From Gluconacetobacter dulcium (GTDB lineage: Bacteria; Pseudomonadota; Alphaproteobacteria; Acetobacterales; Acetobacteraceae), in contig NZ_JABEQN010000002.1 in the NCBI RefSeq assembly GCF_014174165.1, positions 1 to 64,000 on the forward strand: a DNA stretch of 64,000 nt, given 5' to 3'. Below are positions 1 through 64,000 of the stretch, in pieces (within the stretch, counting starts at the first letter, position 1; each line of letters starts with the position of its first letter). Below the pieces are notes generated by a model. It was given only the letters and a program-made list of their open reading frames with translations. It was not told the origin of the DNA and ran no database searches. The translations under genes were made by a program, and so were the position numbers.

Positions 1-143
1 TCCGGAGAACAACCAAGCTTCGGTGCAATCGCCTTGTAAGCCGCATTGTCGCTGGCATAGTCACCTCGGTGCTCTCGAAAAAGCCGAACTCCGCGTTCTC
101 GAAGTTCAGCAGGATAGGCAGGGGTGAATTTCTGGGTCGTCAT
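1..143 (-). CDS. IS3-family transposase OrfA, N-terminal part
   Basis: This is the first 47 codons of a helix-turn-helix OrfA protein. It begins [20 protein letters not shown] and continues with a region of the type [11 protein letters not shown], which is typical of the N-terminal DNA-binding domain of IS3/IS911 transposases. The start is the ATG at 143. The frame is open to the window edge, so it is partial and its integrity is unknown. In the family, OrfA binds the terminal repeats and is extended into the DDE transposase OrfAB by programmed frameshifting. Confidence 0.8.
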
Positions 144-193
144 AGGGCTCATCCTTTGAGTGTTTTACTCTCCGGTAAACCCGGGGCGGTTCA
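1..193 (-). mobile_element. IS3-family insertion sequence, left end (cut by window edge)
   Basis: The minus strand begins at 193 with TGAACCGCCCCGGGTTTACC, which matches the terminal inverted repeat commonly seen in IS3-family elements. About 50 bases further in, the transposase orfA starts at 143. The rest of the element lies beyond the left edge, so the right end and any target duplication cannot be checked. The element lies 67 bases before the start codon of the ABC importer operon. Confidence 0.8.
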
Positions 194-208
194 GTAGATT
201 AACGTGGG

Positions 209-236
209 GTGACGGATCTGTCTGACGGGATATAGT
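209..236 (+). promoter_or_regulatory. candidate sigma70-type promoter of the ABC importer operon
   Basis: GTGACG at 209-214 and TATAGT at 231-236 are separated by 16 bases and lie about 25 bases upstream of the ATG at 261. Both match the consensus only in part. The site lies between the insertion sequence end and the first gene, so the operon could still have its own promoter. Confidence 0.3.
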
Positions 237-260
237 CCACTGTCAAATAGAGGGCCGGAA

Positions 261-1280
261 ATGAGACCATGTGTCAGCTTGCGGATTCTTGCTGTGGCTT
301 CGTGGGTTGTCTGGCCTGCGATCGGGCAGGGACGGACAGTCGTGGATATGGTGGGGCGGAGTGTGGTTGCGCCGGATCACCCAGTCCGGATCGCCGATCT
401 GTGGTTTGCGCACAATGCCGTGACGATCATGTTGGGTGCCGGCGGGCGTATCGCCGTGACCAACGACCTGCCGGAGACGCGGCCGTGGATGTATCGCGTG
501 GCACAGGAACTGCATCGGGCTACGGGTGTGGTCGGGGCGGTGCCGAATGTGGAGATGTTGCGCCATGCCGGTGTGGATGTCGCGTTCGTCTCCAATGGTT
601 CACTGGCTTTGGAGCCGATGCGGCGGATCGGGCTGCCGGTGGTGCAGGCGGGATTTACCGATGAGACGTCGTTGCGGCAGGCGGTGGCGTTGACGGCGGA
701 GGTGCTGGGTGATCCGCGCGCTCATGAGATTGCCGGGCGCTATGTGGCGATGCTGGATGCGACGCGGGACCGGGTGGCGGCGGCGGTGACTGACATACCG
801 CAGTCCCGCCGTCCGCGTGTGTTGCATATCCAGTCGTTGGTTCCGTTGAAGATTGACGGTACACACACGATTATCGACGAGTGGATCACACGGGCTGGTG
901 GGCGGAACGCGGCCGATATTTCTGGCAATATGCACCCAGTTTCCGTTGAACAGATCGCGGTATGGGATCCAGACATTATCATTCTGGGGAGCGATGCTGG
1001 CGTGTTTGATCCCGCCGCTGCCCAATGGGCCGGGCTGCGCGCGGTGCGAGGGGAGCGGGTCTATCGCAATCCGGCGGGGGTGTTTCCATGGGACCGCTAT
1101 GGAGTGGAATTTCCGCTCCAGCTTCTGTGGACGGCGCAAATCCTATATCCGGATCGTTTCGCGAAGCTAGATATGATATCTGAAACGACCCGATTTTATC
1201 ATGATTTTTTTGGATATGACCTGCCTGCCTCCGATGCGGCGCGCATCCTGGCAGCCAAGGGACCTGATAGCGCACCATGA
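261..1280 (+). CDS. ABC transporter periplasmic substrate-binding protein (iron-siderophore/cobalamin class)
   Basis: This 339-residue exported protein is the binding component of a metal-chelate importer. An N-terminal hydrophobic stretch of about 22 residues looks like a signal peptide. The remainder resembles the FepB/BtuF/FecB class, with a helical-backbone binding fold and a conserved late segment around WDPDIIILGS. The start is the ATG at 261, preceded by AGAGGG. Its TGA overlaps the ATG of the permease gene (ATGA), so the two are translationally coupled. The substrate cannot be read from the sequence: heme, ferric siderophore and cobalamin are all possible. No TonB-dependent receptor gene is adjacent; the upstream side is occupied by the insertion sequence. 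Confidence 0.8.
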   Translation: MRPCVSLRILAVASWVVWPAIGQGRTVVDMVGRSVVAPDHPVRIADLWFAHNAVTIMLGAGGRIAVTNDLPETRPWMYRVAQELHRATGVVGAVPNVEMLRHAGVDVAFVSNGSLALEPMRRIGLPVVQAGFTDETSLRQAVALTAEVLGDPRAHEIAGRYVAMLDATRDRVAAAVTDIPQSRRPRVLHIQSLVPLKIDGTHTIIDEWITRAGGRNAADISGNMHPVSVEQIAVWDPDIIILGSDAGVFDPAAAQWAGLRAVRGERVYRNPAGVFPWDRYGVEFPLQLLWTAQILYPDRFAKLDMISETTRFYHDFFGYDLPASDAARILAAKGPDSAP

Positions 1281-2293
1281 ATGTATGGCGCGAGCGCGCG
1301 CTGTGGGGTGTGGCGCTGGGGGGATTGCTGGTACTTGTCGTGGTGTCACTGGGACTTGGTCGGTACCGAGTGCCGCAGGGTGAACTGATGACGGTGCTGC
1401 TGGGCCGTGACGGGGCGATGCCCGAGACGCGGCGGACTCTGTTGCATTCCATTCTGTTCGCGACGCGTTTGCCACGGGTGGCCGGCGCGGTGGTTGTGGG
1501 GGCTGCCTTGTCGGTTTCGGGGGCGGGTTTTCAGGCGGTGTTTCGTAATCCGCTGGTCTCGCCTGGGCTGCTTGGGGTGTTGGCGGGGGCGGGGTTTGGG
1601 GCTGCGCTGGGGATCGTGGGCGGGGCTTCGCCTATGGGCATGCATCTGCTGTCATTCGCGGGAGGGGCTGTTGCCGTTGCGGCGGCGGTGGGGGTGGCGC
1701 GGCTGTTTGATGCGGCGTCGATGCTGATGCTGGTGTTTGGCGGATTGGTCAGCACGGCGCTGTTTACCGCGCTGCTGTCGCTGCTGAAATATGTGGCCGA
1801 TCCTGATAAGCAATTGCCAGATATCGTTTTTTGGTTGTTAGGTAGCCTGACGCAGGCGACGGAAGCCGATGTGGTCGTGATGGCGGTTCCGGTCGCGATC
1901 GGCGTTGTGGGACTTACGCTTTGTGGGCGGATGCTGGATGCATTGGCCATGGGTGATGACGAGGCGCGGACCCTTGGCGTGCCGGTTGGGGTGTTGCGTT
2001 ATGGGGTGATCGCGGTTGCGACCGTGTTGTCGGCGGTGACCGTGTCCGTGGCGGGGATGATTGGTTGGATCGGGTTGATCGTGCCGCATGTCGCTCGGTT
2101 GCTGGCGGGGCCGTGCAATGCGCGGGTATTGCCGCTTAGTGCCTGTATTGGCGGCATATTTCTGCTGGTTTGCGATGATCTGGCGCGGTGCGTGTCGGTG
2201 GAGGAGATACCTATCGGGCTGATCGCGGACCTGCTGGGGGTTGGTGTGTTTCTCTGCGTGCTGCGGCTGATCCGGCGTGGGTGGGTGGAATGA
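1277..2293 (+). CDS. ABC transporter permease, FecCD family
   Basis: This 338-residue inner-membrane permease is of the FecCD/BtuC type, with about nine or ten hydrophobic segments. Family signatures visible are FRNPLVSPGLLG near residue 90 and a GLIVPHVARLLAG segment near residue 270, which in BtuC-like proteins lies by the ATPase-coupling region. It would form a homodimeric channel receiving substrate from the binding protein encoded just upstream. It overlaps both neighbours by four bases (ATGA at each junction), so the three genes form one tightly coupled operon. Length is normal for the family. Confidence 0.9.
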   Translation: MNVWRERALWGVALGGLLVLVVVSLGLGRYRVPQGELMTVLLGRDGAMPETRRTLLHSILFATRLPRVAGAVVVGAALSVSGAGFQAVFRNPLVSPGLLGVLAGAGFGAALGIVGGASPMGMHLLSFAGGAVAVAAAVGVARLFDAASMLMLVFGGLVSTALFTALLSLLKYVADPDKQLPDIVFWLLGSLTQATEADVVVMAVPVAIGVVGLTLCGRMLDALAMGDDEARTLGVPVGVLRYGVIAVATVLSAVTVSVAGMIGWIGLIVPHVARLLAGPCNARVLPLSACIGGIFLLVCDDLARCVSVEEIPIGLIADLLGVGVFLCVLRLIRRGWVE

Positions 2294-3033
2294 CCGAACT
2301 GGTGGTTGACCGCCTCTCATTCGCGCGGGGTGGGCGAGGGGTGTTGGAGGGGATCTCGTTCGCGATAAGGGGGGGCGAGATGGTTGCGCTGCTGGGGCCG
2401 AACGGGACGGGCAAGACCACTTTGCTGCGGCTGGTCCTGCGGCTGTTGCAGCCCGTGTCGGGGCGGGTGCTGCTCGACGGGCGGTCCATTTCGGGTATGA
2501 CACGACGCGCGCTGGCGACCCATCTGGCGTACGTGCCGCAGGGGCATGGGGTCGTCTTTCCCTATCGGGTGCGCGATGTGGTGGCGTTGGGGCGGTTGGC
2601 CGGCGGGACGATGCTGGCGCCGGTTGTGCCGGCGGCGGATCGTGAGGCCGCCGAACAGGCGTTGGCGAGGCTTGCCGTGGGCCATCTGGCGGATCGGTCC
2701 TATGCCGCGCTCTCCGGGGGTGAGCGGCAGGCGGTTCTGATCGCGCGGGCGCTGGTTCAGGGGGCGCGCCTGCTGGTGCTGGACGAACCGGAGACCGGTC
2801 TGGATTACGGGCAGCAGCAGCGCCTGTCCGACCTGCTGCGCCGGTTGGCGGCCGAGGGCTATGGCATTCTGGCCACGACGCACGACCCGTTGCGCGCCGC
2901 GCGGATTTTTGGCCGCGCGATCCTGATGCGTGAAGGGCGGATCGTCGCTGACGGGCCGGCCGGCGACATATTGTCGGCTCGGGCGATTGCGGACCTGTAT
3001 GGACTCAAGGCTGTTTCGGCTGGGCCTGCATGA
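2290..3033 (+). CDS. ABC transporter ATP-binding protein (FecE/FhuC/BtuD-like)
   Basis: This 247-residue ATPase energises the metal-chelate importer. It has a Walker A motif GPNGTGKTT at residues 36-44, a Q-loop around YVPQG, the signature LSGGERQ at 141-147 and Walker B LLVLDEPETGLD at 161-172. The start is set at the ATG at 2290 because it overlaps the permease stop as ATGA. A longer in-frame reading would run through the permease gene. The 3' end overlaps the convergent GH92 gene by 29 bases, so transcripts from the two strands are complementary there. Confidence 0.92.
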   Translation: MTELVVDRLSFARGGRGVLEGISFAIRGGEMVALLGPNGTGKTTLLRLVLRLLQPVSGRVLLDGRSISGMTRRALATHLAYVPQGHGVVFPYRVRDVVALGRLAGGTMLAPVVPAADREAAEQALARLAVGHLADRSYAALSGGERQAVLIARALVQGARLLVLDEPETGLDYGQQQRLSDLLRRLAAEGYGILATTHDPLRAARIFGRAILMREGRIVADGPAGDILSARAIADLYGLKAVSAGPA

Positions 3034-5296
3034 CGAAATGCAGTGCGCCGCCCTTGAGGATGTCGGCATGTCGCAGGTGCAGCAGGTCCTGCGGCTTGCC
3101 GTTGAGGGTTACGGACGCGACATAGGGGTGATCCGCGTCCAGATGGTCGGCCGTCATGGTGAAGGTGCGGCCATGGGGCAGGTGGATCACCGCTTTTGAC
3201 AGGAACGGGCGGCCGATCGTGTAGTCGTTGCTGCCGGGTGCGACGGGATAGAAGCCCAGCGCGGTGAACAGGTACCACGCCGATGTCTGGCCCAGATCGT
3301 CATTGCCGGCCAGGCCGTCGGGATGGGCGTTGTACTGGCTCTCCATGATCTGGCGTAGGCGCTGCTGCGTCTTCCATGGGGCGCCGGCATAATCGTAGAG
3401 ATAGGCGATGTGGTGGCTCGGCTCGTTGCCGTGGGCGTACCAGCCGATCAGGCCGCTGATATCCTCGACATTTTTGAATTGCGCGGGATCGACTTTCGTA
3501 TCGAACAGCTCGTCCAGCTTTGCGATGAAGGTCGCGTTGCCGCCAATGGTCGCGATCAGGCCGGGAACGTCCTGCGGTACGAACCACAGATATTGCCACG
3601 CATTGCCCTCGGTATAGTCGCTGCCATAGGCCGCAGCGGTGGGGTCGAAGGGCGTGTGGAATGCGCCGGTGCTCAGGCGGGCGCGGAGGAAGCCGGTCTT
3701 GGGGTCCCACTCGTTGCGCCAGTTGCCGGCGCGTTTCTCAAATTCTTCCGCAATGTGCGTCTTGCCCATCGCGCGGGCCATCCGGGCGAGGGACCAGTCG
3801 TCATAGGCGTATTCCAGTGTCTTGGAGCCGGCTTCGGCTTCCTTGTCGATCGGGACGTAGCCCAGCTTGATGTAGTCCGTCAGGTCGCCGTAGACGGGTG
3901 ACGTTGCGGAGGCGACCATGGCATTCAATGCGGCGTCCGCGTCGAAGCCGCGTACGCCGGCGAGATAGGCGTCCGCGATGATCGGCACGGCGTGGTAGCC
4001 GGTCATGCACCATGTCTCCAGCCCCTGATAGGACCAGACCGGCAGGACGCCCACCGGGCTGGCCTGCTGGGCCGCGATCAGCGAACGCACGAACTGCGTG
4101 CTCATGTCCGGGCGCAGCAGGGCCATGAGCGGTTGCTGGGCGCGATAGACATCCCAGGTGGACCATGTGGAGTAGAAGCCGAAGCCCCGCGCCTTGTGGA
4201 TCTCCTGATCCGGGCCGCGATAGTCGCCGTTGGTGTCCATGCTCAGGGTCGGGGCGAGCATGGCGTGATAGAGCGCGGTGTAGAACTGCGTCTGCTGGTC
4301 CGGCGTGCCGGAGGCTTCGATGACCGACAGGGCGCGGTTCCATGCGGCGGTGGCGTCGGCGTGGCGGGCGTCGAAATCCCAGCCCTGGCCTTCGGCATCG
4401 AGATTGGCGATGGCGTTCGTTTCGCTGACGGGAGAGATCGCGACTTTGACTTCCAGCGGGCCATTCAGCTTGCCGAAATCGAAGACCGCTTCGACCGCGC
4501 GGCCGTTTTGCACGGTCTGATCTGTTGGCGCGTTGCCCGGCCCGCGAAAGCCGCGATAGGGCACGTTGGTTTCCCGATTGTAGAGCATGCGGGCGGTCGT
4601 CGGGCGGGAGAAGCGCATTGCAAAGCAGAGGGTGCGCCCCGGTGCCCAGCCGCGCGTGGTGCGGCAGCCTGTTACCGTGCCGTCCGCGCGCACCCGCAGC
4701 CGCGTCCACAGGACCTTGCCGGGATAGTCGTAGATGCTGGGCCGGAGATCCAGCAGCACATGGGCGGGTTTGTCGGCGGGGAACATGTAGCGGTGCCAGC
4801 CCACGCGCGGGCCGGCGGTGAGTTCGGCGCGGATGGCATAGTCGTCCAGCGTTACGGCGTAATATCCGGGATGCTCGATTTCGGTGGCGTGGCGGAAGCG
4901 TGAGCGATAGCCGCTCTGTGGTTTGGCGGGGTCGCCCGGTTCCATCCTGACATCGCCGGAGATGGGCATGAGCAGCACGTCGCCGAGGTCGGAATGGCCC
5001 GCGCCGGAGAAGTGCGTGTGGGAGAAGCCCATGATGGTGGGATCGTTGTACTGATAGCCGCCGGCCCAGTCATAGGCGTGGTGGAAGTCCGGCATCGCGG
5101 TGTCGGGAGAAGGCTGGATCATGCCGAAGGGCACCGTCGCCCCCGGAAAGGTGTGCCCCGGCCCGCCGGTGCCGATGCGGGGGGCGACCAGGGCGGCCGG
5201 GCCGCCGGCCGTCTCGCCGGCGGCCTGCGCGCGGCCCGATGCAAGGGCGACCGCCAGCATGGCGGACAGGCAAGACACAATCGGGAGACGCTTCAT
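3005..5296 (-). CDS. GH92-family glycoside hydrolase (alpha-mannosidase type), exported
   Basis: This 763-residue protein belongs to glycoside hydrolase family 92, whose members are mostly calcium-dependent exo-alpha-mannosidases. Support comes from an N-terminal segment GTGGPGHTFPGATVPFGM, the motif around HTHFSGAG, and the C-terminal block GNDDLGQTSAWYLFTALGF near residue 670, which matches the conserved GNxDxGQxSAWY region holding catalytic acidic residues. The start at 5296 gives MKRLPIVSC followed by a signal peptide ending near ASGRAQA. Export to periplasm or outside is therefore expected. It lies 66 bases downstream of nasS on the same strand but has no evident link to nitrate. Its 3' end overlaps the convergent ABC ATPase gene. 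The sugar linkage cleaved is not certain. Confidence 0.88.
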   Translation of the reverse strand: MKRLPIVSCLSAMLAVALASGRAQAAGETAGGPAALVAPRIGTGGPGHTFPGATVPFGMIQPSPDTAMPDFHHAYDWAGGYQYNDPTIMGFSHTHFSGAGHSDLGDVLLMPISGDVRMEPGDPAKPQSGYRSRFRHATEIEHPGYYAVTLDDYAIRAELTAGPRVGWHRYMFPADKPAHVLLDLRPSIYDYPGKVLWTRLRVRADGTVTGCRTTRGWAPGRTLCFAMRFSRPTTARMLYNRETNVPYRGFRGPGNAPTDQTVQNGRAVEAVFDFGKLNGPLEVKVAISPVSETNAIANLDAEGQGWDFDARHADATAAWNRALSVIEASGTPDQQTQFYTALYHAMLAPTLSMDTNGDYRGPDQEIHKARGFGFYSTWSTWDVYRAQQPLMALLRPDMSTQFVRSLIAAQQASPVGVLPVWSYQGLETWCMTGYHAVPIIADAYLAGVRGFDADAALNAMVASATSPVYGDLTDYIKLGYVPIDKEAEAGSKTLEYAYDDWSLARMARAMGKTHIAEEFEKRAGNWRNEWDPKTGFLRARLSTGAFHTPFDPTAAAYGSDYTEGNAWQYLWFVPQDVPGLIATIGGNATFIAKLDELFDTKVDPAQFKNVEDISGLIGWYAHGNEPSHHIAYLYDYAGAPWKTQQRLRQIMESQYNAHPDGLAGNDDLGQTSAWYLFTALGFYPVAPGSNDYTIGRPFLSKAVIHLPHGRTFTMTADHLDADHPYVASVTLNGKPQDLLHLRHADILKGGALHFVMQAQPKQP

Positions 5297-5362
5297 GAAT
5301 GGATCTTGGCTCGGGCAATGGGACGATCTGGAACGGGAGTGTCGCACATCGTGCGCTCTTCC

Positions 5363-6298
5363 CTAAACCCCCAGGATCTGGCGTTCGTCTTCATCGATCC
5401 AGCCGAGATCGAGCATGTCCTGCGTGATCCATGCGAAATCGGGATGTGTGGCCTCTTTCGCGACGAAGGTGACGGGTTCGGGCGTTGTGTTTTCGTCCAA
5501 TGTTGCAAGGGTCGCGCGGGCGGGCAGGGCGAGGCCGCCCTTCTCGGGTGGCTGGGCGAGTTCCTGCGCCAGGGCGTGCCGGTTGTCCGGCGCCCGGCAA
5601 TAGGCCACGGCGTCGCGCAGGGCGGCTTTGACGCGGTCGGCCCTGTCGGCGATCCTGTCTGAAATGACGAGCAGTTTTTCGAGATGAAACGGCATGACGG
5701 TGGAGGAGCCGCCGACAAGGAAGCCGAGGCCGCGCAGGCAGGCTTCCGTGCCCCATGAGGGGCCGACGCAGCCGCCGTCGATGGCGCGATCGGCCAGGGC
5801 GCTGATCATATCGGCGGGCGGCATGACGACCAGCTCGATCCCGCTGTCCATCTCCACCCCGATCTGTCCGAGGAAACGGCGCAGGATGAGCAGGTGGGTG
5901 GAATACATATGGACCACCGCGAGGCGCGGACGGCGGCCGATGGACTGTTGCCACCGGTCGAAAGCCTGTCTGCCCTCCGCGCCGGCCGGCCATGGGGTGG
6001 CGAGCGGGTTGGTGCCGCGCAGGACCAGCGTGTTGCCGCCGCGACTGAGCGTGCAGAGCGGGCGCAGGGATGCGGCGTGGCCGCGCCGGCCGAGGGCCGT
6101 CATGATGGCGAGCGGCGGAAAGATTACGGCGGCGTCGAGGGTTTTCCAGGCCAGGCCGTCGGCGATATTGGACCAGGAGGGGGAGAGCACGATCTCGGGC
6201 GCGATGTCGTGCCGGGCGAACAGGCCGTGATTGCGGGCGATGACGACCGGCGCGCTGTCGGTCAGGCGCAGCAGGCCGATGCGCAGGGCACGGGTCAT
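5363..6298 (-). CDS. nasS: NasS-type nitrate/nitrite sensor protein
   Basis: This 311-residue protein is related to the NrtA/CmpA periplasmic nitrate- and bicarbonate-binding proteins, but it starts directly with MTRALRIGLLRLTDSAPVV and has no signal peptide, as expected for the cytoplasmic sensor NasS. In known systems NasS holds NasT inactive and releases it when nitrate or nitrite binds. It overlaps nasT by four bases (ATGA), which supports joint synthesis of the pair. The order here is nasT then nasS, both at the promoter-distal end of the nas operon. Length and the absence of a leader separate it from a transport binding protein. Confidence 0.85.
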   Translation of the reverse strand: MTRALRIGLLRLTDSAPVVIARNHGLFARHDIAPEIVLSPSWSNIADGLAWKTLDAAVIFPPLAIMTALGRRGHAASLRPLCTLSRGGNTLVLRGTNPLATPWPAGAEGRQAFDRWQQSIGRRPRLAVVHMYSTHLLILRRFLGQIGVEMDSGIELVVMPPADMISALADRAIDGGCVGPSWGTEACLRGLGFLVGGSSTVMPFHLEKLLVISDRIADRADRVKAALRDAVAYCRAPDNRHALAQELAQPPEKGGLALPARATLATLDENTTPEPVTFVAKEATHPDFAWITQDMLDLGWIDEDERQILGV

Positions 6299-6927
6299 GA
6301 TTCGTCACCCTGCCCATGGGCGGCGAGGTAATCGGCGGCGACGGCGGCGATGCGCCGGGATTCCTGCATGGCGCGGCGGCGAAGCCAGCGGTAAGCCTGA
6401 TCCTCGGTGGTGTTTTCGGTCTTCATGAAAAGTCTCTTCGCCTGGTCGATGCGTTTCTGTTCCGCCAGTTTGCGCTGGGCTTCGGTCAGTTCGCCGCGCG
6501 TGCGCTTGAAGCGGGAATAGAGGGCGATGGCGGCGCGCAGCAGGGGTTTGACGTCGTCGGGCGGTGCTTCCAGGACGTTATAGGAGCAGATGCCGATATC
6601 GAAGGCGGTTTCCATCAGGTCCACGTCGTCCCTGTCGACGAACAGGGCGACGGGGCGTTCGAGCGCCGGCTGGGTGAGGGCGCGGATGCTGTCCAGCGCG
6701 TCGCGGTCCGCGCGGCCCATATCGACCAGCACCACGTCCGGATGATGCTGCCGCACGGCGTCGATCAGGGCGGTGCCGGCGGGGACGGACAGCACGCGCA
6801 GGGAGGGATCGGCCCGGAGATCGTCCGACAGGGCCCGCGCGCGGCGCGTGTTCGCGTCGGCGACCAGGACGGTCATCGGCGGGCGGGCCGTGCGGCCCAG
6901 GGGATCGGACGGGTTGTCAATCGGCAT
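6295..6927 (-). CDS. nasT: NasT-type ANTAR-domain antiterminator
   Basis: This 210-residue protein has a receiver-like N-terminal domain (residues about 15-135, with VVLVDMG at the usual phosphorylation position) and a C-terminal ANTAR helical domain (KLAEQKRIDQAKRLFM, then EDQAYRWLRRRAM and further helices). ANTAR proteins bind paired RNA hairpins with hexanucleotide loops and prevent termination. The start is the ATG at 6927, which overlaps the TGA of the nitrate reductase gene as TGATG; a TTG immediately before it would add one residue. Its expected RNA target is present in this window in the leader of the same operon (16844-16863 and 16903-16920), which strengthens the assignment. Confidence 0.9.
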   Translation of the reverse strand: MPIDNPSDPLGRTARPPMTVLVADANTRRARALSDDLRADPSLRVLSVPAGTALIDAVRQHHPDVVLVDMGRADRDALDSIRALTQPALERPVALFVDRDDVDLMETAFDIGICSYNVLEAPPDDVKPLLRAAIALYSRFKRTRGELTEAQRKLAEQKRIDQAKRLFMKTENTTEDQAYRWLRRRAMQESRRIAAVAADYLAAHGQGDES

Positions 6928-9900
6928 CAATAGACATCGCGCAGATAGCGGCTCTCCCGCGTCAGTGCGGTCATGAAACTGGTGGCGTCCGAGGTGGACA
7001 GGCCCCCATGACGGGCGACGATCCTGTGCAGGGCGGCATCGACATCCCGTGCCATGCGGGCGGCGTCACCACAGACATACACGAAGGCGCCGGCCCGCAG
7101 CCAGTCCCACAATTCCGCTCCGGCTTCCTCCATGCGGTCCTGTACGTAGACGCGCGCCGACTGGTCGCGCGAGAAGGCGGTGTCCAGCCGGGTCAGGCAG
7201 CCGTCGGCGCGGAAGGACTCCAGCTCCTGCCGGTAATAGAATCCCTGGTCCGCATGGCGTTCGCCGAAGAACAGCCAGTTGCGGCCGGGCGCCTTGCGGG
7301 CCGCGCGGTCCTGAAGGAAGGCGCGGAAGGGGGCGATGCCGGTGCCGGGGCCGATCATGACGATCGGGGCCTCGTCATCCCGCGGCAGGCGGAAATGCGA
7401 GGTCGGCTGGAGGAACACCGGCACCTCGCCGCCATCGGCAAGCGATGCGAGCCAGTTGGAGCAGAGACCGGGCCACGGGTCGCGATTGACGCCCACGGTC
7501 AGTTCCACGACGCGACCCGAGGCCCTGGGCGAGGAGGCGATGGAATAAAGGCGGGGCTGCATGCGCCGGAACAGGGGCGGGATGTCCTGCGCCGTGACCT
7601 TGAGCGCCGCGTCGCGCAGCAGGTGGGGAAGAAAACCGCCCTCGGCACAGTCCAGGGCGGCGCGCATGGCCGGGTTGGGGCGCGACAGGTCGAGATGGCG
7701 GCGCAGGGCCTCGCGGAGCCCCACGGTGCCGTGGCCGCGCAGGACGACCGGTGTTTCCTCCGGCAGGCGCAGGGCGGCCAGCGCGGCCTCGACATGGGCG
7801 GCCGGGTTGCAGGGCCAGATGCCCAGCGCGTCGCCCGGCTGCCAGGTGAGGCCGGTCGCGCCCAGGTCCAGGCCGATGCGGCGGGTGTCCTTGTCGGATG
7901 TAACCAAGTCGGTTGTGCCGGTGCACAGGGGCTCGTTGAGGACCAGGCGGGCGATGGCGGGCGTGTCGCGGGTGCCGATGGCGGGCGCGGAGAGGGGGGT
8001 GGGGGTTTTGGCCGTGATGTCGGGGGCGGCGTGGGTGCCGAGGGCGGTGAGCAGGGTGCCGCGCCATGCCGCCACCGTGTCGTCGAAATCCGGTTCGCAG
8101 TCCGTGCGGTCCAGCAGCATGGTGGCGCCGAGGGCGCGGAGGCGCGTGTCGAGCGCGCGGCCGAAGCCGCAGAAACCGGCATAGGAGGAATCGCCCAGCG
8201 CGAGGATGGCGCAGGTGAGGCCCGGCAACGGGGCCTCACGCATGCGCAGGGCGTTCCAGAACGGCGTTGCGCAATCCGGCGGGTCGCCGTCGCCGAAGGT
8301 GGAGACGACGAAGATGGCCCGGCCGGGGCCTGGATCGCCGGATTCGCACTGATCGAGGCAGGCGAGGGCGACCGTGTGGCCGGCCTCGCGCAGCCAGGTG
8401 GCGACGGTGGCGGCGAGGGCCTCGGCACGGCCGGTCTGCGAGGCCCACCAGACGCGGATGGCGGGTGGTGGCGATGCCGGGGCCAAGGGGGCCGGGGTGG
8501 CGGGATCGGGCGTGCCGCGGCTGTAGAGGCCGGCCAGCAGGCCGCCGACATGGGCGCGGGCCAGCGGGTCGAGCGGCGCCCCGGCGGGGAGCAGCGGCAC
8601 GATGCCGGGGGCGGGTGGGGCGAGGCGCAGCCCTTCGAGAAAGCCGGCCAGCCAGGCTTTGGCGTCTTCGGCGAGGGCGGGCGGCGCGGGTGTGGCCAGG
8701 CCGAGATGCCGGGCGATCTGTCCGGGGGGCATGTCGTTCTGTCCTTCGGGCCGGAGAGCGGGAGGGGAGGCCGCGATGCGTTCCAGCGCGACGGCGCAGA
8801 GCTTGAAGCCGGGCTGGAGGGAGACGGGATCGACGGCATCGGAGGTGACGGCGTTGACGGCGATGTCGTCGCCGAAACGGTCGTTCCAGTGGAACGGGGC
8901 GAAGCAGGTGCCGGGGCGGATGGCCTGGGTGACGCGCGCGGGCAGGGTGACGCTGCCCCGGCGGGAGGTGACGCGGACGGCATCGCCCCGCTGGAGGCCG
9001 AGCGCGCGGGCGTCTTCGGCGGCGATCTCGACGAAGGGGCCGGGGTTGAGGCGGTTGAGGCTTTCGACGCGGCCGGTCTTGGTGAGGGTGTGCCACTGAT
9101 GTTGCAGGCGGCCGCTGTTCAGCACGAAGGGGAACTCTTCGTCCGGCCATTCCTCGGGGCGCATCCATGGGCGGGCATGGAAGACGGCGCGGCCGTCCGG
9201 TGTGGCGAAGACGGGCGGGGCGCCCGGTGCGGGCAGGTAGCGGATGGGGTGGCGGGAGAGGGTATCGCCTTCGGGGGCCGGCCACTGGACGGGGCCGGCG
9301 CGCAGGCGGTCATGACTGATGCCGGCGATGTCGTAGCCGGTCGCCGGATTGGTGAAGCGGCTGGCCTCGGCGAAGATTTCGGCGGCGGAGGTGAAGGAGA
9401 AGCCGTCCGCGAAGCCCATGGCGCAGGCGACGCGGGCGATGATCTCCCAATCCGCCAGGGCCTCGCCGGGTGGGGCGACGGCCTTGCGGGCCAGCGTCAG
9501 GGTGCGGTCGGAATTGACCTGCACGCCGTCGGCCTCGGCCCAGAGCGCGCCGGGGAGCAGGATGTCGGCGTAGCGCGTGGTTTCGCTGTCGGCGAAGGCG
9601 TCCTGCACGATCACGCATTCGGCGGCTTGCAGGGCGCGGATGACGTGGTTGCGATTGGCGACGGTGGCGACGGGGTTGGTGCAGATGACCCAGCAGGCGC
9701 GGATTGCGCCGCGTTCCATCGCCGCGAACATCGCGATCGCGCCGTTGCCGCCGGCTTCGCGCACCGTGCCGGGCGGGAGGCCCCATTGCCGTTCGGCGAA
9801 GGCGCGGTCGGCGGCGACCAGCGCGCTGCGCTGGCCGGGCAGGCCTGGCCCCATATAGCCCATCTCGCGCCCGCCCATGGCGTTGGGCTGGCCGGTCAGC

Positions 9901-10886
9901 GAGAACGGGCCGCAGCCGGGGCGGCAGATCGTGCCGGTGGCCAGGTGCAGGTTGCACAGGGCATTGGTGTTCCATGTGCCGGTCAGGCTCTGGTTGAGGC
10001 CCATGGTCCACAGGCTCATCCACGCGCCCGCCTCGGCGATCCAGCGTGCCGTGGTCAGGATATCGGCGACCGGGAGGCCGGTGATGTCCGCCACCGTTTC
10101 GGGCGGGTAGTCGGCCAGGAAGGCGGGCATGGCGTCCCAGCCGGTGGTCGCCTGGGCGATGAAGCGGCTGTCGATGGCGCCGTCGCGGACCAGCAGGTGC
10201 AGCAGGCCGTTGAGCAGGGCGAGGTCGGTGCCGGGACGGATGGGAAGATACAGATCGGCCTTGTCCGCCGTCGCGGTGCGGCGGGGATCGACGACGACCA
10301 GCTTCGCGCCCGCGCGTTTGCGATCCATCAGCCGCAGGAACAGGATCGGGTGGCAATCGGCCATGTTCGCGCCGATGACGAAGAACAGGTTGGTACTGTC
10401 GAAATCCTCGTAGCTGCCGGGCGGGGCGTCGGCGCCGAGCGACAGCTTGTAGCCGCTGCCGGCGGCGGCCATGCAGAGGCGGGAATTGGATTCGATATAC
10501 TGACTGCGGACATAGCCCTTCGCCAGCTTGTTGATCAGATACTGCGCTTCCAGCGACATCTGGCCGGAGACGTAGAAGGCGATCGCGTCGGGGCCGTGCG
10601 TGTCGAGGATGGCGCGCAGGCGCCGGGCGGTGGCCTCGATCGCCTGATGCAGCGGGGCGGGCGTGGCCGCGCCGCCGCGTTCCGCCCTGAGTGCCGCGTG
10701 GGCGAGACGCTGGGGCGAGGACAGGGGTTTGTCGCACGAACTGCCCTTGGTACACAGCCGGCCGGCATTCGACGGGTGCGCGGGGTCGCCGCGCACCTTC
10801 GCGATCGTGCCGTCTTCCACTTCGAGGATGAGGCCGCAGCCGACCCCGCAATAGGGGCAGACGGAGCGGATGTCTTCCCTGGCCAT
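6927..10886 (-). CDS. nasA: Assimilatory nitrate reductase fused to CysJ-like diflavin reductase
   Basis: This 1319-residue protein joins two enzymes. Residues 1 to about 720 are a bis-MGD molybdenum nitrate reductase with an N-terminal 4Fe-4S site (C10, C13, C17, C45; motif CPYCGVGC). After a proline/alanine-rich linker, a flavodoxin-like FMN domain starts near residue 810 (WWASQTGRAEA), followed by an FAD-binding domain (RLYSIASSP) and a nicotinamide-binding domain (GPGTGIAPFRAFLQDR near 1174) ending in the CysJ-type RYLRDVY. The fusion would carry electrons from NAD(P)H through FAD and FMN to the molybdenum site, so no separate NasB or ferredoxin is needed. Such fusions occur in databases as bifunctional nitrate reductase/sulfite reductase flavoprotein. 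It lies six bases after nirBD and overlaps nasT. Confidence 0.93.
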   Translation of the reverse strand: MAREDIRSVCPYCGVGCGLILEVEDGTIAKVRGDPAHPSNAGRLCTKGSSCDKPLSSPQRLAHAALRAERGGAATPAPLHQAIEATARRLRAILDTHGPDAIAFYVSGQMSLEAQYLINKLAKGYVRSQYIESNSRLCMAAAGSGYKLSLGADAPPGSYEDFDSTNLFFVIGANMADCHPILFLRLMDRKRAGAKLVVVDPRRTATADKADLYLPIRPGTDLALLNGLLHLLVRDGAIDSRFIAQATTGWDAMPAFLADYPPETVADITGLPVADILTTARWIAEAGAWMSLWTMGLNQSLTGTWNTNALCNLHLATGTICRPGCGPFSLTGQPNAMGGREMGYMGPGLPGQRSALVAADRAFAERQWGLPPGTVREAGGNGAIAMFAAMERGAIRACWVICTNPVATVANRNHVIRALQAAECVIVQDAFADSETTRYADILLPGALWAEADGVQVNSDRTLTLARKAVAPPGEALADWEIIARVACAMGFADGFSFTSAAEIFAEASRFTNPATGYDIAGISHDRLRAGPVQWPAPEGDTLSRHPIRYLPAPGAPPVFATPDGRAVFHARPWMRPEEWPDEEFPFVLNSGRLQHQWHTLTKTGRVESLNRLNPGPFVEIAAEDARALGLQRGDAVRVTSRRGSVTLPARVTQAIRPGTCFAPFHWNDRFGDDIAVNAVTSDAVDPVSLQPGFKLCAVALERIAASPPALRPEGQNDMPPGQIARHLGLATPAPPALAEDAKAWLAGFLEGLRLAPPAPGIVPLLPAGAPLDPLARAHVGGLLAGLYSRGTPDPATPAPLAPASPPPAIRVWWASQTGRAEALAATVATWLREAGHTVALACLDQCESGDPGPGRAIFVVSTFGDGDPPDCATPFWNALRMREAPLPGLTCAILALGDSSYAGFCGFGRALDTRLRALGATMLLDRTDCEPDFDDTVAAWRGTLLTALGTHAAPDITAKTPTPLSAPAIGTRDTPAIARLVLNEPLCTGTTDLVTSDKDTRRIGLDLGATGLTWQPGDALGIWPCNPAAHVEAALAALRLPEETPVVLRGHGTVGLREALRRHLDLSRPNPAMRAALDCAEGGFLPHLLRDAALKVTAQDIPPLFRRMQPRLYSIASSPRASGRVVELTVGVNRDPWPGLCSNWLASLADGGEVPVFLQPTSHFRLPRDDEAPIVMIGPGTGIAPFRAFLQDRAARKAPGRNWLFFGERHADQGFYYRQELESFRADGCLTRLDTAFSRDQSARVYVQDRMEEAGAELWDWLRAGAFVYVCGDAARMARDVDAALHRIVARHGGLSTSDATSFMTALTRESRYLRDVY

Positions 10887-10892
10887 GCTGCC

Positions 10893-13787
10893 TCAGGCGG
10901 GGACGAGGGCCGGCGCCGCCGGGAGTTTCGCCCGGATCTGCACCGTGCCGTCGTGCAGGCGGGCATCCCATGTTCGCAGGCGGATGGCGGCGTCTTCCAG
11001 GCACTGGCCGTCTTCCAGGCGGAAATGCTGCTTGTAGAGCGGGGAGGCCACGATCCGCTGGCCTTTCAGGTCGCCCATCAGGCCGCGCCCGATGACGTTG
11101 GCGTTGGAGAACGGATCGTGGTTGTCGATGGCGTAGACATGGGCGGGCGCGCCGTCCGTTTCGGGCAGGTAGAACAGGGCGATCTGGCTGCCGTCGTGCC
11201 AGGCCACGACGCCGGAGCGGGGCACCAGGTCGGTCTGGCCGCACAGGTCGGTCCAGTCGGCGGGGCCGGCTTCGGGCGCGGTTTCCGGCAGGTTGTCGGC
11301 GGGGCGGACCTGATCGCGTTCCGGCAGGGTGCGGATATTGGGGTCCGGGCGGGTATCGTTGACGAAGGTGCGGAACCGCTTGAGCTTGTCGCGGTCGTTC
11401 AGCGCGTCGCGCCATTCGCAATGATAGTGGTCCACCACCGATTGCATCTGGCGTTCCAGCTCGGCACAGATGCCCAGTGAATCGTGGATGATGACATCGC
11501 GCAGATAGTCCAGCCCGCCTTCGAGATTTTCCCGCCAGACGGAGGTGCGCTGGAGCTTGTCCGCCGTGCGGATATAGAACATCAGGAAACGGTCGATGTA
11601 GCGGACCAGCGTTTCGGCATCGAGGTCGGTCGCGAACAGTTCGGCGTGCCGGGGGCGCATGCCGCCATTGCCGCAGACATAGAGGTTCCAGCCGTTTTCG
11701 GTGGCGATGATGCCGACATCCTTGCTCTGCGCCTCGGCGCATTCGCGCGTGCAGCCGGAGACCGCGAATTTGAGCTTGTGCGGCGAGCGCAGGCCCTTGT
11801 AGCGGTTTTCCAGATCCAGCGCCTTGCCTACGCTGTCCTGCACGCCGTAGCGGCACCATGTGCTGCCGACGCAGGATTTGACGGTGCGGGTCGATTTTCC
11901 GTAGGCGTGGCCGGTTTCGAAGCCGGCATCGAGCAGTTCGGTCCAGATGTCGGGCAAATGGTGAAGCTGGGCGCCGAACAGGTCGATGCGCTGGCCGCCG
12001 GTGATCTTGGTGTAGAGCCCGTATTTCTTCGCGACCTGGCCCAGAACGATCAGCCTGTCGGGCGTGATTTCGCCGCCGGCGATGCGGGGCACCACCGAGT
12101 AGGTGCCGTTTTTCTGCATGTTGGCCATGAACGTGTCGTTCGTGTCCTGCAACGGGATGTAGAGCGGGTCGGTGATCGGCTTGTTCCAGGCCGAGGCGAG
12201 GATCGAGCCGATCGCGGGCTTGCAGATGTCGCAGCCGAGGCCGCCATTGCCATGATGCGCCATCAGGTCTTCGAATGTCTGGAGTCCGTGCACGCGGACC
12301 AGGGAGTACAGCTCCTGCCGGGTATAGGAGAAATGCTCGCACAGGCTGCGATCGACGGTGATGCCGCGTGCTTCCAGGTCGGTCTCGAATACGCTCTTCA
12401 GCAGCGCCGTGCAGCCGCCGCAGCCGGTGCTGGCCTTGGTGTCGCATTTCAGGGTGGCCAGATCGGTGCAGCCCGCGTCGATGGCGGCGCGGATCGCGCC
12501 CTTGGTGACGTTGTGGCACGAGCAGATGGTGGCGGTGTCGGGCAGGGAGTCGGCGCCCAGCAGGTCCGCGCCGTCGCCGCGCGGCAGGATCAGCACCGCG
12601 GGGTCGGCGGGCGGTTTGATGGCGTTCTGCACATATTGCAGGATCGTATCATAATAGGAATTGTCGCCGACCAGCACCGCGCCGATCACGCGCGCGCCGT
12701 CGCCCGACAGGACCAGCCGGCGGTATGACCCGTCGGCCTCGCCGATGAAGCGATAGCTGCGGCTGTCGGCGGTCGCGCCGTGGGCGTCGCCGATGGAGCC
12801 GACATCGACGCCCAGCAGCTTGAGCTTGGTGGACATGTCCGCGCCGCCGAATGTGGCGTCTTCGCCGGCGAGAAGGGCGGCGACGGTGCGGGCCATGGCG
12901 TAGCCCGGCGCGACCAGGCCGAAGACCTGGCCGTTCCAGGCGGCGCATTCGCCGATGGCGAAGATCGCGGGATCGGACGTGCGGCAGGAATCGTCGATGA
13001 CGATGCCGCCGCGCGGGGCGATGGCGAGGTCGCAGGCGCGGGCCAGACGGTCCTGCGGCCGGATGCCGGCGGAGAAGACGACCAGATCGGTTTCCAGAAC
13101 GCTGTCATCGGCGAAGACGAGGCGGTGGCGGCATGTTTCCCCGGCCACGATCTCGCGCGTCGCGTGGCTGGTCAGCACCGCGATGCCCAGGGCCTCGATC
13201 CGCTGTTTCAGGGCCTGGCCGCCCGCGTCGTCGAGTTGCACGGGCATGAGGCGCGGGGCGAATTCGACGACCGATGTGGACAGCCCCAGCCCGGCCAGCG
13301 CGTTGGCGGCTTCCAGCCCCAGCAGGCCGCCGCCGATGACGACGCCACGGGATGCGCCGTCGGCGGCGGCGCGGATCAGGTCCAGGTCGTCCAGCGTGCG
13401 ATAGACCAGCCCGGCGGTGCCGCTGTTGCCGGGCACGGGCGGCACGAAGGGTGTGGAGCCGGTTGCGATGATGAGCGTGTGGTAGGGCAGGGTGCCTTCG
13501 GTGCTCTCGATGGTCCGGGCGGCGCGGTCGATCGCCGTGACGCGGACGCCGCGATGCAGGGTGAGACCGTGGGCGGTATGGAAATCCTGCCTGTGCAGGG
13601 CCAGGGCGGCGGCGTCCTGCCCGGTCATGTAGGCGGTGAGATGCACGCGGTCGTAGGCGTCGTGCAGTTCCTCGCCGAAGACGTGGATGGCGTGGCGTTC
13701 GTGCAGGCCGTGCATGACCAGTTGTTCGGCGCAGTAATGGCCGACCATGCCGTTGCCGATGATGACGATGGTGCCGGTGCTGGTCAT
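10893..13787 (-). CDS. nirBD: Fused NirB-NirD assimilatory NAD(P)H nitrite reductase
   Basis: This 964-residue cytoplasmic enzyme reduces nitrite to ammonium. It begins with an FAD/NAD(P)H oxidoreductase region (IGNGMVG; ATGSTPFVPPVPG; GGGLLGLEAA). A BFD-like 2Fe-2S domain has C422, C424 and a TGCGGC pair near 457-460. The sirohaem/4Fe-4S domain carries CVGSTWC (C639, C645) and CTREC (C679, C683). The last 120 residues or so (WTDLCGQTDLVPRSGVVAW to the end) are a NirD-type Rieske-fold domain without cluster ligands, normally a separate small subunit. The ATG at 13787 was chosen because MTSTGTIVIIGNG is the natural N-terminus and GGAAGGA lies upstream. A longer in-frame reading overlaps the porin gene and is not credible. 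Confidence 0.93.
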   Translation of the reverse strand: MTSTGTIVIIGNGMVGHYCAEQLVMHGLHERHAIHVFGEELHDAYDRVHLTAYMTGQDAAALALHRQDFHTAHGLTLHRGVRVTAIDRAARTIESTEGTLPYHTLIIATGSTPFVPPVPGNSGTAGLVYRTLDDLDLIRAAADGASRGVVIGGGLLGLEAANALAGLGLSTSVVEFAPRLMPVQLDDAGGQALKQRIEALGIAVLTSHATREIVAGETCRHRLVFADDSVLETDLVVFSAGIRPQDRLARACDLAIAPRGGIVIDDSCRTSDPAIFAIGECAAWNGQVFGLVAPGYAMARTVAALLAGEDATFGGADMSTKLKLLGVDVGSIGDAHGATADSRSYRFIGEADGSYRRLVLSGDGARVIGAVLVGDNSYYDTILQYVQNAIKPPADPAVLILPRGDGADLLGADSLPDTATICSCHNVTKGAIRAAIDAGCTDLATLKCDTKASTGCGGCTALLKSVFETDLEARGITVDRSLCEHFSYTRQELYSLVRVHGLQTFEDLMAHHGNGGLGCDICKPAIGSILASAWNKPITDPLYIPLQDTNDTFMANMQKNGTYSVVPRIAGGEITPDRLIVLGQVAKKYGLYTKITGGQRIDLFGAQLHHLPDIWTELLDAGFETGHAYGKSTRTVKSCVGSTWCRYGVQDSVGKALDLENRYKGLRSPHKLKFAVSGCTRECAEAQSKDVGIIATENGWNLYVCGNGGMRPRHAELFATDLDAETLVRYIDRFLMFYIRTADKLQRTSVWRENLEGGLDYLRDVIIHDSLGICAELERQMQSVVDHYHCEWRDALNDRDKLKRFRTFVNDTRPDPNIRTLPERDQVRPADNLPETAPEAGPADWTDLCGQTDLVPRSGVVAWHDGSQIALFYLPETDGAPAHVYAIDNHDPFSNANVIGRGLMGDLKGQRIVASPLYKQHFRLEDGQCLEDAAIRLRTWDARLHDGTVQIRAKLPAAPALVPA

Positions 13788-13813
13788 GATGGTGCGTCCT
13801 TCCGTCTTGCGCG

Positions 13814-13847
13814 CCGTCGCGTGCGCTGTGCCGTTGCGTGCGCCGTA
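13814..13847. repeat. imperfect 17-bp tandem repeat between porin and nirBD genes
   Basis: Two adjacent 17-base units, at 13814-13830 and 13831-13847, agree at 14 of 17 positions and start with CCGTCGCGTGCGC and CCGTTGCGTGCGC. They fill much of the 82-base gap upstream of nirBD. No function is apparent; it may only be slippage in GC-rich spacer DNA. Confidence 0.5.
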
Positions 13848-13869
13848 CTGTCGCGCGCGGGCCGTGTGG

Positions 13870-15540
13870 TCAGAATTTGAATTCCACGGTCTGCATGTAG
13901 AACACGCCGCTCTTCGCCCCCGCCTGGCGCATGCCGTGCGAGGCGGCGAAGCCCGCGATGTCGTGCGTCCAGGCCCAGTGCGGTGCGAAATTCCAGGCGA
14001 GCTGCGCCTGGGGCGTGACGCCGATGAAGCCGCCATGGAGCGTGTTGCGCCAGGAATAGATCTTTCCCGTGCCGTAGACGGCATCCTGCGTGCTCTCGCG
14101 CCAGAAGACCGGCACATGCAGCCGCAGGTGGACGGTGGAGAGCGGGGTGGCGGTGATGACCGGACCCACGCCGACGAGGTTCTGCGAGGTGACGGCCAGC
14201 GTGACATCGTTGTAGTATGGGAGCGGGAAATACGGCGTGGCGAAGGTGCCGACGGCGCCGTCCTTGCTGTGGTAGGAGCCCCCCGAGAACAGGTCGGCCT
14301 GGATGCCGAAGGTGGGTTTGCCGGGCAGGGTGCCGCCGTTCCAGTTGGCGACGCCGTTGACGGCGTAGGCGCGCACCGCGCGCGTCGGCCCCGCATTGCC
14401 CGCCGGGCGGAATTCGCCGCCCTGGAATACGCCCGTCAGGCTGGCATCGAAGGGGCCGGCGGTGCCCCAGAGGCGGGTGCCGATATTGTCGCGGCGGGTC
14501 GAGCCGGGCTGCGCCTTGCCGCTCTGCGCCGCCGGGAGGGCGGCGGCGGGGCCGTTGAAGAGATAGCCGAGGAAAAAGACGTCGGCGAAGATGTGGGTCT
14601 TCTGCCCCAGGAACGAGAAGGAGGGCAGGGCGGTCGATGTGTAGGCGCCGTACATCCGGGCGTTGTAGCTGGTGCCGTCGGCGAAGACATTGCGCGGCAG
14701 CTTGTTGGTCTGCATGAAATCGAACAGGTCGACGCGGACGGATTTCCAGACGGCGTAGCCCCGGAAACCATCCCATGTCTGCTGCACGTTGGGCAGGTCG
14801 CGGGCCGACTGCATGGAAATCGGCGCATCGAGAAAGACCTGTCGGCCGCCGATGGCGCCCATCTTCGCGCCGAGCAGGTTGCCCTTGACCTCCAGAATGC
14901 CCTGCTGGAGGTCGAGCCGTTCGCGCTGGGTGCCGGCCTGATAGCCGTAATAATTGCTGCCGCCGCCGACGCCCCAGAGAAATTCGGCGTAGGCGCGGAT
15001 ATGCTCGCCGAGATGCAGGTCGGCGCCATACATGGTGCGCAGCAGGATGCGGCTGGCGTTCGTCTTGCCGGCCGTGCCCATCATCGGCTGGTTTTCGAAG
15101 ATGTAGCGCAGGCGTTCCTCGCCGCTGATCGACAGCCAGATATCGCCCTTGTCGGTCAGGCGGATATATTTGAGGCGATTGAACCAGTCCTGCCTCCGGC
15201 GTGCCGGAGAGGCGGTGGCGAGGTCGCTCCAGTCCTCCGCCCAGCGGGCCTGGCCGAAGCCGTTGACGGCGCCGAACCCAGCGGCGGCGCTTTTGGCGGC
15301 ATTGAATACGCCCCAGTCGCGGGTATGGGGCGGTTGTTTGCGGGAGGGTGCGGTCTTTCCGGCGGCCGTCTGCTGGCTGTGCGCGGTCGGTGCCGCGTGG
15401 TCGGCCGGCGTGGCGGCGTGGGCCGGGCGCGCGAGCAGGGCGGCGGCCAGCAGCGCCGTGTTGGCGGCGCGGGCGGGCGATCGGACGGGCGATCGGACGA
15501 TGGCGCGTGTCGGGCGCGCGCCGGTCTGTTCATGGGGCAC
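13870..15540 (-). CDS. Outer-membrane porin, alginate-export (AlgE-like) family, in the nas operon
   Basis: This 556-residue protein has a signal-like N-terminus (TALLAAALLARPAHA), a polar linker, and then a long beta-rich region with alternating aromatic residues ending in VEFKF, the terminal phenylalanine typical of outer-membrane barrels. The pattern matches the alginate-export porin family found beside nitrate genes in several proteobacteria. Its place between the nitrate transporter and nirBD suggests that it lets nitrate or nitrite through the outer membrane. The frame opens with a GTG at 15540, 27 bases after the narK stop, with no clear ribosome binding site; an ATG at 15533 is in another frame. 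Family assignment is fair, substrate is inferred from context. Confidence 0.75.
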   Translation of the reverse strand: MPHEQTGARPTRAIVRSPVRSPARAANTALLAAALLARPAHAATPADHAAPTAHSQQTAAGKTAPSRKQPPHTRDWGVFNAAKSAAAGFGAVNGFGQARWAEDWSDLATASPARRRQDWFNRLKYIRLTDKGDIWLSISGEERLRYIFENQPMMGTAGKTNASRILLRTMYGADLHLGEHIRAYAEFLWGVGGGSNYYGYQAGTQRERLDLQQGILEVKGNLLGAKMGAIGGRQVFLDAPISMQSARDLPNVQQTWDGFRGYAVWKSVRVDLFDFMQTNKLPRNVFADGTSYNARMYGAYTSTALPSFSFLGQKTHIFADVFFLGYLFNGPAAALPAAQSGKAQPGSTRRDNIGTRLWGTAGPFDASLTGVFQGGEFRPAGNAGPTRAVRAYAVNGVANWNGGTLPGKPTFGIQADLFSGGSYHSKDGAVGTFATPYFPLPYYNDVTLAVTSQNLVGVGPVITATPLSTVHLRLHVPVFWRESTQDAVYGTGKIYSWRNTLHGGFIGVTPQAQLAWNFAPHWAWTHDIAGFAASHGMRQAGAKSGVFYMQTVEFKF

Positions 15541-15567
15541 GTTCGGGGTCCGTGTCTCGAAGGAGGA

Positions 15568-16788
15568 TCAGAGGGCGGCGGGAAGTTCCGTGCTGTCGGG
15601 CAGCGGCCGGACCGATATGGTCTTCCAGCGTCGGCGGCAGACCGACACGCAGCCGAGGGCGAGCAGGGCGATGCCGGCGAAGGCGAGGAAGCCGGGGCCG
15701 TACGACCCTGTTGCCTGCCGCGCCGCGCCGAGCGACGAGGCGAGGTAGAACCCGCCCACGCCGCCGCTCATGCCCACCAGGCCGGTCAGGATACCGACCT
15801 GCCGGGGGAAGAGGGTCGGCACGAGCTGGAAGACGGCGCCGTTGCCCAGCCCCAGCACCAGCATCCCGGCGAAGAAGGCCGGAAAGGCCAGCCAGATGGT
15901 GGGCAGGCCGCTGCCGATCAGGCCGAAGATGACGGCGGCGGCGGCGTAGAGGATGCACAGCGCGCGGTCGCCGCCGACGCGATCGGCCAGCGCGCCGCCC
16001 AGCGGGCGGACGAAGGAGCCGACGAACACGACCAGAGCCGTGCAACTGCCCGCCACCGTCGGCGCCAGCCCGTACTGGTCGTTGAAATAGATCGTCAGGA
16101 AGGAGGCCAGGCCGACGAAGCCGCCGAACGTGACGCCGTAGAAGAACATCAATGCCCAGCAATCGGCTTTCCTGAGCACCGGCAGCCAGGCGACGAGGCC
16201 GGCGGAGGGGCGGCGGGGCGGTTCCTTGGCGAGGAACAGGAAGGCGCAGAGCACGGCGGCCAGCGGGAGGGTGGCGAGGCCCAGCACGTTCACCCAGCCA
16301 TAAAGGACGGCCAGCCCCGGCGCGAAGAGGGCGGCGAGCGCGGTGCCGGAATTGCCCGCGCCCGCGATGCCCAGCGCCGTGCCCTGATAGTGCGGCGGGT
16401 ACCATCCCGACGCGAGGGGCAGCGCGACCGCGAAGGAGGCGCCGGCCACGCCCAGGACCAGGGCGACGGGAAACAGGCCCGCATAGCTGTGGGGGGCGAT
16501 CATCCAGCTTGCGGCGAGGCCGGCGATGACGAGAAGCTGCATGGCGATGGCGACCCGGCGGGGGCCGAAACGATCGACCAGCGCGCCGGCGACGACGCGG
16601 AATGCCGCGCCGGCCAGCACCGGTATGGCGACCAGAAAACCTTTTTGCCCGGCATTGAGATGCAGGTCATGGGCGATGGCGATGCCCAGCGGCCCGAGCA
16701 GAACCCAGACCATGAAGGACACATCGAAATAGAGAAACGCCGCAAGCAGCGTGCGCGGATGACCGGCTTTGAAAAATCCCTTGTCCAC
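15568..16788 (-). CDS. narK: MFS nitrate/nitrite transporter, NarK/NasA type
   Basis: This 406-residue, 12-segment major facilitator protein is the inner-membrane nitrate transporter of the operon. Family hallmarks are the N-terminal AAFLYFDVSFMVWVLLGPLG and glycine-rich signature stretches (GIAGAGNSGTALAALFAPG; GMSGGVGGFYLASSLG). The start is set at GTG 16788 (VDKGFFKAGHPRTLLAAF), which fits the conserved family N-terminus. A longer in-frame reading would pass through the leader hairpins and lacks membrane character. It is the first gene of the nas operon, about 150 bases downstream of a strong promoter, so its leader is the expected point of NasT control. The start has only a weak ribosome binding site. 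Confidence 0.88.
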   Translation of the reverse strand: MDKGFFKAGHPRTLLAAFLYFDVSFMVWVLLGPLGIAIAHDLHLNAGQKGFLVAIPVLAGAAFRVVAGALVDRFGPRRVAIAMQLLVIAGLAASWMIAPHSYAGLFPVALVLGVAGASFAVALPLASGWYPPHYQGTALGIAGAGNSGTALAALFAPGLAVLYGWVNVLGLATLPLAAVLCAFLFLAKEPPRRPSAGLVAWLPVLRKADCWALMFFYGVTFGGFVGLASFLTIYFNDQYGLAPTVAGSCTALVVFVGSFVRPLGGALADRVGGDRALCILYAAAAVIFGLIGSGLPTIWLAFPAFFAGMLVLGLGNGAVFQLVPTLFPRQVGILTGLVGMSGGVGGFYLASSLGAARQATGSYGPGFLAFAGIALLALGCVSVCRRRWKTISVRPLPDSTELPAAL

Positions 16789-16801
16789 GGTGCAGCATCC
16801 A

Positions 16802-16920
16802 GCGTCCGCCTTGCAATCAGGAGGACGCGCCCTCTGCGGGCATGAAAGCCGTCTTTGACTTTCCGGTGTCTCGTCGTGTGGTTTCTGACCGCGCCTGGTC
16901 GATCCGTCGCCGTTGACGGA
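16802..16920 (-). ncRNA. ANTAR-type leader RNA of the nas operon (two hexaloop hairpins)
   Basis: On the minus strand the nas leader holds two hairpins of the kind bound by ANTAR proteins. P1 (16920-16903) is TCCGTC, loop AACGGC, GACGGA: a perfect 6-bp stem. P2 (16863-16844) is GAAAGTC, loop AAAGAC, GGCTTTC, a 7-bp stem with the lower part perfect and one G-T wobble. Both loops are six bases long with A at position 1 and G at position 4, the known ANTAR recognition rule. They are 39 bases apart. A third hairpin (16828-16802; stem GCGTCC/GGACGC) lies between P2 and the narK start and could be the alternative structure that blocks elongation or translation. NasT, encoded in the same operon, is the expected partner. 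No U-run terminator is visible, so the termination mechanism is unclear. Confidence 0.8.
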
Positions 16921-16947
16921 AAACCTGTATGGAGCGGACCTGTAATT

Positions 16948-16976
16948 ATTATCGGACAAGAATGATATGGAGTCAA
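16948..16976 (-). promoter_or_regulatory. sigma70 promoter of the nas operon
   Basis: On the minus strand TTGACT (16976-16971) and GATAAT (16953-16948) are separated by exactly 17 bases, a close match to the housekeeping consensus. Transcription would start near 16941, leaving a leader of about 150 bases that contains both ANTAR hairpins before the narK GTG at 16788. The promoter lies about 25 bases after the stop of the histidine kinase gene, which is read on the same strand. Confidence 0.7.
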
Positions 16977-17000
16977 AATAATATTCCGCCGGGCGGGCTC

Positions 17001-18203
17001 CTACAGGCTGAGCAGGAACGCGGTGCGCCATGGCGTGTCGGGCCGGGATGGCTCCAGGGTGAGCGAGCCGCCATGGGCCAGGGCGATCTGGCGGGCGAGG
17101 CTGAGGCCGATGCCGCTGCCGTTGGGCTTCAGCGAGAAGAACGGGCGGAAGACCGCGTCGCGGTGGGCGTCCGCGATGCCGGCGCCATTGTCGCGGATGG
17201 CGATGACCATGCCGGTCGATGTGGCGTGGCCTTGGAGCCAGACGGTGGGGCCGGCGGGATCGGCGGTGGCGAGGGCGGCTTCCGCCGCGTTGGTGAGAAG
17301 GTTCAGCACGGCCTGTTCCATCTGCGCCACGTCGAGGCGCACGATGACGCGGCGGGGCGGCATGGTGGTGTCCAGCCGGATGCGGTGGCCCCAGCGGGCG
17401 CCGAACAGCGCGCCCAGTCCGCGCAGCAGGTCGTGCAGGTCGGTCGGGCGCGGGTCGGGGGGCGGCAGGCGCGCCAGGTCGCGATAGCCCTGCACGAAGC
17501 GGTCGAGCCCGCGGGTGCGGCGCAGGATGGTGCCCAGGGCCTCGCGGATCGTCTCCGCCGCCGCCGGGTCGAGCGGGGGGGCGGCCAGTTCGTGCGCCGT
17601 TTCGGCCAGCGAGATGATCGGGGTGAGCGAATTCATGATCTCGTGGCCGAGGATCTGGAGCAGGTCGCGCAGGGTGCGGGCGTCGGCGGCGTTCAGTTCC
17701 GCCTCGATATCGGTCAGGGCCAGGAAATGCGTGACGCCGCCTGACCCGCTGCCCTGCGCCACGGCCAGGGCGAAGGTGCGCGGCGGGGCATCCTGCATTG
17801 TGGGAATGCGCACGACGCGGCGTTCGGGCGACGGCGTGCCCAGCAGGGCGGCCGTGTCGGCGGGCAGGCGGTCCTCGGTGCCGAACAGGCGGCGGGCGGC
17901 GCGGTTGGCGGCGTGGAAGGCGCCGTCGCCCGTGCGGTAGAGCAGGGGGATGGGAGCGTGGTCCAGCAGGGCGCGGTTGCGCAGGCGCTCGCGGTCCGAG
18001 GGGCGGACGATGGCGCTTTCCACCCGCACGGGGCGCCGGGCCAGGGCGGCCAGCAGGCCGACATGGATCAGCGTTGCCGCCAGCGCGGCCAGGGTAAGCA
18101 GGGTGGCGGTGGCATAGAGGCCGGCCGCCAGCGCGCGCGGCGCCAGCAGGCAGGCGCCCGCGACCAGGACGATGCAGACCGCGAAGCTGCGGATGGCGCG
18201 CAT
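17001..18203 (-). CDS. Membrane sensor histidine kinase (NtrY/NtrB-like)
   Basis: This 400-residue kinase has two N-terminal membrane segments (about residues 6-22 and 27-52), a PAS-like region (about 75-165), the phosphoacceptor box GHEIMNSLTP with H187, and an HATPase domain with VLNLLTNAAEA, DNGAGI, FFSLK and GSGIGLSLA motifs. The start is the ATG at 18203, which overlaps the stop of the response regulator gene as TAATG, so the pair is co-translated. Almost no periplasmic loop is present, so it may sense membrane or cytoplasmic signals. The gene order (regulator, kinase, divergent exporter) indicates that it controls the adjacent ABC efflux genes. Confidence 0.9.
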   Translation of the reverse strand: MRAIRSFAVCIVLVAGACLLAPRALAAGLYATATLLTLAALAATLIHVGLLAALARRPVRVESAIVRPSDRERLRNRALLDHAPIPLLYRTGDGAFHAANRAARRLFGTEDRLPADTAALLGTPSPERRVVRIPTMQDAPPRTFALAVAQGSGSGGVTHFLALTDIEAELNAADARTLRDLLQILGHEIMNSLTPIISLAETAHELAAPPLDPAAAETIREALGTILRRTRGLDRFVQGYRDLARLPPPDPRPTDLHDLLRGLGALFGARWGHRIRLDTTMPPRRVIVRLDVAQMEQAVLNLLTNAAEAALATADPAGPTVWLQGHATSTGMVIAIRDNGAGIADAHRDAVFRPFFSLKPNGSGIGLSLARQIALAHGGSLTLEPSRPDTPWRTAFLLSL

Positions 18204-19405
18204 TACAGGCCGTAGCGCGCCATGCGGCGGTACAGGGCGGGACGGGTGAGCCCGAGGTCGCGCGCCGCGTGCGAGACGTTGAACCCGTGGCGGCGCAGCG
18301 CGGCCTCGATCAGCGCCTGTTCGGACTGGGCCAGCGTGGGGGCGTCCTGCGTGTGTGTGCTGTCGCCGGGCAGGGGAGCGGCTGCGTCGCCCAGGACCAC
18401 CATCCGCTCCATCGCCGCGCGCAGTTCGCGGATATTCTGCGGCCAGGGGCGCAGATGGAGGGCGTCGAGGGAGGCCGTGTCCAGCGCGGGTTCGGGCAGG
18501 CCGTGGCGGATGGCGAAATAATGCAGGAAATGCGCGGCAAGTGCGGGAATGTCGTCCTGGCGGCCGGCCAGCGGCGGCAGCGTGACGCGCACCGCGTCGA
18601 GGGGCAGCCACAGCCGTGGCGGCAGGCGGGCGGCAAGCTCCTCCGCCCCCAGGGAGGAGAGGGCGAGGATGCGTGGCGGGGCGGCGTCGTCCAGCCTGTC
18701 GGCCAGGGTGCGCTGGAGCGTGGGCGGCAGGGATTCGATCCCGCGCATGATCCAGGTGCCGCGTCCGGGGGGGAGGGTGGACAGGCCCTCGGCGTCGAGC
18801 ATGACCGGTGGCGCGGTGTCGCCCGAGCGGGCATGGATGCGGCGGGCCAGCAGGGTCTTGCCGCTGCCGGGCGGGCCGGAGAGCAGCATGTGCGCGCGGG
18901 TGGGCGCGATGCGGTCCGCAAGGGCGACGGCCGTGCGTATCGGGCCGGAAACCGCGATCAGGACCGGTTCGCCGGTTTCGGAATCCGCTTCCATCGTTCC
19001 GGCCTCGCGCCGCAGGCGGTCCAGCGTGTCGTGCAGCAGGGTGACCAGCCGTTCGTTATGCCATGGCTTCATGACGAAATCGGTGGCGCCTTCGCGCATG
19101 GCGGCGACGGCGATGGCCACCCCGCTATGGCCCGTGACGACGATGACCGGCAGGGCGGGACGCAGCGCGTGCAGGTCGCGCAGCAGCGCCAGCCCTTCCG
19201 CCCCGGTGGTGGCGCCCGGTGCGTAATTCAGATCCAGCAGCACCAGGTCGATCGGGTCGGCGGCGACGCGGGTCAGGGCCTCCGCCGCGTCGTGGGCCGG
19301 GAGCACGCGAAAGCCGCGCCGTGTGAGCAGCAGGCGGGCGGCGGACTGGATGTCGGTATCGTCGTCGACGAAGAGGACCGTTGGCGGGTTGGCCGGGTCC
19401 GTCAT
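18203..19405 (-). CDS. NtrC-like response regulator with degenerate AAA+ domain
   Basis: This 400-residue regulator has a normal receiver domain (residues 8-130; D58 phosphoacceptor in VLLDLN, T91, K113) and a C-terminal Fis-type helix-turn-helix (about 375-398, ARDLGLTRPALYRRMARYG). The central AAA+ part is reduced. Walker A is present (GPPGSGKT, 177-184), but the region that should hold the GAFTGA loop is missing, the Walker B acidic pair is replaced by TWIMRGIE (217-224), and the arginine-finger segment is not recognisable. It therefore should not drive sigma54 open-complex formation and probably acts as an ordinary DNA-binding regulator. The start at ATG 19405 gives MTDPANPPTVLFVDDD; a longer reading upstream has no domain character. 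Confidence 0.85.
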   Translation of the reverse strand: MTDPANPPTVLFVDDDTDIQSAARLLLTRRGFRVLPAHDAAEALTRVAADPIDLVLLDLNYAPGATTGAEGLALLRDLHALRPALPVIVVTGHSGVAIAVAAMREGATDFVMKPWHNERLVTLLHDTLDRLRREAGTMEADSETGEPVLIAVSGPIRTAVALADRIAPTRAHMLLSGPPGSGKTLLARRIHARSGDTAPPVMLDAEGLSTLPPGRGTWIMRGIESLPPTLQRTLADRLDDAAPPRILALSSLGAEELAARLPPRLWLPLDAVRVTLPPLAGRQDDIPALAAHFLHYFAIRHGLPEPALDTASLDALHLRPWPQNIRELRAAMERMVVLGDAAAPLPGDSTHTQDAPTLAQSEQALIEAALRRHGFNVSHAARDLGLTRPALYRRMARYGL

Positions 19406-19478
19406 GGTGTGGGTGCTCCCGATTCGTTTTGTGTCGTTTCGCGGTCGTGCGGATATCCGTCTTGACAGGCCTGCCCGG

Positions 19479-19514
19479 CTGTCCGGTTTCGGACAGTTTG
19501 TCCGCTGGCGGACA
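19479..19514. promoter_or_regulatory. twin palindromic operators upstream of the efflux operon
   Basis: Two copies of TGTCCG-N4-CGGACA lie 19 bases apart in the 204-base gap between the divergent regulator and adaptor genes: CTGTCCG-GTTT-CGGACAG at 19479-19496 and TGTCCG-CTGG-CGGACA at 19499-19514. Both arms are perfect in each copy. They are good candidates for the binding site of the dimeric Fis-type regulator encoded at 18203-19405. A possible -10 element TACAAT follows at 19549-19554, which would place the sites just upstream of RNA polymerase, as for an activator at a sigma70 promoter. No -24/-12 sigma54 element was found. Confidence 0.7.
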
Positions 19515-19609
19515 GGGAGAGGGAGTGATCCGAAAAACATCGTTGTTTTACAATGGGATAAAAATCCGTTCGGGTACCATACACTGTTTGCGAACGAGGG
19601 AAACAGAGC

Positions 19610-20932
19610 ATGGACCGACCGATTTCATCCCCCGACGCCGTGCCGTCGCCGACCCGTCCGCTGCCCGGTGGCGGGATGGATCGGGCGGTGCGTCGTCCGC
19701 GCCACCATGTGCGGATGCGTCGCGCGGTGCGCTGGGGGGCGGCGGTGGCCGTGGTGGCGGCCGGGGCGATGGTGTGGCGGATGGTGCCGGCCTCCGGCAC
19801 GCTGTCGGTGCGCAATGACCAGTTGACGATCGAGACCGTCCGCTCGGCGCCGTTTCTCGATTATCTTCCCGTGCGCGCCAGTGTGGCGCCGCTGCATGTG
19901 ACCTATGTGGGCGCGGTGCAGGGTGGCGAGGTGTCGGAGGTCGTGGCGCATGACGGCGTGCTGGTGGCCAGGGGCGATATTCTCGCGCGGCTGACCAACC
20001 CGCAGCTTCAGCTCGATGTCACGTCCCGCGAGGCGCAGATCGCCAGCCAGTTGGGCGCGGTCAGCGCGCAGCGGCTGGCGTTGCAGCAGACGCGGACCAG
20101 CGAGGAAAGCCAGCTTGGCGAGGCGCGCTACAATCTGCTGAAAGCGCGCCGGGAACTGGAGATTCACGAACAGCTTCATGGGCAGGGGTTCGAATCCGAC
20201 GCCAACCTGCAAAGCTATCGCGACGAGGCCGACTATGACGCGAACCGGGTGGCCCGGCTGGATGCGGCGCGAACGCAGGACATGGCGGTCGCGGCCCGCC
20301 AGAGCGACGAGATCGACCGCGAGGCGCAGCGCCTGCGCAGCAATCTGGCAGTGGTGGAGGACAGTCTGGGCGCGCTGGTGCTGCGCGCGCCGGTGGCGGG
20401 ACGGCTGACGAATTTCGACCTTCAGCCGGGGCAATCGCTGAAGGCGGGTGACCGGATCGGGCAGATCGACAGCGAGGGGCAATATCGCCTCGATGCCGAT
20501 ATCGACGAATTCTATCTGGGCCGGGTCTCGGTCGGGCAGCGGGCGGATGCCGAGATCGGCGACGCCAAGGCGGCGATGACGGTGACGCGCGTGCATCCGC
20601 AGGTGACCAACGGGCAGTTCCGCGCCGAACTGACCTTCGACGGGGCGATGCCGGCCGGGTTGCGCCGGGGCGAGAGCGTGGATGTGCGGATTACGCTGGG
20701 TGAGACGCATCCGGCGCTGGTGCTGCCCAACGGCGCCTGGCTGGAAGCCGGGGGCGGGTCGGCGGCCTTTGTCGTGACGCCGGACGGGCATGGCGCCGAC
20801 CGGGTGGCGATTACCTCCGGGCGGCGTAACCCCGAGCAGGTCGAAATGACGGGCGGGCTGCGCGCGGGGGACCGCGTGATCGTCTCGTCTTATAATTCCT
20901 ACAAGAATTTCAATCATCTTTCGATTCACTGA
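19610..20932 (+). CDS. Periplasmic adaptor subunit of ABC efflux (HlyD/MacA family)
   Basis: This 440-residue membrane-fusion protein is anchored by one N-terminal membrane segment (about residues 40-57, GAAVAVVAAGAMVWRMV). It has split lipoyl half-motifs around a long coiled-coil hairpin (about 140-265, rich in Q, E, R and A), then beta-barrel domains (LRAPVAGRLTNFDLQPGQSL; VDVRITLGE). It would bridge the inner-membrane permeases and the TolC-like channel encoded downstream. GAGGG precedes the ATG at 19610. It is the first gene of the export operon, next to the twin palindromes, and lies 34 bases before the ATPase gene. Confidence 0.88.
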   Translation: MDRPISSPDAVPSPTRPLPGGGMDRAVRRPRHHVRMRRAVRWGAAVAVVAAGAMVWRMVPASGTLSVRNDQLTIETVRSAPFLDYLPVRASVAPLHVTYVGAVQGGEVSEVVAHDGVLVARGDILARLTNPQLQLDVTSREAQIASQLGAVSAQRLALQQTRTSEESQLGEARYNLLKARRELEIHEQLHGQGFESDANLQSYRDEADYDANRVARLDAARTQDMAVAARQSDEIDREAQRLRSNLAVVEDSLGALVLRAPVAGRLTNFDLQPGQSLKAGDRIGQIDSEGQYRLDADIDEFYLGRVSVGQRADAEIGDAKAAMTVTRVHPQVTNGQFRAELTFDGAMPAGLRRGESVDVRITLGETHPALVLPNGAWLEAGGGSAAFVVTPDGHGADRVAITSGRRNPEQVEMTGGLRAGDRVIVSSYNSYKNFNHLSIH

Positions 20933-20966
20933 CCAACGGCCACGCAACGAACGGAATGCAACGGAC

Positions 20967-21650
<684 letters not shown>

Positions 21651-21683
21651 GCGGTCTCCGTCGGGATCAGGGGAGTGTCGGCG

Positions 21684-24155
21684 ATGCTGATGACCATCGT
21701 GCGCGGTGTCCTGCGGCAGGCGCGGCGGCACCCGGTTTATGTCGGGCTCGATCTTCTGGGGCTGGCGCTGGGGATTGGCGTTTTCCTGAGCCTGGCGTTG
21801 CTGGTGCGGTATGAATACAGCTTCAATGCCGGCCTGCCGGATGCCGAGCGGCTGGTGCGGCTGGACGAACGATGGACCGAGGCCGGCGTCGCACCGATGG
21901 AGGAAGCGGACGCGACCTTTCATGCCCTGCCGTTCCTGCGCCGGGATTTTCCGGAAATCGAGGATGCGGTGCCTTTGCTGGAGACGACGTTCCGGACCGG
22001 GCAAGGCGGGCAATTTACGGCATTCAACGGATACGAAACGGATTCGTCATTCTTTCGGGTTTTCGGAATCGGCCTGTCGCGCGGGGTCGCGGACGATGCG
22101 CTGTCGCAGCCGGATGGGCTGGTGCTGTCCGAAAAGGCCGCGATGAAGGCGTTCGGCACGCTCGACGTGCTGGGGCGGCGCATGGAGCTCAACCGGTCGG
22201 GGACGCGATCGGTCCATGTCGTGACCGGAATCATGATGTCCGTAACCGGACCTAACCTGCTGGCGAATGCCGAGATGGTCGTGCCCATTCCGCCCGAGGA
22301 AGCCCGGACGCGGTCATGCTTCCTGCATTGGAGTTCGTCCTGCGGCGAGGTTTTCCTGCGCCTGAAAAAGCCGGAGGATATCGGCGCCATCCGTGCGCGG
22401 ATGCGCGATTTCGTCATACGCAATGCTTCGGGGGCGGCGGGTGACCATGTCGCCATCGGCCCGCACCCTGAAAAAATCTATGAAATCGTGGTCGTGCCGC
22501 TGCGCGAGGCGCATTTTCACGATGCCGGCGTGGACGACGCCGAGGATGGCGTGGATCGGAACGTCGTCAATGCGATCGGGCTGATCGGGTTTCTGGCCCT
22601 GGTGCTGGGCTGCGCCAACACCGTGAACCTGGCGACCGCGCGCGCCGGGCTGCGTGCGCGGGAGGTTGCCGTGCGGAAGACGCTTGGCGCGACCCGGCGC
22701 CTGCTGTTCGCGCAGTTCATGGGCGAGGCGTTGTTCGTGACCGCCCTTGCCGGGATCGTGGGGCTGGTGTTGTGCGAGATCCTGACCCCCGAGATCGCGA
22801 GCCTGACGGGCGAGGCCGTGACCGTTTCATATGGGTTCGTGCTGGCGGCCCTGCCGGTGGTCGTCGTGCTGACGGGCCTGGCCAGCGGGTTTCATCCGGC
22901 CACTGTTCTGTCCGGCTATCGCCCGGCGGCGGTGCTGGCGGCGGCACGCATGCCCTCGGGCGGGCGGGGGGCCGCGCGGTTACGCAATATCCTGGTCGCC
23001 GGGCAGTTCGCCATTGCGGTCGCCATCGTGATCTGCACGCTGGTGATCGACCGGCAGACCGCGTTCATGCGCGACGCGGACCGGGGTTATGTCAAATCCG
23101 GCCTGCTGATCGGCCAGCCGCTGCGCGGCAACGACGCAGCCCAGGAACGCAGGATGCTGGACGCATTGCGCTCGGTGCCCGGTGTCGCGGCGATCGGGTT
23201 CGGGGAACTGGAGCCGAGGCCGCATTCCATGTCCCGCTCGGCCTATAAATATGCCGGGCCGAACGGGCCGGTCGACATCCAGATATTGTTCGACCGGGTC
23301 GGGCCGGGTTATTTCGAGGTCTATCGTCCGCGCCTGCTGGCGGGGCGCTGGTTCGACCCCGCGCGTGGGCAGGACGAGGGGCCGGATGCCGATAATCTGC
23401 GCGATGGAACGGGCAGTTTCAATGTCGTGGTCAATGCCAAGACGATTGCGACGCTGGGTTTCGCCACGCCCGGGATGGCGATCGGGCAGGTTCTCACGAA
23501 CGATGGGCTGAAGGCGCGGATCATCGGCGTGGTGGACGACATGCGCTTCGTCTCGCCGCGCGACCCGGTTTCGCCTGAGATCATCTTCTTCGACACGCTG
23601 GCCAGGGTGCCGTTCGTGGACCCCATTCCGGCCGTTCGTTTCCAGGGTGTCACGCGCGCCGTGATGGCGCAGCGGCTGGACCGGGCATGGGCTTCGGTCC
23701 GGCCGGAACTGGCCAGCTCTTTCCAGCCCGCCGACGAGCGGATGGAGATGTATTTCACGGGTGACGAACGGCGGGGGCATCTCTTTACCCTCGGCGCGGT
23801 GGTGGCGCTGCTGATCGCCTGTATGGGGCTGTATAGTCTGGCGGCCTTTTCGGCGATCCGGCGGGTGCATGAGATCGGCATCCGCAAGGCTCTGGGGGCT
23901 TCGGGCGGGCAGATCGCCGCTCTGCTGCTGCGCGATTTCCTGCGGCCGGTGGCGCTGGCCTGCGTGCTGGCGTGCCCGGTGGCGTGGGTTCTGATGCGGT
24001 CGTGGCTGTCGGGCTTCGACCAGCGCGTGCCGCTCAGCCCGCTGCATTTCCTGATTGCCATCGCGGGGGCGTTTCTGATCGCCACGCTGACGGTGCTGGG
24101 ACAGACGCTCCGTGTCGCGCGCGCCGAGCCCGCGCGGGCGCTGCGGGCGCAGTAA
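21684..24155 (+). CDS. FtsX/MacB-type ABC permease 1 (two-module)
   Basis: This permease of about 823 residues appears to contain two FtsX-type modules. Membrane segments are visible near residue 20-42 (LGLALGIGVFLSLALLV), three around 295-410, one near 440-460, and three at the C-terminus (ALLIACMGLYSLAAF; ACVLACPVAWVLM; IAGAFLIATLTVLG), with two large periplasmic domains between them. Cytoplasmic coupling motifs (REVAVRKTLGATRR; HEIGIRKALGAS) are repeated, as expected for tandem modules. The ATG at 21684 is preferred over the GTG at 21675 because AGGGGAG lies at the right distance. It is a close paralogue of the next gene. Confidence 0.88.
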   Translation: MLMTIVRGVLRQARRHPVYVGLDLLGLALGIGVFLSLALLVRYEYSFNAGLPDAERLVRLDERWTEAGVAPMEEADATFHALPFLRRDFPEIEDAVPLLETTFRTGQGGQFTAFNGYETDSSFFRVFGIGLSRGVADDALSQPDGLVLSEKAAMKAFGTLDVLGRRMELNRSGTRSVHVVTGIMMSVTGPNLLANAEMVVPIPPEEARTRSCFLHWSSSCGEVFLRLKKPEDIGAIRARMRDFVIRNASGAAGDHVAIGPHPEKIYEIVVVPLREAHFHDAGVDDAEDGVDRNVVNAIGLIGFLALVLGCANTVNLATARAGLRAREVAVRKTLGATRRLLFAQFMGEALFVTALAGIVGLVLCEILTPEIASLTGEAVTVSYGFVLAALPVVVVLTGLASGFHPATVLSGYRPAAVLAAARMPSGGRGAARLRNILVAGQFAIAVAIVICTLVIDRQTAFMRDADRGYVKSGLLIGQPLRGNDAAQERRMLDALRSVPGVAAIGFGELEPRPHSMSRSAYKYAGPNGPVDIQILFDRVGPGYFEVYRPRLLAGRWFDPARGQDEGPDADNLRDGTGSFNVVVNAKTIATLGFATPGMAIGQVLTNDGLKARIIGVVDDMRFVSPRDPVSPEIIFFDTLARVPFVDPIPAVRFQGVTRAVMAQRLDRAWASVRPELASSFQPADERMEMYFTGDERRGHLFTLGAVVALLIACMGLYSLAAFSAIRRVHEIGIRKALGASGGQIAALLLRDFLRPVALACVLACPVAWVLMRSWLSGFDQRVPLSPLHFLIAIAGAFLIATLTVLGQTLRVARAEPARALRAQ

Positions 24156-24249
24156 CCGACATGACGACATCCGCTCTTATTCCAGTCGTGCTTTCCGCCG
24201 TGGCGGGGAGCGTGGCCTTTTGCCCTGATGCGGGCTGAGGAGGCATCGC

Positions 24250-26715
24250 GTGCTTGCTACCATTCTGAGAAGCGTCGCGCGCCAGGCGCGGCGGCATCCG
24301 CTATATGTCGGGCTCAATATGTTCGGGCTTGCGCTGGGGATCGGCGTGTTTCTGACGCTGAGCCTGCTGGTGCATTACGAATATGATTTCAATGCCGGGT
24401 TGCGCGATGTGGACCGGCTGGCGCGCGTCGATACCCATTGGTCTTTGCCCGGTGTCGCGTCGGGGGAGTACGCGTCCGTCACGTTTCATGCCCTGCCTTT
24501 TCTGGAACAGGATGTTCCGGAAATCGAGGCGGCGGCGCGATTGCGGGAGGCCGCGCTGAATACGGTGCGGGACGGACGTTTCACGTCGTTTGTATCGCGC
24601 GTGACCGATCCTTCGTTCTTTCGCGTCTTCGGGTTGACGCTGCTGCATGGGCGTTCGGACGACGCCCTGGCGCGGCCGGAGGGGCTGGTGCTTTCGGACC
24701 GCGCCGCGATCCGGCTGTTCGGCACGACGGATGTGATGGGACGCACGGTGCCGGTCGTGAGCAGCAATGGGGTGACAGTGAACCATACCGTGACCGGCGT
24801 GCTGGCGCGCCGGACGGCGCCGGATTTTCTCTCGGATATCGAGATGCTGGTGCCGTTCGCCGCGACGGATATGAATGCGTCCTGCTTCGTGTCCTGGGGG
24901 AGCGATTGCGGCTCGATCTATCTGAAGCTGCGTCGGCCGGGCGACATCGCTGCCGTGAACGGGCGGATGCGTGATTTCGTCGTGCGCCATGCCGCGGGGG
25001 CGGAGAGCGACGCCAATGCGCTGGGTGGGCATCCGGAGACGGTGTACGCGCTGTCGCTGGCACCGTTGCAGGGCGCGCGTTTCAGCGATTTCCACGTTCT
25101 GTATGCCGATGACGGGGTGGATCGGACGGTTATCGACAGTATCGGGCTGATAGGGCTGCTGGCGCTGGCTCTGGCCTGTGCCAATGCGGTCAACCTGGCC
25201 ACCGCGCGGGCCGGGCTGCGTGCCCGTGAGGTGGCGATCCGCAAGACGCTGGGGGCGTCGCGGCGGGTGCTGTTCGTCCAGTTCATGGGCGAGGCGATGT
25301 GTGTGGCCGTCATTGCCGGTGGGCTGGGCCTTGTCCTGTGCGAAATCCTGGTGCCCGAGGTGGCGAGCCTGACGGGAGAGGCGCTTGCCCTCCGCTATGG
25401 GCTGGTCGGGATGCTGCTGCCGCCGATCGTCGTTCTCTGCGGTTTCGCCAGCGGGCTTTATCCGTCCATGGTGCTGTCCGGCTATCGGCCGGCCGCCGTG
25501 CTGGCCGCCGCGCGGATGCCGTCGGGCGGGCGGGGGGCGGCGCGGCTGCGCGATGCGCTGGTGGCCGGGCAGTTCGGCATTGCGGTCACGATCGTGATCT
25601 GCATGCTGGTGATCAATCACCAGACGGATTTCATGCGGACGGCCGATCCGGGCTATGTGCGGTCCGGGTTGCTGATCGGCTCCGCGATGCCGGGCAAGGA
25701 CCTGGCCGCCCAGCGCAGGATGCTGGATGCGTTGCGTGCGGTGCCCGGCGTGGCGGCGGCGAGTTTCGGCGAACTGGCGCCGAGCCCCGACAACAAGACC
25801 CGGTCGATCTTCACTTATGACGGGCCGGCCGGGCCGGTGCGCGTGCATCTGCTCCAGGATTTCGTGACGACACGCTATTTCGAGGTGTATCGGCCGCGCC
25901 TGCTGGCCGGGCGCTGGTTCGATGCGTCCCGGGGCATGGACGACTTGCCGGCGCGTGAGGACATGGCGACCCATACGGCCAGTGCCGTCCTGAACCGGAT
26001 GGCGGTTGGGCGCTTCGGGTTCGCGTCGCCCGCCGAGGCGATCGGCAAGATAATCGGGACCGGCGGGACGACGGCCCGGATCGTCGGCGTGATCGACGAT
26101 GTGCGCTTCGAATCGCCGCGCCAGGCGATCTATCCCGAGATCATGTTCTTCAACGCGCTTGCGCGGCGTCCGCTGACCGAGCCCATTCCTGCCGTCCGGT
26201 TCCAGGGTGTGGCGGCGGCCGACATGGTGCGGCGGCTGAACCGGGCATGGACGGCGGTTCTGCCGGATGTGCCGGGCGAGTTTTCGGCCGTCGATGCGCG
26301 GATGGCGACCTATTACAGCGGCGACGAGCGGCGGGGGCGGATCTTTACGCTGGGTGCGGTGGCGGCGCTGCTGATCGCCTGCATGGGGTTGTATGGGCTG
26401 GCGGCGTTCGCGGCCGCGCGGCGGGTGCATGAGATCGGCATCCGCAAGGCGCTGGGGGCGTCCGGGCGACAGATCGTGACGCTGCTGCTGGGCGATTTCC
26501 TGCGGCCGGTGGCGGTGGCGTGCCTGCTGGCCTGCCCCGTGGCGTGGGTGCTGATGCGGCAATGGCTGGCGGGATTCGACGAACGGATCGCGCTGACGCC
26601 GGCCCATTTCGTGATCGCGGTGGCCGGGGCGTTCGCCATCGCCATTTTCACCGTCCTTGGACAGACCTTTCATCTGGCGCGTGCCGAACCGGCGCGGGCC
26701 TTGCGGGCGGAGTGA
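24250..26715 (+). CDS. FtsX/MacB-type ABC permease 2 (two-module), tandem paralogue
   Basis: This 821-residue permease is similar over its whole length to the preceding gene. By eye well over half of the residues agree, for example LRDFLRPVALACVLACPVAW against LGDFLRPVAVACLLACPVAW. It has the same two-module plan with eight membrane segments and two periplasmic domains. The GTG start at 24250 is preceded by GAGGAGG. The pair looks like a gene duplication and could form a heterodimer driven by the single ATPase, by analogy with LolC and LolE. What is exported or extracted is not shown by the sequence. Confidence 0.88.
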   Translation: MLATILRSVARQARRHPLYVGLNMFGLALGIGVFLTLSLLVHYEYDFNAGLRDVDRLARVDTHWSLPGVASGEYASVTFHALPFLEQDVPEIEAAARLREAALNTVRDGRFTSFVSRVTDPSFFRVFGLTLLHGRSDDALARPEGLVLSDRAAIRLFGTTDVMGRTVPVVSSNGVTVNHTVTGVLARRTAPDFLSDIEMLVPFAATDMNASCFVSWGSDCGSIYLKLRRPGDIAAVNGRMRDFVVRHAAGAESDANALGGHPETVYALSLAPLQGARFSDFHVLYADDGVDRTVIDSIGLIGLLALALACANAVNLATARAGLRAREVAIRKTLGASRRVLFVQFMGEAMCVAVIAGGLGLVLCEILVPEVASLTGEALALRYGLVGMLLPPIVVLCGFASGLYPSMVLSGYRPAAVLAAARMPSGGRGAARLRDALVAGQFGIAVTIVICMLVINHQTDFMRTADPGYVRSGLLIGSAMPGKDLAAQRRMLDALRAVPGVAAASFGELAPSPDNKTRSIFTYDGPAGPVRVHLLQDFVTTRYFEVYRPRLLAGRWFDASRGMDDLPAREDMATHTASAVLNRMAVGRFGFASPAEAIGKIIGTGGTTARIVGVIDDVRFESPRQAIYPEIMFFNALARRPLTEPIPAVRFQGVAAADMVRRLNRAWTAVLPDVPGEFSAVDARMATYYSGDERRGRIFTLGAVAALLIACMGLYGLAAFAAARRVHEIGIRKALGASGRQIVTLLLGDFLRPVAVACLLACPVAWVLMRQWLAGFDERIALTPAHFVIAVAGAFAIAIFTVLGQTFHLARAEPARALRAE

Positions 26716-26720
26716 TCGCC

Positions 26721-28229
26721 ATGCGTGTCTATCTGGAGCCTGATCGGAAATCTGATCTGGGGGACGCCACCCCGCGGGCCGTGCGCGTGCATCGGCGCGG
26801 ATTTTCGGCCGGGCTTGTCGTGGCGTTCGGTCTTTCGCTGGCCGCCATGTCGCCCGCCGCCGCGCAGACGCTCCAGGAATCGCTCGGGTTGGCCTATCGC
26901 GGCAATCCGACATTGCTGGGCGAGCAGGCGAACCAGCGGGCCGTGACCGAGAATTCGGCGCAGGCGCGCAGCGGATGGCGGCCGACCGTGTCGGTCAACA
27001 TGGATGCGAACTATCAGCAGGGGCCTTATACCAGCGCCTTCGCGCTGGGCACCTTCACGTCGAATTACGCCGAAGGTTATGTGTCGGCCAAGCAGACGCT
27101 GTATTCCTTCGGCCATGTCGCCAACCAGGTGCGGGCGGCGGATGCGCGGTCTCGGGCCGAGGGTGAAAATCTGCGCCTGACGGAATCGCAGGTCTTCACC
27201 GCCGCGATCAGTGCCTACATGGATGTGTTGCGCGATCGGTACGTGCTGGACGTGCGTGTGGCCGACCTGGAGATGCTGGTGCGGCAGGTGCGGTTGATCA
27301 CCTCGCGCTATAATCTGGGGGGCGCGCCGGGCGAGCAGGTGACGCGCACCGATGTGGAGCAGGCCGAGACGCGCCGCCGGTCCGCCGAAGTGGCGCTGAC
27401 GCAGGCACGGGCGACGCTGGCGGCGTCGGAGGCGAATTTCCGCGCCGTTATCGGCGTCATGCCGGCGCAATTGACCATGCCGGAGGGGTTGCCGGGCCTG
27501 CCGCCTTCGATCGAGCAGGCCGTCAGGGAGGCTATCGCCGCCAATCCGCAACTGGCGCAGACGCGCGAGATGAAGTCGGCGACCGAGGCGGATATCGATA
27601 CCGCGCGGTCGCAATGGGGGCCGCAGATCCAGGTGCAGGGGCTGTTGGGGACCGTGGGGCCGGCGGCGCCGTTTCGGGGGCATGAATATTCGGAGCAGGT
27701 CAGTGGTACCGTGTCGCTGGTGCAGCCGCTTTATAATGGCGACCTTTATAATGCGCAGATCCGGCAGGCGCGCGACAAGGACGAGCAGGCGCGGCAGAAT
27801 CTGGAGCAGGCCCGGCGGGTGGCGTTGCAGGATGTGGTGACCAGTTGGCGGGCGGTGGAGAACGGCTTGCAGGCGATCCAGGCCGGCACCGCCGAGGTGC
27901 GGTCGGGCGAAACGACGCTGAAGGGCTATCAGGTCGAATATGGCTATGGGCTGCGCAGCACGACCGACGTGCTGTATGCCGACCAGAATCTGCGGGCCGC
28001 GCAGGTGGATCTGGCGACCAGTCGCCATGACACGATTGTGGCCGAAGCGAAGCTGCTGGCCGCGATCGGGCGGTTGCAGGCCCGCGACCTGTTGCCCGGT
28101 GTCCAGCATTACGACAGCGGGGCCGCATTGCATCGTGCGCGGACGCGCGGGTGGGAGCCGCTTCAGACACCGATTGCCGCGCTCGACCGGGTGGGCTGGT
28201 CCTCCGGGCCGACAGGGGAGAGCAAGTGA
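26721..28229 (+). CDS. TolC-like outer-membrane efflux channel
   Basis: This 502-residue outer-membrane factor has a signal region (LSLAAMSPAAAQ) and then two homologous halves typical of the TolC family, each with a helical coiled-coil portion and a short beta segment (TLYSFGHVANQVRAADAR in the first half, SLVQPLYNGDLYNAQIRQAR in the second). The start is the ATG at 26721, five bases after the permease 2 stop; an in-frame reading extending upstream would lie inside permease 2. Its stop overlaps the ATG of permease 3 as TGATG. It completes a tripartite route with the adaptor and the ABC components. Confidence 0.9.
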   Translation: MRVYLEPDRKSDLGDATPRAVRVHRRGFSAGLVVAFGLSLAAMSPAAAQTLQESLGLAYRGNPTLLGEQANQRAVTENSAQARSGWRPTVSVNMDANYQQGPYTSAFALGTFTSNYAEGYVSAKQTLYSFGHVANQVRAADARSRAEGENLRLTESQVFTAAISAYMDVLRDRYVLDVRVADLEMLVRQVRLITSRYNLGGAPGEQVTRTDVEQAETRRRSAEVALTQARATLAASEANFRAVIGVMPAQLTMPEGLPGLPPSIEQAVREAIAANPQLAQTREMKSATEADIDTARSQWGPQIQVQGLLGTVGPAAPFRGHEYSEQVSGTVSLVQPLYNGDLYNAQIRQARDKDEQARQNLEQARRVALQDVVTSWRAVENGLQAIQAGTAEVRSGETTLKGYQVEYGYGLRSTTDVLYADQNLRAAQVDLATSRHDTIVAEAKLLAAIGRLQARDLLPGVQHYDSGAALHRARTRGWEPLQTPIAALDRVGWSSGPTGESK

Positions 28230-30643
28230 TGTTTGCGTCGGGTTTCAGAATTCTGCCCCGGCATGGGGGCTATGGGGCGATCAACCTGCTGGGACTGGGG
28301 CTGGGTGTTGCCGTCTTTCTGACGATGATGCTGATCGTGCGGTACGAATACGGGTATGACAGCTATCTGCCCGGTGCGTCGCGTATCTATCAGGTCGATG
28401 ATGTTTTTCGCCCGGCCGGGCGGGCGCCTTATGAATCGAGTTATATCAGTTTCGTGCCCGTTCCTTTCATGGAGCAGGATTTTCCGGAAATCAGCCAGGC
28501 GGTTCGCGTTTTCGAAAGTCACGTGCCCGTGCGGGCCGGGGACGTGCTGGGACGCGATGCGGTGACATTGACCGACCGGAATTTTTTCTCGGTCTTCGAT
28601 CTGCCTGTTCTGGAAGGGAACAAGGCGACCGCGCTCGATGGGCCCGGCAAGGTGGTGCTGTCGGCCACGATGGCGCGGAAATATTTCGGCACCGTCCATG
28701 CGATCGGTCGCCGGATGCGGATCGACAATAGTCATGACGAGAGTGTGGTGTCGGCCATCGTGGCCGACACGCCGCCCAATGCCACCAGCGATTTCAGGAT
28801 CATCGCCGTTTTTCCGAGTTCCTGGATGGATAAATGGCCATTTCGCAATTGGGGAAGCCAGTGGGGGCATATATGGGTCAGAATTGACGATCCTGCGGCG
28901 GTGCCGCGGATTGCCGCCGGATTGCGCCGATACCCGTATCGGCACCCCGGAAACTGGAAGGAAAGCCTGATCCGTTTCACCTATGGCGATGGCGGGTTGA
29001 CGTTGGTACCGCTGCGCGCGGTGCATTTTCATAATGCGTCGATCGGGGAGGGTGGGGCCAGCCGCAGGTTGATCGATATCCTCGGACTGGTCGGGCTGGC
29101 GGCGCTGGCGACCGCGATCGTGAATTACGTCAATCTGGCCACCGCGCGGTCGGGGCTGCGGGCGCGTGAGGTGGCGATGCGCAAGGTGCTGGGGGCGACC
29201 CGCGCGGCGCTGATCGCGCGCTTCATGGGTGACGCGATCATGCTGGTCGGGGTGTCGGTGCTGGTGGGGCTGGCGCTGACGGAACTCTCGCTGCGCTGGG
29301 TCAACATGCTGGGCGGGTGGACTGTCGGTTTCGACTGGCGCTTCGTGTTGCCGGTATCGGTATTGATCGTGCTGGTCGTGGGGATCGTTGCCGGGATCTA
29401 TCCCGCTCTGGTGCTGTCGTCGTTCCGTCCGGCGGCGGTGCTGGCGGCCAGCCGGATGCCGGCGGGCGGACGGATCGAGAGCATGTTGCGCAGCGTGCTG
29501 GTGGTGCTGCAATTCGGATTTGCCATCGTGCTGGCGGTCTGCACGATCGTGATGACCGACCAGGCGGCGTTCGTTCGCGTGCTCGATCGCGGAATCAGCA
29601 AGGAAGGTGTGATCGTCGTCGATGCGCTGGCGGATGCCAGCCTGACGGCGCGGCAGGAGGAGATCGTGCGCCGGCTGGGCGAGGTGCCGGGGGTGCGGAT
29701 CGCCACGCGATCGGACATGTATCCTCACCACACCGATGACAGTGACGATTATCGTCGTCCGGGCGGCGGCAGTCTGCTCCCTGTCTGGTGGGGTTGCGCC
29801 ACGCCGGGATATTTCGAGGCGATCGGGGCGAGGCTGGTCGCGGGGCGCCTGTTCGACGTCCATCAGGGCAGTGATTATCACGCTGGGCGGGAGCAGGAAG
29901 GGGCGGGGAGCAGCATCGTCATTTCGCGCCTGACGGCGGAACGGTTCGGCTTTGCGTCGCCGGAGGCGGCGGTGGGGCAGGAATTGCGAGAGGATTGGGG
30001 TGGGCGAACCTATCGCATCATCGGGGTGATCGACGACATCCGGTTTGGTGGCGCGCATGAGCCGATGCGTCCGCTGCTGTATTACGGCCGTTCGGGGTCG
30101 TTTGGCGAGGCTGCTGCGATCATCCGTTACGAGGGGGCGTCACAGGCCGAGGAAATGGCGCGTCTGCGGTCGGCGTGGGCGAGCATTGCGCCGGATGTCC
30201 CGTTCTCGGCTCAGGGGGTGAACGATATATTCGCCGACGATTTTCGCAGCGACCAGAATTACGGTGTGTTGTTCGGCATCGGTTCCGCTGTGGCGATCGG
30301 CATCGCCTGTCTGGGACTGTTCGGCCTGTCGTCGTTCAACGTGTCGCGTCGCCGGCATGAGATCGGGGTGCGCAAGGTGCTGGGAGCGGATCGTCGGCAG
30401 GTCCTGACCTTGCTGGTGGGCCAGTTTCTGCGGCCGGTCTTTATTGCGAACGTGATCGCCTGGCCGGTCGCGTGGGTGTTCATGAGCCGGTGGCTGTCGG
30501 GGTTCGATCAGCGGATTGCGCTGACACCATGGCCTTTCGCGATCGCGGCCGGTGGGGCGGGGTTGATCGCGCTGCTGACCGTGCTTGGGCAGTCGGCCAG
30601 GGCTGCGGCCAATCCGCCGGCTGCTTCGTTGAGGGCAGGGTAA
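28229..30643 (+). CDS. FtsX/MacB-type ABC permease 3 (two-module), divergent
   Basis: This 804-residue permease has the same two-module FtsX architecture (LLGLGLGVAVFLTMMLIV near residue 20; REVAMRKVLGATRAAL; HEIGVRKVLGADRRQ; C-terminal segments ending GLIALLTVLGQSARAAA). It is clearly related to permeases 1 and 2 but is more diverged and begins with a shorter N-terminus. Translation starts at 28229 within the stop of the TolC gene (TGATG), with GGGGAG upstream, so it belongs to the operon although it comes after the channel. No second ATPase gene follows, so it must share the ATPase at 20967 or use one from elsewhere. Confidence 0.87.
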   Translation: MFASGFRILPRHGGYGAINLLGLGLGVAVFLTMMLIVRYEYGYDSYLPGASRIYQVDDVFRPAGRAPYESSYISFVPVPFMEQDFPEISQAVRVFESHVPVRAGDVLGRDAVTLTDRNFFSVFDLPVLEGNKATALDGPGKVVLSATMARKYFGTVHAIGRRMRIDNSHDESVVSAIVADTPPNATSDFRIIAVFPSSWMDKWPFRNWGSQWGHIWVRIDDPAAVPRIAAGLRRYPYRHPGNWKESLIRFTYGDGGLTLVPLRAVHFHNASIGEGGASRRLIDILGLVGLAALATAIVNYVNLATARSGLRAREVAMRKVLGATRAALIARFMGDAIMLVGVSVLVGLALTELSLRWVNMLGGWTVGFDWRFVLPVSVLIVLVVGIVAGIYPALVLSSFRPAAVLAASRMPAGGRIESMLRSVLVVLQFGFAIVLAVCTIVMTDQAAFVRVLDRGISKEGVIVVDALADASLTARQEEIVRRLGEVPGVRIATRSDMYPHHTDDSDDYRRPGGGSLLPVWWGCATPGYFEAIGARLVAGRLFDVHQGSDYHAGREQEGAGSSIVISRLTAERFGFASPEAAVGQELREDWGGRTYRIIGVIDDIRFGGAHEPMRPLLYYGRSGSFGEAAAIIRYEGASQAEEMARLRSAWASIAPDVPFSAQGVNDIFADDFRSDQNYGVLFGIGSAVAIGIACLGLFGLSSFNVSRRRHEIGVRKVLGADRRQVLTLLVGQFLRPVFIANVIAWPVAWVFMSRWLSGFDQRIALTPWPFAIAAGGAGLIALLTVLGQSARAAANPPAASLRAG

Positions 30644-30845
30644 GAAGGGCTGCATGCCAGAAATGAGGATGGCGCATGATATGATCCGTGAGGATTGAGC
30701 AACACTGCGGATAAAACCGCTATTCTCCGGTCTCGGGTCGGGGAACGTCGGGGCTTTTCAAGCGTCAGGATCGCGGGTGGGTGGTGTTGGCGGGGCGGGA
30801 ACACTCGTACGATGCCGCTGGCAGCCCACGGCGAAGAGGGGAAGC

Positions 30846-31772
30846 ATGCGGACAGATTTTCCGGTGGCGGGTTCAGGGGCCGGTTTCCTGGCGGTGTTTT
30901 TCCTCCTGTTCGCGACCGGGGCCGCGTTGGCCGACCCGATGCCGCTGCTTCCCGAGGCGGTGGTGCCTCCGGCCGCGCCCGCGCCGACGGGCGCGCCAGC
31001 GGAGCAGGTTGCTCCCGCGCTTGATATTCCGCCCCTGCCGGCGCTGGATGACGAGGCCGCCAGGGCCGAGGCGCAGCATCTGCTTATGGCCATGCGGCGC
31101 GAGATTCCGCATTTTCAGACGGTATCGGCCAGGGATGCCGACCGATGGGTTGCGATGGCACGGGCGCAACTGGCGCGGGACAAAATGACGATCGACCGGG
31201 CGCAGGTGCTGATGGTGGTGGATCGTAATCCGCGTGTGCAGCGGGTCTGCTTTGTGCTTGCGCTACCGGATGATGATGCGTGGGTGGTATTGGGAGGAAC
31301 CCGGGTTTCGACCGGGCAGGCGGGGCGTAAATATTATTACCTGACGCCGACCGGGGTGTTCATCAATTCGCCTGATCGGCTGGGCTATCGTGCCGAGGGA
31401 ACGCGCAACGAGCATGGTATCCGCGGATTGGGTGCGCGCGGCATGCGGGTGTGGGATATGGGCTGGCAATGGGCGGTGAAGGGCTGGCGGGCTGACCGGG
31501 AGCAGGGGCAGATCAGGCTGGAAATTCATGCGACCGACCCGGATTTTCTGGAGGCGCGGTTGGGGCATCCGGCTTCGGAAGGGTGCGTGCGCATTCCGGC
31601 GGCGCTGAACCGTTTTATGGATCGGCATGGACTGCTGGACGTGCAATATGAACAGGCGGCCAGTTATGATGGCCGCTTTCGGGCCTTGCTGCCGCGAGAT
31701 CGCACGCCTTCGCCGATTGCGGGGGATGCGCTGGTGGTGGTGGACTCCGCGCAGAGTGAGGGGATGATCTGA
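30846..31772 (+). CDS. L,D-transpeptidase (YkuD-family), exported
   Basis: This 308-residue protein has a signal peptide (FLAVFFLLFATGAALA), a proline-rich spacer (about residues 35-65) and a YkuD-type catalytic domain. H228 in EIHATDPD, H241 in LGHPASEG and C247 in SEGCVRI form the usual SxGCxR active site. Family enzymes make 3-3 cross-links in peptidoglycan or attach proteins to it, in the periplasm. The ATG at 30846 has a GAGGGGAAG ribosome binding site; a longer reading lacks a signal peptide. It stands 202 bases after the efflux operon and has no evident partner. Confidence 0.82.
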   Translation: MRTDFPVAGSGAGFLAVFFLLFATGAALADPMPLLPEAVVPPAAPAPTGAPAEQVAPALDIPPLPALDDEAARAEAQHLLMAMRREIPHFQTVSARDADRWVAMARAQLARDKMTIDRAQVLMVVDRNPRVQRVCFVLALPDDDAWVVLGGTRVSTGQAGRKYYYLTPTGVFINSPDRLGYRAEGTRNEHGIRGLGARGMRVWDMGWQWAVKGWRADREQGQIRLEIHATDPDFLEARLGHPASEGCVRIPAALNRFMDRHGLLDVQYEQAASYDGRFRALLPRDRTPSPIAGDALVVVDSAQSEGMI

Positions 31773-31815
31773 GCGTCTGATCGAATGTGCGCGGAGCCTG
31801 TCAGGAACGTCTTGT

Positions 31816-32349
31816 TCAGCGCGGTGGCGGTATGTAGCGGGGTTGCGGTTCGATCGTGTCGAAGCCGCTGCGATCCGGTGTGCAGAGGAGTTCGATCGTC
31901 ATGCCCCATGGCGTGCGTCCGTAGCAGAAAAAATTTCCTTTTCCTTCTTCAATCCCGAGTTGTTTGCCCGGTTCCGTCAGCAGCACGCCACCTGCATCCG
32001 TGAACCGTTTGGCTCCGGCCTGGATGTCGTCAACATAGACGGCGAAATGTTGCAGGCCCAGATCGCTCGCCCGTGCTGGCTTTGCCTGTTCCGGCGCCTG
32101 CATCTCGAACAATTCCAGGCTCGCGCCATTGCCCAGACGCATCATGCGCATCGCCACGACCTGCGTGCCCTTGACCAGGCCCAGGGTCTTTTCAGTATCC
32201 GGACCGGAAAACGGTGGCTGCGTGCGCTTGAGATTGTCATAGAGCGGAACAGCGCCGAACGCATTCACGAAGAACGTCGAGGCGGCTTCGAGATCGGGCA
32301 CGGTCATGCCGACATGGTCGATGCCGCGCGGCAGGCCATTGGATGTCAT
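31816..32349 (-). CDS. VOC-superfamily (glyoxalase/bleomycin-resistance-like) protein
   Basis: This 177-residue protein has the paired beta-alpha-beta-beta-beta layout of the vicinal oxygen chelate fold. GIDHVGMTVPDLEAASTFF opens the first half, LQHFAVYVDDIQAGAKRF the second, with FCYGRTPWGMTIELL near the end. Candidate metal ligands are H12, E of SLELFEM, H of LQHFAV and E of TIELL. Members include lyases and dioxygenases, and the substrate cannot be inferred. The start ATG at 32349 is preceded by GGAGAGGAG. It converges on the L,D-transpeptidase gene and has no operon partner. Confidence 0.8.
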   Translation of the reverse strand: MTSNGLPRGIDHVGMTVPDLEAASTFFVNAFGAVPLYDNLKRTQPPFSGPDTEKTLGLVKGTQVVAMRMMRLGNGASLELFEMQAPEQAKPARASDLGLQHFAVYVDDIQAGAKRFTDAGGVLLTEPGKQLGIEEGKGNFFCYGRTPWGMTIELLCTPDRSGFDTIEPQPRYIPPPR

Positions 32350-32857
32350 GAAAAATACTCCTCTCCCGGACCCACAGGGTGATGACGGTGCGGGTATCTG
32401 CCAACGGAAACACCGTCAGAGTCATGGGGTAAAATGTCACATTTCCGGCGGGACGCCCTCTTTGGCCCTGGTAACGGAACGTTCTGGGTATGATTTTTGA
32501 ACCCTGGGACGGCGCAGTTTTCCGCCATGAGGCGAACACGGTTTCGTTACCCGTAGCCTGAGGCGTTCTGAAAAGAAGGCGATTGCGATCCGGAATCGTC
32601 CTGATGGGATTTCATGCTGACAGGCTATAGGAAAAGTCGGCCTGCCCAGCGAGCGTGCGGCGAAGCGATATAGGCGTCGTCGCAATCCGATACGAAAAGG
32701 CGACTGCTTTTTTGCTCGCCTCTCTGGTGTGTTCTTGAATGTTTGATGATGGGGACGCGGGCGTGACGACGGGGCGGCATGTGCGCGTTATCCTGTGGCG
32801 ATCGGGTGGGCGAGGATGATCCGCTTTGGCCCGGCTTTTCTTGCCGAAGGATGAACC
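32350..32857. other. 508-base non-coding gap between divergent genes
   Basis: No credible gene is present on either strand. The region separates the divergent VOC and phospholipase-like genes and should carry both promoters, but no convincing -35/-10 pair stands out. The VOC leader holds a 7-bp inverted repeat, GACGGTG at 32384-32390 and CACCGTC at 32411-32417, separated by 20 bases. A short T-rich stretch near 32708 is flanked by GGCGA and TCGCC. Confidence 0.6.
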
Positions 32858-34186
32858 ATGCTGGCTGGTGCCGCATCCCTGATGAACCGCCGGGTAAGTT
32901 CCTGGGTAAGGCGCGGCGGAATATTGGGTATTCTTGTTGTTGTTCTGCCATCGGCGGCGCTGGGGTGGAGTAACCATCCACTTTGTACTTGGCAGGCCGT
33001 GGCAGTGATGCCGGGCATGGCCGAGCGTGTGGTCACCGCGGAGACGCTGGGTTCGTTTCTGGGCGATGTGTCCGATCGCTTGCCGGCTGCGCTGGAGGGG
33101 GAGGAGATTTGGGCGCGGGCGCATCTGCCATTTTATGCGCCGCGTCCGGATGCTCTGCGGTTTGGGGGAACATCGGCGGTGGGGAAGGATGCCGCGTCGC
33201 TCAGGACCGGATTTGTACAGGCGATCCGGGTGAATGAGGGGATGATGCTGGATCTTTATGTCCAGCGGCCGCCGGGTGTCGGGGTGCCGGCGGAGCGTGT
33301 GTTGCCTTGGTCTTCCGCGAGCGTCCTGAAAAGTCTGGAGGATACGGAGGCTGGTTCTCTGGAACGGGTGAGGGAAGGAGATGTCTTGCGGGTGGCCGAT
33401 GTGGTGGCGACCGCGACGAATGAGCCAGATCTTGGGTTGGATATCGGGTTGTGGGCGGATAGTGGCTCGGCGCAGGGTGGACGCTACGGTTATGGCGCGC
33501 AGCCGTTTGGGAATCCGCATTTGGCATATGGCACGCAGGCGCCGTTCCATATGGGGTTCTACCACGAGAGCGGCCTTGTCTATCGGGCGGCTGGGTATCT
33601 TCAGCGCACCTATCCCGAAGCGCGGATTCATCTGTTCATGACGCTGTCGCGCTTTGCGTTTGCGCAGGGGCATCCTTACTGGGGCTGGCGGTTTGCCGGC
33701 TGGGCGATTCATTACGTGCAGGATCTGGCGCAGCCTTATCATGCGCGCGTGCTGCCCGGTGTCGGGGCGCTGACGATGGTCGGAATCGGGGCGCTGGATA
33801 TGCTGGGGATACATGGCCCGCAGGTTGCCGCGGTGAGCCGTGTGACCAATCGGCATATCGTGCTGGAGACTTATCAATATCGTCGGATGTCGGCGGCCTA
33901 TCGGGCGCATGACATGGATGATCCGCTGCTGGCGGCGTTGCGTGATACGTCCGATGACGGATCGTTGGAGCGGTTGGGGACGTCGTCGGTGCGGGAGATC
34001 GTGTCGGCGCAATCCGCCGCTGTGGCGGATGAGCTTGATGCGCAACTGGTCAGGACTTTTCCGGCTGCCGATGTCGTGGCGGAGCAGCCGGCGATGACGC
34101 GGCTTGTTGCCGACCGCATGCGTCAGGTGGGGCGGGATACGCGGGCCGTTATCCGTGTGCTGGACCCGGAGGGAGTGGGCCGGTGA
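32858..34186 (+). CDS. Secreted zinc-dependent phospholipase C/P1-nuclease-fold protein
   Basis: This 442-residue protein has a signal peptide of about 36 residues that would be cleaved to leave a tryptophan first (W37, WSNHP). In bacterial phospholipase C and P1/S1 nucleases the mature N-terminal Trp is a zinc ligand. Other expected ligands follow: H40, then H285-x3-D289-x5-H295 in HYVQDLAQPYH (P1-type HFIGDIHQPLH), and H333-x3-E337 in RHIVLE, where phospholipase C uses Glu. The fold assignment is therefore good, but the protein is longer than classical members, with about 200 residues between the first ligands and the HxxxD block. Phosphodiesterase activity is likely, but lipid or nucleic acid substrate is open. 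A small exported protein gene follows. Confidence 0.72.
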   Translation: MLAGAASLMNRRVSSWVRRGGILGILVVVLPSAALGWSNHPLCTWQAVAVMPGMAERVVTAETLGSFLGDVSDRLPAALEGEEIWARAHLPFYAPRPDALRFGGTSAVGKDAASLRTGFVQAIRVNEGMMLDLYVQRPPGVGVPAERVLPWSSASVLKSLEDTEAGSLERVREGDVLRVADVVATATNEPDLGLDIGLWADSGSAQGGRYGYGAQPFGNPHLAYGTQAPFHMGFYHESGLVYRAAGYLQRTYPEARIHLFMTLSRFAFAQGHPYWGWRFAGWAIHYVQDLAQPYHARVLPGVGALTMVGIGALDMLGIHGPQVAAVSRVTNRHIVLETYQYRRMSAAYRAHDMDDPLLAALRDTSDDGSLERLGTSSVREIVSAQSAAVADELDAQLVRTFPAADVVAEQPAMTRLVADRMRQVGRDTRAVIRVLDPEGVGR

Positions 34187-34237
34187 GGGCGCGAACGCCG
34201 GCTTTTCAAAGCGTCTGGCTTCGCTCATGATCATGTG

Positions 34238-34759
34238 ATGACGAAATCCGGATTGCTCCCTTGTCTTGTTCTGTCGGCTTTGCTCGCCCGGTCGCCTGCC
34301 TGGGCGGCTCAACCGGCGGCTTCGGGCGCGCCGACGCCTGCCAGCGTGGCTGCCGCGATCCGGGCCGATGGTGCGGCGCAGGCATTGGGCGCGTTGGACG
34401 ACGCCGATACGTTCGATACCGTGACTGACGGGATCGCGGCGGCGGACCCCGCGTGGCTGGCGCTGGTGCCGGCGATGGGGCCGGGGCTGGATGCGGATAG
34501 CGGGGCTGCGGTCTCGGCGGCGCTTGCCCTGGCGTTGCCGCAGAAGCCGCGCCTTGTTCTGCCGCTGCTGGACCCGGCGACGCCTGCATTGGACCCGGCG
34601 CGGGTGTGCGCCCACCCATTCATGCATGATGAAGTGCCAGACCTGAAAGGGTATATCCGGCGTAGCCGTGCCGCCCTGCGGAAGGTGCGTGACGACGGGT
34701 TGCGCGTGGTGCGGGATCGGTGTCTGGCCGTCATGGGAACGGCGAAATCCGTTCCCTGA
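34238..34759 (+). CDS. Small exported protein of unknown function
   Basis: This protein of about 173 residues was not recognised. It starts with a signal peptide (LPCLVLSALLARSPAWA), is alanine-rich through the middle, and ends in a basic helical tail (YIRRSRAALRKVRDDGLRVV) with cysteines in VCAHPF and RCLAV that could pair in the periplasm. ATG 34238 is preceded directly by an in-frame GTG at 34235. It lies about 50 bases after the phospholipase-like gene on the same strand and may be cotranscribed with it. Confidence 0.6.
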   Translation: MTKSGLLPCLVLSALLARSPAWAAQPAASGAPTPASVAAAIRADGAAQALGALDDADTFDTVTDGIAAADPAWLALVPAMGPGLDADSGAAVSAALALALPQKPRLVLPLLDPATPALDPARVCAHPFMHDEVPDLKGYIRRSRAALRKVRDDGLRVVRDRCLAVMGTAKSVP

Positions 34760-34813
34760 GAAGCTGATGGACAATGGGGCCTGGTGGAGGCCGGGCGTGG
34801 TTGCGACAGCGCG

Positions 34814-35416
34814 TCAGTGCTGGGGCGTGGGCGTGGTGGATCCGACCGCTTTCCAGGCGCGCAGGGCGGCCAGGGTGCCGCTGATATGGCCTTCGGGGGC
34901 CATGGCGCTGTAGGCGTAGAGAATATGGCCGTCCGGCGCGATCACGTAGGATGTGCGGTTGGCGTAATGCAGCAGTTTCATCTTGGAATCGTAGGAACTG
35001 GCGATCTTGCCTGCCGGGTCTGAAGCGACGGGGAAACGGCTGCGGCATTCGCTGACCGAGAAGCGGTCCAGCGTTTCGATCTTGTCCATCGAGACGCCGA
35101 TGACCGTGGCGCCCAGTGCCTTGAACTGGTCCATCGCGTCGGCGAAATCATGGGCTTCGATGGTGCAGCCGCGCGTGAAGGCCGCCGGATAGAAATACAG
35201 GACCACCGGACCCTTATGCAGGGCCTCGGCCAGCGAGAAATTGAACTGTTTGCCGCCCAGGCTGGCCGGAGTGTCGAACAGGGGCGCCGTGCTACCCAGT
35301 GGCAACGCGGCCTTGGCTACGGAGAAGGACAGCAGCGTGATGCCCGACAGGGTGAGGGCGACGGGGAGCACCATGCTCAACCGGGTGGCGCGACGGAGGA
35401 GGGCGGAGCGGAGCAT
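34814..35416 (-). CDS. Exported peroxiredoxin (AhpC/TSA, BCP-like)
   Basis: This 200-residue thiol peroxidase has an N-terminal membrane or signal segment (about residues 13-37, LSMVLPVALTLSGITLLSF) followed by a thioredoxin-fold peroxiredoxin domain. The peroxidatic cysteine is C84 in YPAAFTRGCTIE, which fits the PxxxTxxC pattern. C124 in SECRSRF may be the resolving cysteine. It would reduce peroxides in the periplasm or at the outer face of the membrane. The start is taken as ATG 35416, with GAAAGG upstream; a TTG at 35431 would add five residues. Confidence 0.82.
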   Translation of the reverse strand: MLRSALLRRATRLSMVLPVALTLSGITLLSFSVAKAALPLGSTAPLFDTPASLGGKQFNFSLAEALHKGPVVLYFYPAAFTRGCTIEAHDFADAMDQFKALGATVIGVSMDKIETLDRFSVSECRSRFPVASDPAGKIASSYDSKMKLLHYANRTSYVIAPDGHILYAYSAMAPEGHISGTLAALRAWKAVGSTTPTPQH

Positions 35417-35445
35417 GGGCGGACCTTTCAACGGGAGGCGTGCGA

Positions 35446-36840
35446 TCAGGACCGCGAGTCAGGCGAAATGATGACGCAATTGTCCGACCCCGTCGACAGG
35501 CGATGGCACGCTTCGACCGCAGCGTCATGCGACAGGCCGGTGAGCCGGGCGCGATAGAGCATGCCGTGGGGGGCGTGGATGCCGGCGACCTGCGGGCGGG
35601 CACTGGCCAGCACGCCGGCGGCGCGGCTGCGCGCATGACCCGTGGCCTGAGAGGCCAGCGATGCCGTGCCGAACGCGCCGACCTGGATCGCCCAGTCACG
35701 CTGGGCCGGCGCCAGGCTGCCGCGTCGCAGCAGCGGCGCAGGCTCGGCCATGGCGGGGCGGACGAGCTGGAAACCGTGCCCGGCGGACGAGGCGGGCTGG
35801 GGCGCGGGCGAGTGGGCCGCAACGGGTGCGGCGGATGCGATGGCGACAGGTGCGGGTGCCGGGGACGCGGAGGCCGTTGCGCTGTCGGTAGCTTCCGACT
35901 GCGCGCGGGAGGCCCAGGCGGCGCGGACGGCATCGGCCGACGTGCCCTGGCCGGCGGGGGCGACGGCCTTCCACGCCGTATAGGCCGGCGCCGGGGAGGC
36001 GGTGGCCTCCGCCGGAGCCTCGGCCACCTGGATCGGCTGGCTGTCGTTGCTGCTGCCCTGATGATCGTTGCGGTGGGCCCAGGCGGCGCGGACGGAATTG
36101 GTTTCGGTGCTGGTCTGCGCGGCGGCATAGACATGGCCGCGCGCGACATCGTGGGCTTCGACCATCAGGTCGGCCTGCGAGCGGACATTGGGGGTGATGC
36201 CGGCGATCTGCGGGCCGATCGCCGCGACGTAGTTGCGGGTTTCGCGCGGGAGCGACCGGTGGTGCAGCAGGAAGTCGTCCAGCCGGCCGGGACCCGTATT
36301 GTAGGCCGCCAGGAAGCCGGGGGAGCCGTAGATATCGTACATCTGCCGGATATAGGCGGTGCCGGCCATGATGTTGTCGCGGGGATTGAAGGGATCGTCG
36401 CCCAGCCCGTACTGGCCCTTCATTTCGTCATAGGTCGGCGGCATGAGCTGCATCAGGCCCATCGCGCCGGGGGCCGAGGTGACGAACTGACCGTTGCGGA
36501 AGAGTTGGCCGCCGGATTCGCGCTGCATGACCGAGCGAATCCAGGTATCCGGCACGTCGAATCGTTTGGAGGCTTCCATGATATAGGGGCCCCACGGATC
36601 GTCGGGCGGGCCGGGCGGGGCGTAGAAGGATTTGGCGTGAGCCCGGTATTCCGCGGCTTCCTGCATAACCGGGGCATGTTGCCCCGGATCGGTGGCGCAG
36701 GCTGCCAGCAGGCCGGCCAGTCCGACCGCGCCCGCGACACGGATGGCGAGCCGACCCTGTGCTCGTTCCGACAGGTCGCACGCGCGCTCCGTCGCGCGCC
36801 GGGACGGACGGGTGGGGCGGGCCTGCTTCTGTCGGGTCAT
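35446..36840 (-). CDS. Lytic transglycosylase lipoprotein with C-terminal SPOR domain
   Basis: This 464-residue protein has a lipobox-like LLAACA near residue 48. A soluble-lytic-transglycosylase domain (about 80-225) carries catalytic Glu in MQRESGGQLF, then GAMGLMQLMP and AYNTGPGRL. A low-complexity alanine/proline region (about 250-380) contains a repeated VRAAWAHR/VRAAWASR element, and a SPOR-like domain forms the last 80 residues (DWAIQVGAFGTASLA). It is expected to cleave peptidoglycan glycan strands at the outer membrane and to be drawn to denuded septal peptidoglycan by SPOR. The combination resembles RlpA-like division proteins in logic but uses an SLT domain. Confidence 0.85.
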   Translation of the reverse strand: MTRQKQARPTRPSRRATERACDLSERAQGRLAIRVAGAVGLAGLLAACATDPGQHAPVMQEAAEYRAHAKSFYAPPGPPDDPWGPYIMEASKRFDVPDTWIRSVMQRESGGQLFRNGQFVTSAPGAMGLMQLMPPTYDEMKGQYGLGDDPFNPRDNIMAGTAYIRQMYDIYGSPGFLAAYNTGPGRLDDFLLHHRSLPRETRNYVAAIGPQIAGITPNVRSQADLMVEAHDVARGHVYAAAQTSTETNSVRAAWAHRNDHQGSSNDSQPIQVAEAPAEATASPAPAYTAWKAVAPAGQGTSADAVRAAWASRAQSEATDSATASASPAPAPVAIASAAPVAAHSPAPQPASSAGHGFQLVRPAMAEPAPLLRRGSLAPAQRDWAIQVGAFGTASLASQATGHARSRAAGVLASARPQVAGIHAPHGMLYRARLTGLSHDAAVEACHRLSTGSDNCVIISPDSRS

Positions 36841-37057
36841 CGGGCGTTCATCCGGGACGGGCGCGAGTTCCGCGAGGGGAGCGCCGAGGGAAAGGCAGAA
36901 ATTTGGCGCCGATTATGGCGAAAATAGGGACCGGACCCCGTTTCGGACGTGAGAATGGCCATCTTCATCGTGAGCGCGTGCCACTCCTGGGCGGAAGTTC
37001 AGGTCAGAGAGGAAGAATATGCCCTAAATCTTTATAGAACGCCGTACTTCCGCGCAA

Positions 37058-37084
37058 CATGATCGCGTTGCCGTAGCGATCATG
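37058..37084. repeat. perfect 9-bp inverted repeat
   Basis: CATGATCGC at 37058-37066 and GCGATCATG at 37076-37084 are exact complements separated by nine bases (GTTGCCGTA). No T-run follows on either strand. It may be a regulator binding site or an RNA hairpin upstream of the transglycosylase gene or downstream of the debranching-enzyme gene. Confidence 0.7.
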
Positions 37085-37110
37085 TCGGCCTGTCGGAGCA
37101 TGGGGACGTT

Positions 37111-37135
37111 GGGGCCGGCTTTTCGCACCGGCCTC
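37111..37135 (-). terminator. possible terminator hairpin after the debranching-enzyme gene
   Basis: GGGGCCGG (37111-37118) and CCGGCCTC (37128-37135) form an 8-bp stem with one G-T pair around a 9-base loop, starting 9 bases beyond the stop of the gene ending at 37144. There is no U-run on the minus strand, so intrinsic termination is doubtful. Confidence 0.35.
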
Positions 37136-37143
37136 GCCCGTGG

Positions 37144-39333
37144 TCAGTTCGTGATCTGCACCTGGATGGATTGCGTGCGCTGGACGACGTTGATCGCGAC
37201 TTCGTCTTCGACGCGCACCAGGCGCACCGTGACTTTGTCGCCGCCGACTTCGAGGTTGTAGAGCGTCATCTGTTCCAGGAAATCGGGCAGGCGGGGGCGC
37301 TGGAAATGCACGGCGACCGCCGTCGGGTCGAAGCTCAGGCCGAGGACCGACTGGACCAGGGCCGGCAATGTCGCGGCCGCCCAAGCCTGCGGCGAGCAGG
37401 CGACCGGGTAGCGCACCGGCCCTTCCGCGCGGTTGCGGGTGAAGCCGCAGAACAGTTCCGGCAGGCGCCGCAAGTCCGTATGGAACGCGGCGTCGAACAT
37501 GCCCCGGAACAGCCGCTCGGCCTCGTCGCGATAGCCGTGGCGGGCGAAGCCCAGCCCGATCAGGGCGTTGTCGTGCGGCCAGACCGAGCCGTTGTGATAG
37601 GCCATCGGATTATAGCGGGCCTCGCCCTCGGGGATGGTGCGGATGCCCCAGCCGGAGAAGGACGAACGGTGCATCAGCCCGGCGACCAGACGCGGCACGC
37701 GGTCGGGGGTTGCGATATCGGTCAGCAGGATATGCCCGGCATTCGACGACCGGACGCGGCAGGGGTTCTTGTGGCCGTCGAGCGCCAGGGCGTAGGTGCC
37801 GAGTTCCTCGATCCAGAACCGGTCATTGAAGGCGACGCGCAGGGCGTCGGCCAGTTGGTCCTGCCGGTCTGCATAGGCGGTGCGGCCCAGGCGACGACCG
37901 ATGGTCGCGGCGGCGCGGCGCGCGGCGTAGACATAGGCCTGGACTTCACACAGCGCGATCGGCCCTTCGGCGAGGGTGCCGTCGGCGTGGAAGATGCTGT
38001 CGTAGCTGTCTTTCCAGCCCTGGTTGATCAGCCCGTCCTTGTTGCGGCGGCCATATTCGACGAAACCGTCGCCGTCGCGGTCGCCGTAGCGGTCGATCCA
38101 TTCGACGGCGCGTTCGATGTTCGGCCAGATCGTCGTCATCAGCGCCACGTCGCCGGTGCGTTCCAGATACTGGCCGGCCAGCATGACGAAGAGCGGCGTG
38201 GAATCGATCGAGCCGTAGTAATGGCGGAACGGGACTTCGCCCAGTTCGGCCATCTCGCCGTGCCGCACTTCGTGCAGGATCTTGCCGGGCTCGGCGTCGG
38301 CGATCGGGTCTTCGGTGTGGGCCTGATGGCGGGCGAGGTAGGCCAGCACGCCGCGCGCGATTTCCGGGTCCAGCCACAAAGTGAGCATGGCGGTGATCAG
38401 GGCGTCGCGGCCGAAGGCGGTGCTGAACCACGGCACGCCGGCATAGGGGTAGGGGCCGGTCTTCTTGTCCGTCAGCAGCATGTAGATGTCGCAGATGCAG
38501 CGGCGGATGGCCTCGTTGAAGATCTCGTTCGAGGTCGCGATGGCCGCCGCGCGGGACGAGGACAGGCGCAGCGCGCGCCGCGCCTCGACCGCGCCGCTCA
38601 GGAAGCGGCGGTTGGGCTGGGCTTCGTGCCGCTCGGTGGGATCGCACTCGATTTCGTAATGGATCAGCACGCGCTGGCCCGGTGGCAGGTCGAAGCGGAA
38701 GGTGGCGTGCTGGGCGGTGAGTTCGGCCGGCGGCGGCCAGAAGCGCAGCATGGTGGTGCGGCGCCGGTCGTCCAGACCGTCATAGGACAGTTTCACCTCG
38801 GCCTCGCCGACCTCCGGCGCGGCCATCGTGCCGCGTCGGGGGCGGGTGGAGCCGCGTGCCTCGAACAGGTCGGCGAAATCGGCCAGGAAACGGATGTCGA
38901 GCAGGGCCGTGCGGGGTTCGACATCGAAATTGCGAATCTCGACGCGCTCGTAGCAGACCCGGTTCCACAGGAAGCGCGACCGGCGCACATGCAGCAGGTC
39001 GTGATTCATGTGCCGGCCGTCCGGGCCGTCGATATCCGTGTTGGTCAGGTCGACCGACAGCATCACGTTATTCTCGCGCACCGTCGAGGACAGCAGGATG
39101 GGGCGCGTACCCTGGAGGCTCATCGACAGGCCGGACAGATAGCGCGTGTCGTGGAAATAGAGGCCGTCGGCGATGCCGTCGCCGTAGAGGATATCGCCCG
39201 TCTGGTCGAAGACCCCGAACATGTCGCCCTGTTTGAGCGTATGCAGGCGGCGTTCCGACAGGAGGGATTTCGCGGCGACGGGGAAGCCGTCCAGTTCCCC
39301 GGCGTGCGTCTGGGTTTCTGTTTGGCTGTCCAT
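37144..39333 (-). CDS. Amylo-alpha-1,6-glucosidase (glycogen debranching-like enzyme)
   Basis: This 729-residue protein has an N-terminal beta-rich glycogen-debranching domain (about residues 30-230, with YFHDTRYLSGLSM) and a C-terminal (alpha/alpha)6-barrel domain (about 280-700). Barrel motifs include PWFSTAFGRDALITAMLTL and NQGWKDSYDSIFHADG, which match the GDE catalytic region. No signal peptide is present, so it acts in the cytoplasm on glycogen or related glucans. Substrate specificity within the family varies. It is the promoter-distal gene of a co-directional set and lies 76 bases after the ZntB-like gene. Confidence 0.87.
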   Translation of the reverse strand: MDSQTETQTHAGELDGFPVAAKSLLSERRLHTLKQGDMFGVFDQTGDILYGDGIADGLYFHDTRYLSGLSMSLQGTRPILLSSTVRENNVMLSVDLTNTDIDGPDGRHMNHDLLHVRRSRFLWNRVCYERVEIRNFDVEPRTALLDIRFLADFADLFEARGSTRPRRGTMAAPEVGEAEVKLSYDGLDDRRRTTMLRFWPPPAELTAQHATFRFDLPPGQRVLIHYEIECDPTERHEAQPNRRFLSGAVEARRALRLSSSRAAAIATSNEIFNEAIRRCICDIYMLLTDKKTGPYPYAGVPWFSTAFGRDALITAMLTLWLDPEIARGVLAYLARHQAHTEDPIADAEPGKILHEVRHGEMAELGEVPFRHYYGSIDSTPLFVMLAGQYLERTGDVALMTTIWPNIERAVEWIDRYGDRDGDGFVEYGRRNKDGLINQGWKDSYDSIFHADGTLAEGPIALCEVQAYVYAARRAAATIGRRLGRTAYADRQDQLADALRVAFNDRFWIEELGTYALALDGHKNPCRVRSSNAGHILLTDIATPDRVPRLVAGLMHRSSFSGWGIRTIPEGEARYNPMAYHNGSVWPHDNALIGLGFARHGYRDEAERLFRGMFDAAFHTDLRRLPELFCGFTRNRAEGPVRYPVACSPQAWAAATLPALVQSVLGLSFDPTAVAVHFQRPRLPDFLEQMTLYNLEVGGDKVTVRLVRVEDEVAINVVQRTQSIQVQITN

Positions 39334-39409
39334 GACGGGGGTCCTTCGCTTCGAAACGGTTATCTTTGTCCGGCAGTACCCGGGGGCGGGTGCGATCGCG
39401 GGCTGGCTT

Positions 39410-40495
39410 TCAGAGCAGCTTGGTGAATTTGAGCAGCAGCCAGGCGACGACCATGAACAGGAAGCAGATGCCGCCGGCCTCTACCGTGCCCAGGGAGCCG
39501 CTTGCCAGGAACATGCCGCCGGTATTCATGCCGAAGAATCCGGTCACGAATGTGGCCGGCAGCATCAGGGTCGTCAGCACCGACACCGTGTACAGGCGCC
39601 GGTTGGTTTCTTCCGCCTGGCCCGAGGCGAGTTCATCCTGCAACGAACGCGCGCGGTCCTGCAATGCCATCAGATCGTCCAGCGCCGCATGAATCTGGCG
39701 CTGCGAGCGGTCGCGGATATCGTCCTCGGCCCATTCCGGCAGTTCCAGATCCTCGTTGTGGAAGATCCGGTCGACCGGCGAGATCACGCGGCGCAGTTCG
39801 GTCGAACGGCGCCGCACCTTGCCGATCAGGCCGCTGATGCGGCCGAAATCGGTGTGCTGGTCCAGGGTCAGCAGCAGATCTTCGGCGCGGTCGAGCTGGT
39901 CGTCCAGCATGGCGATGTTCCGACGCACGCTGTCGGCGAATTCCAGCAGCGTGCGGTCCACGATCTCGGCGGGGGTGCGGGGGCCGTCGTCGCGTTGCAG
40001 CCAGCGATAGGCGGCGCCCAGTGCCGGGACGGGGTGGCGCCGGGTGGTGATCAGCAGGTCGGGGAGCACCGCGAAACGCCAGGCCGAGACGCTGGTGTCG
40101 TCGTCGGTCATGCTGTCGTCGAAGCCGGGCAGGGCGCCGTAGACGATGTCGCCGTCGGCCTCCAGCCGGGTGCTGCGGTCGGTGCCCGACAGGGTGATGC
40201 GGGCTTCCTCGGTCAGGCAGGCGATGGCCTCGACCCGAGCCCGGCTGGCCGTATGCACGACATCGTAATGCAGCCAGACCCATCCGGCGGGCCGTTCTTC
40301 GGTCGTGGCGGGGGTGGTTTCGGCGTCTTCGGTATGGGGGGGGCGGCTGTTCAGGTGGTCGGCCGCCTGCTGGGGCGACAATTGCACCGGCCGGTGTCCG
40401 GGGACGCAGGAAACCGCCCAGACCAGACCATCCGCCGCATCGCTCTGCGGCGTATCGACGAGGGACAATTCGGTCTGGGCTATCGTGTCGGGCAT
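39410..40495 (-). CDS. CorA/ZntB-family divalent cation transporter
   Basis: This 361-residue protein has a large soluble N-terminal domain, a long helical stalk (about residues 180-295) and two C-terminal membrane segments separated by GMNTGG at 322-327. The GMN triad is the selectivity signature of CorA-type channels, and the N-terminal domain pattern (GWVWLHYDV) is closer to ZntB zinc transporters. The start is ATG 40495 (MPDTIAQTELSLVDTP). It is expected to be a homopentamer in the inner membrane that moves zinc or magnesium. Confidence 0.85.
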   Translation of the reverse strand: MPDTIAQTELSLVDTPQSDAADGLVWAVSCVPGHRPVQLSPQQAADHLNSRPPHTEDAETTPATTEERPAGWVWLHYDVVHTASRARVEAIACLTEEARITLSGTDRSTRLEADGDIVYGALPGFDDSMTDDDTSVSAWRFAVLPDLLITTRRHPVPALGAAYRWLQRDDGPRTPAEIVDRTLLEFADSVRRNIAMLDDQLDRAEDLLLTLDQHTDFGRISGLIGKVRRRSTELRRVISPVDRIFHNEDLELPEWAEDDIRDRSQRQIHAALDDLMALQDRARSLQDELASGQAEETNRRLYTVSVLTTLMLPATFVTGFFGMNTGGMFLASGSLGTVEAGGICFLFMVVAWLLLKFTKLL

Positions 40496-40585
40496 CGTGA
40501 TATCCGGGACCGCTCGCAATGCAAGCGCACACTTGGCATGGGTGCATGCAGGTTGCAATCCCATGAGCGGTGATCCGTCGGGCGG

Positions 40586-42124
40586 TCAGGTTTTTCGTGC
40601 GGGTCTCCAGTTCCTCGCCCAGGTGCGCAGGGCCATGCCTGCCTCCTTCAGGATCGGGGCCAGGGTGGCCTCGCGCGACCGGAAGATGCGCATGGTCGGA
40701 TACCAGGGTGACCGGCCGATGGCGTCCCCCCAGCGCCAGCAGGCGTCCTGGCGGCTGATCATCCAGACCGGGCAGCCCAGCGCGCCCGCCAGATGCAGCG
40801 GTGCGGTGTCGACCGAAATGACGAGATCGAGACTGGCCATGATCGCCGCCGTGTCGGCCATGTCGTGCACGCTGCCCATCGGGTCGCACAATGTCTGGCC
40901 GGTCCAGTCCGCGATTTCCTGCCGGGGCGCGCCCAGTTGAAGGCTGACCAGCGTTGCCGCGACGGGCGTCAGGGCCGTGGCCATCGTTGCCAGCGTCGTC
41001 GAGCGGCGTTGGTCAACGAGGGCGTGAATGGATTGCGGCCGCCACTCGCCCGCCCAGACCAGGCCGATACGCGGGCGGCGTTCCGGCAGCAGGGTGGCGA
41101 AGCGGGCGATATCGTCGGGATCGGGGTGCAGGTAGGGGATTGGTGCCGGAACGTCCCACAAGGATGTTGCCCCGGCGATGTGCGGCAGGTCGGGGATGGC
41201 CGCGGCGTAATCGTAGCCGTTCTGCCGCGCGAGCGTGCCTGTCTCGCACACCTTGGCCGCCGGATAGGATTGCGCCAGCAGGCGGACCAGGGGGCGGGGC
41301 ACGACGATCGTGACGTGCGCCCCTTTTGCCAGCAGGTCGGGTACGAAGCGGATGAACTGGATGGTGTCGCCCAGCCCCTGTTCCTGAAACAGTACGACAC
41401 CGCGCCCGGCAACCGCATCGCCGGGGCACAGGCGGGGCAGGGACAGATACCATGCGTCCCGGTCGTCGGGGGTGAGGTGCCGGTTGAAATAGCGCGGCCA
41501 GCCCTCGTCCAGACGGCCGGCCTTGATCAGCGCGCAGGCATGGCCGAACGTGATTCCGTAGTCTGTCGGGGCGAGGGCTTCGGCTTTCTCGTACCAGGAG
41601 ACGGCTTCCGCCGACCGGTCGAGGCAGAAGAGGGCGATGCCCATGTTTTTCAGCAGCGTGGGCGTGACGATGCCGTTTTCGAAACATCGTAGCAGGATTC
41701 GTAGGCTTTCCGCCGGGTGGCCGGCCTGGAGAAGGGCCGTGGACATGGCCTCGCAGAGCGTGCCGCTTTCGTCCGGGTAGCGGCCCAGCAGTTCGGCGAA
41801 CAGGGCGTGGCTACCCGCGAGGTCGCCGCGTACGACGTGGACATGCAGCAGCAGGCCCCATGCGGGGACCGTGTCCGGCCACCGATGCAGCACGGGACGC
41901 AGGAATGCCTCGACAAGGTCGTAGGCGGAACTGTGGCGCAGGATGATCGTGGCGGCGGTGACGGCGAGCCGCCAGTCGTCGGGATGGCGGGTGGTCACGT
42001 CCAGAAACAGGCGGACCGCGTCTTCTCCTCGGCCTGTGGCGAAGAGGGTGTCGCCGGTCCGCTCTATGTCCTCGGGGCATGGCGGGACGCCGTCGGTCGC
42101 GCTGTCGATCGAGCCGTCTGTCAT
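40586..42124 (-). CDS. TPR protein with glycosyltransferase-9-like C-terminal domain
   Basis: This 512-residue protein joins tetratricopeptide-like helical repeats (about residues 20-225, for example NMGIALFCLDRSAEAVSWYEKAEAL) to a Rossmann-type domain (about 235-505). That domain shows GRGVVLFQEQGLGDTIQFIRF and ISVDTAPLHLAGALGCPVW, both typical of ADP-heptose:LPS-like family 9 glycosyltransferases and O-GlcNAc-transferase-like bacterial proteins. No signal peptide is evident. Such fusions often modify surface glycans or flagellin, but no glycan cluster surrounds it, so the acceptor is unknown. It starts at ATG 42124. Confidence 0.75.
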   Translation of the reverse strand: MTDGSIDSATDGVPPCPEDIERTGDTLFATGRGEDAVRLFLDVTTRHPDDWRLAVTAATIILRHSSAYDLVEAFLRPVLHRWPDTVPAWGLLLHVHVVRGDLAGSHALFAELLGRYPDESGTLCEAMSTALLQAGHPAESLRILLRCFENGIVTPTLLKNMGIALFCLDRSAEAVSWYEKAEALAPTDYGITFGHACALIKAGRLDEGWPRYFNRHLTPDDRDAWYLSLPRLCPGDAVAGRGVVLFQEQGLGDTIQFIRFVPDLLAKGAHVTIVVPRPLVRLLAQSYPAAKVCETGTLARQNGYDYAAAIPDLPHIAGATSLWDVPAPIPYLHPDPDDIARFATLLPERRPRIGLVWAGEWRPQSIHALVDQRRSTTLATMATALTPVAATLVSLQLGAPRQEIADWTGQTLCDPMGSVHDMADTAAIMASLDLVISVDTAPLHLAGALGCPVWMISRQDACWRWGDAIGRSPWYPTMRIFRSREATLAPILKEAGMALRTWARNWRPARKT

Positions 42125-42148
42125 GCCATTCCCGTCATCCGCGCCGGA

Positions 42149-42547
42149 TTATTTCAGGTCGTCGGGAACCTTGCCGCCATTTTCGGCCAGCTTCTGCATG
42201 ACCGCCTTGTGCAGCCAGACATTCATCGACGCGGAGTCGTTGGTGTCGCCGGTGTAGTGCAGTTCTCCGGCCAGTTGCTTGCGTGCCGCCAGCGAACTGT
42301 CCAGGCCCAGCAGCTTCATGAGGTCGACGATCGATTGCTGCCAGTTGAGCGGCTGGGGCGCCTTGGCGGCCAGGTCGGTCAGGATGGCGGCGACGTCTAC
42401 CGGGGCGGAGGGGGTGGCCGGTGCCGCAGGTGCGGGGGCCTGTGCGGCCGGGGGCGGGGCGGACGGGGCGGTGGCCTGGGCGGCGGCCGGGGTGGTGGCT
42501 CCGGCGTGGCCGAAGATCGTGGACAGGATGGTGCCGAAGATGCTCAT
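42149..42547 (-). CDS. DUF3597-family protein
   Basis: This 132-residue protein starts MSIFGTILSTIFG, the characteristic N-terminus of DUF3597 proteins, followed by an alanine/proline linker (about 15-50) and a compact C-terminal domain (PVDVAAILTDLAAK to the end) rich in helices. No function is established for the family. The ATG at 42547 was chosen because it gives the family N-terminus; upstream in-frame sequence is unconserved in character. It lies 24 bases before the TPR/GT9-like gene and 70 bases after ahcY on the same strand. Confidence 0.8.
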   Translation of the reverse strand: MSIFGTILSTIFGHAGATTPAAAQATAPSAPPPAAQAPAPAAPATPSAPVDVAAILTDLAAKAPQPLNWQQSIVDLMKLLGLDSSLAARKQLAGELHYTGDTNDSASMNVWLHKAVMQKLAENGGKVPDDLK

Positions 42548-42617
42548 GCGCGGACTCTCCTCGTATCGGCTATCGGTGCCGCCTGGGGCGCGCATTGCCC
42601 CCAGGCGGCGCCGGGCC

Positions 42618-43916
42618 TTAGTAGCGGTACAGGTCGTTCTTGAACGGCCCGTTGACCGGAACGCCGATATACTCCGCCTGTTTCTCCGACATCTTCGACA
42701 GTTCGGCGCCGACCTTGGCCAGGTGCAGGGCCGCGACCTTCTCGTCGAGATGCTTGGGCAGCGTGTAGACCTGCCGCTCGTACTTGCCCTCGGGGGCGGT
42801 CCACAGCTCGATCTGCGCTAGCGTCTGGTTGGTGAAGGACGCCGACATGACGAAGGACGGGTGGCCCGTGGCGTTGCCCAGGTTCACCAGACGGCCCTCG
42901 GACAGCAGGATCAGGCGCTTGCCGTCGGGGAAGATGACCTCGTCGACCTGCGGCTTGATGTTGTCCCAGGTGAAGTTGCGCAGGGCCTCGACCTGGATCT
43001 CGGAATCGAAATGCCCGATATTGCAGACGATGGCGCGGTGCTTCATCGCGCGCATGTGGTCCACGGTGATGATGTCCACATTGCCCGTGCAGGTGACGAA
43101 GATGTCGCCGCGCGGGGCGGCGGCTTCCATCGTCACGACCTCGTAGCCTTCCATGGCCGCCTGTAGGGCGCAGATCGGATCGACTTCGGTGACCAGGACG
43201 CGGCAGCCGGCATTGCGCAGCGACGCCGCCGAGCCCTTGCCCACGTCGCCGTAGCCGGCGACGACGGCGACCTTGCCGGCCATCATCACGTCGGTGCCGC
43301 GACGGATCGCGTCCACCAGGCTTTCGCGGCAGCCGTACAGATTGTCGAACTTCGACTTGGTGACGCTGTCATTGACGTTGATGGCCGGCACGGCCAGCGT
43401 GCCCTTCTTCGCCATTTCCCACAGGCGGTGCACGCCCGTGGTCGTCTCCTCGGACAGGCCGCGCACGTCCTTCAGCATCTCGGGATATTTGTCGTGCATC
43501 AGCACGGTCAGGTCGCCGCCATCATCGAGGATCATGTTCGGCGTCCAGCCGTCCGGGCCCGTGATGGTCTGCTCGATGCACCACCAGAACTCTTCCTCGG
43601 TCAGGCCCTTCCAGGCGAAGACCGGCACGCCCGTCGCGGCGATGGCGGCGGCGGCGTGGTCCTGGGTCGAGAAGATGTTGCACGACGACCAGCGGACCGT
43701 GGCGCCCAGGGCGGTCAGGGTTTCGATCAGCACGGCGGTCTGGATCGTCATGTGCAGGCAGCCGGCGATGCGCGCGCCCTTCAGCGGCTGGCTGGCGCCG
43801 AATTCCTCGCGCAGGGCCATCAGGCCGGGCATTTCGCCCTCGGCGATCGCGATTTCCTTGCGGCCCCATTCCGCGAGAGCGATGTCGCGTACCTTATAGT
43901 CCGTGCTGGCGGTCAT
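42618..43916 (-). CDS. ahcY: Adenosylhomocysteinase
   Basis: This 432-residue cytoplasmic enzyme hydrolyses S-adenosylhomocysteine to adenosine and homocysteine, removing the inhibitor left by methyltransferases. The protein has the substrate-binding part ([30 protein letters not shown]), the Rossmann NAD-binding motif [15 protein letters not shown], and the C-terminal [18 protein letters not shown] followed by a tail ending DLYRY, which reaches the neighbouring subunit's NAD site. Length is normal. The start is ATG 43916. The 78-base gap upstream has no visible SAH riboswitch, so control by SAH at the RNA level is not supported here. Confidence 0.97.
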
Positions 43917-43994
43917 GTTCCGTCCTGTTCGGTTGATGCAGAATCCCGGCGGGTATAGACGCTCGGGCCGGCGAGGGCTAGCGCGGGCGTGATC

Positions 43995-45005
43995 TCACGC
44001 CGTGGCGACGGCCTCGGCCGCGCGGAGCACGCGCAGGAAATTGCCGCCCCAGATCTGGGCGATCTGGTCCCGGTCGTAGCCGCGCCGTTGCAGTTCCGCC
44101 GTCAGTGCGGGGGACTGCGCGGCGTTGCGCCAGCCCTCGATCATGCCGCCGCCGTCGAAATCCGACGAGATGCCGACATGGCGCACGCCGATCCGGTTGG
44201 CGACATAGTCGATATGATCGACATAATCGGCCACGCTGACCGGTCGCTGGGCGCGGACTTCGCGCGGGCGCAGGAAGGCATCCACCGCCGTGATGTGGAT
44301 GACGCCGTCGCAATCGCGCAGGGCGTCGAGCTGTTCGTCGTCCAGGTTGCGCGGGTGGTCGCAGAGCGCGCGGACGCAGGAATGGGTCGCCAGGACCGGG
44401 CTGCGCGACAGGCGCACCGCCTGCATCATGGTGCTGCGCGCGGTGTGGGAGATATCGACCATCAGGCCCAGCCGGTTCATTTCGGCGATTGCCTCGCGGC
44501 CCAGGCCGGACAGGCCGCCATGGCGGGATTCGGGGTCGCTGAGGAAGGCCATCGGGCGGGCCGAATCCGCCAGGGCGTTATGGCCGTTGTGGGTCAGCGT
44601 CATGTAGCGCGCGCCGCGGGCGCGGAACTGCGCCAGCAGGGAAAGATCCTCGCCCATCGCATAGCCGTTTTCGACTGCCGGGACGATGGCGGTGATGCCC
44701 TCGCGGAACGCGGATTCGATCTCCGCCGCCAGCGGGCAGATTCGCGCCGGGCCGCCTTCGACGCCTTGGTTGATCGCATCGAGCATCGCCAGGGCCTGCC
44801 GGGAGATCGCGGCGTGGGCGGTCGGGTCGGTGGCGCCCTGGCCGACATAGGCGACGAGGCAGGCGGCTGCGATGCCGCCCCGGCGCAGCTTGGGTAGGTC
44901 GACATGGCGATAGTCGGTGTCCTGCGTGAAATCGCCCCGGTCGGGCCAGGGGATGTCGATATGCGTATCGACGGTCAGCAGGGGAGCGTGCGGAAGATCG
45001 GTCAT
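43995..45005 (-). CDS. Membrane dipeptidase (peptidase M19, renal dipeptidase family)
   Basis: This 336-residue zinc hydrolase belongs to the M19 family in the amidohydrolase superfamily. Visible metal and substrate motifs are H15 and D17 in DTHIDIP, a catalytic-region Glu in VPAVENGYA, H in VDISHTA, and VGISSDFDGGG near the C-terminus. Family members cleave dipeptides, including D-amino-acid-containing ones and L-D links. No signal peptide is present, so it appears cytoplasmic. It precedes ahcY on the same strand by 78 bases, without a clear functional tie. Confidence 0.88.
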   Translation of the reverse strand: MTDLPHAPLLTVDTHIDIPWPDRGDFTQDTDYRHVDLPKLRRGGIAAACLVAYVGQGATDPTAHAAISRQALAMLDAINQGVEGGPARICPLAAEIESAFREGITAIVPAVENGYAMGEDLSLLAQFRARGARYMTLTHNGHNALADSARPMAFLSDPESRHGGLSGLGREAIAEMNRLGLMVDISHTARSTMMQAVRLSRSPVLATHSCVRALCDHPRNLDDEQLDALRDCDGVIHITAVDAFLRPREVRAQRPVSVADYVDHIDYVANRIGVRHVGISSDFDGGGMIEGWRNAAQSPALTAELQRRGYDRDQIAQIWGGNFLRVLRAAEAVATA

Positions 45006-45073
45006 GGTGCCGCAATGTAGGCTGGAAACGCGCGATCCGTAAGGAGTGGCGGGCGGTATGGCGCGGCGGGAAT

Positions 45074-45114
45074 AAAAAAAACCTGCCTTCTGGCCCCGGA
45101 GGGAGAAAGGCAGG
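45074..45114 (-). terminator. Rho-independent terminator of the acetate transporter gene
   Basis: On the minus strand CCTGCCTT (45114-45107) pairs perfectly with AAGGCAGG (45089-45082) around a GC-rich loop, followed by eight T residues (45081-45074). It lies 58 bases beyond the stop of the transporter gene at 45172 and separates it from the dipeptidase gene. It is the clearest intrinsic terminator in the window. Confidence 0.9.
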
Positions 45115-45171
45115 GTGGAAGTCGTTATCGGATTATCGTGCCGCCGGAGCGGGGAGACGGCGTTTTGCGGG

Positions 45172-45768
45172 TCAGGCCGGGACGCCTGTGACGTGCCGGG
45201 CGGGCCGCGGGGCCGGGATGCCGGAGGGCAGGACGGGATGCCCGAACTGGGCCTCGATCACTTCCGCCATGGCGAGATACAGGGCGGCGGCACCGCAGAG
45301 CAGGCCCTCATATCCCGCGATGCGGGTGATGATGAGGTTGCCCGTCCATTCGCCCAGCGCGAGGAGGAAAAACAGGAGCGTGAGCGACGAGAACACGAAT
45401 TGCAGCACGCGATTGCTCCGCAGCGTGCCGATGAACAGGAAGCCCGTGAAGACGCCCCAGAGCGCCAGATAGGCCGCCATGGCCGGCGCGCTCGCAGCCG
45501 GGATCAGGCCGAGTTTCGGCAGGATGACGAGCAGGACGAGAGAAATCCAGAACGCGCCATAGGACGTGAAGGCCGTGAGCCCGAACGTGTTGCCCTTGGG
45601 ATATTCGAGCAGTCCGGCCAGGATCTGGGCCGCGCCGCCGAAGATGATTCCCATTGCCAGCACCGACGAATTGAGCGGCAGGAAACCGGCATTGCAGAGA
45701 TTGAGCAGGATCGTCGTCATCCCGAAGCCGGCGAGGCCGAGGGGTGCAGGATTGGCGAGAGGGGTCAT
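45172..45768 (-). CDS. satP: Acetate/succinate transporter, SatP/GPR1/FUN34/YaaH family
   Basis: This 198-residue protein has six hydrophobic segments and the family signature NPAPLGL at residues 6-12. Related proteins move acetate or succinate with protons across the inner membrane, and in acetic acid bacteria they are linked to acetate uptake or tolerance. The start is ATG 45768. A strong terminator follows the gene at 45114-45074, and an A/T-rich stretch (45845-45890) upstream may hold its promoter, so it is probably a single-gene unit. Confidence 0.9.
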
Positions 45769-45794
45769 GAGGAGAGTCTCCGTATCGGCCGCCG

Positions 45795-45812
45795 GGGCTG
45801 TCCGATCAGCCC
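45795..45812 (-). repeat. hairpin with hexaloop in the satP leader
   Basis: On the minus strand GGGCTG and CAGCCC form a perfect 6-bp stem around the loop ATCGGA, 27 bases before the satP start codon. The loop has A at position 1 and G at position 4, as ANTAR targets do, but only one hairpin is present, so a NasT target is not established. Confidence 0.45.
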
Positions 45813-45897
45813 GGATCTTCGCAACCGTTGGGAATTTTTCTCGGGCATTCCATGTAAACAGACAATAACAAATATATAAATAAGGGTCACAAGGCGG

Positions 45898-46134
45898 TTA
45901 TCCATGCAGGGTGCCCATGTGGGCGGCCGCATGTTCTCCGGCCCGGTTGGATTTTCGATCTTCCAGAAGGGCGCTGATGGCGTCGCTCAGGGTCTGCCAT
46001 CGCGCGGCCCGGATGTCGTCGCCAGCGTCGCGTGCCTGGGCGAGTTGGGTACGGGCGATCAGCAGGCCGTCCGGGCCGTGCTGATCCACGAGTTCGATCG
46101 CCTCGGCCGGCACCGGTTTGGAGGGGATACGCAT
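45898..46134 (-). CDS. Small hypothetical protein, 78 residues
   Basis: This short protein, MRIPSKPVPAEAIELVDQHG and onward, was not recognised. It is mostly helical and charged (LLIARTQLAQARDAGDDIRAARW), with no membrane segment, and resembles small uncharacterised alphaproteobacterial proteins in which an arginine- and tryptophan-containing helix precedes an ISALLE-type end. The ATG at 46134 was chosen over a much longer reading whose extra part is arginine/proline-rich and not protein-like. It lies upstream of satP on the same strand. Confidence 0.55.
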   Translation of the reverse strand: MRIPSKPVPAEAIELVDQHGPDGLLIARTQLAQARDAGDDIRAARWQTLSDAISALLEDRKSNRAGEHAAAHMGTLHG

Positions 46135-46516
46135 GGTTTGCCTCCTGTATCCGATGCAGGGGAGGTGGCGTGTGCCCGATGGCGCTTCAATCCGGTTTCG
46201 GAGATGTGATTGCGCCGGAAGAGCAGGCTGCAAGAGTGTTCGGGGATGTCCGGCTGAACCGCCAGGTGGGCGTGGACGCGGCCGTGCCGCCTGTCGTGCC
46301 GCGTGTGTGCGGTTCCGGACGGTCATGACTACGGCGACGGTCGTGGTCGGGGGGTGACTTCCTGCATCGCGCGGGCGCTTCTGGTTCTGTGCTCGCTCCC
46401 TATCCGGTTTGCCGGAGGGCAGGCGGGAGGGTGAGGGGGCTTGCCGGCCCCGGCCTCGTGCGGGGGCGGGAGACCTGATATAGGGGCCTGCTATCATTGC
46501 AGGAAGGGCGGTTGGC
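46135..46516. other. 382-base intergenic region without a recognised gene
   Basis: This gap lies between the divergent small hypothetical gene and the SDR gene. I see no gene, no clear promoter pair and no strong hairpin in it. AGGAAGGG at 46501-46508 is the probable ribosome binding site of the SDR gene. Confidence 0.5.
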
Positions 46517-47329
46517 TTGCCCCAGGAAAGTGAAAATTCCCGCCGGAAGACCGTTGTCATCAGCGGTGCGACGGGCGGAATCGGACGGTTTCTGTGCCGT
46601 CAGCTTCGCCAGGAGGGGTGTCGGGTCGTCATTCTGTCGCGTCAGGCGGATATGCCCGCCGATATCGCGGCGGATATGGCCGTGACGTGCGACCTGATGG
46701 ATGCGGGGGCGATCGCGACAGCGGGGGTGGCCATCCGGAGGGCCTGCCCGCGAATCGACCTGTTTATTTCCTGTGCCGGCACGATTTCGCCCCAGACGGT
46801 GGGTGTGCTGGACAGTGAGCGTGTCCGTAGGCAGGTGGAGACGAATCTGACCGGTGTGATCCTGTTGACGCAGGAGGTGCTGCCGAACATCGCGGTCGGA
46901 GGGCGTATCCTGTTCGTCAATTCGATGGCCGGTGTCTTTCCGCTGGCGGGAAGTGCCGTCTATACCGCGTCGAAATTCGGGTTGCGCGGTTTTGCGCGGG
47001 CGCTGGCGCAGGAGTTGCGGCCCAGGGGCATTCATGTGCTGTCGGTGTTTCCGGGCAGCGTCGATACGTCCATGTTCCGCGACGAGATGGAACAGGGTGG
47101 GTCGCTGCTGAATTTCATGTCCTGGCCGCAGGCGCCCGAGCGGGCGGCCGCCTGGATACTGGCGGCGGCGCGGGGCCGGAAGGAGGAGCATTTCCCCTCC
47201 ATCATCGACAGGATATTTCCGCCGCTGTTCTTATGCTCGCCGATGTTCCTGCGGCTGTGCATGCCGGTGATGACGGTCTGGTCCCGGTTGACCAGATGGT
47301 GTTATCGGCGGCGGAGGGGGCGCGGATAG
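46517..47329 (+). CDS. Short-chain dehydrogenase/reductase with C-terminal membrane-like tail
   Basis: This 270-residue classical SDR has the dinucleotide-binding motif GATGGIG at residues 17-23, CAG near residue 90, a catalytic Ser in NSMAGVF and the Y149-x3-K153 pair in YTASK. The C-terminus is unusual: a hydrophobic run (PLFLCSPMFLRLCMPVM) followed by an arginine-rich tail, which may anchor the enzyme at the membrane. The start appears to be TTG at 46517, with AGGAAGGG upstream. The substrate is unknown; lipid-linked oxidoreduction is one possibility given the anchor. Confidence 0.83.
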   Translation: MPQESENSRRKTVVISGATGGIGRFLCRQLRQEGCRVVILSRQADMPADIAADMAVTCDLMDAGAIATAGVAIRRACPRIDLFISCAGTISPQTVGVLDSERVRRQVETNLTGVILLTQEVLPNIAVGGRILFVNSMAGVFPLAGSAVYTASKFGLRGFARALAQELRPRGIHVLSVFPGSVDTSMFRDEMEQGGSLLNFMSWPQAPERAAAWILAAARGRKEEHFPSIIDRIFPPLFLCSPMFLRLCMPVMTVWSRLTRWCYRRRRGRG

Positions 47330-47357
47330 GGCGGGTGGCCTACCGGAGACGGATGCC

Positions 47358-47702
47358 TCAGTTTTCGTCGAAGGGCAGTTCCTGCACCCGCACGGCCTTG
47401 CCTGTGCGGTCGTAGTAGAAGATCGCATTGCCGCGTCGTTCGGCGTAGCCGTCGGGCGAGCCCTGCTGGGTCCAGAACAGGAGCCGGTTGGCATCGGACT
47501 GCTCCACCACCTTATCGCCGGCCGGGCGGTAGCGGAACTGGCTGAAATCCTTGTGCGCGCTGGGCACCGGCGGCGTGGTGGCCAACTGGTGCATCGTGGG
47601 CCTCTTCGGGCCGTCTTCTTCCTGCGCCAGCGCCAGAGTCGGTACCGAAAGGGCGCCGAGGGTGAGAGATACCGCCAGAATACGCAATGCCTTGTCCCGC
47701 AT
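47358..47702 (-). CDS. Small exported hypothetical protein, 114 residues
   Basis: This protein has a clear signal peptide (LRILAVSLTLGALSVPTLALA) and a mature part of about 90 residues with FSQFRYRPAGDKVVEQ and NAIFYYDRTGKAVRVQELP, suggesting a small beta-rich periplasmic domain. I do not recognise the family. It lies 124 bases downstream of the large porin gene on the same strand and could be cotranscribed. It ends convergent with the SDR gene. Confidence 0.6.
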   Translation of the reverse strand: MRDKALRILAVSLTLGALSVPTLALAQEEDGPKRPTMHQLATTPPVPSAHKDFSQFRYRPAGDKVVEQSDANRLLFWTQQGSPDGYAERRGNAIFYYDRTGKAVRVQELPFDEN

Positions 47703-47826
47703 GACCGTATCCTCCTTCGTCCTGTGGTCCGATCCGCGGGACCATCCTCCGTTTTTCCATTTGGTGCAACTCGCCCCATGCCGGCCCGGCGATGCGGGCC
47801 GGGCATGGCGGCGGGGCCGTGGGCCG

Positions 47827-49683
47827 TTACTGGAAAGGCAGGTAGCGGAAATCGAAGAAGATCTGGCTCATGCTGGTGGAGGGGGCGCCACCGATGGCCT
47901 TCCACGTTTCCAGGCGCGAGTAGGCGAGCTGGGTGCCGACTTCCACCGTGCCGTAGCGGCCCTTGAGGAAGCGCCACCATGCGCCGACGGTAAATTCCTG
48001 CACCGAGCGGATGCTGGCCGTGCAGGCCAGGGGCGACATCTCGATTGCGCATCCGGCATTGGAAGACATCGGATTGCCGTAGCCATAGGCCGAGCCGCCG
48101 GATGAGAAGTAGCTCCGGCCGGACCGCTGCATGCCGTAATAGCCGTAGACATCGATCCGCGGATTCACATGGGCGACGATTCCCGCCGTTGCCTGCGCGT
48201 CGGGCAGGGGCTTCGGCTTGCCCTGGGCGTTCAGCGTGACGTCCGGCAGAAGCACCGAGCCATAGCGGCCGATCCCGACGCCGGCCAGGCCGGCCAGATG
48301 GATTTCGAGCTTGTGGGGGATGAGCGGCAGCACCGCCGATCCGCCGCCGCCGCCGGCAATCGCGGTGTTGTTGTGGCCCGTGCCGTTGGCGAAGACGCGG
48401 TCGTGCGGGAAGCGGACGATTCCCTCGGCCTCGTAATGGCCCCAGGCAGGGTCCCACGCGATCTTGCCGATGACGTCGGGAGCGATTTCATCGGAGTAAT
48501 TGGTGGTGAATTCGGTCAGGCCCGTGCCGTTGGCGCCGATGGTGGCCGTGCCGCCATTGGGGAGCGGCACCGAGCCGTTATTGTTGTCGAAGCCCGTGGT
48601 GTCGTAGATCGTCGCCGGATTTTCGATCGACAGGCCGAACCAGAGCCGGTGCTGCAGCAGCTCGTGGACGTAGCGGGCCTGCCATTGCCGGGTCCAGGTC
48701 TGGCCGGCCAGCATCGAGGATTCGATGGTCTCGGGCAGGCTTTCCTGCCGGGCGACGATGCCGGCGCGGCCGGGGGTCAGCAGGCTCCATGCCTGGCCGA
48801 TCAGCAGGTGAGTGCCTTCGAGCGTATCGTCGTAGCTGAGATAGGCCTGGCGCAGGCGGGGGACGTAGGCGTTGCTCTCGTACGGGTTGGTCGTTTCGGC
48901 GCCGGCGCCGAAATCGGTTTCGACGAAGCCGGATACGGTGGTGTGGGAATCGATATTGGCGCGGGCCATGAGCGAGAACCGGCTGTAGCGCGGGCTACCT
49001 TCGAAATTGTTCTGGTGGTAGTTGGCGTCGCGCGGGAAGGGCATCGCCGTCCAGTAATTGAATGTGCCCGACGCGACGTGGCGGTTTTCCAGGACGGCCG
49101 ATGTGTCGAAATAGCCACCGAGGATGACCGTGACTGGCCCGACATGGAAGACGCCGTGATCGCCCAGCGCGCCGGTTGCCTGCGCGCCGGCGGTCTCACG
49201 CGGGTGGGGGCCGACATTGTTGTCGGCCAGGCGGTTGACCATGTCTTCGTCGCGGTGAGCGACGATCGCGGCGTAGGTGGGCGTGTCTTCCCCGATGGTG
49301 GGGGTGGGAACTTCGCCGGGATAGAGATGATGGGCCGCCGTGGTCGGCGTGGGCATCGCGCTATTGCGGGCCAGTTGTCTGGCCCCCTCGATGCCGTGTG
49401 GTGAGAATGCGTGCTCGCGCGCGGCGACCTCGTTCGTCGTCGCGGGATGGCCGAGATGCATGCGTGCCCGGTGCTGCGCCAGTTCGCGGCGCATTGCCAT
49501 CAGGTCTTTCTGCAGTTCGAGCTGCTGCTCCTGGATGCGGGAGATCTGGTTCTCCATCGCCTCGATCGCCTCGGCTTCCTCCGGGCCATGGCCTTGGGCA
49601 TGGGCGGCGGGTGGCACCAGCATGGAGCAGCACAGCAGGAACAGCGGCAGGGACCGCTTCAACGACGAGGAGGGCAGTTGCAT
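47827..49683 (-). CDS. Large outer-membrane porin with N-terminal coiled coil (DcaP/OprB-like)
   Basis: This 618-residue protein has a signal peptide (LPLFLLCCSMLVPPAAHA), then a predicted coiled coil (about residues 40-75, QISRIQEQQLELQKDLMAM), a polar linker, and a beta-barrel region of about 430 residues (VTVILGGYFDTSAVLENR; AYLSYDDTLEGTHLLIGQAW) ending in FRYLPFQ. The coiled coil could trimerise the porin or reach into the periplasm, as in DcaP-like porins. The substrate is unknown; small organic acids or sugars are plausible. The start is ATG 49683; a TTG at 49698 would add five residues. Confidence 0.78.
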   Translation of the reverse strand: MQLPSSSLKRSLPLFLLCCSMLVPPAAHAQGHGPEEAEAIEAMENQISRIQEQQLELQKDLMAMRRELAQHRARMHLGHPATTNEVAAREHAFSPHGIEGARQLARNSAMPTPTTAAHHLYPGEVPTPTIGEDTPTYAAIVAHRDEDMVNRLADNNVGPHPRETAGAQATGALGDHGVFHVGPVTVILGGYFDTSAVLENRHVASGTFNYWTAMPFPRDANYHQNNFEGSPRYSRFSLMARANIDSHTTVSGFVETDFGAGAETTNPYESNAYVPRLRQAYLSYDDTLEGTHLLIGQAWSLLTPGRAGIVARQESLPETIESSMLAGQTWTRQWQARYVHELLQHRLWFGLSIENPATIYDTTGFDNNNGSVPLPNGGTATIGANGTGLTEFTTNYSDEIAPDVIGKIAWDPAWGHYEAEGIVRFPHDRVFANGTGHNNTAIAGGGGGSAVLPLIPHKLEIHLAGLAGVGIGRYGSVLLPDVTLNAQGKPKPLPDAQATAGIVAHVNPRIDVYGYYGMQRSGRSYFSSGGSAYGYGNPMSSNAGCAIEMSPLACTASIRSVQEFTVGAWWRFLKGRYGTVEVGTQLAYSRLETWKAIGGAPSTSMSQIFFDFRYLPFQ

Positions 49684-49934
49684 TCGGGACAATCGCAATG
49701 AGGGGTCAGGCTTCAGGAATATGTCAAAACATTTCTCGGAAAAGGTAAATAATAATTTCTTTTAGTTTTTGTCCCGCATTTATCAGAAAACGATAAGACA
49801 TATTCATATATCGGATCAATAGTCATTCGACCATTGGGTGGTTCTATTGCCTGCGGACAGACGGGGCTGGACCGTGTACTGCCCGGCCCGATATGTCGCG
49901 CAGGGTGAGACATGCCGGGAAGGAACCCGAAACG
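49684..49934. other. AT-rich divergent regulatory region
   Basis: The stretch 49715-49835 is much richer in A and T than its surroundings and lies between the divergent porin and gloA genes, so it probably holds both promoters. A short inverted repeat TTATC-N7-GATAA is at 49780-49796. I could not assign -35 and -10 elements with confidence. Confidence 0.45.
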
Positions 49935-50336
49935 ATGGCGAAGCTGATCCATTCCATGATCCGGGTGCGGGACGAGGCCGCATCGCTGGCTTTCTACGAA
50001 CGGGCCTTCGGGCTGGTCGTGGCCGACCGGCTGGCGTTCGAGAGCTTTACCCTGATCTATCTCTCCAATGCCGAGCAGACGTTCGAACTGGAACTGACGG
50101 TCAATCACGACCGCAACCGGCCCTATGATCTGGGCGACGGCTATGGGCATCTGGCGGTTTCGGTCGCCGATGTCGATGCCGAGCATGCGCGTTTCGTCCG
50201 CGAGGGGTTGTCGCCGCTGCCGGTGAAGCAACTGGCGCTGAGGGGGCAGGTGGTCGGGCGGTTCTTTTTCGTCGTCGATCCGGATGGTTACAGGATCGAG
50301 GTGTTGCAGCGCGGGGCGCCCGGTCGTTTCCTTTGA
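49935..50336 (+). CDS. gloA: Lactoylglutathione lyase (glyoxalase I)
   Basis: This 133-residue VOC protein has the four metal-ligand positions expected of glyoxalase I: H in LIHSMIRVRD, E in TFELELTVNH, H in GYGHLAVSV and E in YRIEVLQR. The enzyme converts the methylglyoxal-glutathione adduct to S-lactoylglutathione in the cytoplasm. The ATG at 49935 follows GGAAGGAAC; a slightly longer in-frame reading from 49893 lacks conservation. It heads a plus-strand run with dapF, mtaB and ftsY. Confidence 0.87.
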   Translation: MAKLIHSMIRVRDEAASLAFYERAFGLVVADRLAFESFTLIYLSNAEQTFELELTVNHDRNRPYDLGDGYGHLAVSVADVDAEHARFVREGLSPLPVKQLALRGQVVGRFFFVVDPDGYRIEVLQRGAPGRFL

Positions 50337-50368
50337 TATAAGCGGGGCGCCTGCCGTATAAGGCGCGC

Positions 50369-51193
50369 ATGATGACCCCCTTCAGCAAGATGCACGGCCT
50401 TGGCAACGATTTTGTCGTGGTGGACGAACGCGTGGAACGCCATGGGCTGACGCCCGCGCGGATTGCCGCCTTGGCCGACCGGCATCGTGGCATCGGGTGC
50501 GACCAGTTTGTGGTGCTGCGCCCGGCCTGCCGCGAGGGAGCGGATGTTTTCGTGCGCTTTTTCAATGCCGACGGCAGCGAGTCCGGGGCGTGCGGCAATG
50601 CCTCGCGCTGCGTGGCCGACCTGTTGTGGCGGGGTGAGGGGCGCCGGCAGAGCGTGTTGCAGACCCGCGCCGGGCTGCTGCCGGCCTGGGTGGACGAGGC
50701 GGGGCTGGTGAGCGTGGATATGGGCGCGCCGGCGCTGGACTGGCGCGACGTGCCTCTGGCGGAGCCGGCGGATACGCTGCATCTGCCGTTGCCGGGCGAT
50801 CCGGCGGCGGTGTCGATGGGCAATCCGCATGCGACCTTCTTCCTGGCCGATCGTCTGGACCTCGATCCGGTCGTGGCGGGGCCGCTGCTGGAGCATGATG
50901 CGCTGTTTCCCGAACGGGCGAATATCGGGTTCGCGGAGGTCCTGTCGGGCGCTGCCATGCGGCTGCGCGTGTGGGAGCGGGGGAGCGGGCTGACGCTGGC
51001 CTGCGGGTCGGGCGCCTGTGCCGCCGTGGTCAATGCCGTACGGCGCGGGCTGGTGGCGCGTACCTGCCGGGTGGAGATGGATGGTGGCGCGCTGTCGGTG
51101 ACATGGCGGGAAGAGGATGGGCATGTGCTGATGACGGGGCCGGCGACCACCAGCTTCGTCGGGTCGTTCGACCCCGAGGCGTATCCGTCATGA
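50369..51193 (+). CDS. dapF: Diaminopimelate epimerase
   Basis: This 274-residue enzyme interconverts LL- and meso-diaminopimelate for lysine and peptidoglycan synthesis. The two catalytic cysteines lie in the conserved blocks [10 protein letters not shown] (first half) and [10 protein letters not shown] (second half), and the N-terminus [15 protein letters not shown] is typical. Two consecutive ATG codons open the frame. Its stop overlaps the mtaB start as ATGA. It lies 32 bases after gloA. Confidence 0.95.
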
Positions 51194-52437
51194 GCAAGCC
51201 GCCCGAGATCCTGACCTTCGGTTGCCGGCTGAACACCTATGAGAGCGAGGTGATGCGCGGCCATGCGGCGGGGCTGGACGATGTGATCATCGTCAATACC
51301 TGTGCCGTCACCGCCGAGGCGGAGCGCCAGGCGCGGCAGGCGATCCGCCGCGCGCATCGCGACCGGCCTGATGCGCGGATCGTCGTGACCGGCTGCGCGG
51401 CGCAGATCGACCCCGCGCGGTGGGAGGCGCTGCCCGGCGTGGCCCGTGTGCTGGGCAACCGCGAGAAGCTGGAGGCGGCAAGCTGGACGCCGGCGGCGCT
51501 GGGGGAAGGGCGCGCGGTCTCCGACATCATGGCCGCGACCGAGACGGTGCCGCATCTGGTGACCGAATTCGCCGGGCGGACCCGTGCCTTCGTCGAGGTG
51601 CAGCAGGGGTGCGACCATCGCTGCACCTTCTGCATCATTCCGTTCGGGCGGGGGCCTTCGCGTTCGGTCCCCGTGGGTGCCGTGGTGGAGCAGGTGCGCG
51701 CGCTGGTCGCCTCGGGCTACCGGGAGGTGGTGCTGACGGGGGTGGATATTACCTCGTGGGGTGGCGACCTGCCGGGGCAACCCGCGTTGGGGCAATTGTG
51801 CCGCCGGTTGCTGGTGCTGGTGCCGGAACTGGAGCGGCTGCGCCTGTCGTCGGTCGATCCGGTGGAGATCGACGAGGATCTGTGGCGCCTGCTGGAGAGC
51901 GAGCGGCGCTTCATGCCCTATCTGCATCTGTCGCTTCAGGCCGGGTCGGACATGGTGCTGAAGCGGATGAAGCGGCGGCATCTGGTGGCCGATGTGGTCG
52001 GTGTGATCGAGCGGGCGCGGGCCTGTCGGCCGGATCTGGGCATCGGGGCCGACGTGATCGCGGGGTTTCCGACGGAGAGCGACGCCTTGTTCGACGAGAC
52101 GCTGGCATTCGTGCGCGGGCAGGCTCTGCCTTACCTGCATGTGTTTCCCTATAGCGAGCGACCAGGGACGCCGGCGGCGAAGATGCCGGCCGTGCCGGTG
52201 CCGCTGCGGCGCGAGCGCGCGGCGCGGCTGCGGGCGGCGGGGCAGGACGCGGCGCGGGCCTATCATGCAGGGTTGCTGGGGCGGACGCTGAACGTGCTGC
52301 TGGAAACCGCGACCAGCGGGCATTCCGAGGAATTCGCGCCGGTTCGCCTGGCGGAGGGTGCGGCCGAAGCCGGGCGCATCGTCGCCGTGCGGGCGACGGC
52401 GGTTGACGAAAACGGTCTGGTGGCGGAAATCCTCTGA
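51190..52437 (+). CDS. mtaB: tRNA threonylcarbamoyladenosine methylthiotransferase MtaB
   Basis: This 415-residue radical-SAM enzyme adds the methylthio group to t6A37 of tRNA. It has an N-terminal UPF0004 domain with cluster cysteines ([34 protein letters not shown]), the radical-SAM CxxxCxxC motif at C141, C145 and C148 ([16 protein letters not shown]) and a C-terminal TRAM-like end. The spacing and the FGCRLNxxE start mark MtaB rather than MiaB. The ATG at 51190 overlaps the dapF stop. The ftsY ATG follows after one base. Confidence 0.92.
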
Positions 52438-52438
52438 C

Positions 52439-53416
52439 ATGGCACTTGGCTTCTTTTCCCGCCTGAAGGCGGGCCTGTCCCGATCGACCCAGAAACTGGG
52501 CGGCGGGATCGCCGCGGTCTTTACGCGCCGCAAGCTGGACGACGCCGCTCTGGAGGAGCTGGAGGATCTGCTGATCGCGGCCGATCTCGGCCCCAATGTG
52601 GCGGCGCGGGTGATCGAATCCTTCCGCAGTTCGCGTTTCGGCACCGAGGTGACGGATGAGGAAATCCGCACCGCGCTGGCGACGGAAATCGCCCGTGTGC
52701 TGGAGCCTGTGGCGGTGCCGTTCGTGCCCGATCCGAACCTGAAGCCGCATGTGGCCTTGGTGGTCGGCGTGAATGGCAACGGCAAGACCACGACCATCGG
52801 CAAGATGGCGCGCTTCTATGGCGAGCAGGGGCTGAAGGTGATGATGGTGGCGGGGGATACGTTCCGCGCCGCCGCCGTCGAGCAGCTTCAGGTCTGGGGG
52901 CAGAGGGTCGGGGCGCCGGTGATTGCCGGGCCGCCGAACGCGGATGCCGCCGGGTTGGCGTTCGACGCGCTGAAGCGCGCGCGGGCCGAAGGCGCGGACC
53001 TGCTGCTGATCGATACCGCCGGACGCCTGCACAACAAGGGCGCGCTGATGGAGGAACTGGCCAAGATCATCCGCGTGATGCGCAAGTTCGACGAGACCGC
53101 GCCGCATTCGGTGCTGCTGGTGCTGGATGCGACCACCGGGCAGAACGCGATCGAGCAGGTGCGGGTGTTCAAGGAACTGGTGAACGTCACCGGGCTGATC
53201 GTGACCAAGCTGGATGGTTCGGCGCGCGGCGGCATTGTGGTGGCGCTGGCCGATACGTTCGGGCTGCCGGTGCATGCGGTGGGTGTGGGCGAGCAGGCCG
53301 AGGATCTGCGGCCGTTTTCGGCCGAGGCGTTCGCCAATGGGCTGGTCGGGCCGTCGATCAGGCTGTCGTCGCCGGAAGGCGGGGAAAAGACGGAAGGCGA
53401 AGGCGACCCGGCCTGA
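52439..53416 (+). CDS. ftsY: Signal recognition particle receptor FtsY
   Basis: This 325-residue SRP GTPase has a short N-terminal region beginning with an amphipathic basic helix (GFFSRLKAGLSRSTQKL), the helical N domain and the G domain with GVNGNGKTTTIGK, DTFRAAA, DTAGRLHNK, TKLDGSARGG and GVGEQAEDLRPF. It docks ribosome-SRP complexes at the membrane. It lacks the long acidic A domain of the Escherichia coli protein, as in many alphaproteobacteria. It starts one base after mtaB and ends convergent with pgk. Confidence 0.95.
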   Translation: MALGFFSRLKAGLSRSTQKLGGGIAAVFTRRKLDDAALEELEDLLIAADLGPNVAARVIESFRSSRFGTEVTDEEIRTALATEIARVLEPVAVPFVPDPNLKPHVALVVGVNGNGKTTTIGKMARFYGEQGLKVMMVAGDTFRAAAVEQLQVWGQRVGAPVIAGPPNADAAGLAFDALKRARAEGADLLLIDTAGRLHNKGALMEELAKIIRVMRKFDETAPHSVLLVLDATTGQNAIEQVRVFKELVNVTGLIVTKLDGSARGGIVVALADTFGLPVHAVGVGEQAEDLRPFSAEAFANGLVGPSIRLSSPEGGEKTEGEGDPA

Positions 53417-53428
53417 TGCCGGATCGCC
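53402..53428. terminator. hairpin between convergent ftsY and pgk (possible bidirectional terminator)
   Basis: GGCGA-C-CCGGC (53402-53412) pairs with GCCGG-A-TCGCC (53418-53428) around the loop CTGAT, with one mismatch. The ftsY stop codon lies at the loop. It is 10 bases beyond the pgk stop. No T-run follows on either side, so terminator activity is only possible. Confidence 0.4.
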
Positions 53429-53437
53429 TCCGTTCGG

Positions 53438-54661
53438 TCAGAGCGGGAGAATCCGCTCCGACAGTTCGCTGAGGGCCTGGATGCCGGGGAGGGTCTTGCC
53501 TTCCAGCCATTCCAGAAACGCGCCGCCGGCGGTCGAGGTGTAGGACATTTCGTCCGCCACGCCGGCATGGCGCAGGGCCGAGACCGTGTCGCCGCCACCG
53601 GCCACGCTGGTCAGTTGGCCAGCCTGCGTGCGGCGGGCGACTTCGGCGGCCAGCAGGTTGGTGGCGTTGTCGAACGGGTGCAGTTCGAACGCGCCCAGCG
53701 GGCCGTTCCAGACCAGCGTCTTCAGCCCGACGATCTTTTCCGTCAGCAGGCGGACCGTTTCCGGGCCGGCGTCCAGGATCATCGCGTCGGCGGGAACGGC
53801 GTCCACCGGCACCGTCTTCGTCGGCGGGTCGGCACGGAATTCGGTGGCCGTGACCGCATCGACGGGCAGGATGATCTCGCAGCCCTTGCTCGCGGCCTTT
53901 TCCATGATGGCGCGGGCCGTGTCGTGCATGTCGGCTTCCTGCAGCGACTTGCCGACGCCGACGCCTTTGGCGGCCAGGAAGGTGTTGGCCATCGCGCCGC
54001 CGATGATCAGGATGTCCACCTTGTCCAGCAGATTGCCGATCAGGTCGAGCTTGGTCGAGATCTTGGCGCCGCCGACGATCGCGCCGACCGGGCGGGCCGG
54101 GTTTTCCAGCGCGATGTTCAGGGCGTTGAGTTCGGCTTCCATCAGCCGGCCGGCGAAGGAGGGCAGGAAGCGGGCCACCCCTTCGGTCGAGGCATGGGCG
54201 CGGTGGGCGGCGGAGAAGGCGTCATTGACGTAATCGTCGGCCAGGGCGGCCAGGGCCTTCGACAGGTCGGGGTCGTTCTTTTCCTCGCCCGCGTGGAAGC
54301 GCGTGTTTTCCAGCACCAGCACGTCGCCGTCCTGCATCGCGGCGACGGCCTGCTCGGCCACCGGGCCGATGCAGTCCTCGGCGAAGCGCACCGGACGGCC
54401 CAGGGTCTTGCCCAGGGCGGCCGCCATCGGTTCCAGCGACATGGCGGGCACGCGCTGGCCCTTGGGGCGGTCGAAATGGCTGACCACGATCACCCGCGCG
54501 CCCTTGTCGGCGAGTTCGCGGATGGTGGGGGCCAGGCGCTCGATACGGGTGAGGTCGGTGATCTGGCCGTCCCGTACCGGGACGTTCAGATCGGCGCGCA
54601 GAAGCACCTTGCGCCCTTTGGGCTGCAAGGCGTCCAGCGTCTTGAAGGACAGCGTGGCCAT
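53438..54661 (-). CDS. pgk: Phosphoglycerate kinase
   Basis: This 407-residue enzyme interconverts 1,3-bisphosphoglycerate and 3-phosphoglycerate with ATP. Conserved features are [11 protein letters not shown] at the N-terminus, [18 protein letters not shown], the hinge region [15 protein letters not shown], and the nucleotide-binding [10 protein letters not shown] and [11 protein letters not shown] near the C-terminus. The ATG at 54661 overlaps the gap stop as TGATG, so the two are translationally coupled and the longer reading through gap is excluded. Confidence 0.97.
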
Positions 54662-55683
54662 CAGAGCGCGCCGAAGACGGCGGCCGTGTCGGACATGCGG
54701 TTCGAGAAGCCCCACTCGTTGTCGTACCAGCTGCAGATCCGCACCAGCTTGCCGCCGTCGATCAGCGCCGTTTCGGTGGCGTCGAAGGTGGAGGACGCGA
54801 TGGAGTGGTTGAAATCGGACGAGACCAGCGGGGCGGTGTTGTAGGCGAGGATGCCCTTCAGCGGGCCTTCGGACGCCGCCTTCAGCATCACGTCGTTGAT
54901 CGCCTCGACCGAGGCCGGGGTGCGGGTCGGCACGAAATCGAGCGAAACCAGCGAGACGTTGGGGGTGGGGACGCGGATGGCGGTGCCGTCCAGCTTGCCC
55001 TTGAGGTGCGGCAGCACCAGGCCGACCGCGCGGGCGGCGCCGGTGGAGGTCGGGATGATGTTCATCGCCGCCGCGCGGGCGCGGCGCGGGTCGCTGTGCA
55101 GCGTGTCCACCGTGCGCTGGTCGCCGGTATAGGAATGGATGGTGACCATGTAGCCGCATTCGATGCCGAACGCCTCGTCCAGCACCTTGGCGACCGGGGC
55201 CAGGCAGTTGGTGGTGCAGGAGGCGTTGGAGATCACCGTCATGTCGCTGGTCAGCGTGTCCTGGTTCACGCCGTAGACGATGGTGGCATCGACATGGCTG
55301 GCGGGAGCGGAGATGATGACCTTGCGCGCGCCGGCCTCGATCAGGTGGGCGGCCTTTTCCTTGTTGGTGAAGCGGCCTGTGCATTCCATGGCCACGTCCA
55401 CGCCTTCGAACGGCACCTTGGTCGGGTTGGCTTCGGCCGAGACGGCGATGGGCGCGTAGGTGCGGCCGTTGGCCGTGATGATGATGCTGTTGCCTTCGAC
55501 CCGGACTTCGCCGGGGAAGCGACCGTGAATGCTGTCATAGGTCAGCAGGTGGGCGTTGTCGGCGACGCTGCCCAGGTCGTTGATCGCCACCGGCACGACA
55601 TCGGTACGGCCGCTTTCGATGATTCCGCGGAGAACCAGGCGACCGATACGCCCGAAGCCATTGATTGCGACTTTGACAGCCAT
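54661..55683 (-). CDS. gap: Glyceraldehyde-3-phosphate dehydrogenase
   Basis: This 340-residue enzyme has the NAD(P)-binding start [16 protein letters not shown] and the catalytic cysteine C156 in [12 protein letters not shown], with later motifs [10 protein letters not shown] and [10 protein letters not shown]. It converts glyceraldehyde 3-phosphate to 1,3-bisphosphoglycerate, the substrate of the pgk product encoded next. The start is ATG 55683, 51 bases after the transketolase-like gene, with an intercistronic hairpin (55706-55736) in that gap. Cofactor preference was not determined. Confidence 0.97.
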
Positions 55684-55705
55684 TCTATTTCTCTCCCGAA
55701 TATTC

Positions 55706-55736
55706 AGCCGTTCCGGCCGGAAAACCGGCCCCGGCT
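55706..55736 (-). repeat. nested intercistronic hairpin between transketolase-like gene and gap
   Basis: On the minus strand an inner perfect stem GGCCGG-TTTT-CCGGCC (55730-55715) sits within an outer stem AGCCG/CGGCT (55736-55732 and 55710-55706). It overlaps the stop codon of the upstream gene and precedes the gap ribosome binding site GGGAGAG. It could protect the gap-pgk message or reduce read-through; no U-run follows. Confidence 0.6.
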
Positions 55737-57714
55737 ATGTGTTGCCACCCGCAGCGGACCGTGCGCGGTAGCCATCCGCTTTCTGCCCCGAAGGCGACTG
55801 AAAGTCACGTCCCGTCTCGCTGACCAGGCGGAGCGCCGTTTCGTGTATCCTCTCGGCTGTAATGCCCAGCCGGCGATACAGTTCGCCCGATGGCGCGGCC
55901 TCGCTGAAATCTTCCATGCCGATGAAGGCGCCGTGCGGGCCGAGCCAGCGGTCCCACCCGAATCCCGACGCGGCCTCGATGCCGATGCGTGGGGCATTGC
56001 CCAGCACCTGTTCGCGGTAGGCGGCATCCTGCCGGGCGAACAGTTCCCAGCAGGGGAGCGAGACCAGGGCCGCGCTGATGCCGTCGCGCACCAACTGGTG
56101 CAGGGCCTGACGGGCGATGAGCATCTCGCTGCCGGTGGCGATCAGCGTGACCTGGCGGGGGCCGCGTGCCTCCTCCATCACATAGCCGCCGCGGGCGCTG
56201 CCGTCGTGCGGGCGGCGCTGGCGGAAATCGGGCGGGGCATTGGCATCCGTGGCCATCGGCGACAGGGTGATCAGGCTGGGGCCGTCGGCCCGGCGCAGCG
56301 CCAGTTCCCAGCATTCCATCGTCTCCCGCCGGTCGGCGGGGCGGAAGACCAGGACGTTGGGCATGGCGCGCAGGCTGGCCAACTGCTCCACCGGCAGCCA
56401 GCCGGCCCCGTCTTCGCTGAGGGCCAGCCCGTCGTCGGTCAGCAGGTAGATCACCTGCTGGCGCATCATTGCCGCGAAACGCAGCGCGGGGCGCATGCGG
56501 TCGATGGCGACGAAGGTGATCGCCCCGCAGGGCACCAGCCCGCCATGCACCGCGATTCCGTTCAGCAGGGCGGCCAGTCCGTGGACCAGGGTGCCGCAAT
56601 CGGGCAGCGTCTGGTCGACCGGCATCGCCTCGGTACGTTCGCGGCCACGGCGGGAGGACAGGCAGAGCATTTCCGGCACCAGATCGCGCAGGATGTCCAG
56701 CCCCTGACGCCCGTAGCTCAATGTGGTGTCGTGGCCGGAATCGGGCAGGATCGCGGGCAGGGTGGAACTGTGCCATGCGCGCAGCCAGTCCTCGCGCCAG
56801 AAGGCGGGGAGGCGGCGGGCGGCCGTGCGTTCGAATTCCGCGCGCTGCCGGTGCTTGACCAGCCGGCGCAGCCAGGATCGCCGGGCAGATGCGCCACGGC
56901 GGGCCGCACGGGCCCACAGCAGCGTTGAAAGATCGGGTGCCGGCCCGGCGGCGGGGCCGGTCGGCGTGGAACGGGGGGGAGCGGAGCAGGCGAGGACCGA
57001 GGGCTTGCGCGAGCGGATCGCCGCTGAAAGGGCGGCCTGCACGGCGTCGTGGTCGTCTGCGGCGACCTTGCGGACCATCCATCCGGTCGCGGCGTAGCGG
57101 GCGAGGGTGTCTTCGGCCTCATCTTCCTCATGGGGAGCGATTTCGAACAAGACGGTAAGGCGGTCGAGCCGCATCCGGGCTGCCAGGGAGGCGGCCTCCA
57201 TCGCCACGCCGGTGGCCAGTTCGGTGCCGCAGGACAAGGCCCAGATGCGGTGATTGACGATCGAGCGGCCGAAACGGGCCGCGAGCTGCCGCTCGGCCAG
57301 CGCCATGCCGATGGCGGCGCCCAGCCCCTGGCCGCTGGGGCCGAAAGCCATTTCCACCGCCGGGTGGGCGCCGTATTCGACCGGCGCGGGGTCGGGCGCG
57401 ACCGTCTGGCCGGCCAGGCGCATCAGGGCATCCAGCAGCGGCCGGTGCCGGGTGGACGAGACGACGAACCGGTCGCGGTCGGGCCAGTCGGGGCTGGCGG
57501 GGTCGAAGCGCAGGAACTGGTTCCATAATATGCAGGCGGGCACGGCCATTGCCCCGGCCTGCGCCGCTTCGGCAGGGTCGTCCAGACGGGCACCGATGAA
57601 TGTGCGGACTGCATCGCGCAGGGCATGAATCGTCTCGCGCGTCGCCGGTTCGGCCGGGGCGTCGGCGGGCGGCGCGTCCAGCTCTTGGGCGGTGTGGGTC
57701 TGCGCGCGGAGCAT
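55735..57714 (-). CDS. Transketolase-like protein lacking catalytic and ThDP-binding residues (pseudoenzyme)
   Basis: This 659-residue protein aligns over its full length with transketolase: LWNQFLRFDPASPDWPDRDRF, GPSGQGLGAAIGMALAER and NGIAVHGGLVPC correspond to conserved stretches. The functional residues are gone. The ThDP/Mg motif GDG reads SCG (161-163) and the distant Asn reads A193. The histidines equivalent to Escherichia coli H26, H66 and H100 read E49, R89 and Pro, H473 reads Asp, and the cofactor-activating Glu411 reads Val. It therefore cannot be an ordinary transketolase. It leads the gap-pgk genes, so a regulatory or scaffolding role in carbon metabolism is possible. The start is ATG 57714, with AGGACG upstream. 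Confidence 0.8.
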   Translation of the reverse strand: MLRAQTHTAQELDAPPADAPAEPATRETIHALRDAVRTFIGARLDDPAEAAQAGAMAVPACILWNQFLRFDPASPDWPDRDRFVVSSTRHRPLLDALMRLAGQTVAPDPAPVEYGAHPAVEMAFGPSGQGLGAAIGMALAERQLAARFGRSIVNHRIWALSCGTELATGVAMEAASLAARMRLDRLTVLFEIAPHEEDEAEDTLARYAATGWMVRKVAADDHDAVQAALSAAIRSRKPSVLACSAPPRSTPTGPAAGPAPDLSTLLWARAARRGASARRSWLRRLVKHRQRAEFERTAARRLPAFWREDWLRAWHSSTLPAILPDSGHDTTLSYGRQGLDILRDLVPEMLCLSSRRGRERTEAMPVDQTLPDCGTLVHGLAALLNGIAVHGGLVPCGAITFVAIDRMRPALRFAAMMRQQVIYLLTDDGLALSEDGAGWLPVEQLASLRAMPNVLVFRPADRRETMECWELALRRADGPSLITLSPMATDANAPPDFRQRRPHDGSARGGYVMEEARGPRQVTLIATGSEMLIARQALHQLVRDGISAALVSLPCWELFARQDAAYREQVLGNAPRIGIEAASGFGWDRWLGPHGAFIGMEDFSEAAPSGELYRRLGITAERIHETALRLVSETGRDFQSPSGQKADGYRARSAAGGNT

Positions 57715-57733
57715 GGGGCAAGGCGTCCTGAAG

Positions 57734-57752
57734 GCCGGCCGTTCGGGCCGGC
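57734..57752. repeat. hairpin in the transketolase-like gene leader
   Basis: GCCGGCC (57734-57740) and GGCCGGC (57746-57752) form a perfect 7-bp inverted repeat around GTTCG, 20 bases before the ATG at 57714. It lies in the 5' leader of the transketolase-like gene, where it could affect translation. Confidence 0.55.
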
Positions 57753-57781
57753 TGGCGGCGAAACTGTCGTTGTCGGCTATA

Positions 57782-57818
57782 GGATCGTGCAGGAGGCTTC
57801 GCAAGCGCGATGCGATCC
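57782..57818. repeat. 37-base imperfect palindrome in divergent promoter region
   Basis: GGATCG (57782-57787) and CGATCC (57813-57818) flank an inner GCTT-CGC-AAGC hairpin. It lies in the 166-base gap between the divergent transketolase-like and lipoprotein genes. It could be an operator, but only half of each arm is paired. Confidence 0.4.
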
Positions 57819-57880
57819 GGGGGGCTTGTCGGTGGCAACACTCTTGCTCCGTATCGTGGATGCTGTAACCGTGGCGGCCC

Positions 57881-58345
57881 ATGCTGCATCGTCTTCATTC
57901 CGTTTCGACCCTGATGGCCGTGTCCGCCCTGTGCGTGACCGGGCTTGCCGGCTGCCACCTTGTGGATCAGCGGACCTTCGATCCGCGTGCCAGCCGGCCG
58001 CCTGTGCCGCATTATCCGCCCGCGCCGCCCGCGCCGCGCCCGGTGCCGCCGCTGGTGGATATCCGTGCCGGTACGCCCGAGGGTGAGTGGCGCCCGGCGT
58101 TGCAAGGGGCCGTGACGCGGGCACTGGCGCGCAAGCCGAACGTGCTGTTCACGGTAAGGATCATGGTCCCTGCCGGTTCGACGCCGGAGCAGGAGGCCCT
58201 GGCCATGCGTCAGGCCACGGCCACCTATGGCCGGGATGTGGCGGCGGCGATCGTTGCCGCCGGCGCAAGGCCGGAACAGGTGGAAATGGCCGCCATGTCG
58301 GATTCGTCGATGACCACCGGCGCTGTCCGGGTGTATGTGCGATAA
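57881..58345 (+). CDS. Small lipoprotein of unknown function
   Basis: This 154-residue protein has a lipoprotein signal peptide with lipobox LAGC (about residues 22-25), then a proline-rich spacer (PPVPHYPPAPPAPRPVPPL) and a compact domain of about 90 residues (NVLFTVRIMVPAGSTPEQEA to GAVRVYVR). The domain has alternating beta and alpha segments, in the manner of small periplasmic domains, but I do not recognise it. A proline spacer suggests that it reaches from the membrane into the periplasm. It lies 99 bases upstream of hemA on the same strand. Confidence 0.65.
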   Translation: MLHRLHSVSTLMAVSALCVTGLAGCHLVDQRTFDPRASRPPVPHYPPAPPAPRPVPPLVDIRAGTPEGEWRPALQGAVTRALARKPNVLFTVRIMVPAGSTPEQEALAMRQATATYGRDVAAAIVAAGARPEQVEMAAMSDSSMTTGAVRVYVR

Positions 58346-58444
58346 AATGGGATCGTGATCCGCGGCCATATCGGCGGATCGACCTTGGTGATGACGGCCG
58401 TGCGGGCCTGTGAGCCCGCAGCGGCGTCGCAGGAGAATGACAGA

Positions 58445-59704
58445 GTGCCCAGTATCGACGCGGATCGGCATCCTTTCTACCGTTTCTGCCGGGAATCTCT
58501 CGACGGTATCCGCGAACAGGGACGATATCGCCGCTTTACGCCGCTGGCGCGCCAGGCGGACCGTTATCCCGTCTATGACCATGTGACGACCCCTGCCGCC
58601 GAGCCGCCCGTGGGGCGCGAGGTGGTGGTGTGGTCGGCCAACGATTATCTGGGCATGGGCGTGGAGCCAGCGGTGGCCGAAGCCGCGATCGCCGCGATCC
58701 GCGAGCATGGGGCCGGAGCCGGCGGCACCCGCAACATCGCCGGCACCAGTCCGCTGCATGCCGCGTTGGAGGCCGAACTGGCCGACCTGCATGGCAAGGA
58801 GGCCGGGCTGCTGTTCGTCTCCGGTTATGTGTCGAACCAGGCCAGCCTGCAGACGATCCTGACCAGCATGCCGGGGTGGATCTGTTTTTCCGACCGGCAG
58901 AATCATGCCTCGATGATCGCTGGCATCAAGGGCGCGCGGGGGGCGACCTGCGTTATCTACGAACATAACGATCTGGCGGATCTGGAGGCCAAGCTGGCCG
59001 CCGCGCCCAAGGATGCGCCCAAGCTGGTGGCGTTCGAGAGCGTGTATTCGATGGATGGGGATGTCTCGGATATCGGTGCCACCTGTGCGCTGGCGCGCAA
59101 ATATGGCGCGATCACCTATCTGGACGAGGTGCATGCCGTGGGGCTTTACGGCTCGCAGGGTGGCGGCGTGGCCGAGCGTGATGGCGTGGCCGATCAGGTG
59201 GATATCATCGAGGGCACGCTGGCCAAGGGGTTCGGCGTCCATGGCGGCTACGTGACCGGGTCGGCGGAGTTGATCGATTATCTGCGCTGCGCCGCGTCGG
59301 GCTTTATCTTCACCACCGCGTTGCCGCCGTCGGTGGTGGCGGCCGCGCTGACCAGCGTGCGCATGGTGCGGCGCGAGGGCTGGCGCCGTGAGAAGATGTT
59401 CGAGCGCGTGGCGACCTTCCGTGCCAAGCTGACCGCTGCTGGCATTCCGTTCATGTCCACGCCGAGCCATATCGTGCCGATCCCGGTGGGGGATGCCGAT
59501 CGTTGCAACGAGATCAGCCGGCGCCTGCTGGCGGATTTCGGGCTCTATGCCACGCCGATCAATTATCCCACCGTTCCGCGCGGGACCGAGCGGTTGCGGC
59601 TGACGCCGGGGCCGCACCATACGGACGAGATGATGGACGAGATGGTCTCGGCGCTCGGGACTCTGCTGCGGATCAATGCCCGCCACGAGGAAGCGGCGGC
59701 CTGA
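58445..59704 (+). CDS. hemA: 5-Aminolevulinate synthase
   Basis: This 419-residue PLP enzyme condenses glycine and succinyl-CoA to 5-aminolevulinate, the alphaproteobacterial first step of heme and B12 synthesis. Diagnostic stretches are [56 protein letters not shown] and the PLP lysine K261 in [14 protein letters not shown]. The start is GTG 58445, which follows AGGAG by nine bases. Length and motifs separate it from the related biotin and serine C-acyltransferases. Confidence 0.95.
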
Positions 59705-59734
59705 TCGTTCTTTCCCGGTTCTAGCCCTGGCGGG

Positions 59735-60766
59735 TCAGAGGCCGAGGAAGCGCCGTGTATCGGGGTCTATCGGAATGCCGTGCGTGGCGCGGTGGCGGGC
59801 GGTCTGCCATTCGCGGTCGCCCGGTGCCATGACGGGGTGATCGGCCTCGGTGGGCGGGACGGTACGAAGCTGGTCCAGGTAGCTGGTGATTGCCCGGTCG
59901 TAGGCCGTGCGGCCGACGAAGCGTGCCGGGTCGATCGCAAGACAGAACTGTCCGACATTGCGGGGCGTCGTCCGGTCGTCGGTCTCCGTCATCGGAATCA
60001 TGTCCGCGTCGGTCGTGGCGCCGGTCAGGACGGCCGAGAGGATCGTGACCATGCCGGCCAGTGCCGCGCCCTTGAAGCCGTAATCCGGGCCGCCGAGCGG
60101 CAGCAGCATGTGTGCTGCGTGGGGATTGGTGGTTTCATGGCCCTGTGAGTCGGCCGCTACCCCGGTGGGAAGGGGGCGGTTCAGTGACCGGTAGAGCCGG
60201 ACTCGGTTGAAGGGGATCGACGAGGTTGCGATGTCGAGCAGCCAGGGTGGCTGGCCGGTGACGGGGGCGGCCATGGCGATCGGGTTGGTGCCGTGGAAGG
60301 GCAGGGTGCCGCCGAAAAGCGTGACGTTGGCGTCGGAATTGCTGGTGACGAGGCCGATCATTCCGGCTTCTGCTGCCTTCAGGGCGTAGGCGCCGGCGGC
60401 CCCGCAATGCGACGAGCGGACGATGCCGACTGCGCCGACGCCGGTTTCCGTCGCGATTTCGACGGCCAGATCCATGGCGCGGGCGCAGGCGTAATGGCCC
60501 AGTCCGTCATCGGCATCCAGCATGGCGGTGGCCGGGGCGGTGCGGCGGATCGTCAGGTGCGGTGTGCGGTTCAGTCGGCCGGCGCGTAGCATGGCGGCGT
60601 AATGCGCGGCCAGTCGGACCCCGTGGCTGTCGATGCCGGTTCGCGAGGCGTGCATCAGCGCCTCGGTCGTGGCGGCAGTGGAGTCGGGCGAGGCGCCGGC
60701 GGCCAGTAAGGCGGCGGTGACGCGGGATGCCAGTGTTTCGGCATCCATCAGGATGGTGTCGGTCAT
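59735..60766 (-). CDS. Ldh_2-family (malate/L-lactate dehydrogenase-like) oxidoreductase
   Basis: This 343-residue NAD(P)-dependent dehydrogenase belongs to the family of ureidoglycolate, malate and sulfolactate dehydrogenases, distinct from classical LDH. Typical features are HASRTGIDSHGVRL near residue 45, VRSSHCGAAGAYAL with the probable catalytic His, TSNSDANVTLFGG, and GTNPIAMAAP. It would oxidise a 2-hydroxy acid, but the exact substrate cannot be named. It overlaps the symporter gene by four bases (ATGA). This points to oxidation of whatever the symporter and TonB receptor bring in. Confidence 0.85.
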   Translation of the reverse strand: MTDTILMDAETLASRVTAALLAAGASPDSTAATTEALMHASRTGIDSHGVRLAAHYAAMLRAGRLNRTPHLTIRRTAPATAMLDADDGLGHYACARAMDLAVEIATETGVGAVGIVRSSHCGAAGAYALKAAEAGMIGLVTSNSDANVTLFGGTLPFHGTNPIAMAAPVTGQPPWLLDIATSSIPFNRVRLYRSLNRPLPTGVAADSQGHETTNPHAAHMLLPLGGPDYGFKGAALAGMVTILSAVLTGATTDADMIPMTETDDRTTPRNVGQFCLAIDPARFVGRTAYDRAITSYLDQLRTVPPTEADHPVMAPGDREWQTARHRATHGIPIDPDTRRFLGL

Positions 60767-62055
60767 GCCCGGCTCAGGATTTCGGCGGCGCGTTTGCGGT
60801 CCAGCTTGCCTTCCCAGGCGCCGATCACCACCGGCGCCACGCAATTGCCGGCCAGGTTGCCGACCGCGCGGGCGATGCCGATGAACCAGTCCACCGCCAG
60901 GAGCATCACCAGGCTGGCGACGGGGATCGAGGGAATGGCGGACAGGGTGGCGGCGAGCACCACGATGGCGATGCCGGGGACGCCGTGGGCGCCTTTGGAG
61001 GTGACCAAGGCCGTTGCGAGCATGATTATGATCTGCCACGCGCTCAGGACCGTGCCGGTGGCCTGGGCGAGGAAGATGACGGCGAGGCCCAGATAGATCG
61101 ACAGGGCGTCGAGATTGAAGGAATAGCCGGCCGGGACCACCAGCCCGACGACCTGGCGGTCGACGCCGAGCTGTTCCAGCTTGGCCATGATGCTGGGCAG
61201 TACGGCGTCGGACGCCGTGGTGGCGAAGGTGATGGCGAATTCGGTGCGGAAATACCGGAAAAACCGGATCGGGCTGACGCCTGACAGGCGCAGGCAGAGG
61301 CCGAGTCCGCAGAGAATGAACAGGGTGATGACCGCGAAATACAGGACCACGAAGGCGGCGAGGTGCCCGATCGCGCCCAGGCCGTAGCGCGCGGTGGTGG
61401 TGGCCATGGCGCCGAAGACGCCGAGCGGCGCCAGCGCGATGATGAAGCGCATCATGCGCGAGAACAGGGCCGACAGGGCGTCGATCAGGCGGACGATCGG
61501 TGCGCCGGCTTCGCCGATCTGGCTGAGGCAGCAGCCGAACAGGATGGCGAAGAAGAGGATCTGGAGCACGTTGCCCTGCGCGAAGGCGTCGGCGGGCGTG
61601 TGGGGGATCAGGCCCAGCAGAAATTCCGTGATGCCGCCTTCGTGCATGACGTGGGCGTTGTGGGCGTAGGACGAGATGACGCGGGTGTCGTCGGCCGTGG
61701 GGGTGAAGACGATGCCGCGACCGGGTTGGAGAAGCATCGCGATGCCGACCGCGACGAGGAGGACCAGTGTGGTCATCGCCTCGAAATAGAGCAGCGCCTT
61801 GGCGCCCAGGCGCCCCACCGTGCGCAGGGAGCCGGCGCCGACGATGCCGGTGACCACGATGCAGAACAGCAATGGCCCCACCGCCATGACGATCAGGTGG
61901 AGGAACAGGTCGCTGGCCCAGCGTGTCTGCGCGGCGAGTCCCGGCGCGAAGACACCCAGTGCCAGGCCGAGCAGGGTGGCGATGACGACTTGGAGGAACA
62001 TGCCGGGGTGCGCGGTGGGTGCGGCATGTGTCGCGGGGAGGGTCGTCTCGCTCAT
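60763..62055 (-). CDS. Dicarboxylate/amino-acid:cation symporter (SDF/DctA family)
   Basis: This 430-residue inner-membrane symporter shows the hallmark motifs of the DctA/GltP family: a serine/threonine-rich hairpin region (TTASDAVLPSIMAKLEQLG), PAGYSFNLDALSIYLGLAVIF, and the C-terminal VDWFIGIARAVGNLAGN. It uses a proton or sodium gradient to take up C4-dicarboxylates or acidic amino acids. The ATG at 62055 fits the family N-terminus; the longer in-frame reading is unlike a protein. It lies 44 bases after the TonB receptor gene and overlaps the dehydrogenase gene. Confidence 0.92.
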   Translation of the reverse strand: MSETTLPATHAAPTAHPGMFLQVVIATLLGLALGVFAPGLAAQTRWASDLFLHLIVMAVGPLLFCIVVTGIVGAGSLRTVGRLGAKALLYFEAMTTLVLLVAVGIAMLLQPGRGIVFTPTADDTRVISSYAHNAHVMHEGGITEFLLGLIPHTPADAFAQGNVLQILFFAILFGCCLSQIGEAGAPIVRLIDALSALFSRMMRFIIALAPLGVFGAMATTTARYGLGAIGHLAAFVVLYFAVITLFILCGLGLCLRLSGVSPIRFFRYFRTEFAITFATTASDAVLPSIMAKLEQLGVDRQVVGLVVPAGYSFNLDALSIYLGLAVIFLAQATGTVLSAWQIIIMLATALVTSKGAHGVPGIAIVVLAATLSAIPSIPVASLVMLLAVDWFIGIARAVGNLAGNCVAPVVIGAWEGKLDRKRAAEILSRA

Positions 62056-62099
62056 CCGGTGGGGTCCTTGCTGGTGACGGGAGGGCGTTTCGGGGCGGC

Positions 62100-64000
62100 T
62101 TAGTAGGTGTAGTTGATGCGTGCGCCGACGAAGCGCGGCATGCCGGGGATGACGCCGTAGAAAGTGGCCTGGGTGCCGGCCGACAGCCAGTAGCGGCGGT
62201 CGGCAAGGTTCTGGCCGTAGACGGTGACCGACCAATGCTGCTTCGGTGCCGCGAAGGTCAGGAACGAGTTGACCAGGAAATAGGCCGGCGAACGATAGAT
62301 GCCGGTCTGGCCGATATATTGCGGTTGGGTCTGGCGGCCGCGATAGGAATAATCGACGTCGAACGTCATCCGGTAGTCGCGGAAGACATTCCATGTGTAG
62401 GTGGCGGCACCCGACAGGGTGAGGTTGGCCAGGCCCATATTGACGTTGTCGTAATTGGTGTTGATGGCCTGCCAGACGCCGGTGGCGGCGAAATTGGCCG
62501 TGGTGGCCGAGCGGTTGAGGCTCTGGAACTGGGTGTAGACGCCGTTCTGGTAGCCGAAATTCTGCGTCAGGACCATGCCGTGGAACGGGTGGGCCTCGGC
62601 GTCGAACTCCGCGCCGTAGATGTAGGAGCGCGGGGCGTTGACGTAGCCGCCCAGTACGCCGTAGGGCGGGACCAGGACCGTGCCCAGAATCTGCTGGTCG
62701 CGGTAGTCGTAATAGAACCCGGCGGCATTGAGGCGCAGGCGGCGGTCGAACAGCATGGTCTTGAACCCGCCTTCATAGGTCAGGATCTGTTCGGGCTTGA
62801 AGGGCCGGAGCTGGGCGGCCTGCTGCGTGATGTTGGCCGAGAAGCCGCCCGGCTTGAAGCCGCGGCTGAACATGACATAGCCCATGATGTTGCGCGTGAA
62901 CTGGTATTGCGCGCCGACACGGCCGCCGAACTGGTTGCTCAATGCGCCGCTGCTGCCGAAATTGGTTTTGCCCTCGGTGGCGCCTGTGTCGAGGTTGTAG
63001 TTCGTGCTGGTGACGTTGAGCATCTGCCGGTCGTCGGATTCATGCAGGATCGCGCCGATCAGGCGCAGTTTGGGCAGGATGCGGTAGGAAAGCTGCACGT
63101 ACTGATTGAAATTCTGCTGGTTCTGCCGGTAGCGGGTTTCGTTCAGCGGGGTGGTGCCGGGGCGGTCGGATGAATCGTACCAGAAATTCTGCGCCATGCG
63201 CGAGCGGCTGTAATACATGCCGGTTTCCCAATGGAAGCGGGCATTGGGATCGATCGATTCCAGTTTGACTTCCTGCGAGAACACGTTCGTCTGGTTGTTG
63301 CGGAACATGTTGCCGTAGGACAGGATCGAATCCGTCTGGTTGGTCAGTTCGTGCTCGTCCGCCATCTCGTAGGCGCTGATGGTCGACAGGCGGCCCCACG
63401 AGAAATTCTTCGTATAGCGCACGTTCGCGCCCCAGAAGATGTTGTCCTCGCGCGGCTTGGTGTTGCTGCCGTCGATGCCGATGATCTTGGCGAAACGCGG
63501 GTCCAGGCCCCATTCGGTCTGGTAGAGGTCCTGCGTGACCGGAACATGGTAGGAATTGTAGAGATTGTGGCCGGAGGCGTATTCCGACTGGTCCGTCGTC
63601 CAGTGGCCGCCGATGACCAGGTTCGACGTGTCGTCGATATCCCATTTCAGCTTGGCGCGCAGGGCGCCCAGATTGGCGTTGCCGAAACCCTGACCAGCCG
63701 CGTTGTGCTGGTAGCCGCCGCCGGTCATGGACTGGCCGGCGATGCGGAACGACACGGAGCGGGAGATTGGGCCGGAGACGTAGCCTTCGACGCGGTTGCG
63801 GCCGTAGCTGGCGATGTCTTCGGTGATGCCGGCGTGGAACTGGTGCGTGGGATCGGCGGTATGGAAGTCGATTTCGCCGCCCGTGGTGGCCTGGCCGTGG
63901 GTGTAGCCCGAGGGACCGGCGGCGATGGAGATGTCGTCGAGGTCGAACATCATGCCCGTCGTCATGATCGAGACCGGCAGCGCCACGCCGTCGAGATACG
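62100..64000 (-). CDS. TonB-dependent outer-membrane receptor (N-terminus beyond window)
   Basis: About 632 residues of a TonB-dependent receptor are visible, ending in GARINYTY with the usual C-terminal aromatic. The plug is entered at YLDGVALP followed by ISIAAGPSGYTHGQATTGG, in the place of the common VLRGPQGTLYG block. The rest is beta barrel (SYRILPKLRLIGAILHESDD; QYQFTRNIMGYVMFSRGFKP; DYSYRGRQTQPQYIG). The family uses TonB energy to import scarce substrates. The reading frame stays open to the right edge, so the signal peptide and TonB box are missing from view. Its partners downstream suggest an organic-acid ligand or an acid-bearing compound. Confidence 0.9.
   Translation of the reverse strand, partial: YLDGVALPVSIMTTGMMFDLDDISIAAGPSGYTHGQATTGGEIDFHTADPTHQFHAGITEDIASYGRNRVEGYVSGPISRSVSFRIAGQSMTGGGYQHNAAGQGFGNANLGALRAKLKWDIDDTSNLVIGGHWTTDQSEYASGHNLYNSYHVPVTQDLYQTEWGLDPRFAKIIGIDGSNTKPREDNIFWGANVRYTKNFSWGRLSTISAYEMADEHELTNQTDSILSYGNMFRNNQTNVFSQEVKLESIDPNARFHWETGMYYSRSRMAQNFWYDSSDRPGTTPLNETRYRQNQQNFNQYVQLSYRILPKLRLIGAILHESDDRQMLNVTSTNYNLDTGATEGKTNFGSSGALSNQFGGRVGAQYQFTRNIMGYVMFSRGFKPGGFSANITQQAAQLRPFKPEQILTYEGGFKTMLFDRRLRLNAAGFYYDYRDQQILGTVLVPPYGVLGGYVNAPRSYIYGAEFDAEAHPFHGMVLTQNFGYQNGVYTQFQSLNRSATTANFAATGVWQAINTNYDNVNMGLANLTLSGAATYTWNVFRDYRMTFDVDYSYRGRQTQPQYIGQTGIYRSPAYFLVNSFLTFAAPKQHWSVTVYGQNLADRRYWLSAGTQATFYGVIPGMPRFVGARINYTY

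Follow-up and report, generated by a model that had tools for sequence, protein, structure and literature searches.

The leader in front of narK in the window (the whole 64,000-nt stretch of Gluconacetobacter dulcium DNA that was analysed) is, judged from its sequence, a cis-acting target RNA of NasT and a NasT leader of a known kind, because its paired loops recur among relatives, the stems covary, and the genome holds a single ANTAR protein with a single convincing target RNA. The best-known role of ANTAR proteins is to prevent intrinsic termination. For this leader we propose, with a probability of about one half, translational activation: in the off-state its second hairpin (P2) would pair with the ribosome-binding site (RBS), and in the on-state NasT would keep P2 closed. 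At the level of the sequences, the leaders of the family have paired six-base loops with A at position 1 and G at position 4 (A1/G4), covarying stems, no terminator-like site, a P2 close to the RBS, and complementarity between the two. The folding evidence in the window itself is weak and therefore we infer translational control of the window leader from the family.

The nas cluster and its leader in the window

The ORFs of the cluster, and the one that follows it, are these:

15568..16788, minus strand: narK, nitrate/nitrite MFS transporter (TIGR00886, 261.7 bits, under the cut-off of 311.7)
13870..15540, minus strand: porin-like ORF (Alginate_exp)
10893..13787, minus strand: nirB with a C-terminal NirD-like Rieske domain, 964 aa (domain matches)
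6927..10886, minus strand: assimilatory nitrate reductase (nasA) fused to a flavodoxin/FAD/NAD reductase, 1319 aa (domain matches)
6295..6930, minus strand: nasT, ANTAR response-regulator-like (ANTAR 51.5 bits, cut-off 27.3)
5363..6298, minus strand: nasS-like nitrate sensor (NMT1_2, 135 bits)
3005-5347, minus strand: glycosyl hydrolase family 92 (GH92) ORF, starting 15 or 66 nt past nasS, according to the start codon chosen

The narK start is the GTG at 16788-16786, and a GTG start is common to the orthologs in the genus. NasT pairs its ANTAR domain with a receiver-like part (Response_reg, 27.7 bits, just under the cut-off of 30.2), and the N-terminus of the NasS-like protein, MTRALRIGLL, has by eye no signal peptide, as in a cytoplasmic NrtA-like sensor. 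The tail of the nitrate reductase (6927-10886) is a CysJ-like flavodoxin reductase.

The intergenic gaps from narK to nasA are 27, 82 and 6 nt, followed by two 4-nt overlaps, nasT and nasS each overlapping the preceding ORF by 4 nt. The earlier note had placed nasT and nasS last in the operon. These two genes do close the nas cluster, but nasS need not end the transcript, because the same-strand GH92 ORF begins so shortly after it; this ORF is possibly co-transcribed with the nas genes, and the transcript may run past nasS. Directly upstream of the leader and on the same strand (17001-19540, minus strand) lie a histidine kinase and an NtrX-like response regulator, the latter matching the sigma-54 activation domain in part; the same pair is found upstream of the leader in L102, L104 and L106.

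A search of the genome gave one ANTAR match, NasT. Our model R1 gave one match of 55 bits in the same genome, at the window leader, the next scoring 28 bits; scoring was limited to 150 of the 10454 first-look candidates and may have passed over weak targets. A genome with a single ANTAR protein and a single convincing target is consistent with the self-contained circuit proposed before. Of the next R1 matches, the one of 28.2 bits lies just past the end of a gene and the one of 25.8 bits within a gene. The 28.2-bit match was rejected, because it is a long hairpin in the space where two genes converge and recurs in G204 (L138), a member of the genus that lacks a NasT match at E 1e-18. This kind of hairpin, long, near-perfect and with a loop of the A1/G4 type, lies between converging genes in L126 (about 1550-1585, within G000:C4:250130-250207) and in L138, and is probably a transcription end and not an ANTAR RNA.

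The leader is made up as follows:

16971..16976, minus strand: -35-like TTGACT (10/12 consensus matches together with the -10)
16948..16953, minus strand: -10-like GATAAT, with a 17-nt spacer to TTGACT
16903..16920, minus strand: P1 hairpin UCCGUC-AACGGC-GACGGA, loop AACGGC at 16914-16909, A1/G4
16864..16902, minus strand: P1-P2 linker, 39 nt
16844..16863, minus strand: P2 hairpin GAAAGUC-AAAGAC-GGCUUUC, loop AAAGAC at 16856-16851, A1/G4
16802..16828, minus strand: P3 hairpin GCGUCC..GGACGC, without a U-run, its 3' end 1 nt before GGA
16801-16792, minus strand: proposed alternative partner of the P2 loop and 3' arm (16853-16843), UGGAUGCUGC
16798..16800, minus strand: Shine-Dalgarno-like GGA, 9 nt before the GTG of narK

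The TTGACT-17-GATAAT promoter claimed upstream of narK is present on the minus strand at 16976-16948, and a promoter scan found 2 promoter-like sites in the 601-nt region versus 0.1 expected; the transcript may begin at the candidate position 16941. The two A1/G4 hexaloop hairpins, 39 bases apart, are likewise where the earlier note had read them. The third hairpin lacks a U-run, as that note also said, and this holds throughout the family, where a terminator-like site was found in 0 of 93 leaders.

Both P1 and P2 are present in the minimum-energy fold of the leader, with pairing probabilities of 0.78-0.79 and 0.99-1.0, and folding makes P3 a stable, G+C-rich hairpin. The fold of the leader has a z of -2.19 (an equally good one in 4/200 shuffles), and taking the window alone the score of the A1/G4 pair was matched by 2/3000 dinucleotide shuffles of a 310-nt segment. 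An Rfam scan of the window at the gathering score gave 0 matches. The linker could form, by reading, a small hairpin GACC-AGGCGC-GGUC that is absent from the minimum-energy fold, and it includes the C-rich stretch CACACGACGAGACACC.

Paired A1/G4 loops in the Acetobacteraceae

Relatives were collected by searching NasT in 200 Acetobacteraceae genomes and NarK in 14 genomes of the genus, and 60 stretches were taken. The leaders stand in three layouts:

1) narK-(porin)-nirB-nasA-nasT-nasS, with the leader ahead of narK, as in the window.

2) nasT-nasS-leader-narK.

3) nasT-leader-nasS/nrtA-like gene.

Our finder requires a pair of hexaloop hairpins, each closed by a C-G pair, at score thresholds of 20, 24 and 28. 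In the discovery set the A1/G4 pair was found in 50/53 leaders at threshold 20 or 24 and in 46/53 at 28, whereas the other 15 loop rules gave 0 or 1 each and dinucleotide shuffles 0-1 of 53. These leaders had been preselected for some A1/G4 pair, present at 54 of 59 anchors (L068 was removed as spurious, leaving 53); the anchors without a pair were L063 and L065, both incomplete sequences, L071, L086 and L087. Because of this preselection we took a second, unselected set of 60 further stretches, 7 of them without a usable anchor. The A1/G4 pair was present in 46 of the 53 held-out leaders examined (43 at threshold 28), versus 0-3 for the other rules, shuffles being limited to the discovery set. 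The earlier note's reading depended on orthologous leaders having the paired hexaloops, and in both sets most of them do.

For the later comparisons L088, L090 and L093 were left out for a doubtful P2 or start, giving 50 discovery leaders, and the start codons of L067 and L108 were set by hand to the narK start of the protein match. The held-out leaders with a pair, minus L249, L213 and L220, gave 43. Position 2 of the P2 loop, which is outside the rule of the finder, is A in 93/93 leaders, and the distance from loop to loop is 40-70 nt.

The stems covary in an alignment of 30 of 52 leader segments, hand-picked for diversity. Paired cells made up 88.1% of it, versus 32-53% when it was slid; the covariation score was 0.607 versus 0.213 in shuffles, and there were 97 doubly changed cells versus 33.6, neither value being reached by any of 500 shuffles. 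Two-sided changes occurred at 12/14 pairs, a count also reached by 68/500 shuffles, and the invariance of the two closing pairs and of A1/G4 is imposed by the finder. At the third P2 pair 10/30 cells are unpaired. The P2 stem of layout 3, GCGGUCC (L098, L113, L121), often has a U-C or U-U mismatch at this pair, perhaps kept for the alternative pairing with the RBS.

The promoter type shifts with the layout ahead of the same RNA element across the 93 leaders (examples are the window at 16976-16948, L073 and L076). TTTGAC lies within 130 nt upstream of P1 in 21/22 leaders of layout 1, the narK-first one, and TGGCAY-N4-6-TTGC, a sigma-54-like motif, lies upstream of P1 in 17/21 leaders of layout 2 and 5/50 of layout 3. 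L109 (G174:C12:65000-80000, about 1450-3020) has a leader with both hexaloops before a narK that lies in two frames and continues into a fragment of nasS; no match to nirB, nasA or nasT was found in the stretch, and its genome, that of a genus member, lacks a NasT match at E 1e-18. It is apparently a deleted nas operon with the leader kept.

Terminators and the ribosome-binding site

We called a terminator where a run of at least 5 T stood behind a stem of at least 6 pairs in the 330 nt that precede the first structural gene. The class-wide R1 search was nearly blind (7/385 genomes, with at most 12 candidates scored per genome) and therefore leaders of the class were reached via NasT: 56 of the 385 genomes had a match, the window's own included, and 40 were sampled, none of them from Acetobacteraceae. 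In the other alphaproteobacterial families 23/33 examinable leaders had a terminator, whereas the same criterion gave 1/55 in Acetobacteraceae, a single site that precedes the leader, about 300 nt upstream. Furthermore, none of the 93 Acetobacteraceae leaders has a terminator-like site between P1 and position +150 of the gene. Within 190 nt of the U-run, all the 23 terminator-bearing leaders have at least one A1/G4 hexaloop hairpin, for which a lenient stem of 3 pairs was allowed. In 22/23 the loop and 3' arm of one such hairpin pair with the 3' arm of the terminator over 6-14 contiguous pairs, G-U allowed and no chance level attached. Those leaders thereby show the arrangement published for ANTAR RNAs, with a P2 that overlaps the terminator (PMC3369931, PMC8934654, as far as these sources describe it), a feature seen in 0/93 Acetobacteraceae leaders. 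Nevertheless, the loss of the terminator is not strictly confined to the family, because 10/33 class leaders, L152 and L154 among them with narK as the first structural gene, are also without one by this criterion.

P2 ends close to the start codon, 13-67 nt before it with a median of 35 (n=93 leaders). Only 13-19 nt follow P2 in L069, L072, L073, L075, L203, L207 and L209, and therefore there is no room for another hairpin in these seven leaders. A short third hairpin usually accompanies P2; where present, it typically ends a few nt before an SD-like GGA/AGGAG, as seen by eye and uncounted.

The pairing of P2 with the RBS was evaluated on the segment of P2 that pairs with the terminator in other families, by comparing loop positions 4-6 plus the 3' arm (12 nt) on the leader's own RBS (-16 to +3) with the same segment on the RBS of other leaders. 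In the 50 discovery leaders the own RBS gave -12.24 kcal/mol versus -10.71 when permuted, a value reached by 0/5000 permutations overall (z -5.0) and by 1/5000 within layouts; layouts 1, 2 and 3 taken singly gave 107, 1015 and 5 of 5000. After deduplication (34 leaders) p was 0.0003 overall and 0.0075 within layouts, and none of eight discovery shams fell below 0.05, the lowest being 0.05 for codons 2-7. The first held-out run (46 leaders) gave p=0.013 overall and 0.17 within layouts, and its shams reached 0.0015 (reverse complement) and 0.0145 (P2 5' arm) overall. This run used a new start-codon rule, and the rerun restored the discovery rule, shifting L192, L201 and L240. The rerun (43 leaders, 34 deduplicated) gave p=0.0008 overall and 0.03 within layouts, figures to be read with the fact that both the switch of rule and the dropping of three rows were chosen after the weaker first result was known. 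Its shams gave 0.002 (reverse complement) and 0.03 (P2 5' arm) overall and 0.19 and 0.46 within layouts.

With the sets pooled (61 leaders), 0/4000 permutations reached the observed value overall, and the within-layout p was 0.0022; of seven shams, three lay at 0.02-0.05 overall and none below 0.27 within layouts. Watson-Crick helices of at least 6 pairs were found in 13/61 versus 6.5 expected (p=0.0012) and of at least 7 in 6/61 versus 1.9 (p=0.0008), with no enrichment at 5 or more (25/61 versus 20.9, p=0.07). Those of at least 6 are spread over layout 3 (10/31), layout 1 (3/14) and layout 2 (0/16), and layout 2 also gave no signal in discovery (p=0.20). Compensated pairs lie over the Shine-Dalgarno/spacer: GCGGAUCG with CGAUCCGC in L101 and L240, GGCGGUUC with GAACCGCC in L245, CGAUCC with GGAUCG in L107 and CGGUUC with GAACCG in L062. 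On these statistics, in which related sequences are not independent, a family-level complementarity of P2 and RBS has moderate statistical support. We dropped the alternatives in which the RBS pairs with the P2 5' arm or with P1, neither of which had within-layout support.

In the window, the duplex of 16853-16843 with 16801-16792 has -8.5 kcal/mol, and the fold with this pairing lies 5.1 kcal/mol above the minimum, where the probability of P2 is about 1. Forcing P1 and P2 leaves the window RBS no more open (coupling +0.2), the mean coupling of layout 1 being -0.01. Over the 50 leaders the coupling was -2 kcal/mol or lower in 15 and +2 or higher in 4. When RBS tails were swapped within layouts (48 leaders) the mean coupling was weaker in 12/12 permutations by a small margin, -1.19 with the own RBS versus -0.41 to -1.12, and values of -2 or lower occurred in 14 leaders versus 5-13. 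The case for a P2:RBS switch in the window leader itself is weak. A long-range pairing of the window P2 3' arm with narK codons was rejected by eye, and it is absent from L105.

Known systems and competing explanations

Paracoccus denitrificans (nasA) and Bradyrhizobium have the same NasT/NasS pair, and their nitrate-assimilation genes are likewise preceded by leader hairpins; the accounts available (PMC5424462, PMC6759348, PMC4724949) describe these leaders under a transcription antitermination model. According to these, hairpin HI is required for expression in Paracoccus, and the authors also infer an effect of nitrate on translation (PMC5424462). Antitermination is stated there, whereas in the Acetobacteraceae leaders we found no terminator; and the Paracoccus nasTS genes lie upstream of the leader, whereas those in the window come last in the regulated cluster. 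The two hairpins with six-base A1/G4 loops are like the dual-hexaloop RNA of EutV, NasR and AmiR as presented in PMC3369931 and PMC8934654. However, the linker has 39 nt in the window versus 5-12 nt in the eut RNA of Enterococcus, whose response is described as strongly reduced or abolished when the linker is lengthened, and the eut-type P2 overlaps an intrinsic terminator, which the window P2 does not. The short linker is a feature of the eut examples and may not extend to all ANTAR RNAs. In the actinobacterial and mycobacterial ANTAR RNAs, as PMC8164766 presents them, the site is at the translation start and terminators are rare, as here; binding represses translation in mycobacteria, whereas for Acetobacteraceae, a different phylum, we propose activation via release of the RBS. 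RNAs overlapping the RBS are reported there in actinobacteria, and matches near or over the RBS are mentioned in PMC3369931.

NasT leaders, ANTAR hexaloops and the idea of terminator-less ANTAR RNAs acting on translation are thus already in print, to the extent of the texts cited. Among the matches listed from the open-licence literature nothing concerned an Acetobacteraceae NasT leader or RBS release by an ANTAR protein, and nasT goes unmentioned in the portion of the Gluconacetobacter diazotrophicus genome paper at hand (PMC2765452). The new part would be the family-wide change of output; the window leader itself belongs to the known kind.

In the proposed mechanism, nitrate-bound NasS would release NasT, as known from Paracoccus, and the freed NasT would grip the A1/G4 loops of P1 and P2. 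The off-state would have the 3' side of P2 paired with the Shine-Dalgarno/start region; NasT, by keeping P2 closed, would free the RBS and activate translation, in the window as in the family. This would turn on narK-porin-nirBD-nasA-nasT-nasS, nasT itself included, and the genes further down the operon may be affected by polarity.

The main rival to translational control is Rho-dependent termination in the untranslated leader or early narK when NasT is absent, with NasT on P1 and P2 blocking Rho or letting ribosomes couple. We regard it as possible but rather doubtful. Transcription attenuation would need Rho, because no terminator-like site exists in the 93 leaders, and Rho would suit both the C-rich linker stretch and the description of NasT as a transcription antiterminator in the Paracoccus and Bradyrhizobium accounts; it leaves unexplained why P2 is close to the RBS and complementary to it. 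A classic intrinsic terminator with a weak U-run that we missed seems quite improbable. P3 is stable and G+C-rich enough to raise the idea, and narK contains a terminator-like site at 16752-16737 (2 in the region versus 0.5 by chance). Nevertheless, P3 does not overlap P2 in the window, so that the two are not mutually exclusive, the seven leaders with 13-19 nt after P2 argue against it, and the criterion that detects 23/33 terminators in other families finds none between P1 and +150 in the 93 leaders, by which the in-gene candidate was also rejected.

It is equally hard to believe that NasT binding represses translation or alters mRNA stability, as in the mycobacterial RNAs that overlap the RBS and repress translation (PMC8164766, as far as described). 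P2 is close to the RBS in Acetobacteraceae, and in one Bradyrhizobium study under denitrifying conditions narK rose without nasT, according to the available account; but the RBS is not inside P2, and NasT is described as required for expression of the assimilation genes in the alphaproteobacteria studied. That the hairpins arose by chance and have no function is scarcely credible: A1/G4 loops are short, and weak R1 matches occur within coding regions and also in genomes that lack NasT, but conservation, covariation and the controls contradict it.

Translational activation thus remains our preferred reading for the Acetobacteraceae. As a tentative view, to which we give a little less than even odds, NasT would be a translational on-switch, the ANTAR equivalent of the riboswitches that work through either a terminator or a sequestered RBS. 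If this is true, the RNA recognised by NasT has been kept while its terminator was replaced by the RBS, and therefore the output of the system would be swappable. The leaders with and without a terminator would then offer a natural comparison for the role of the two hairpins.
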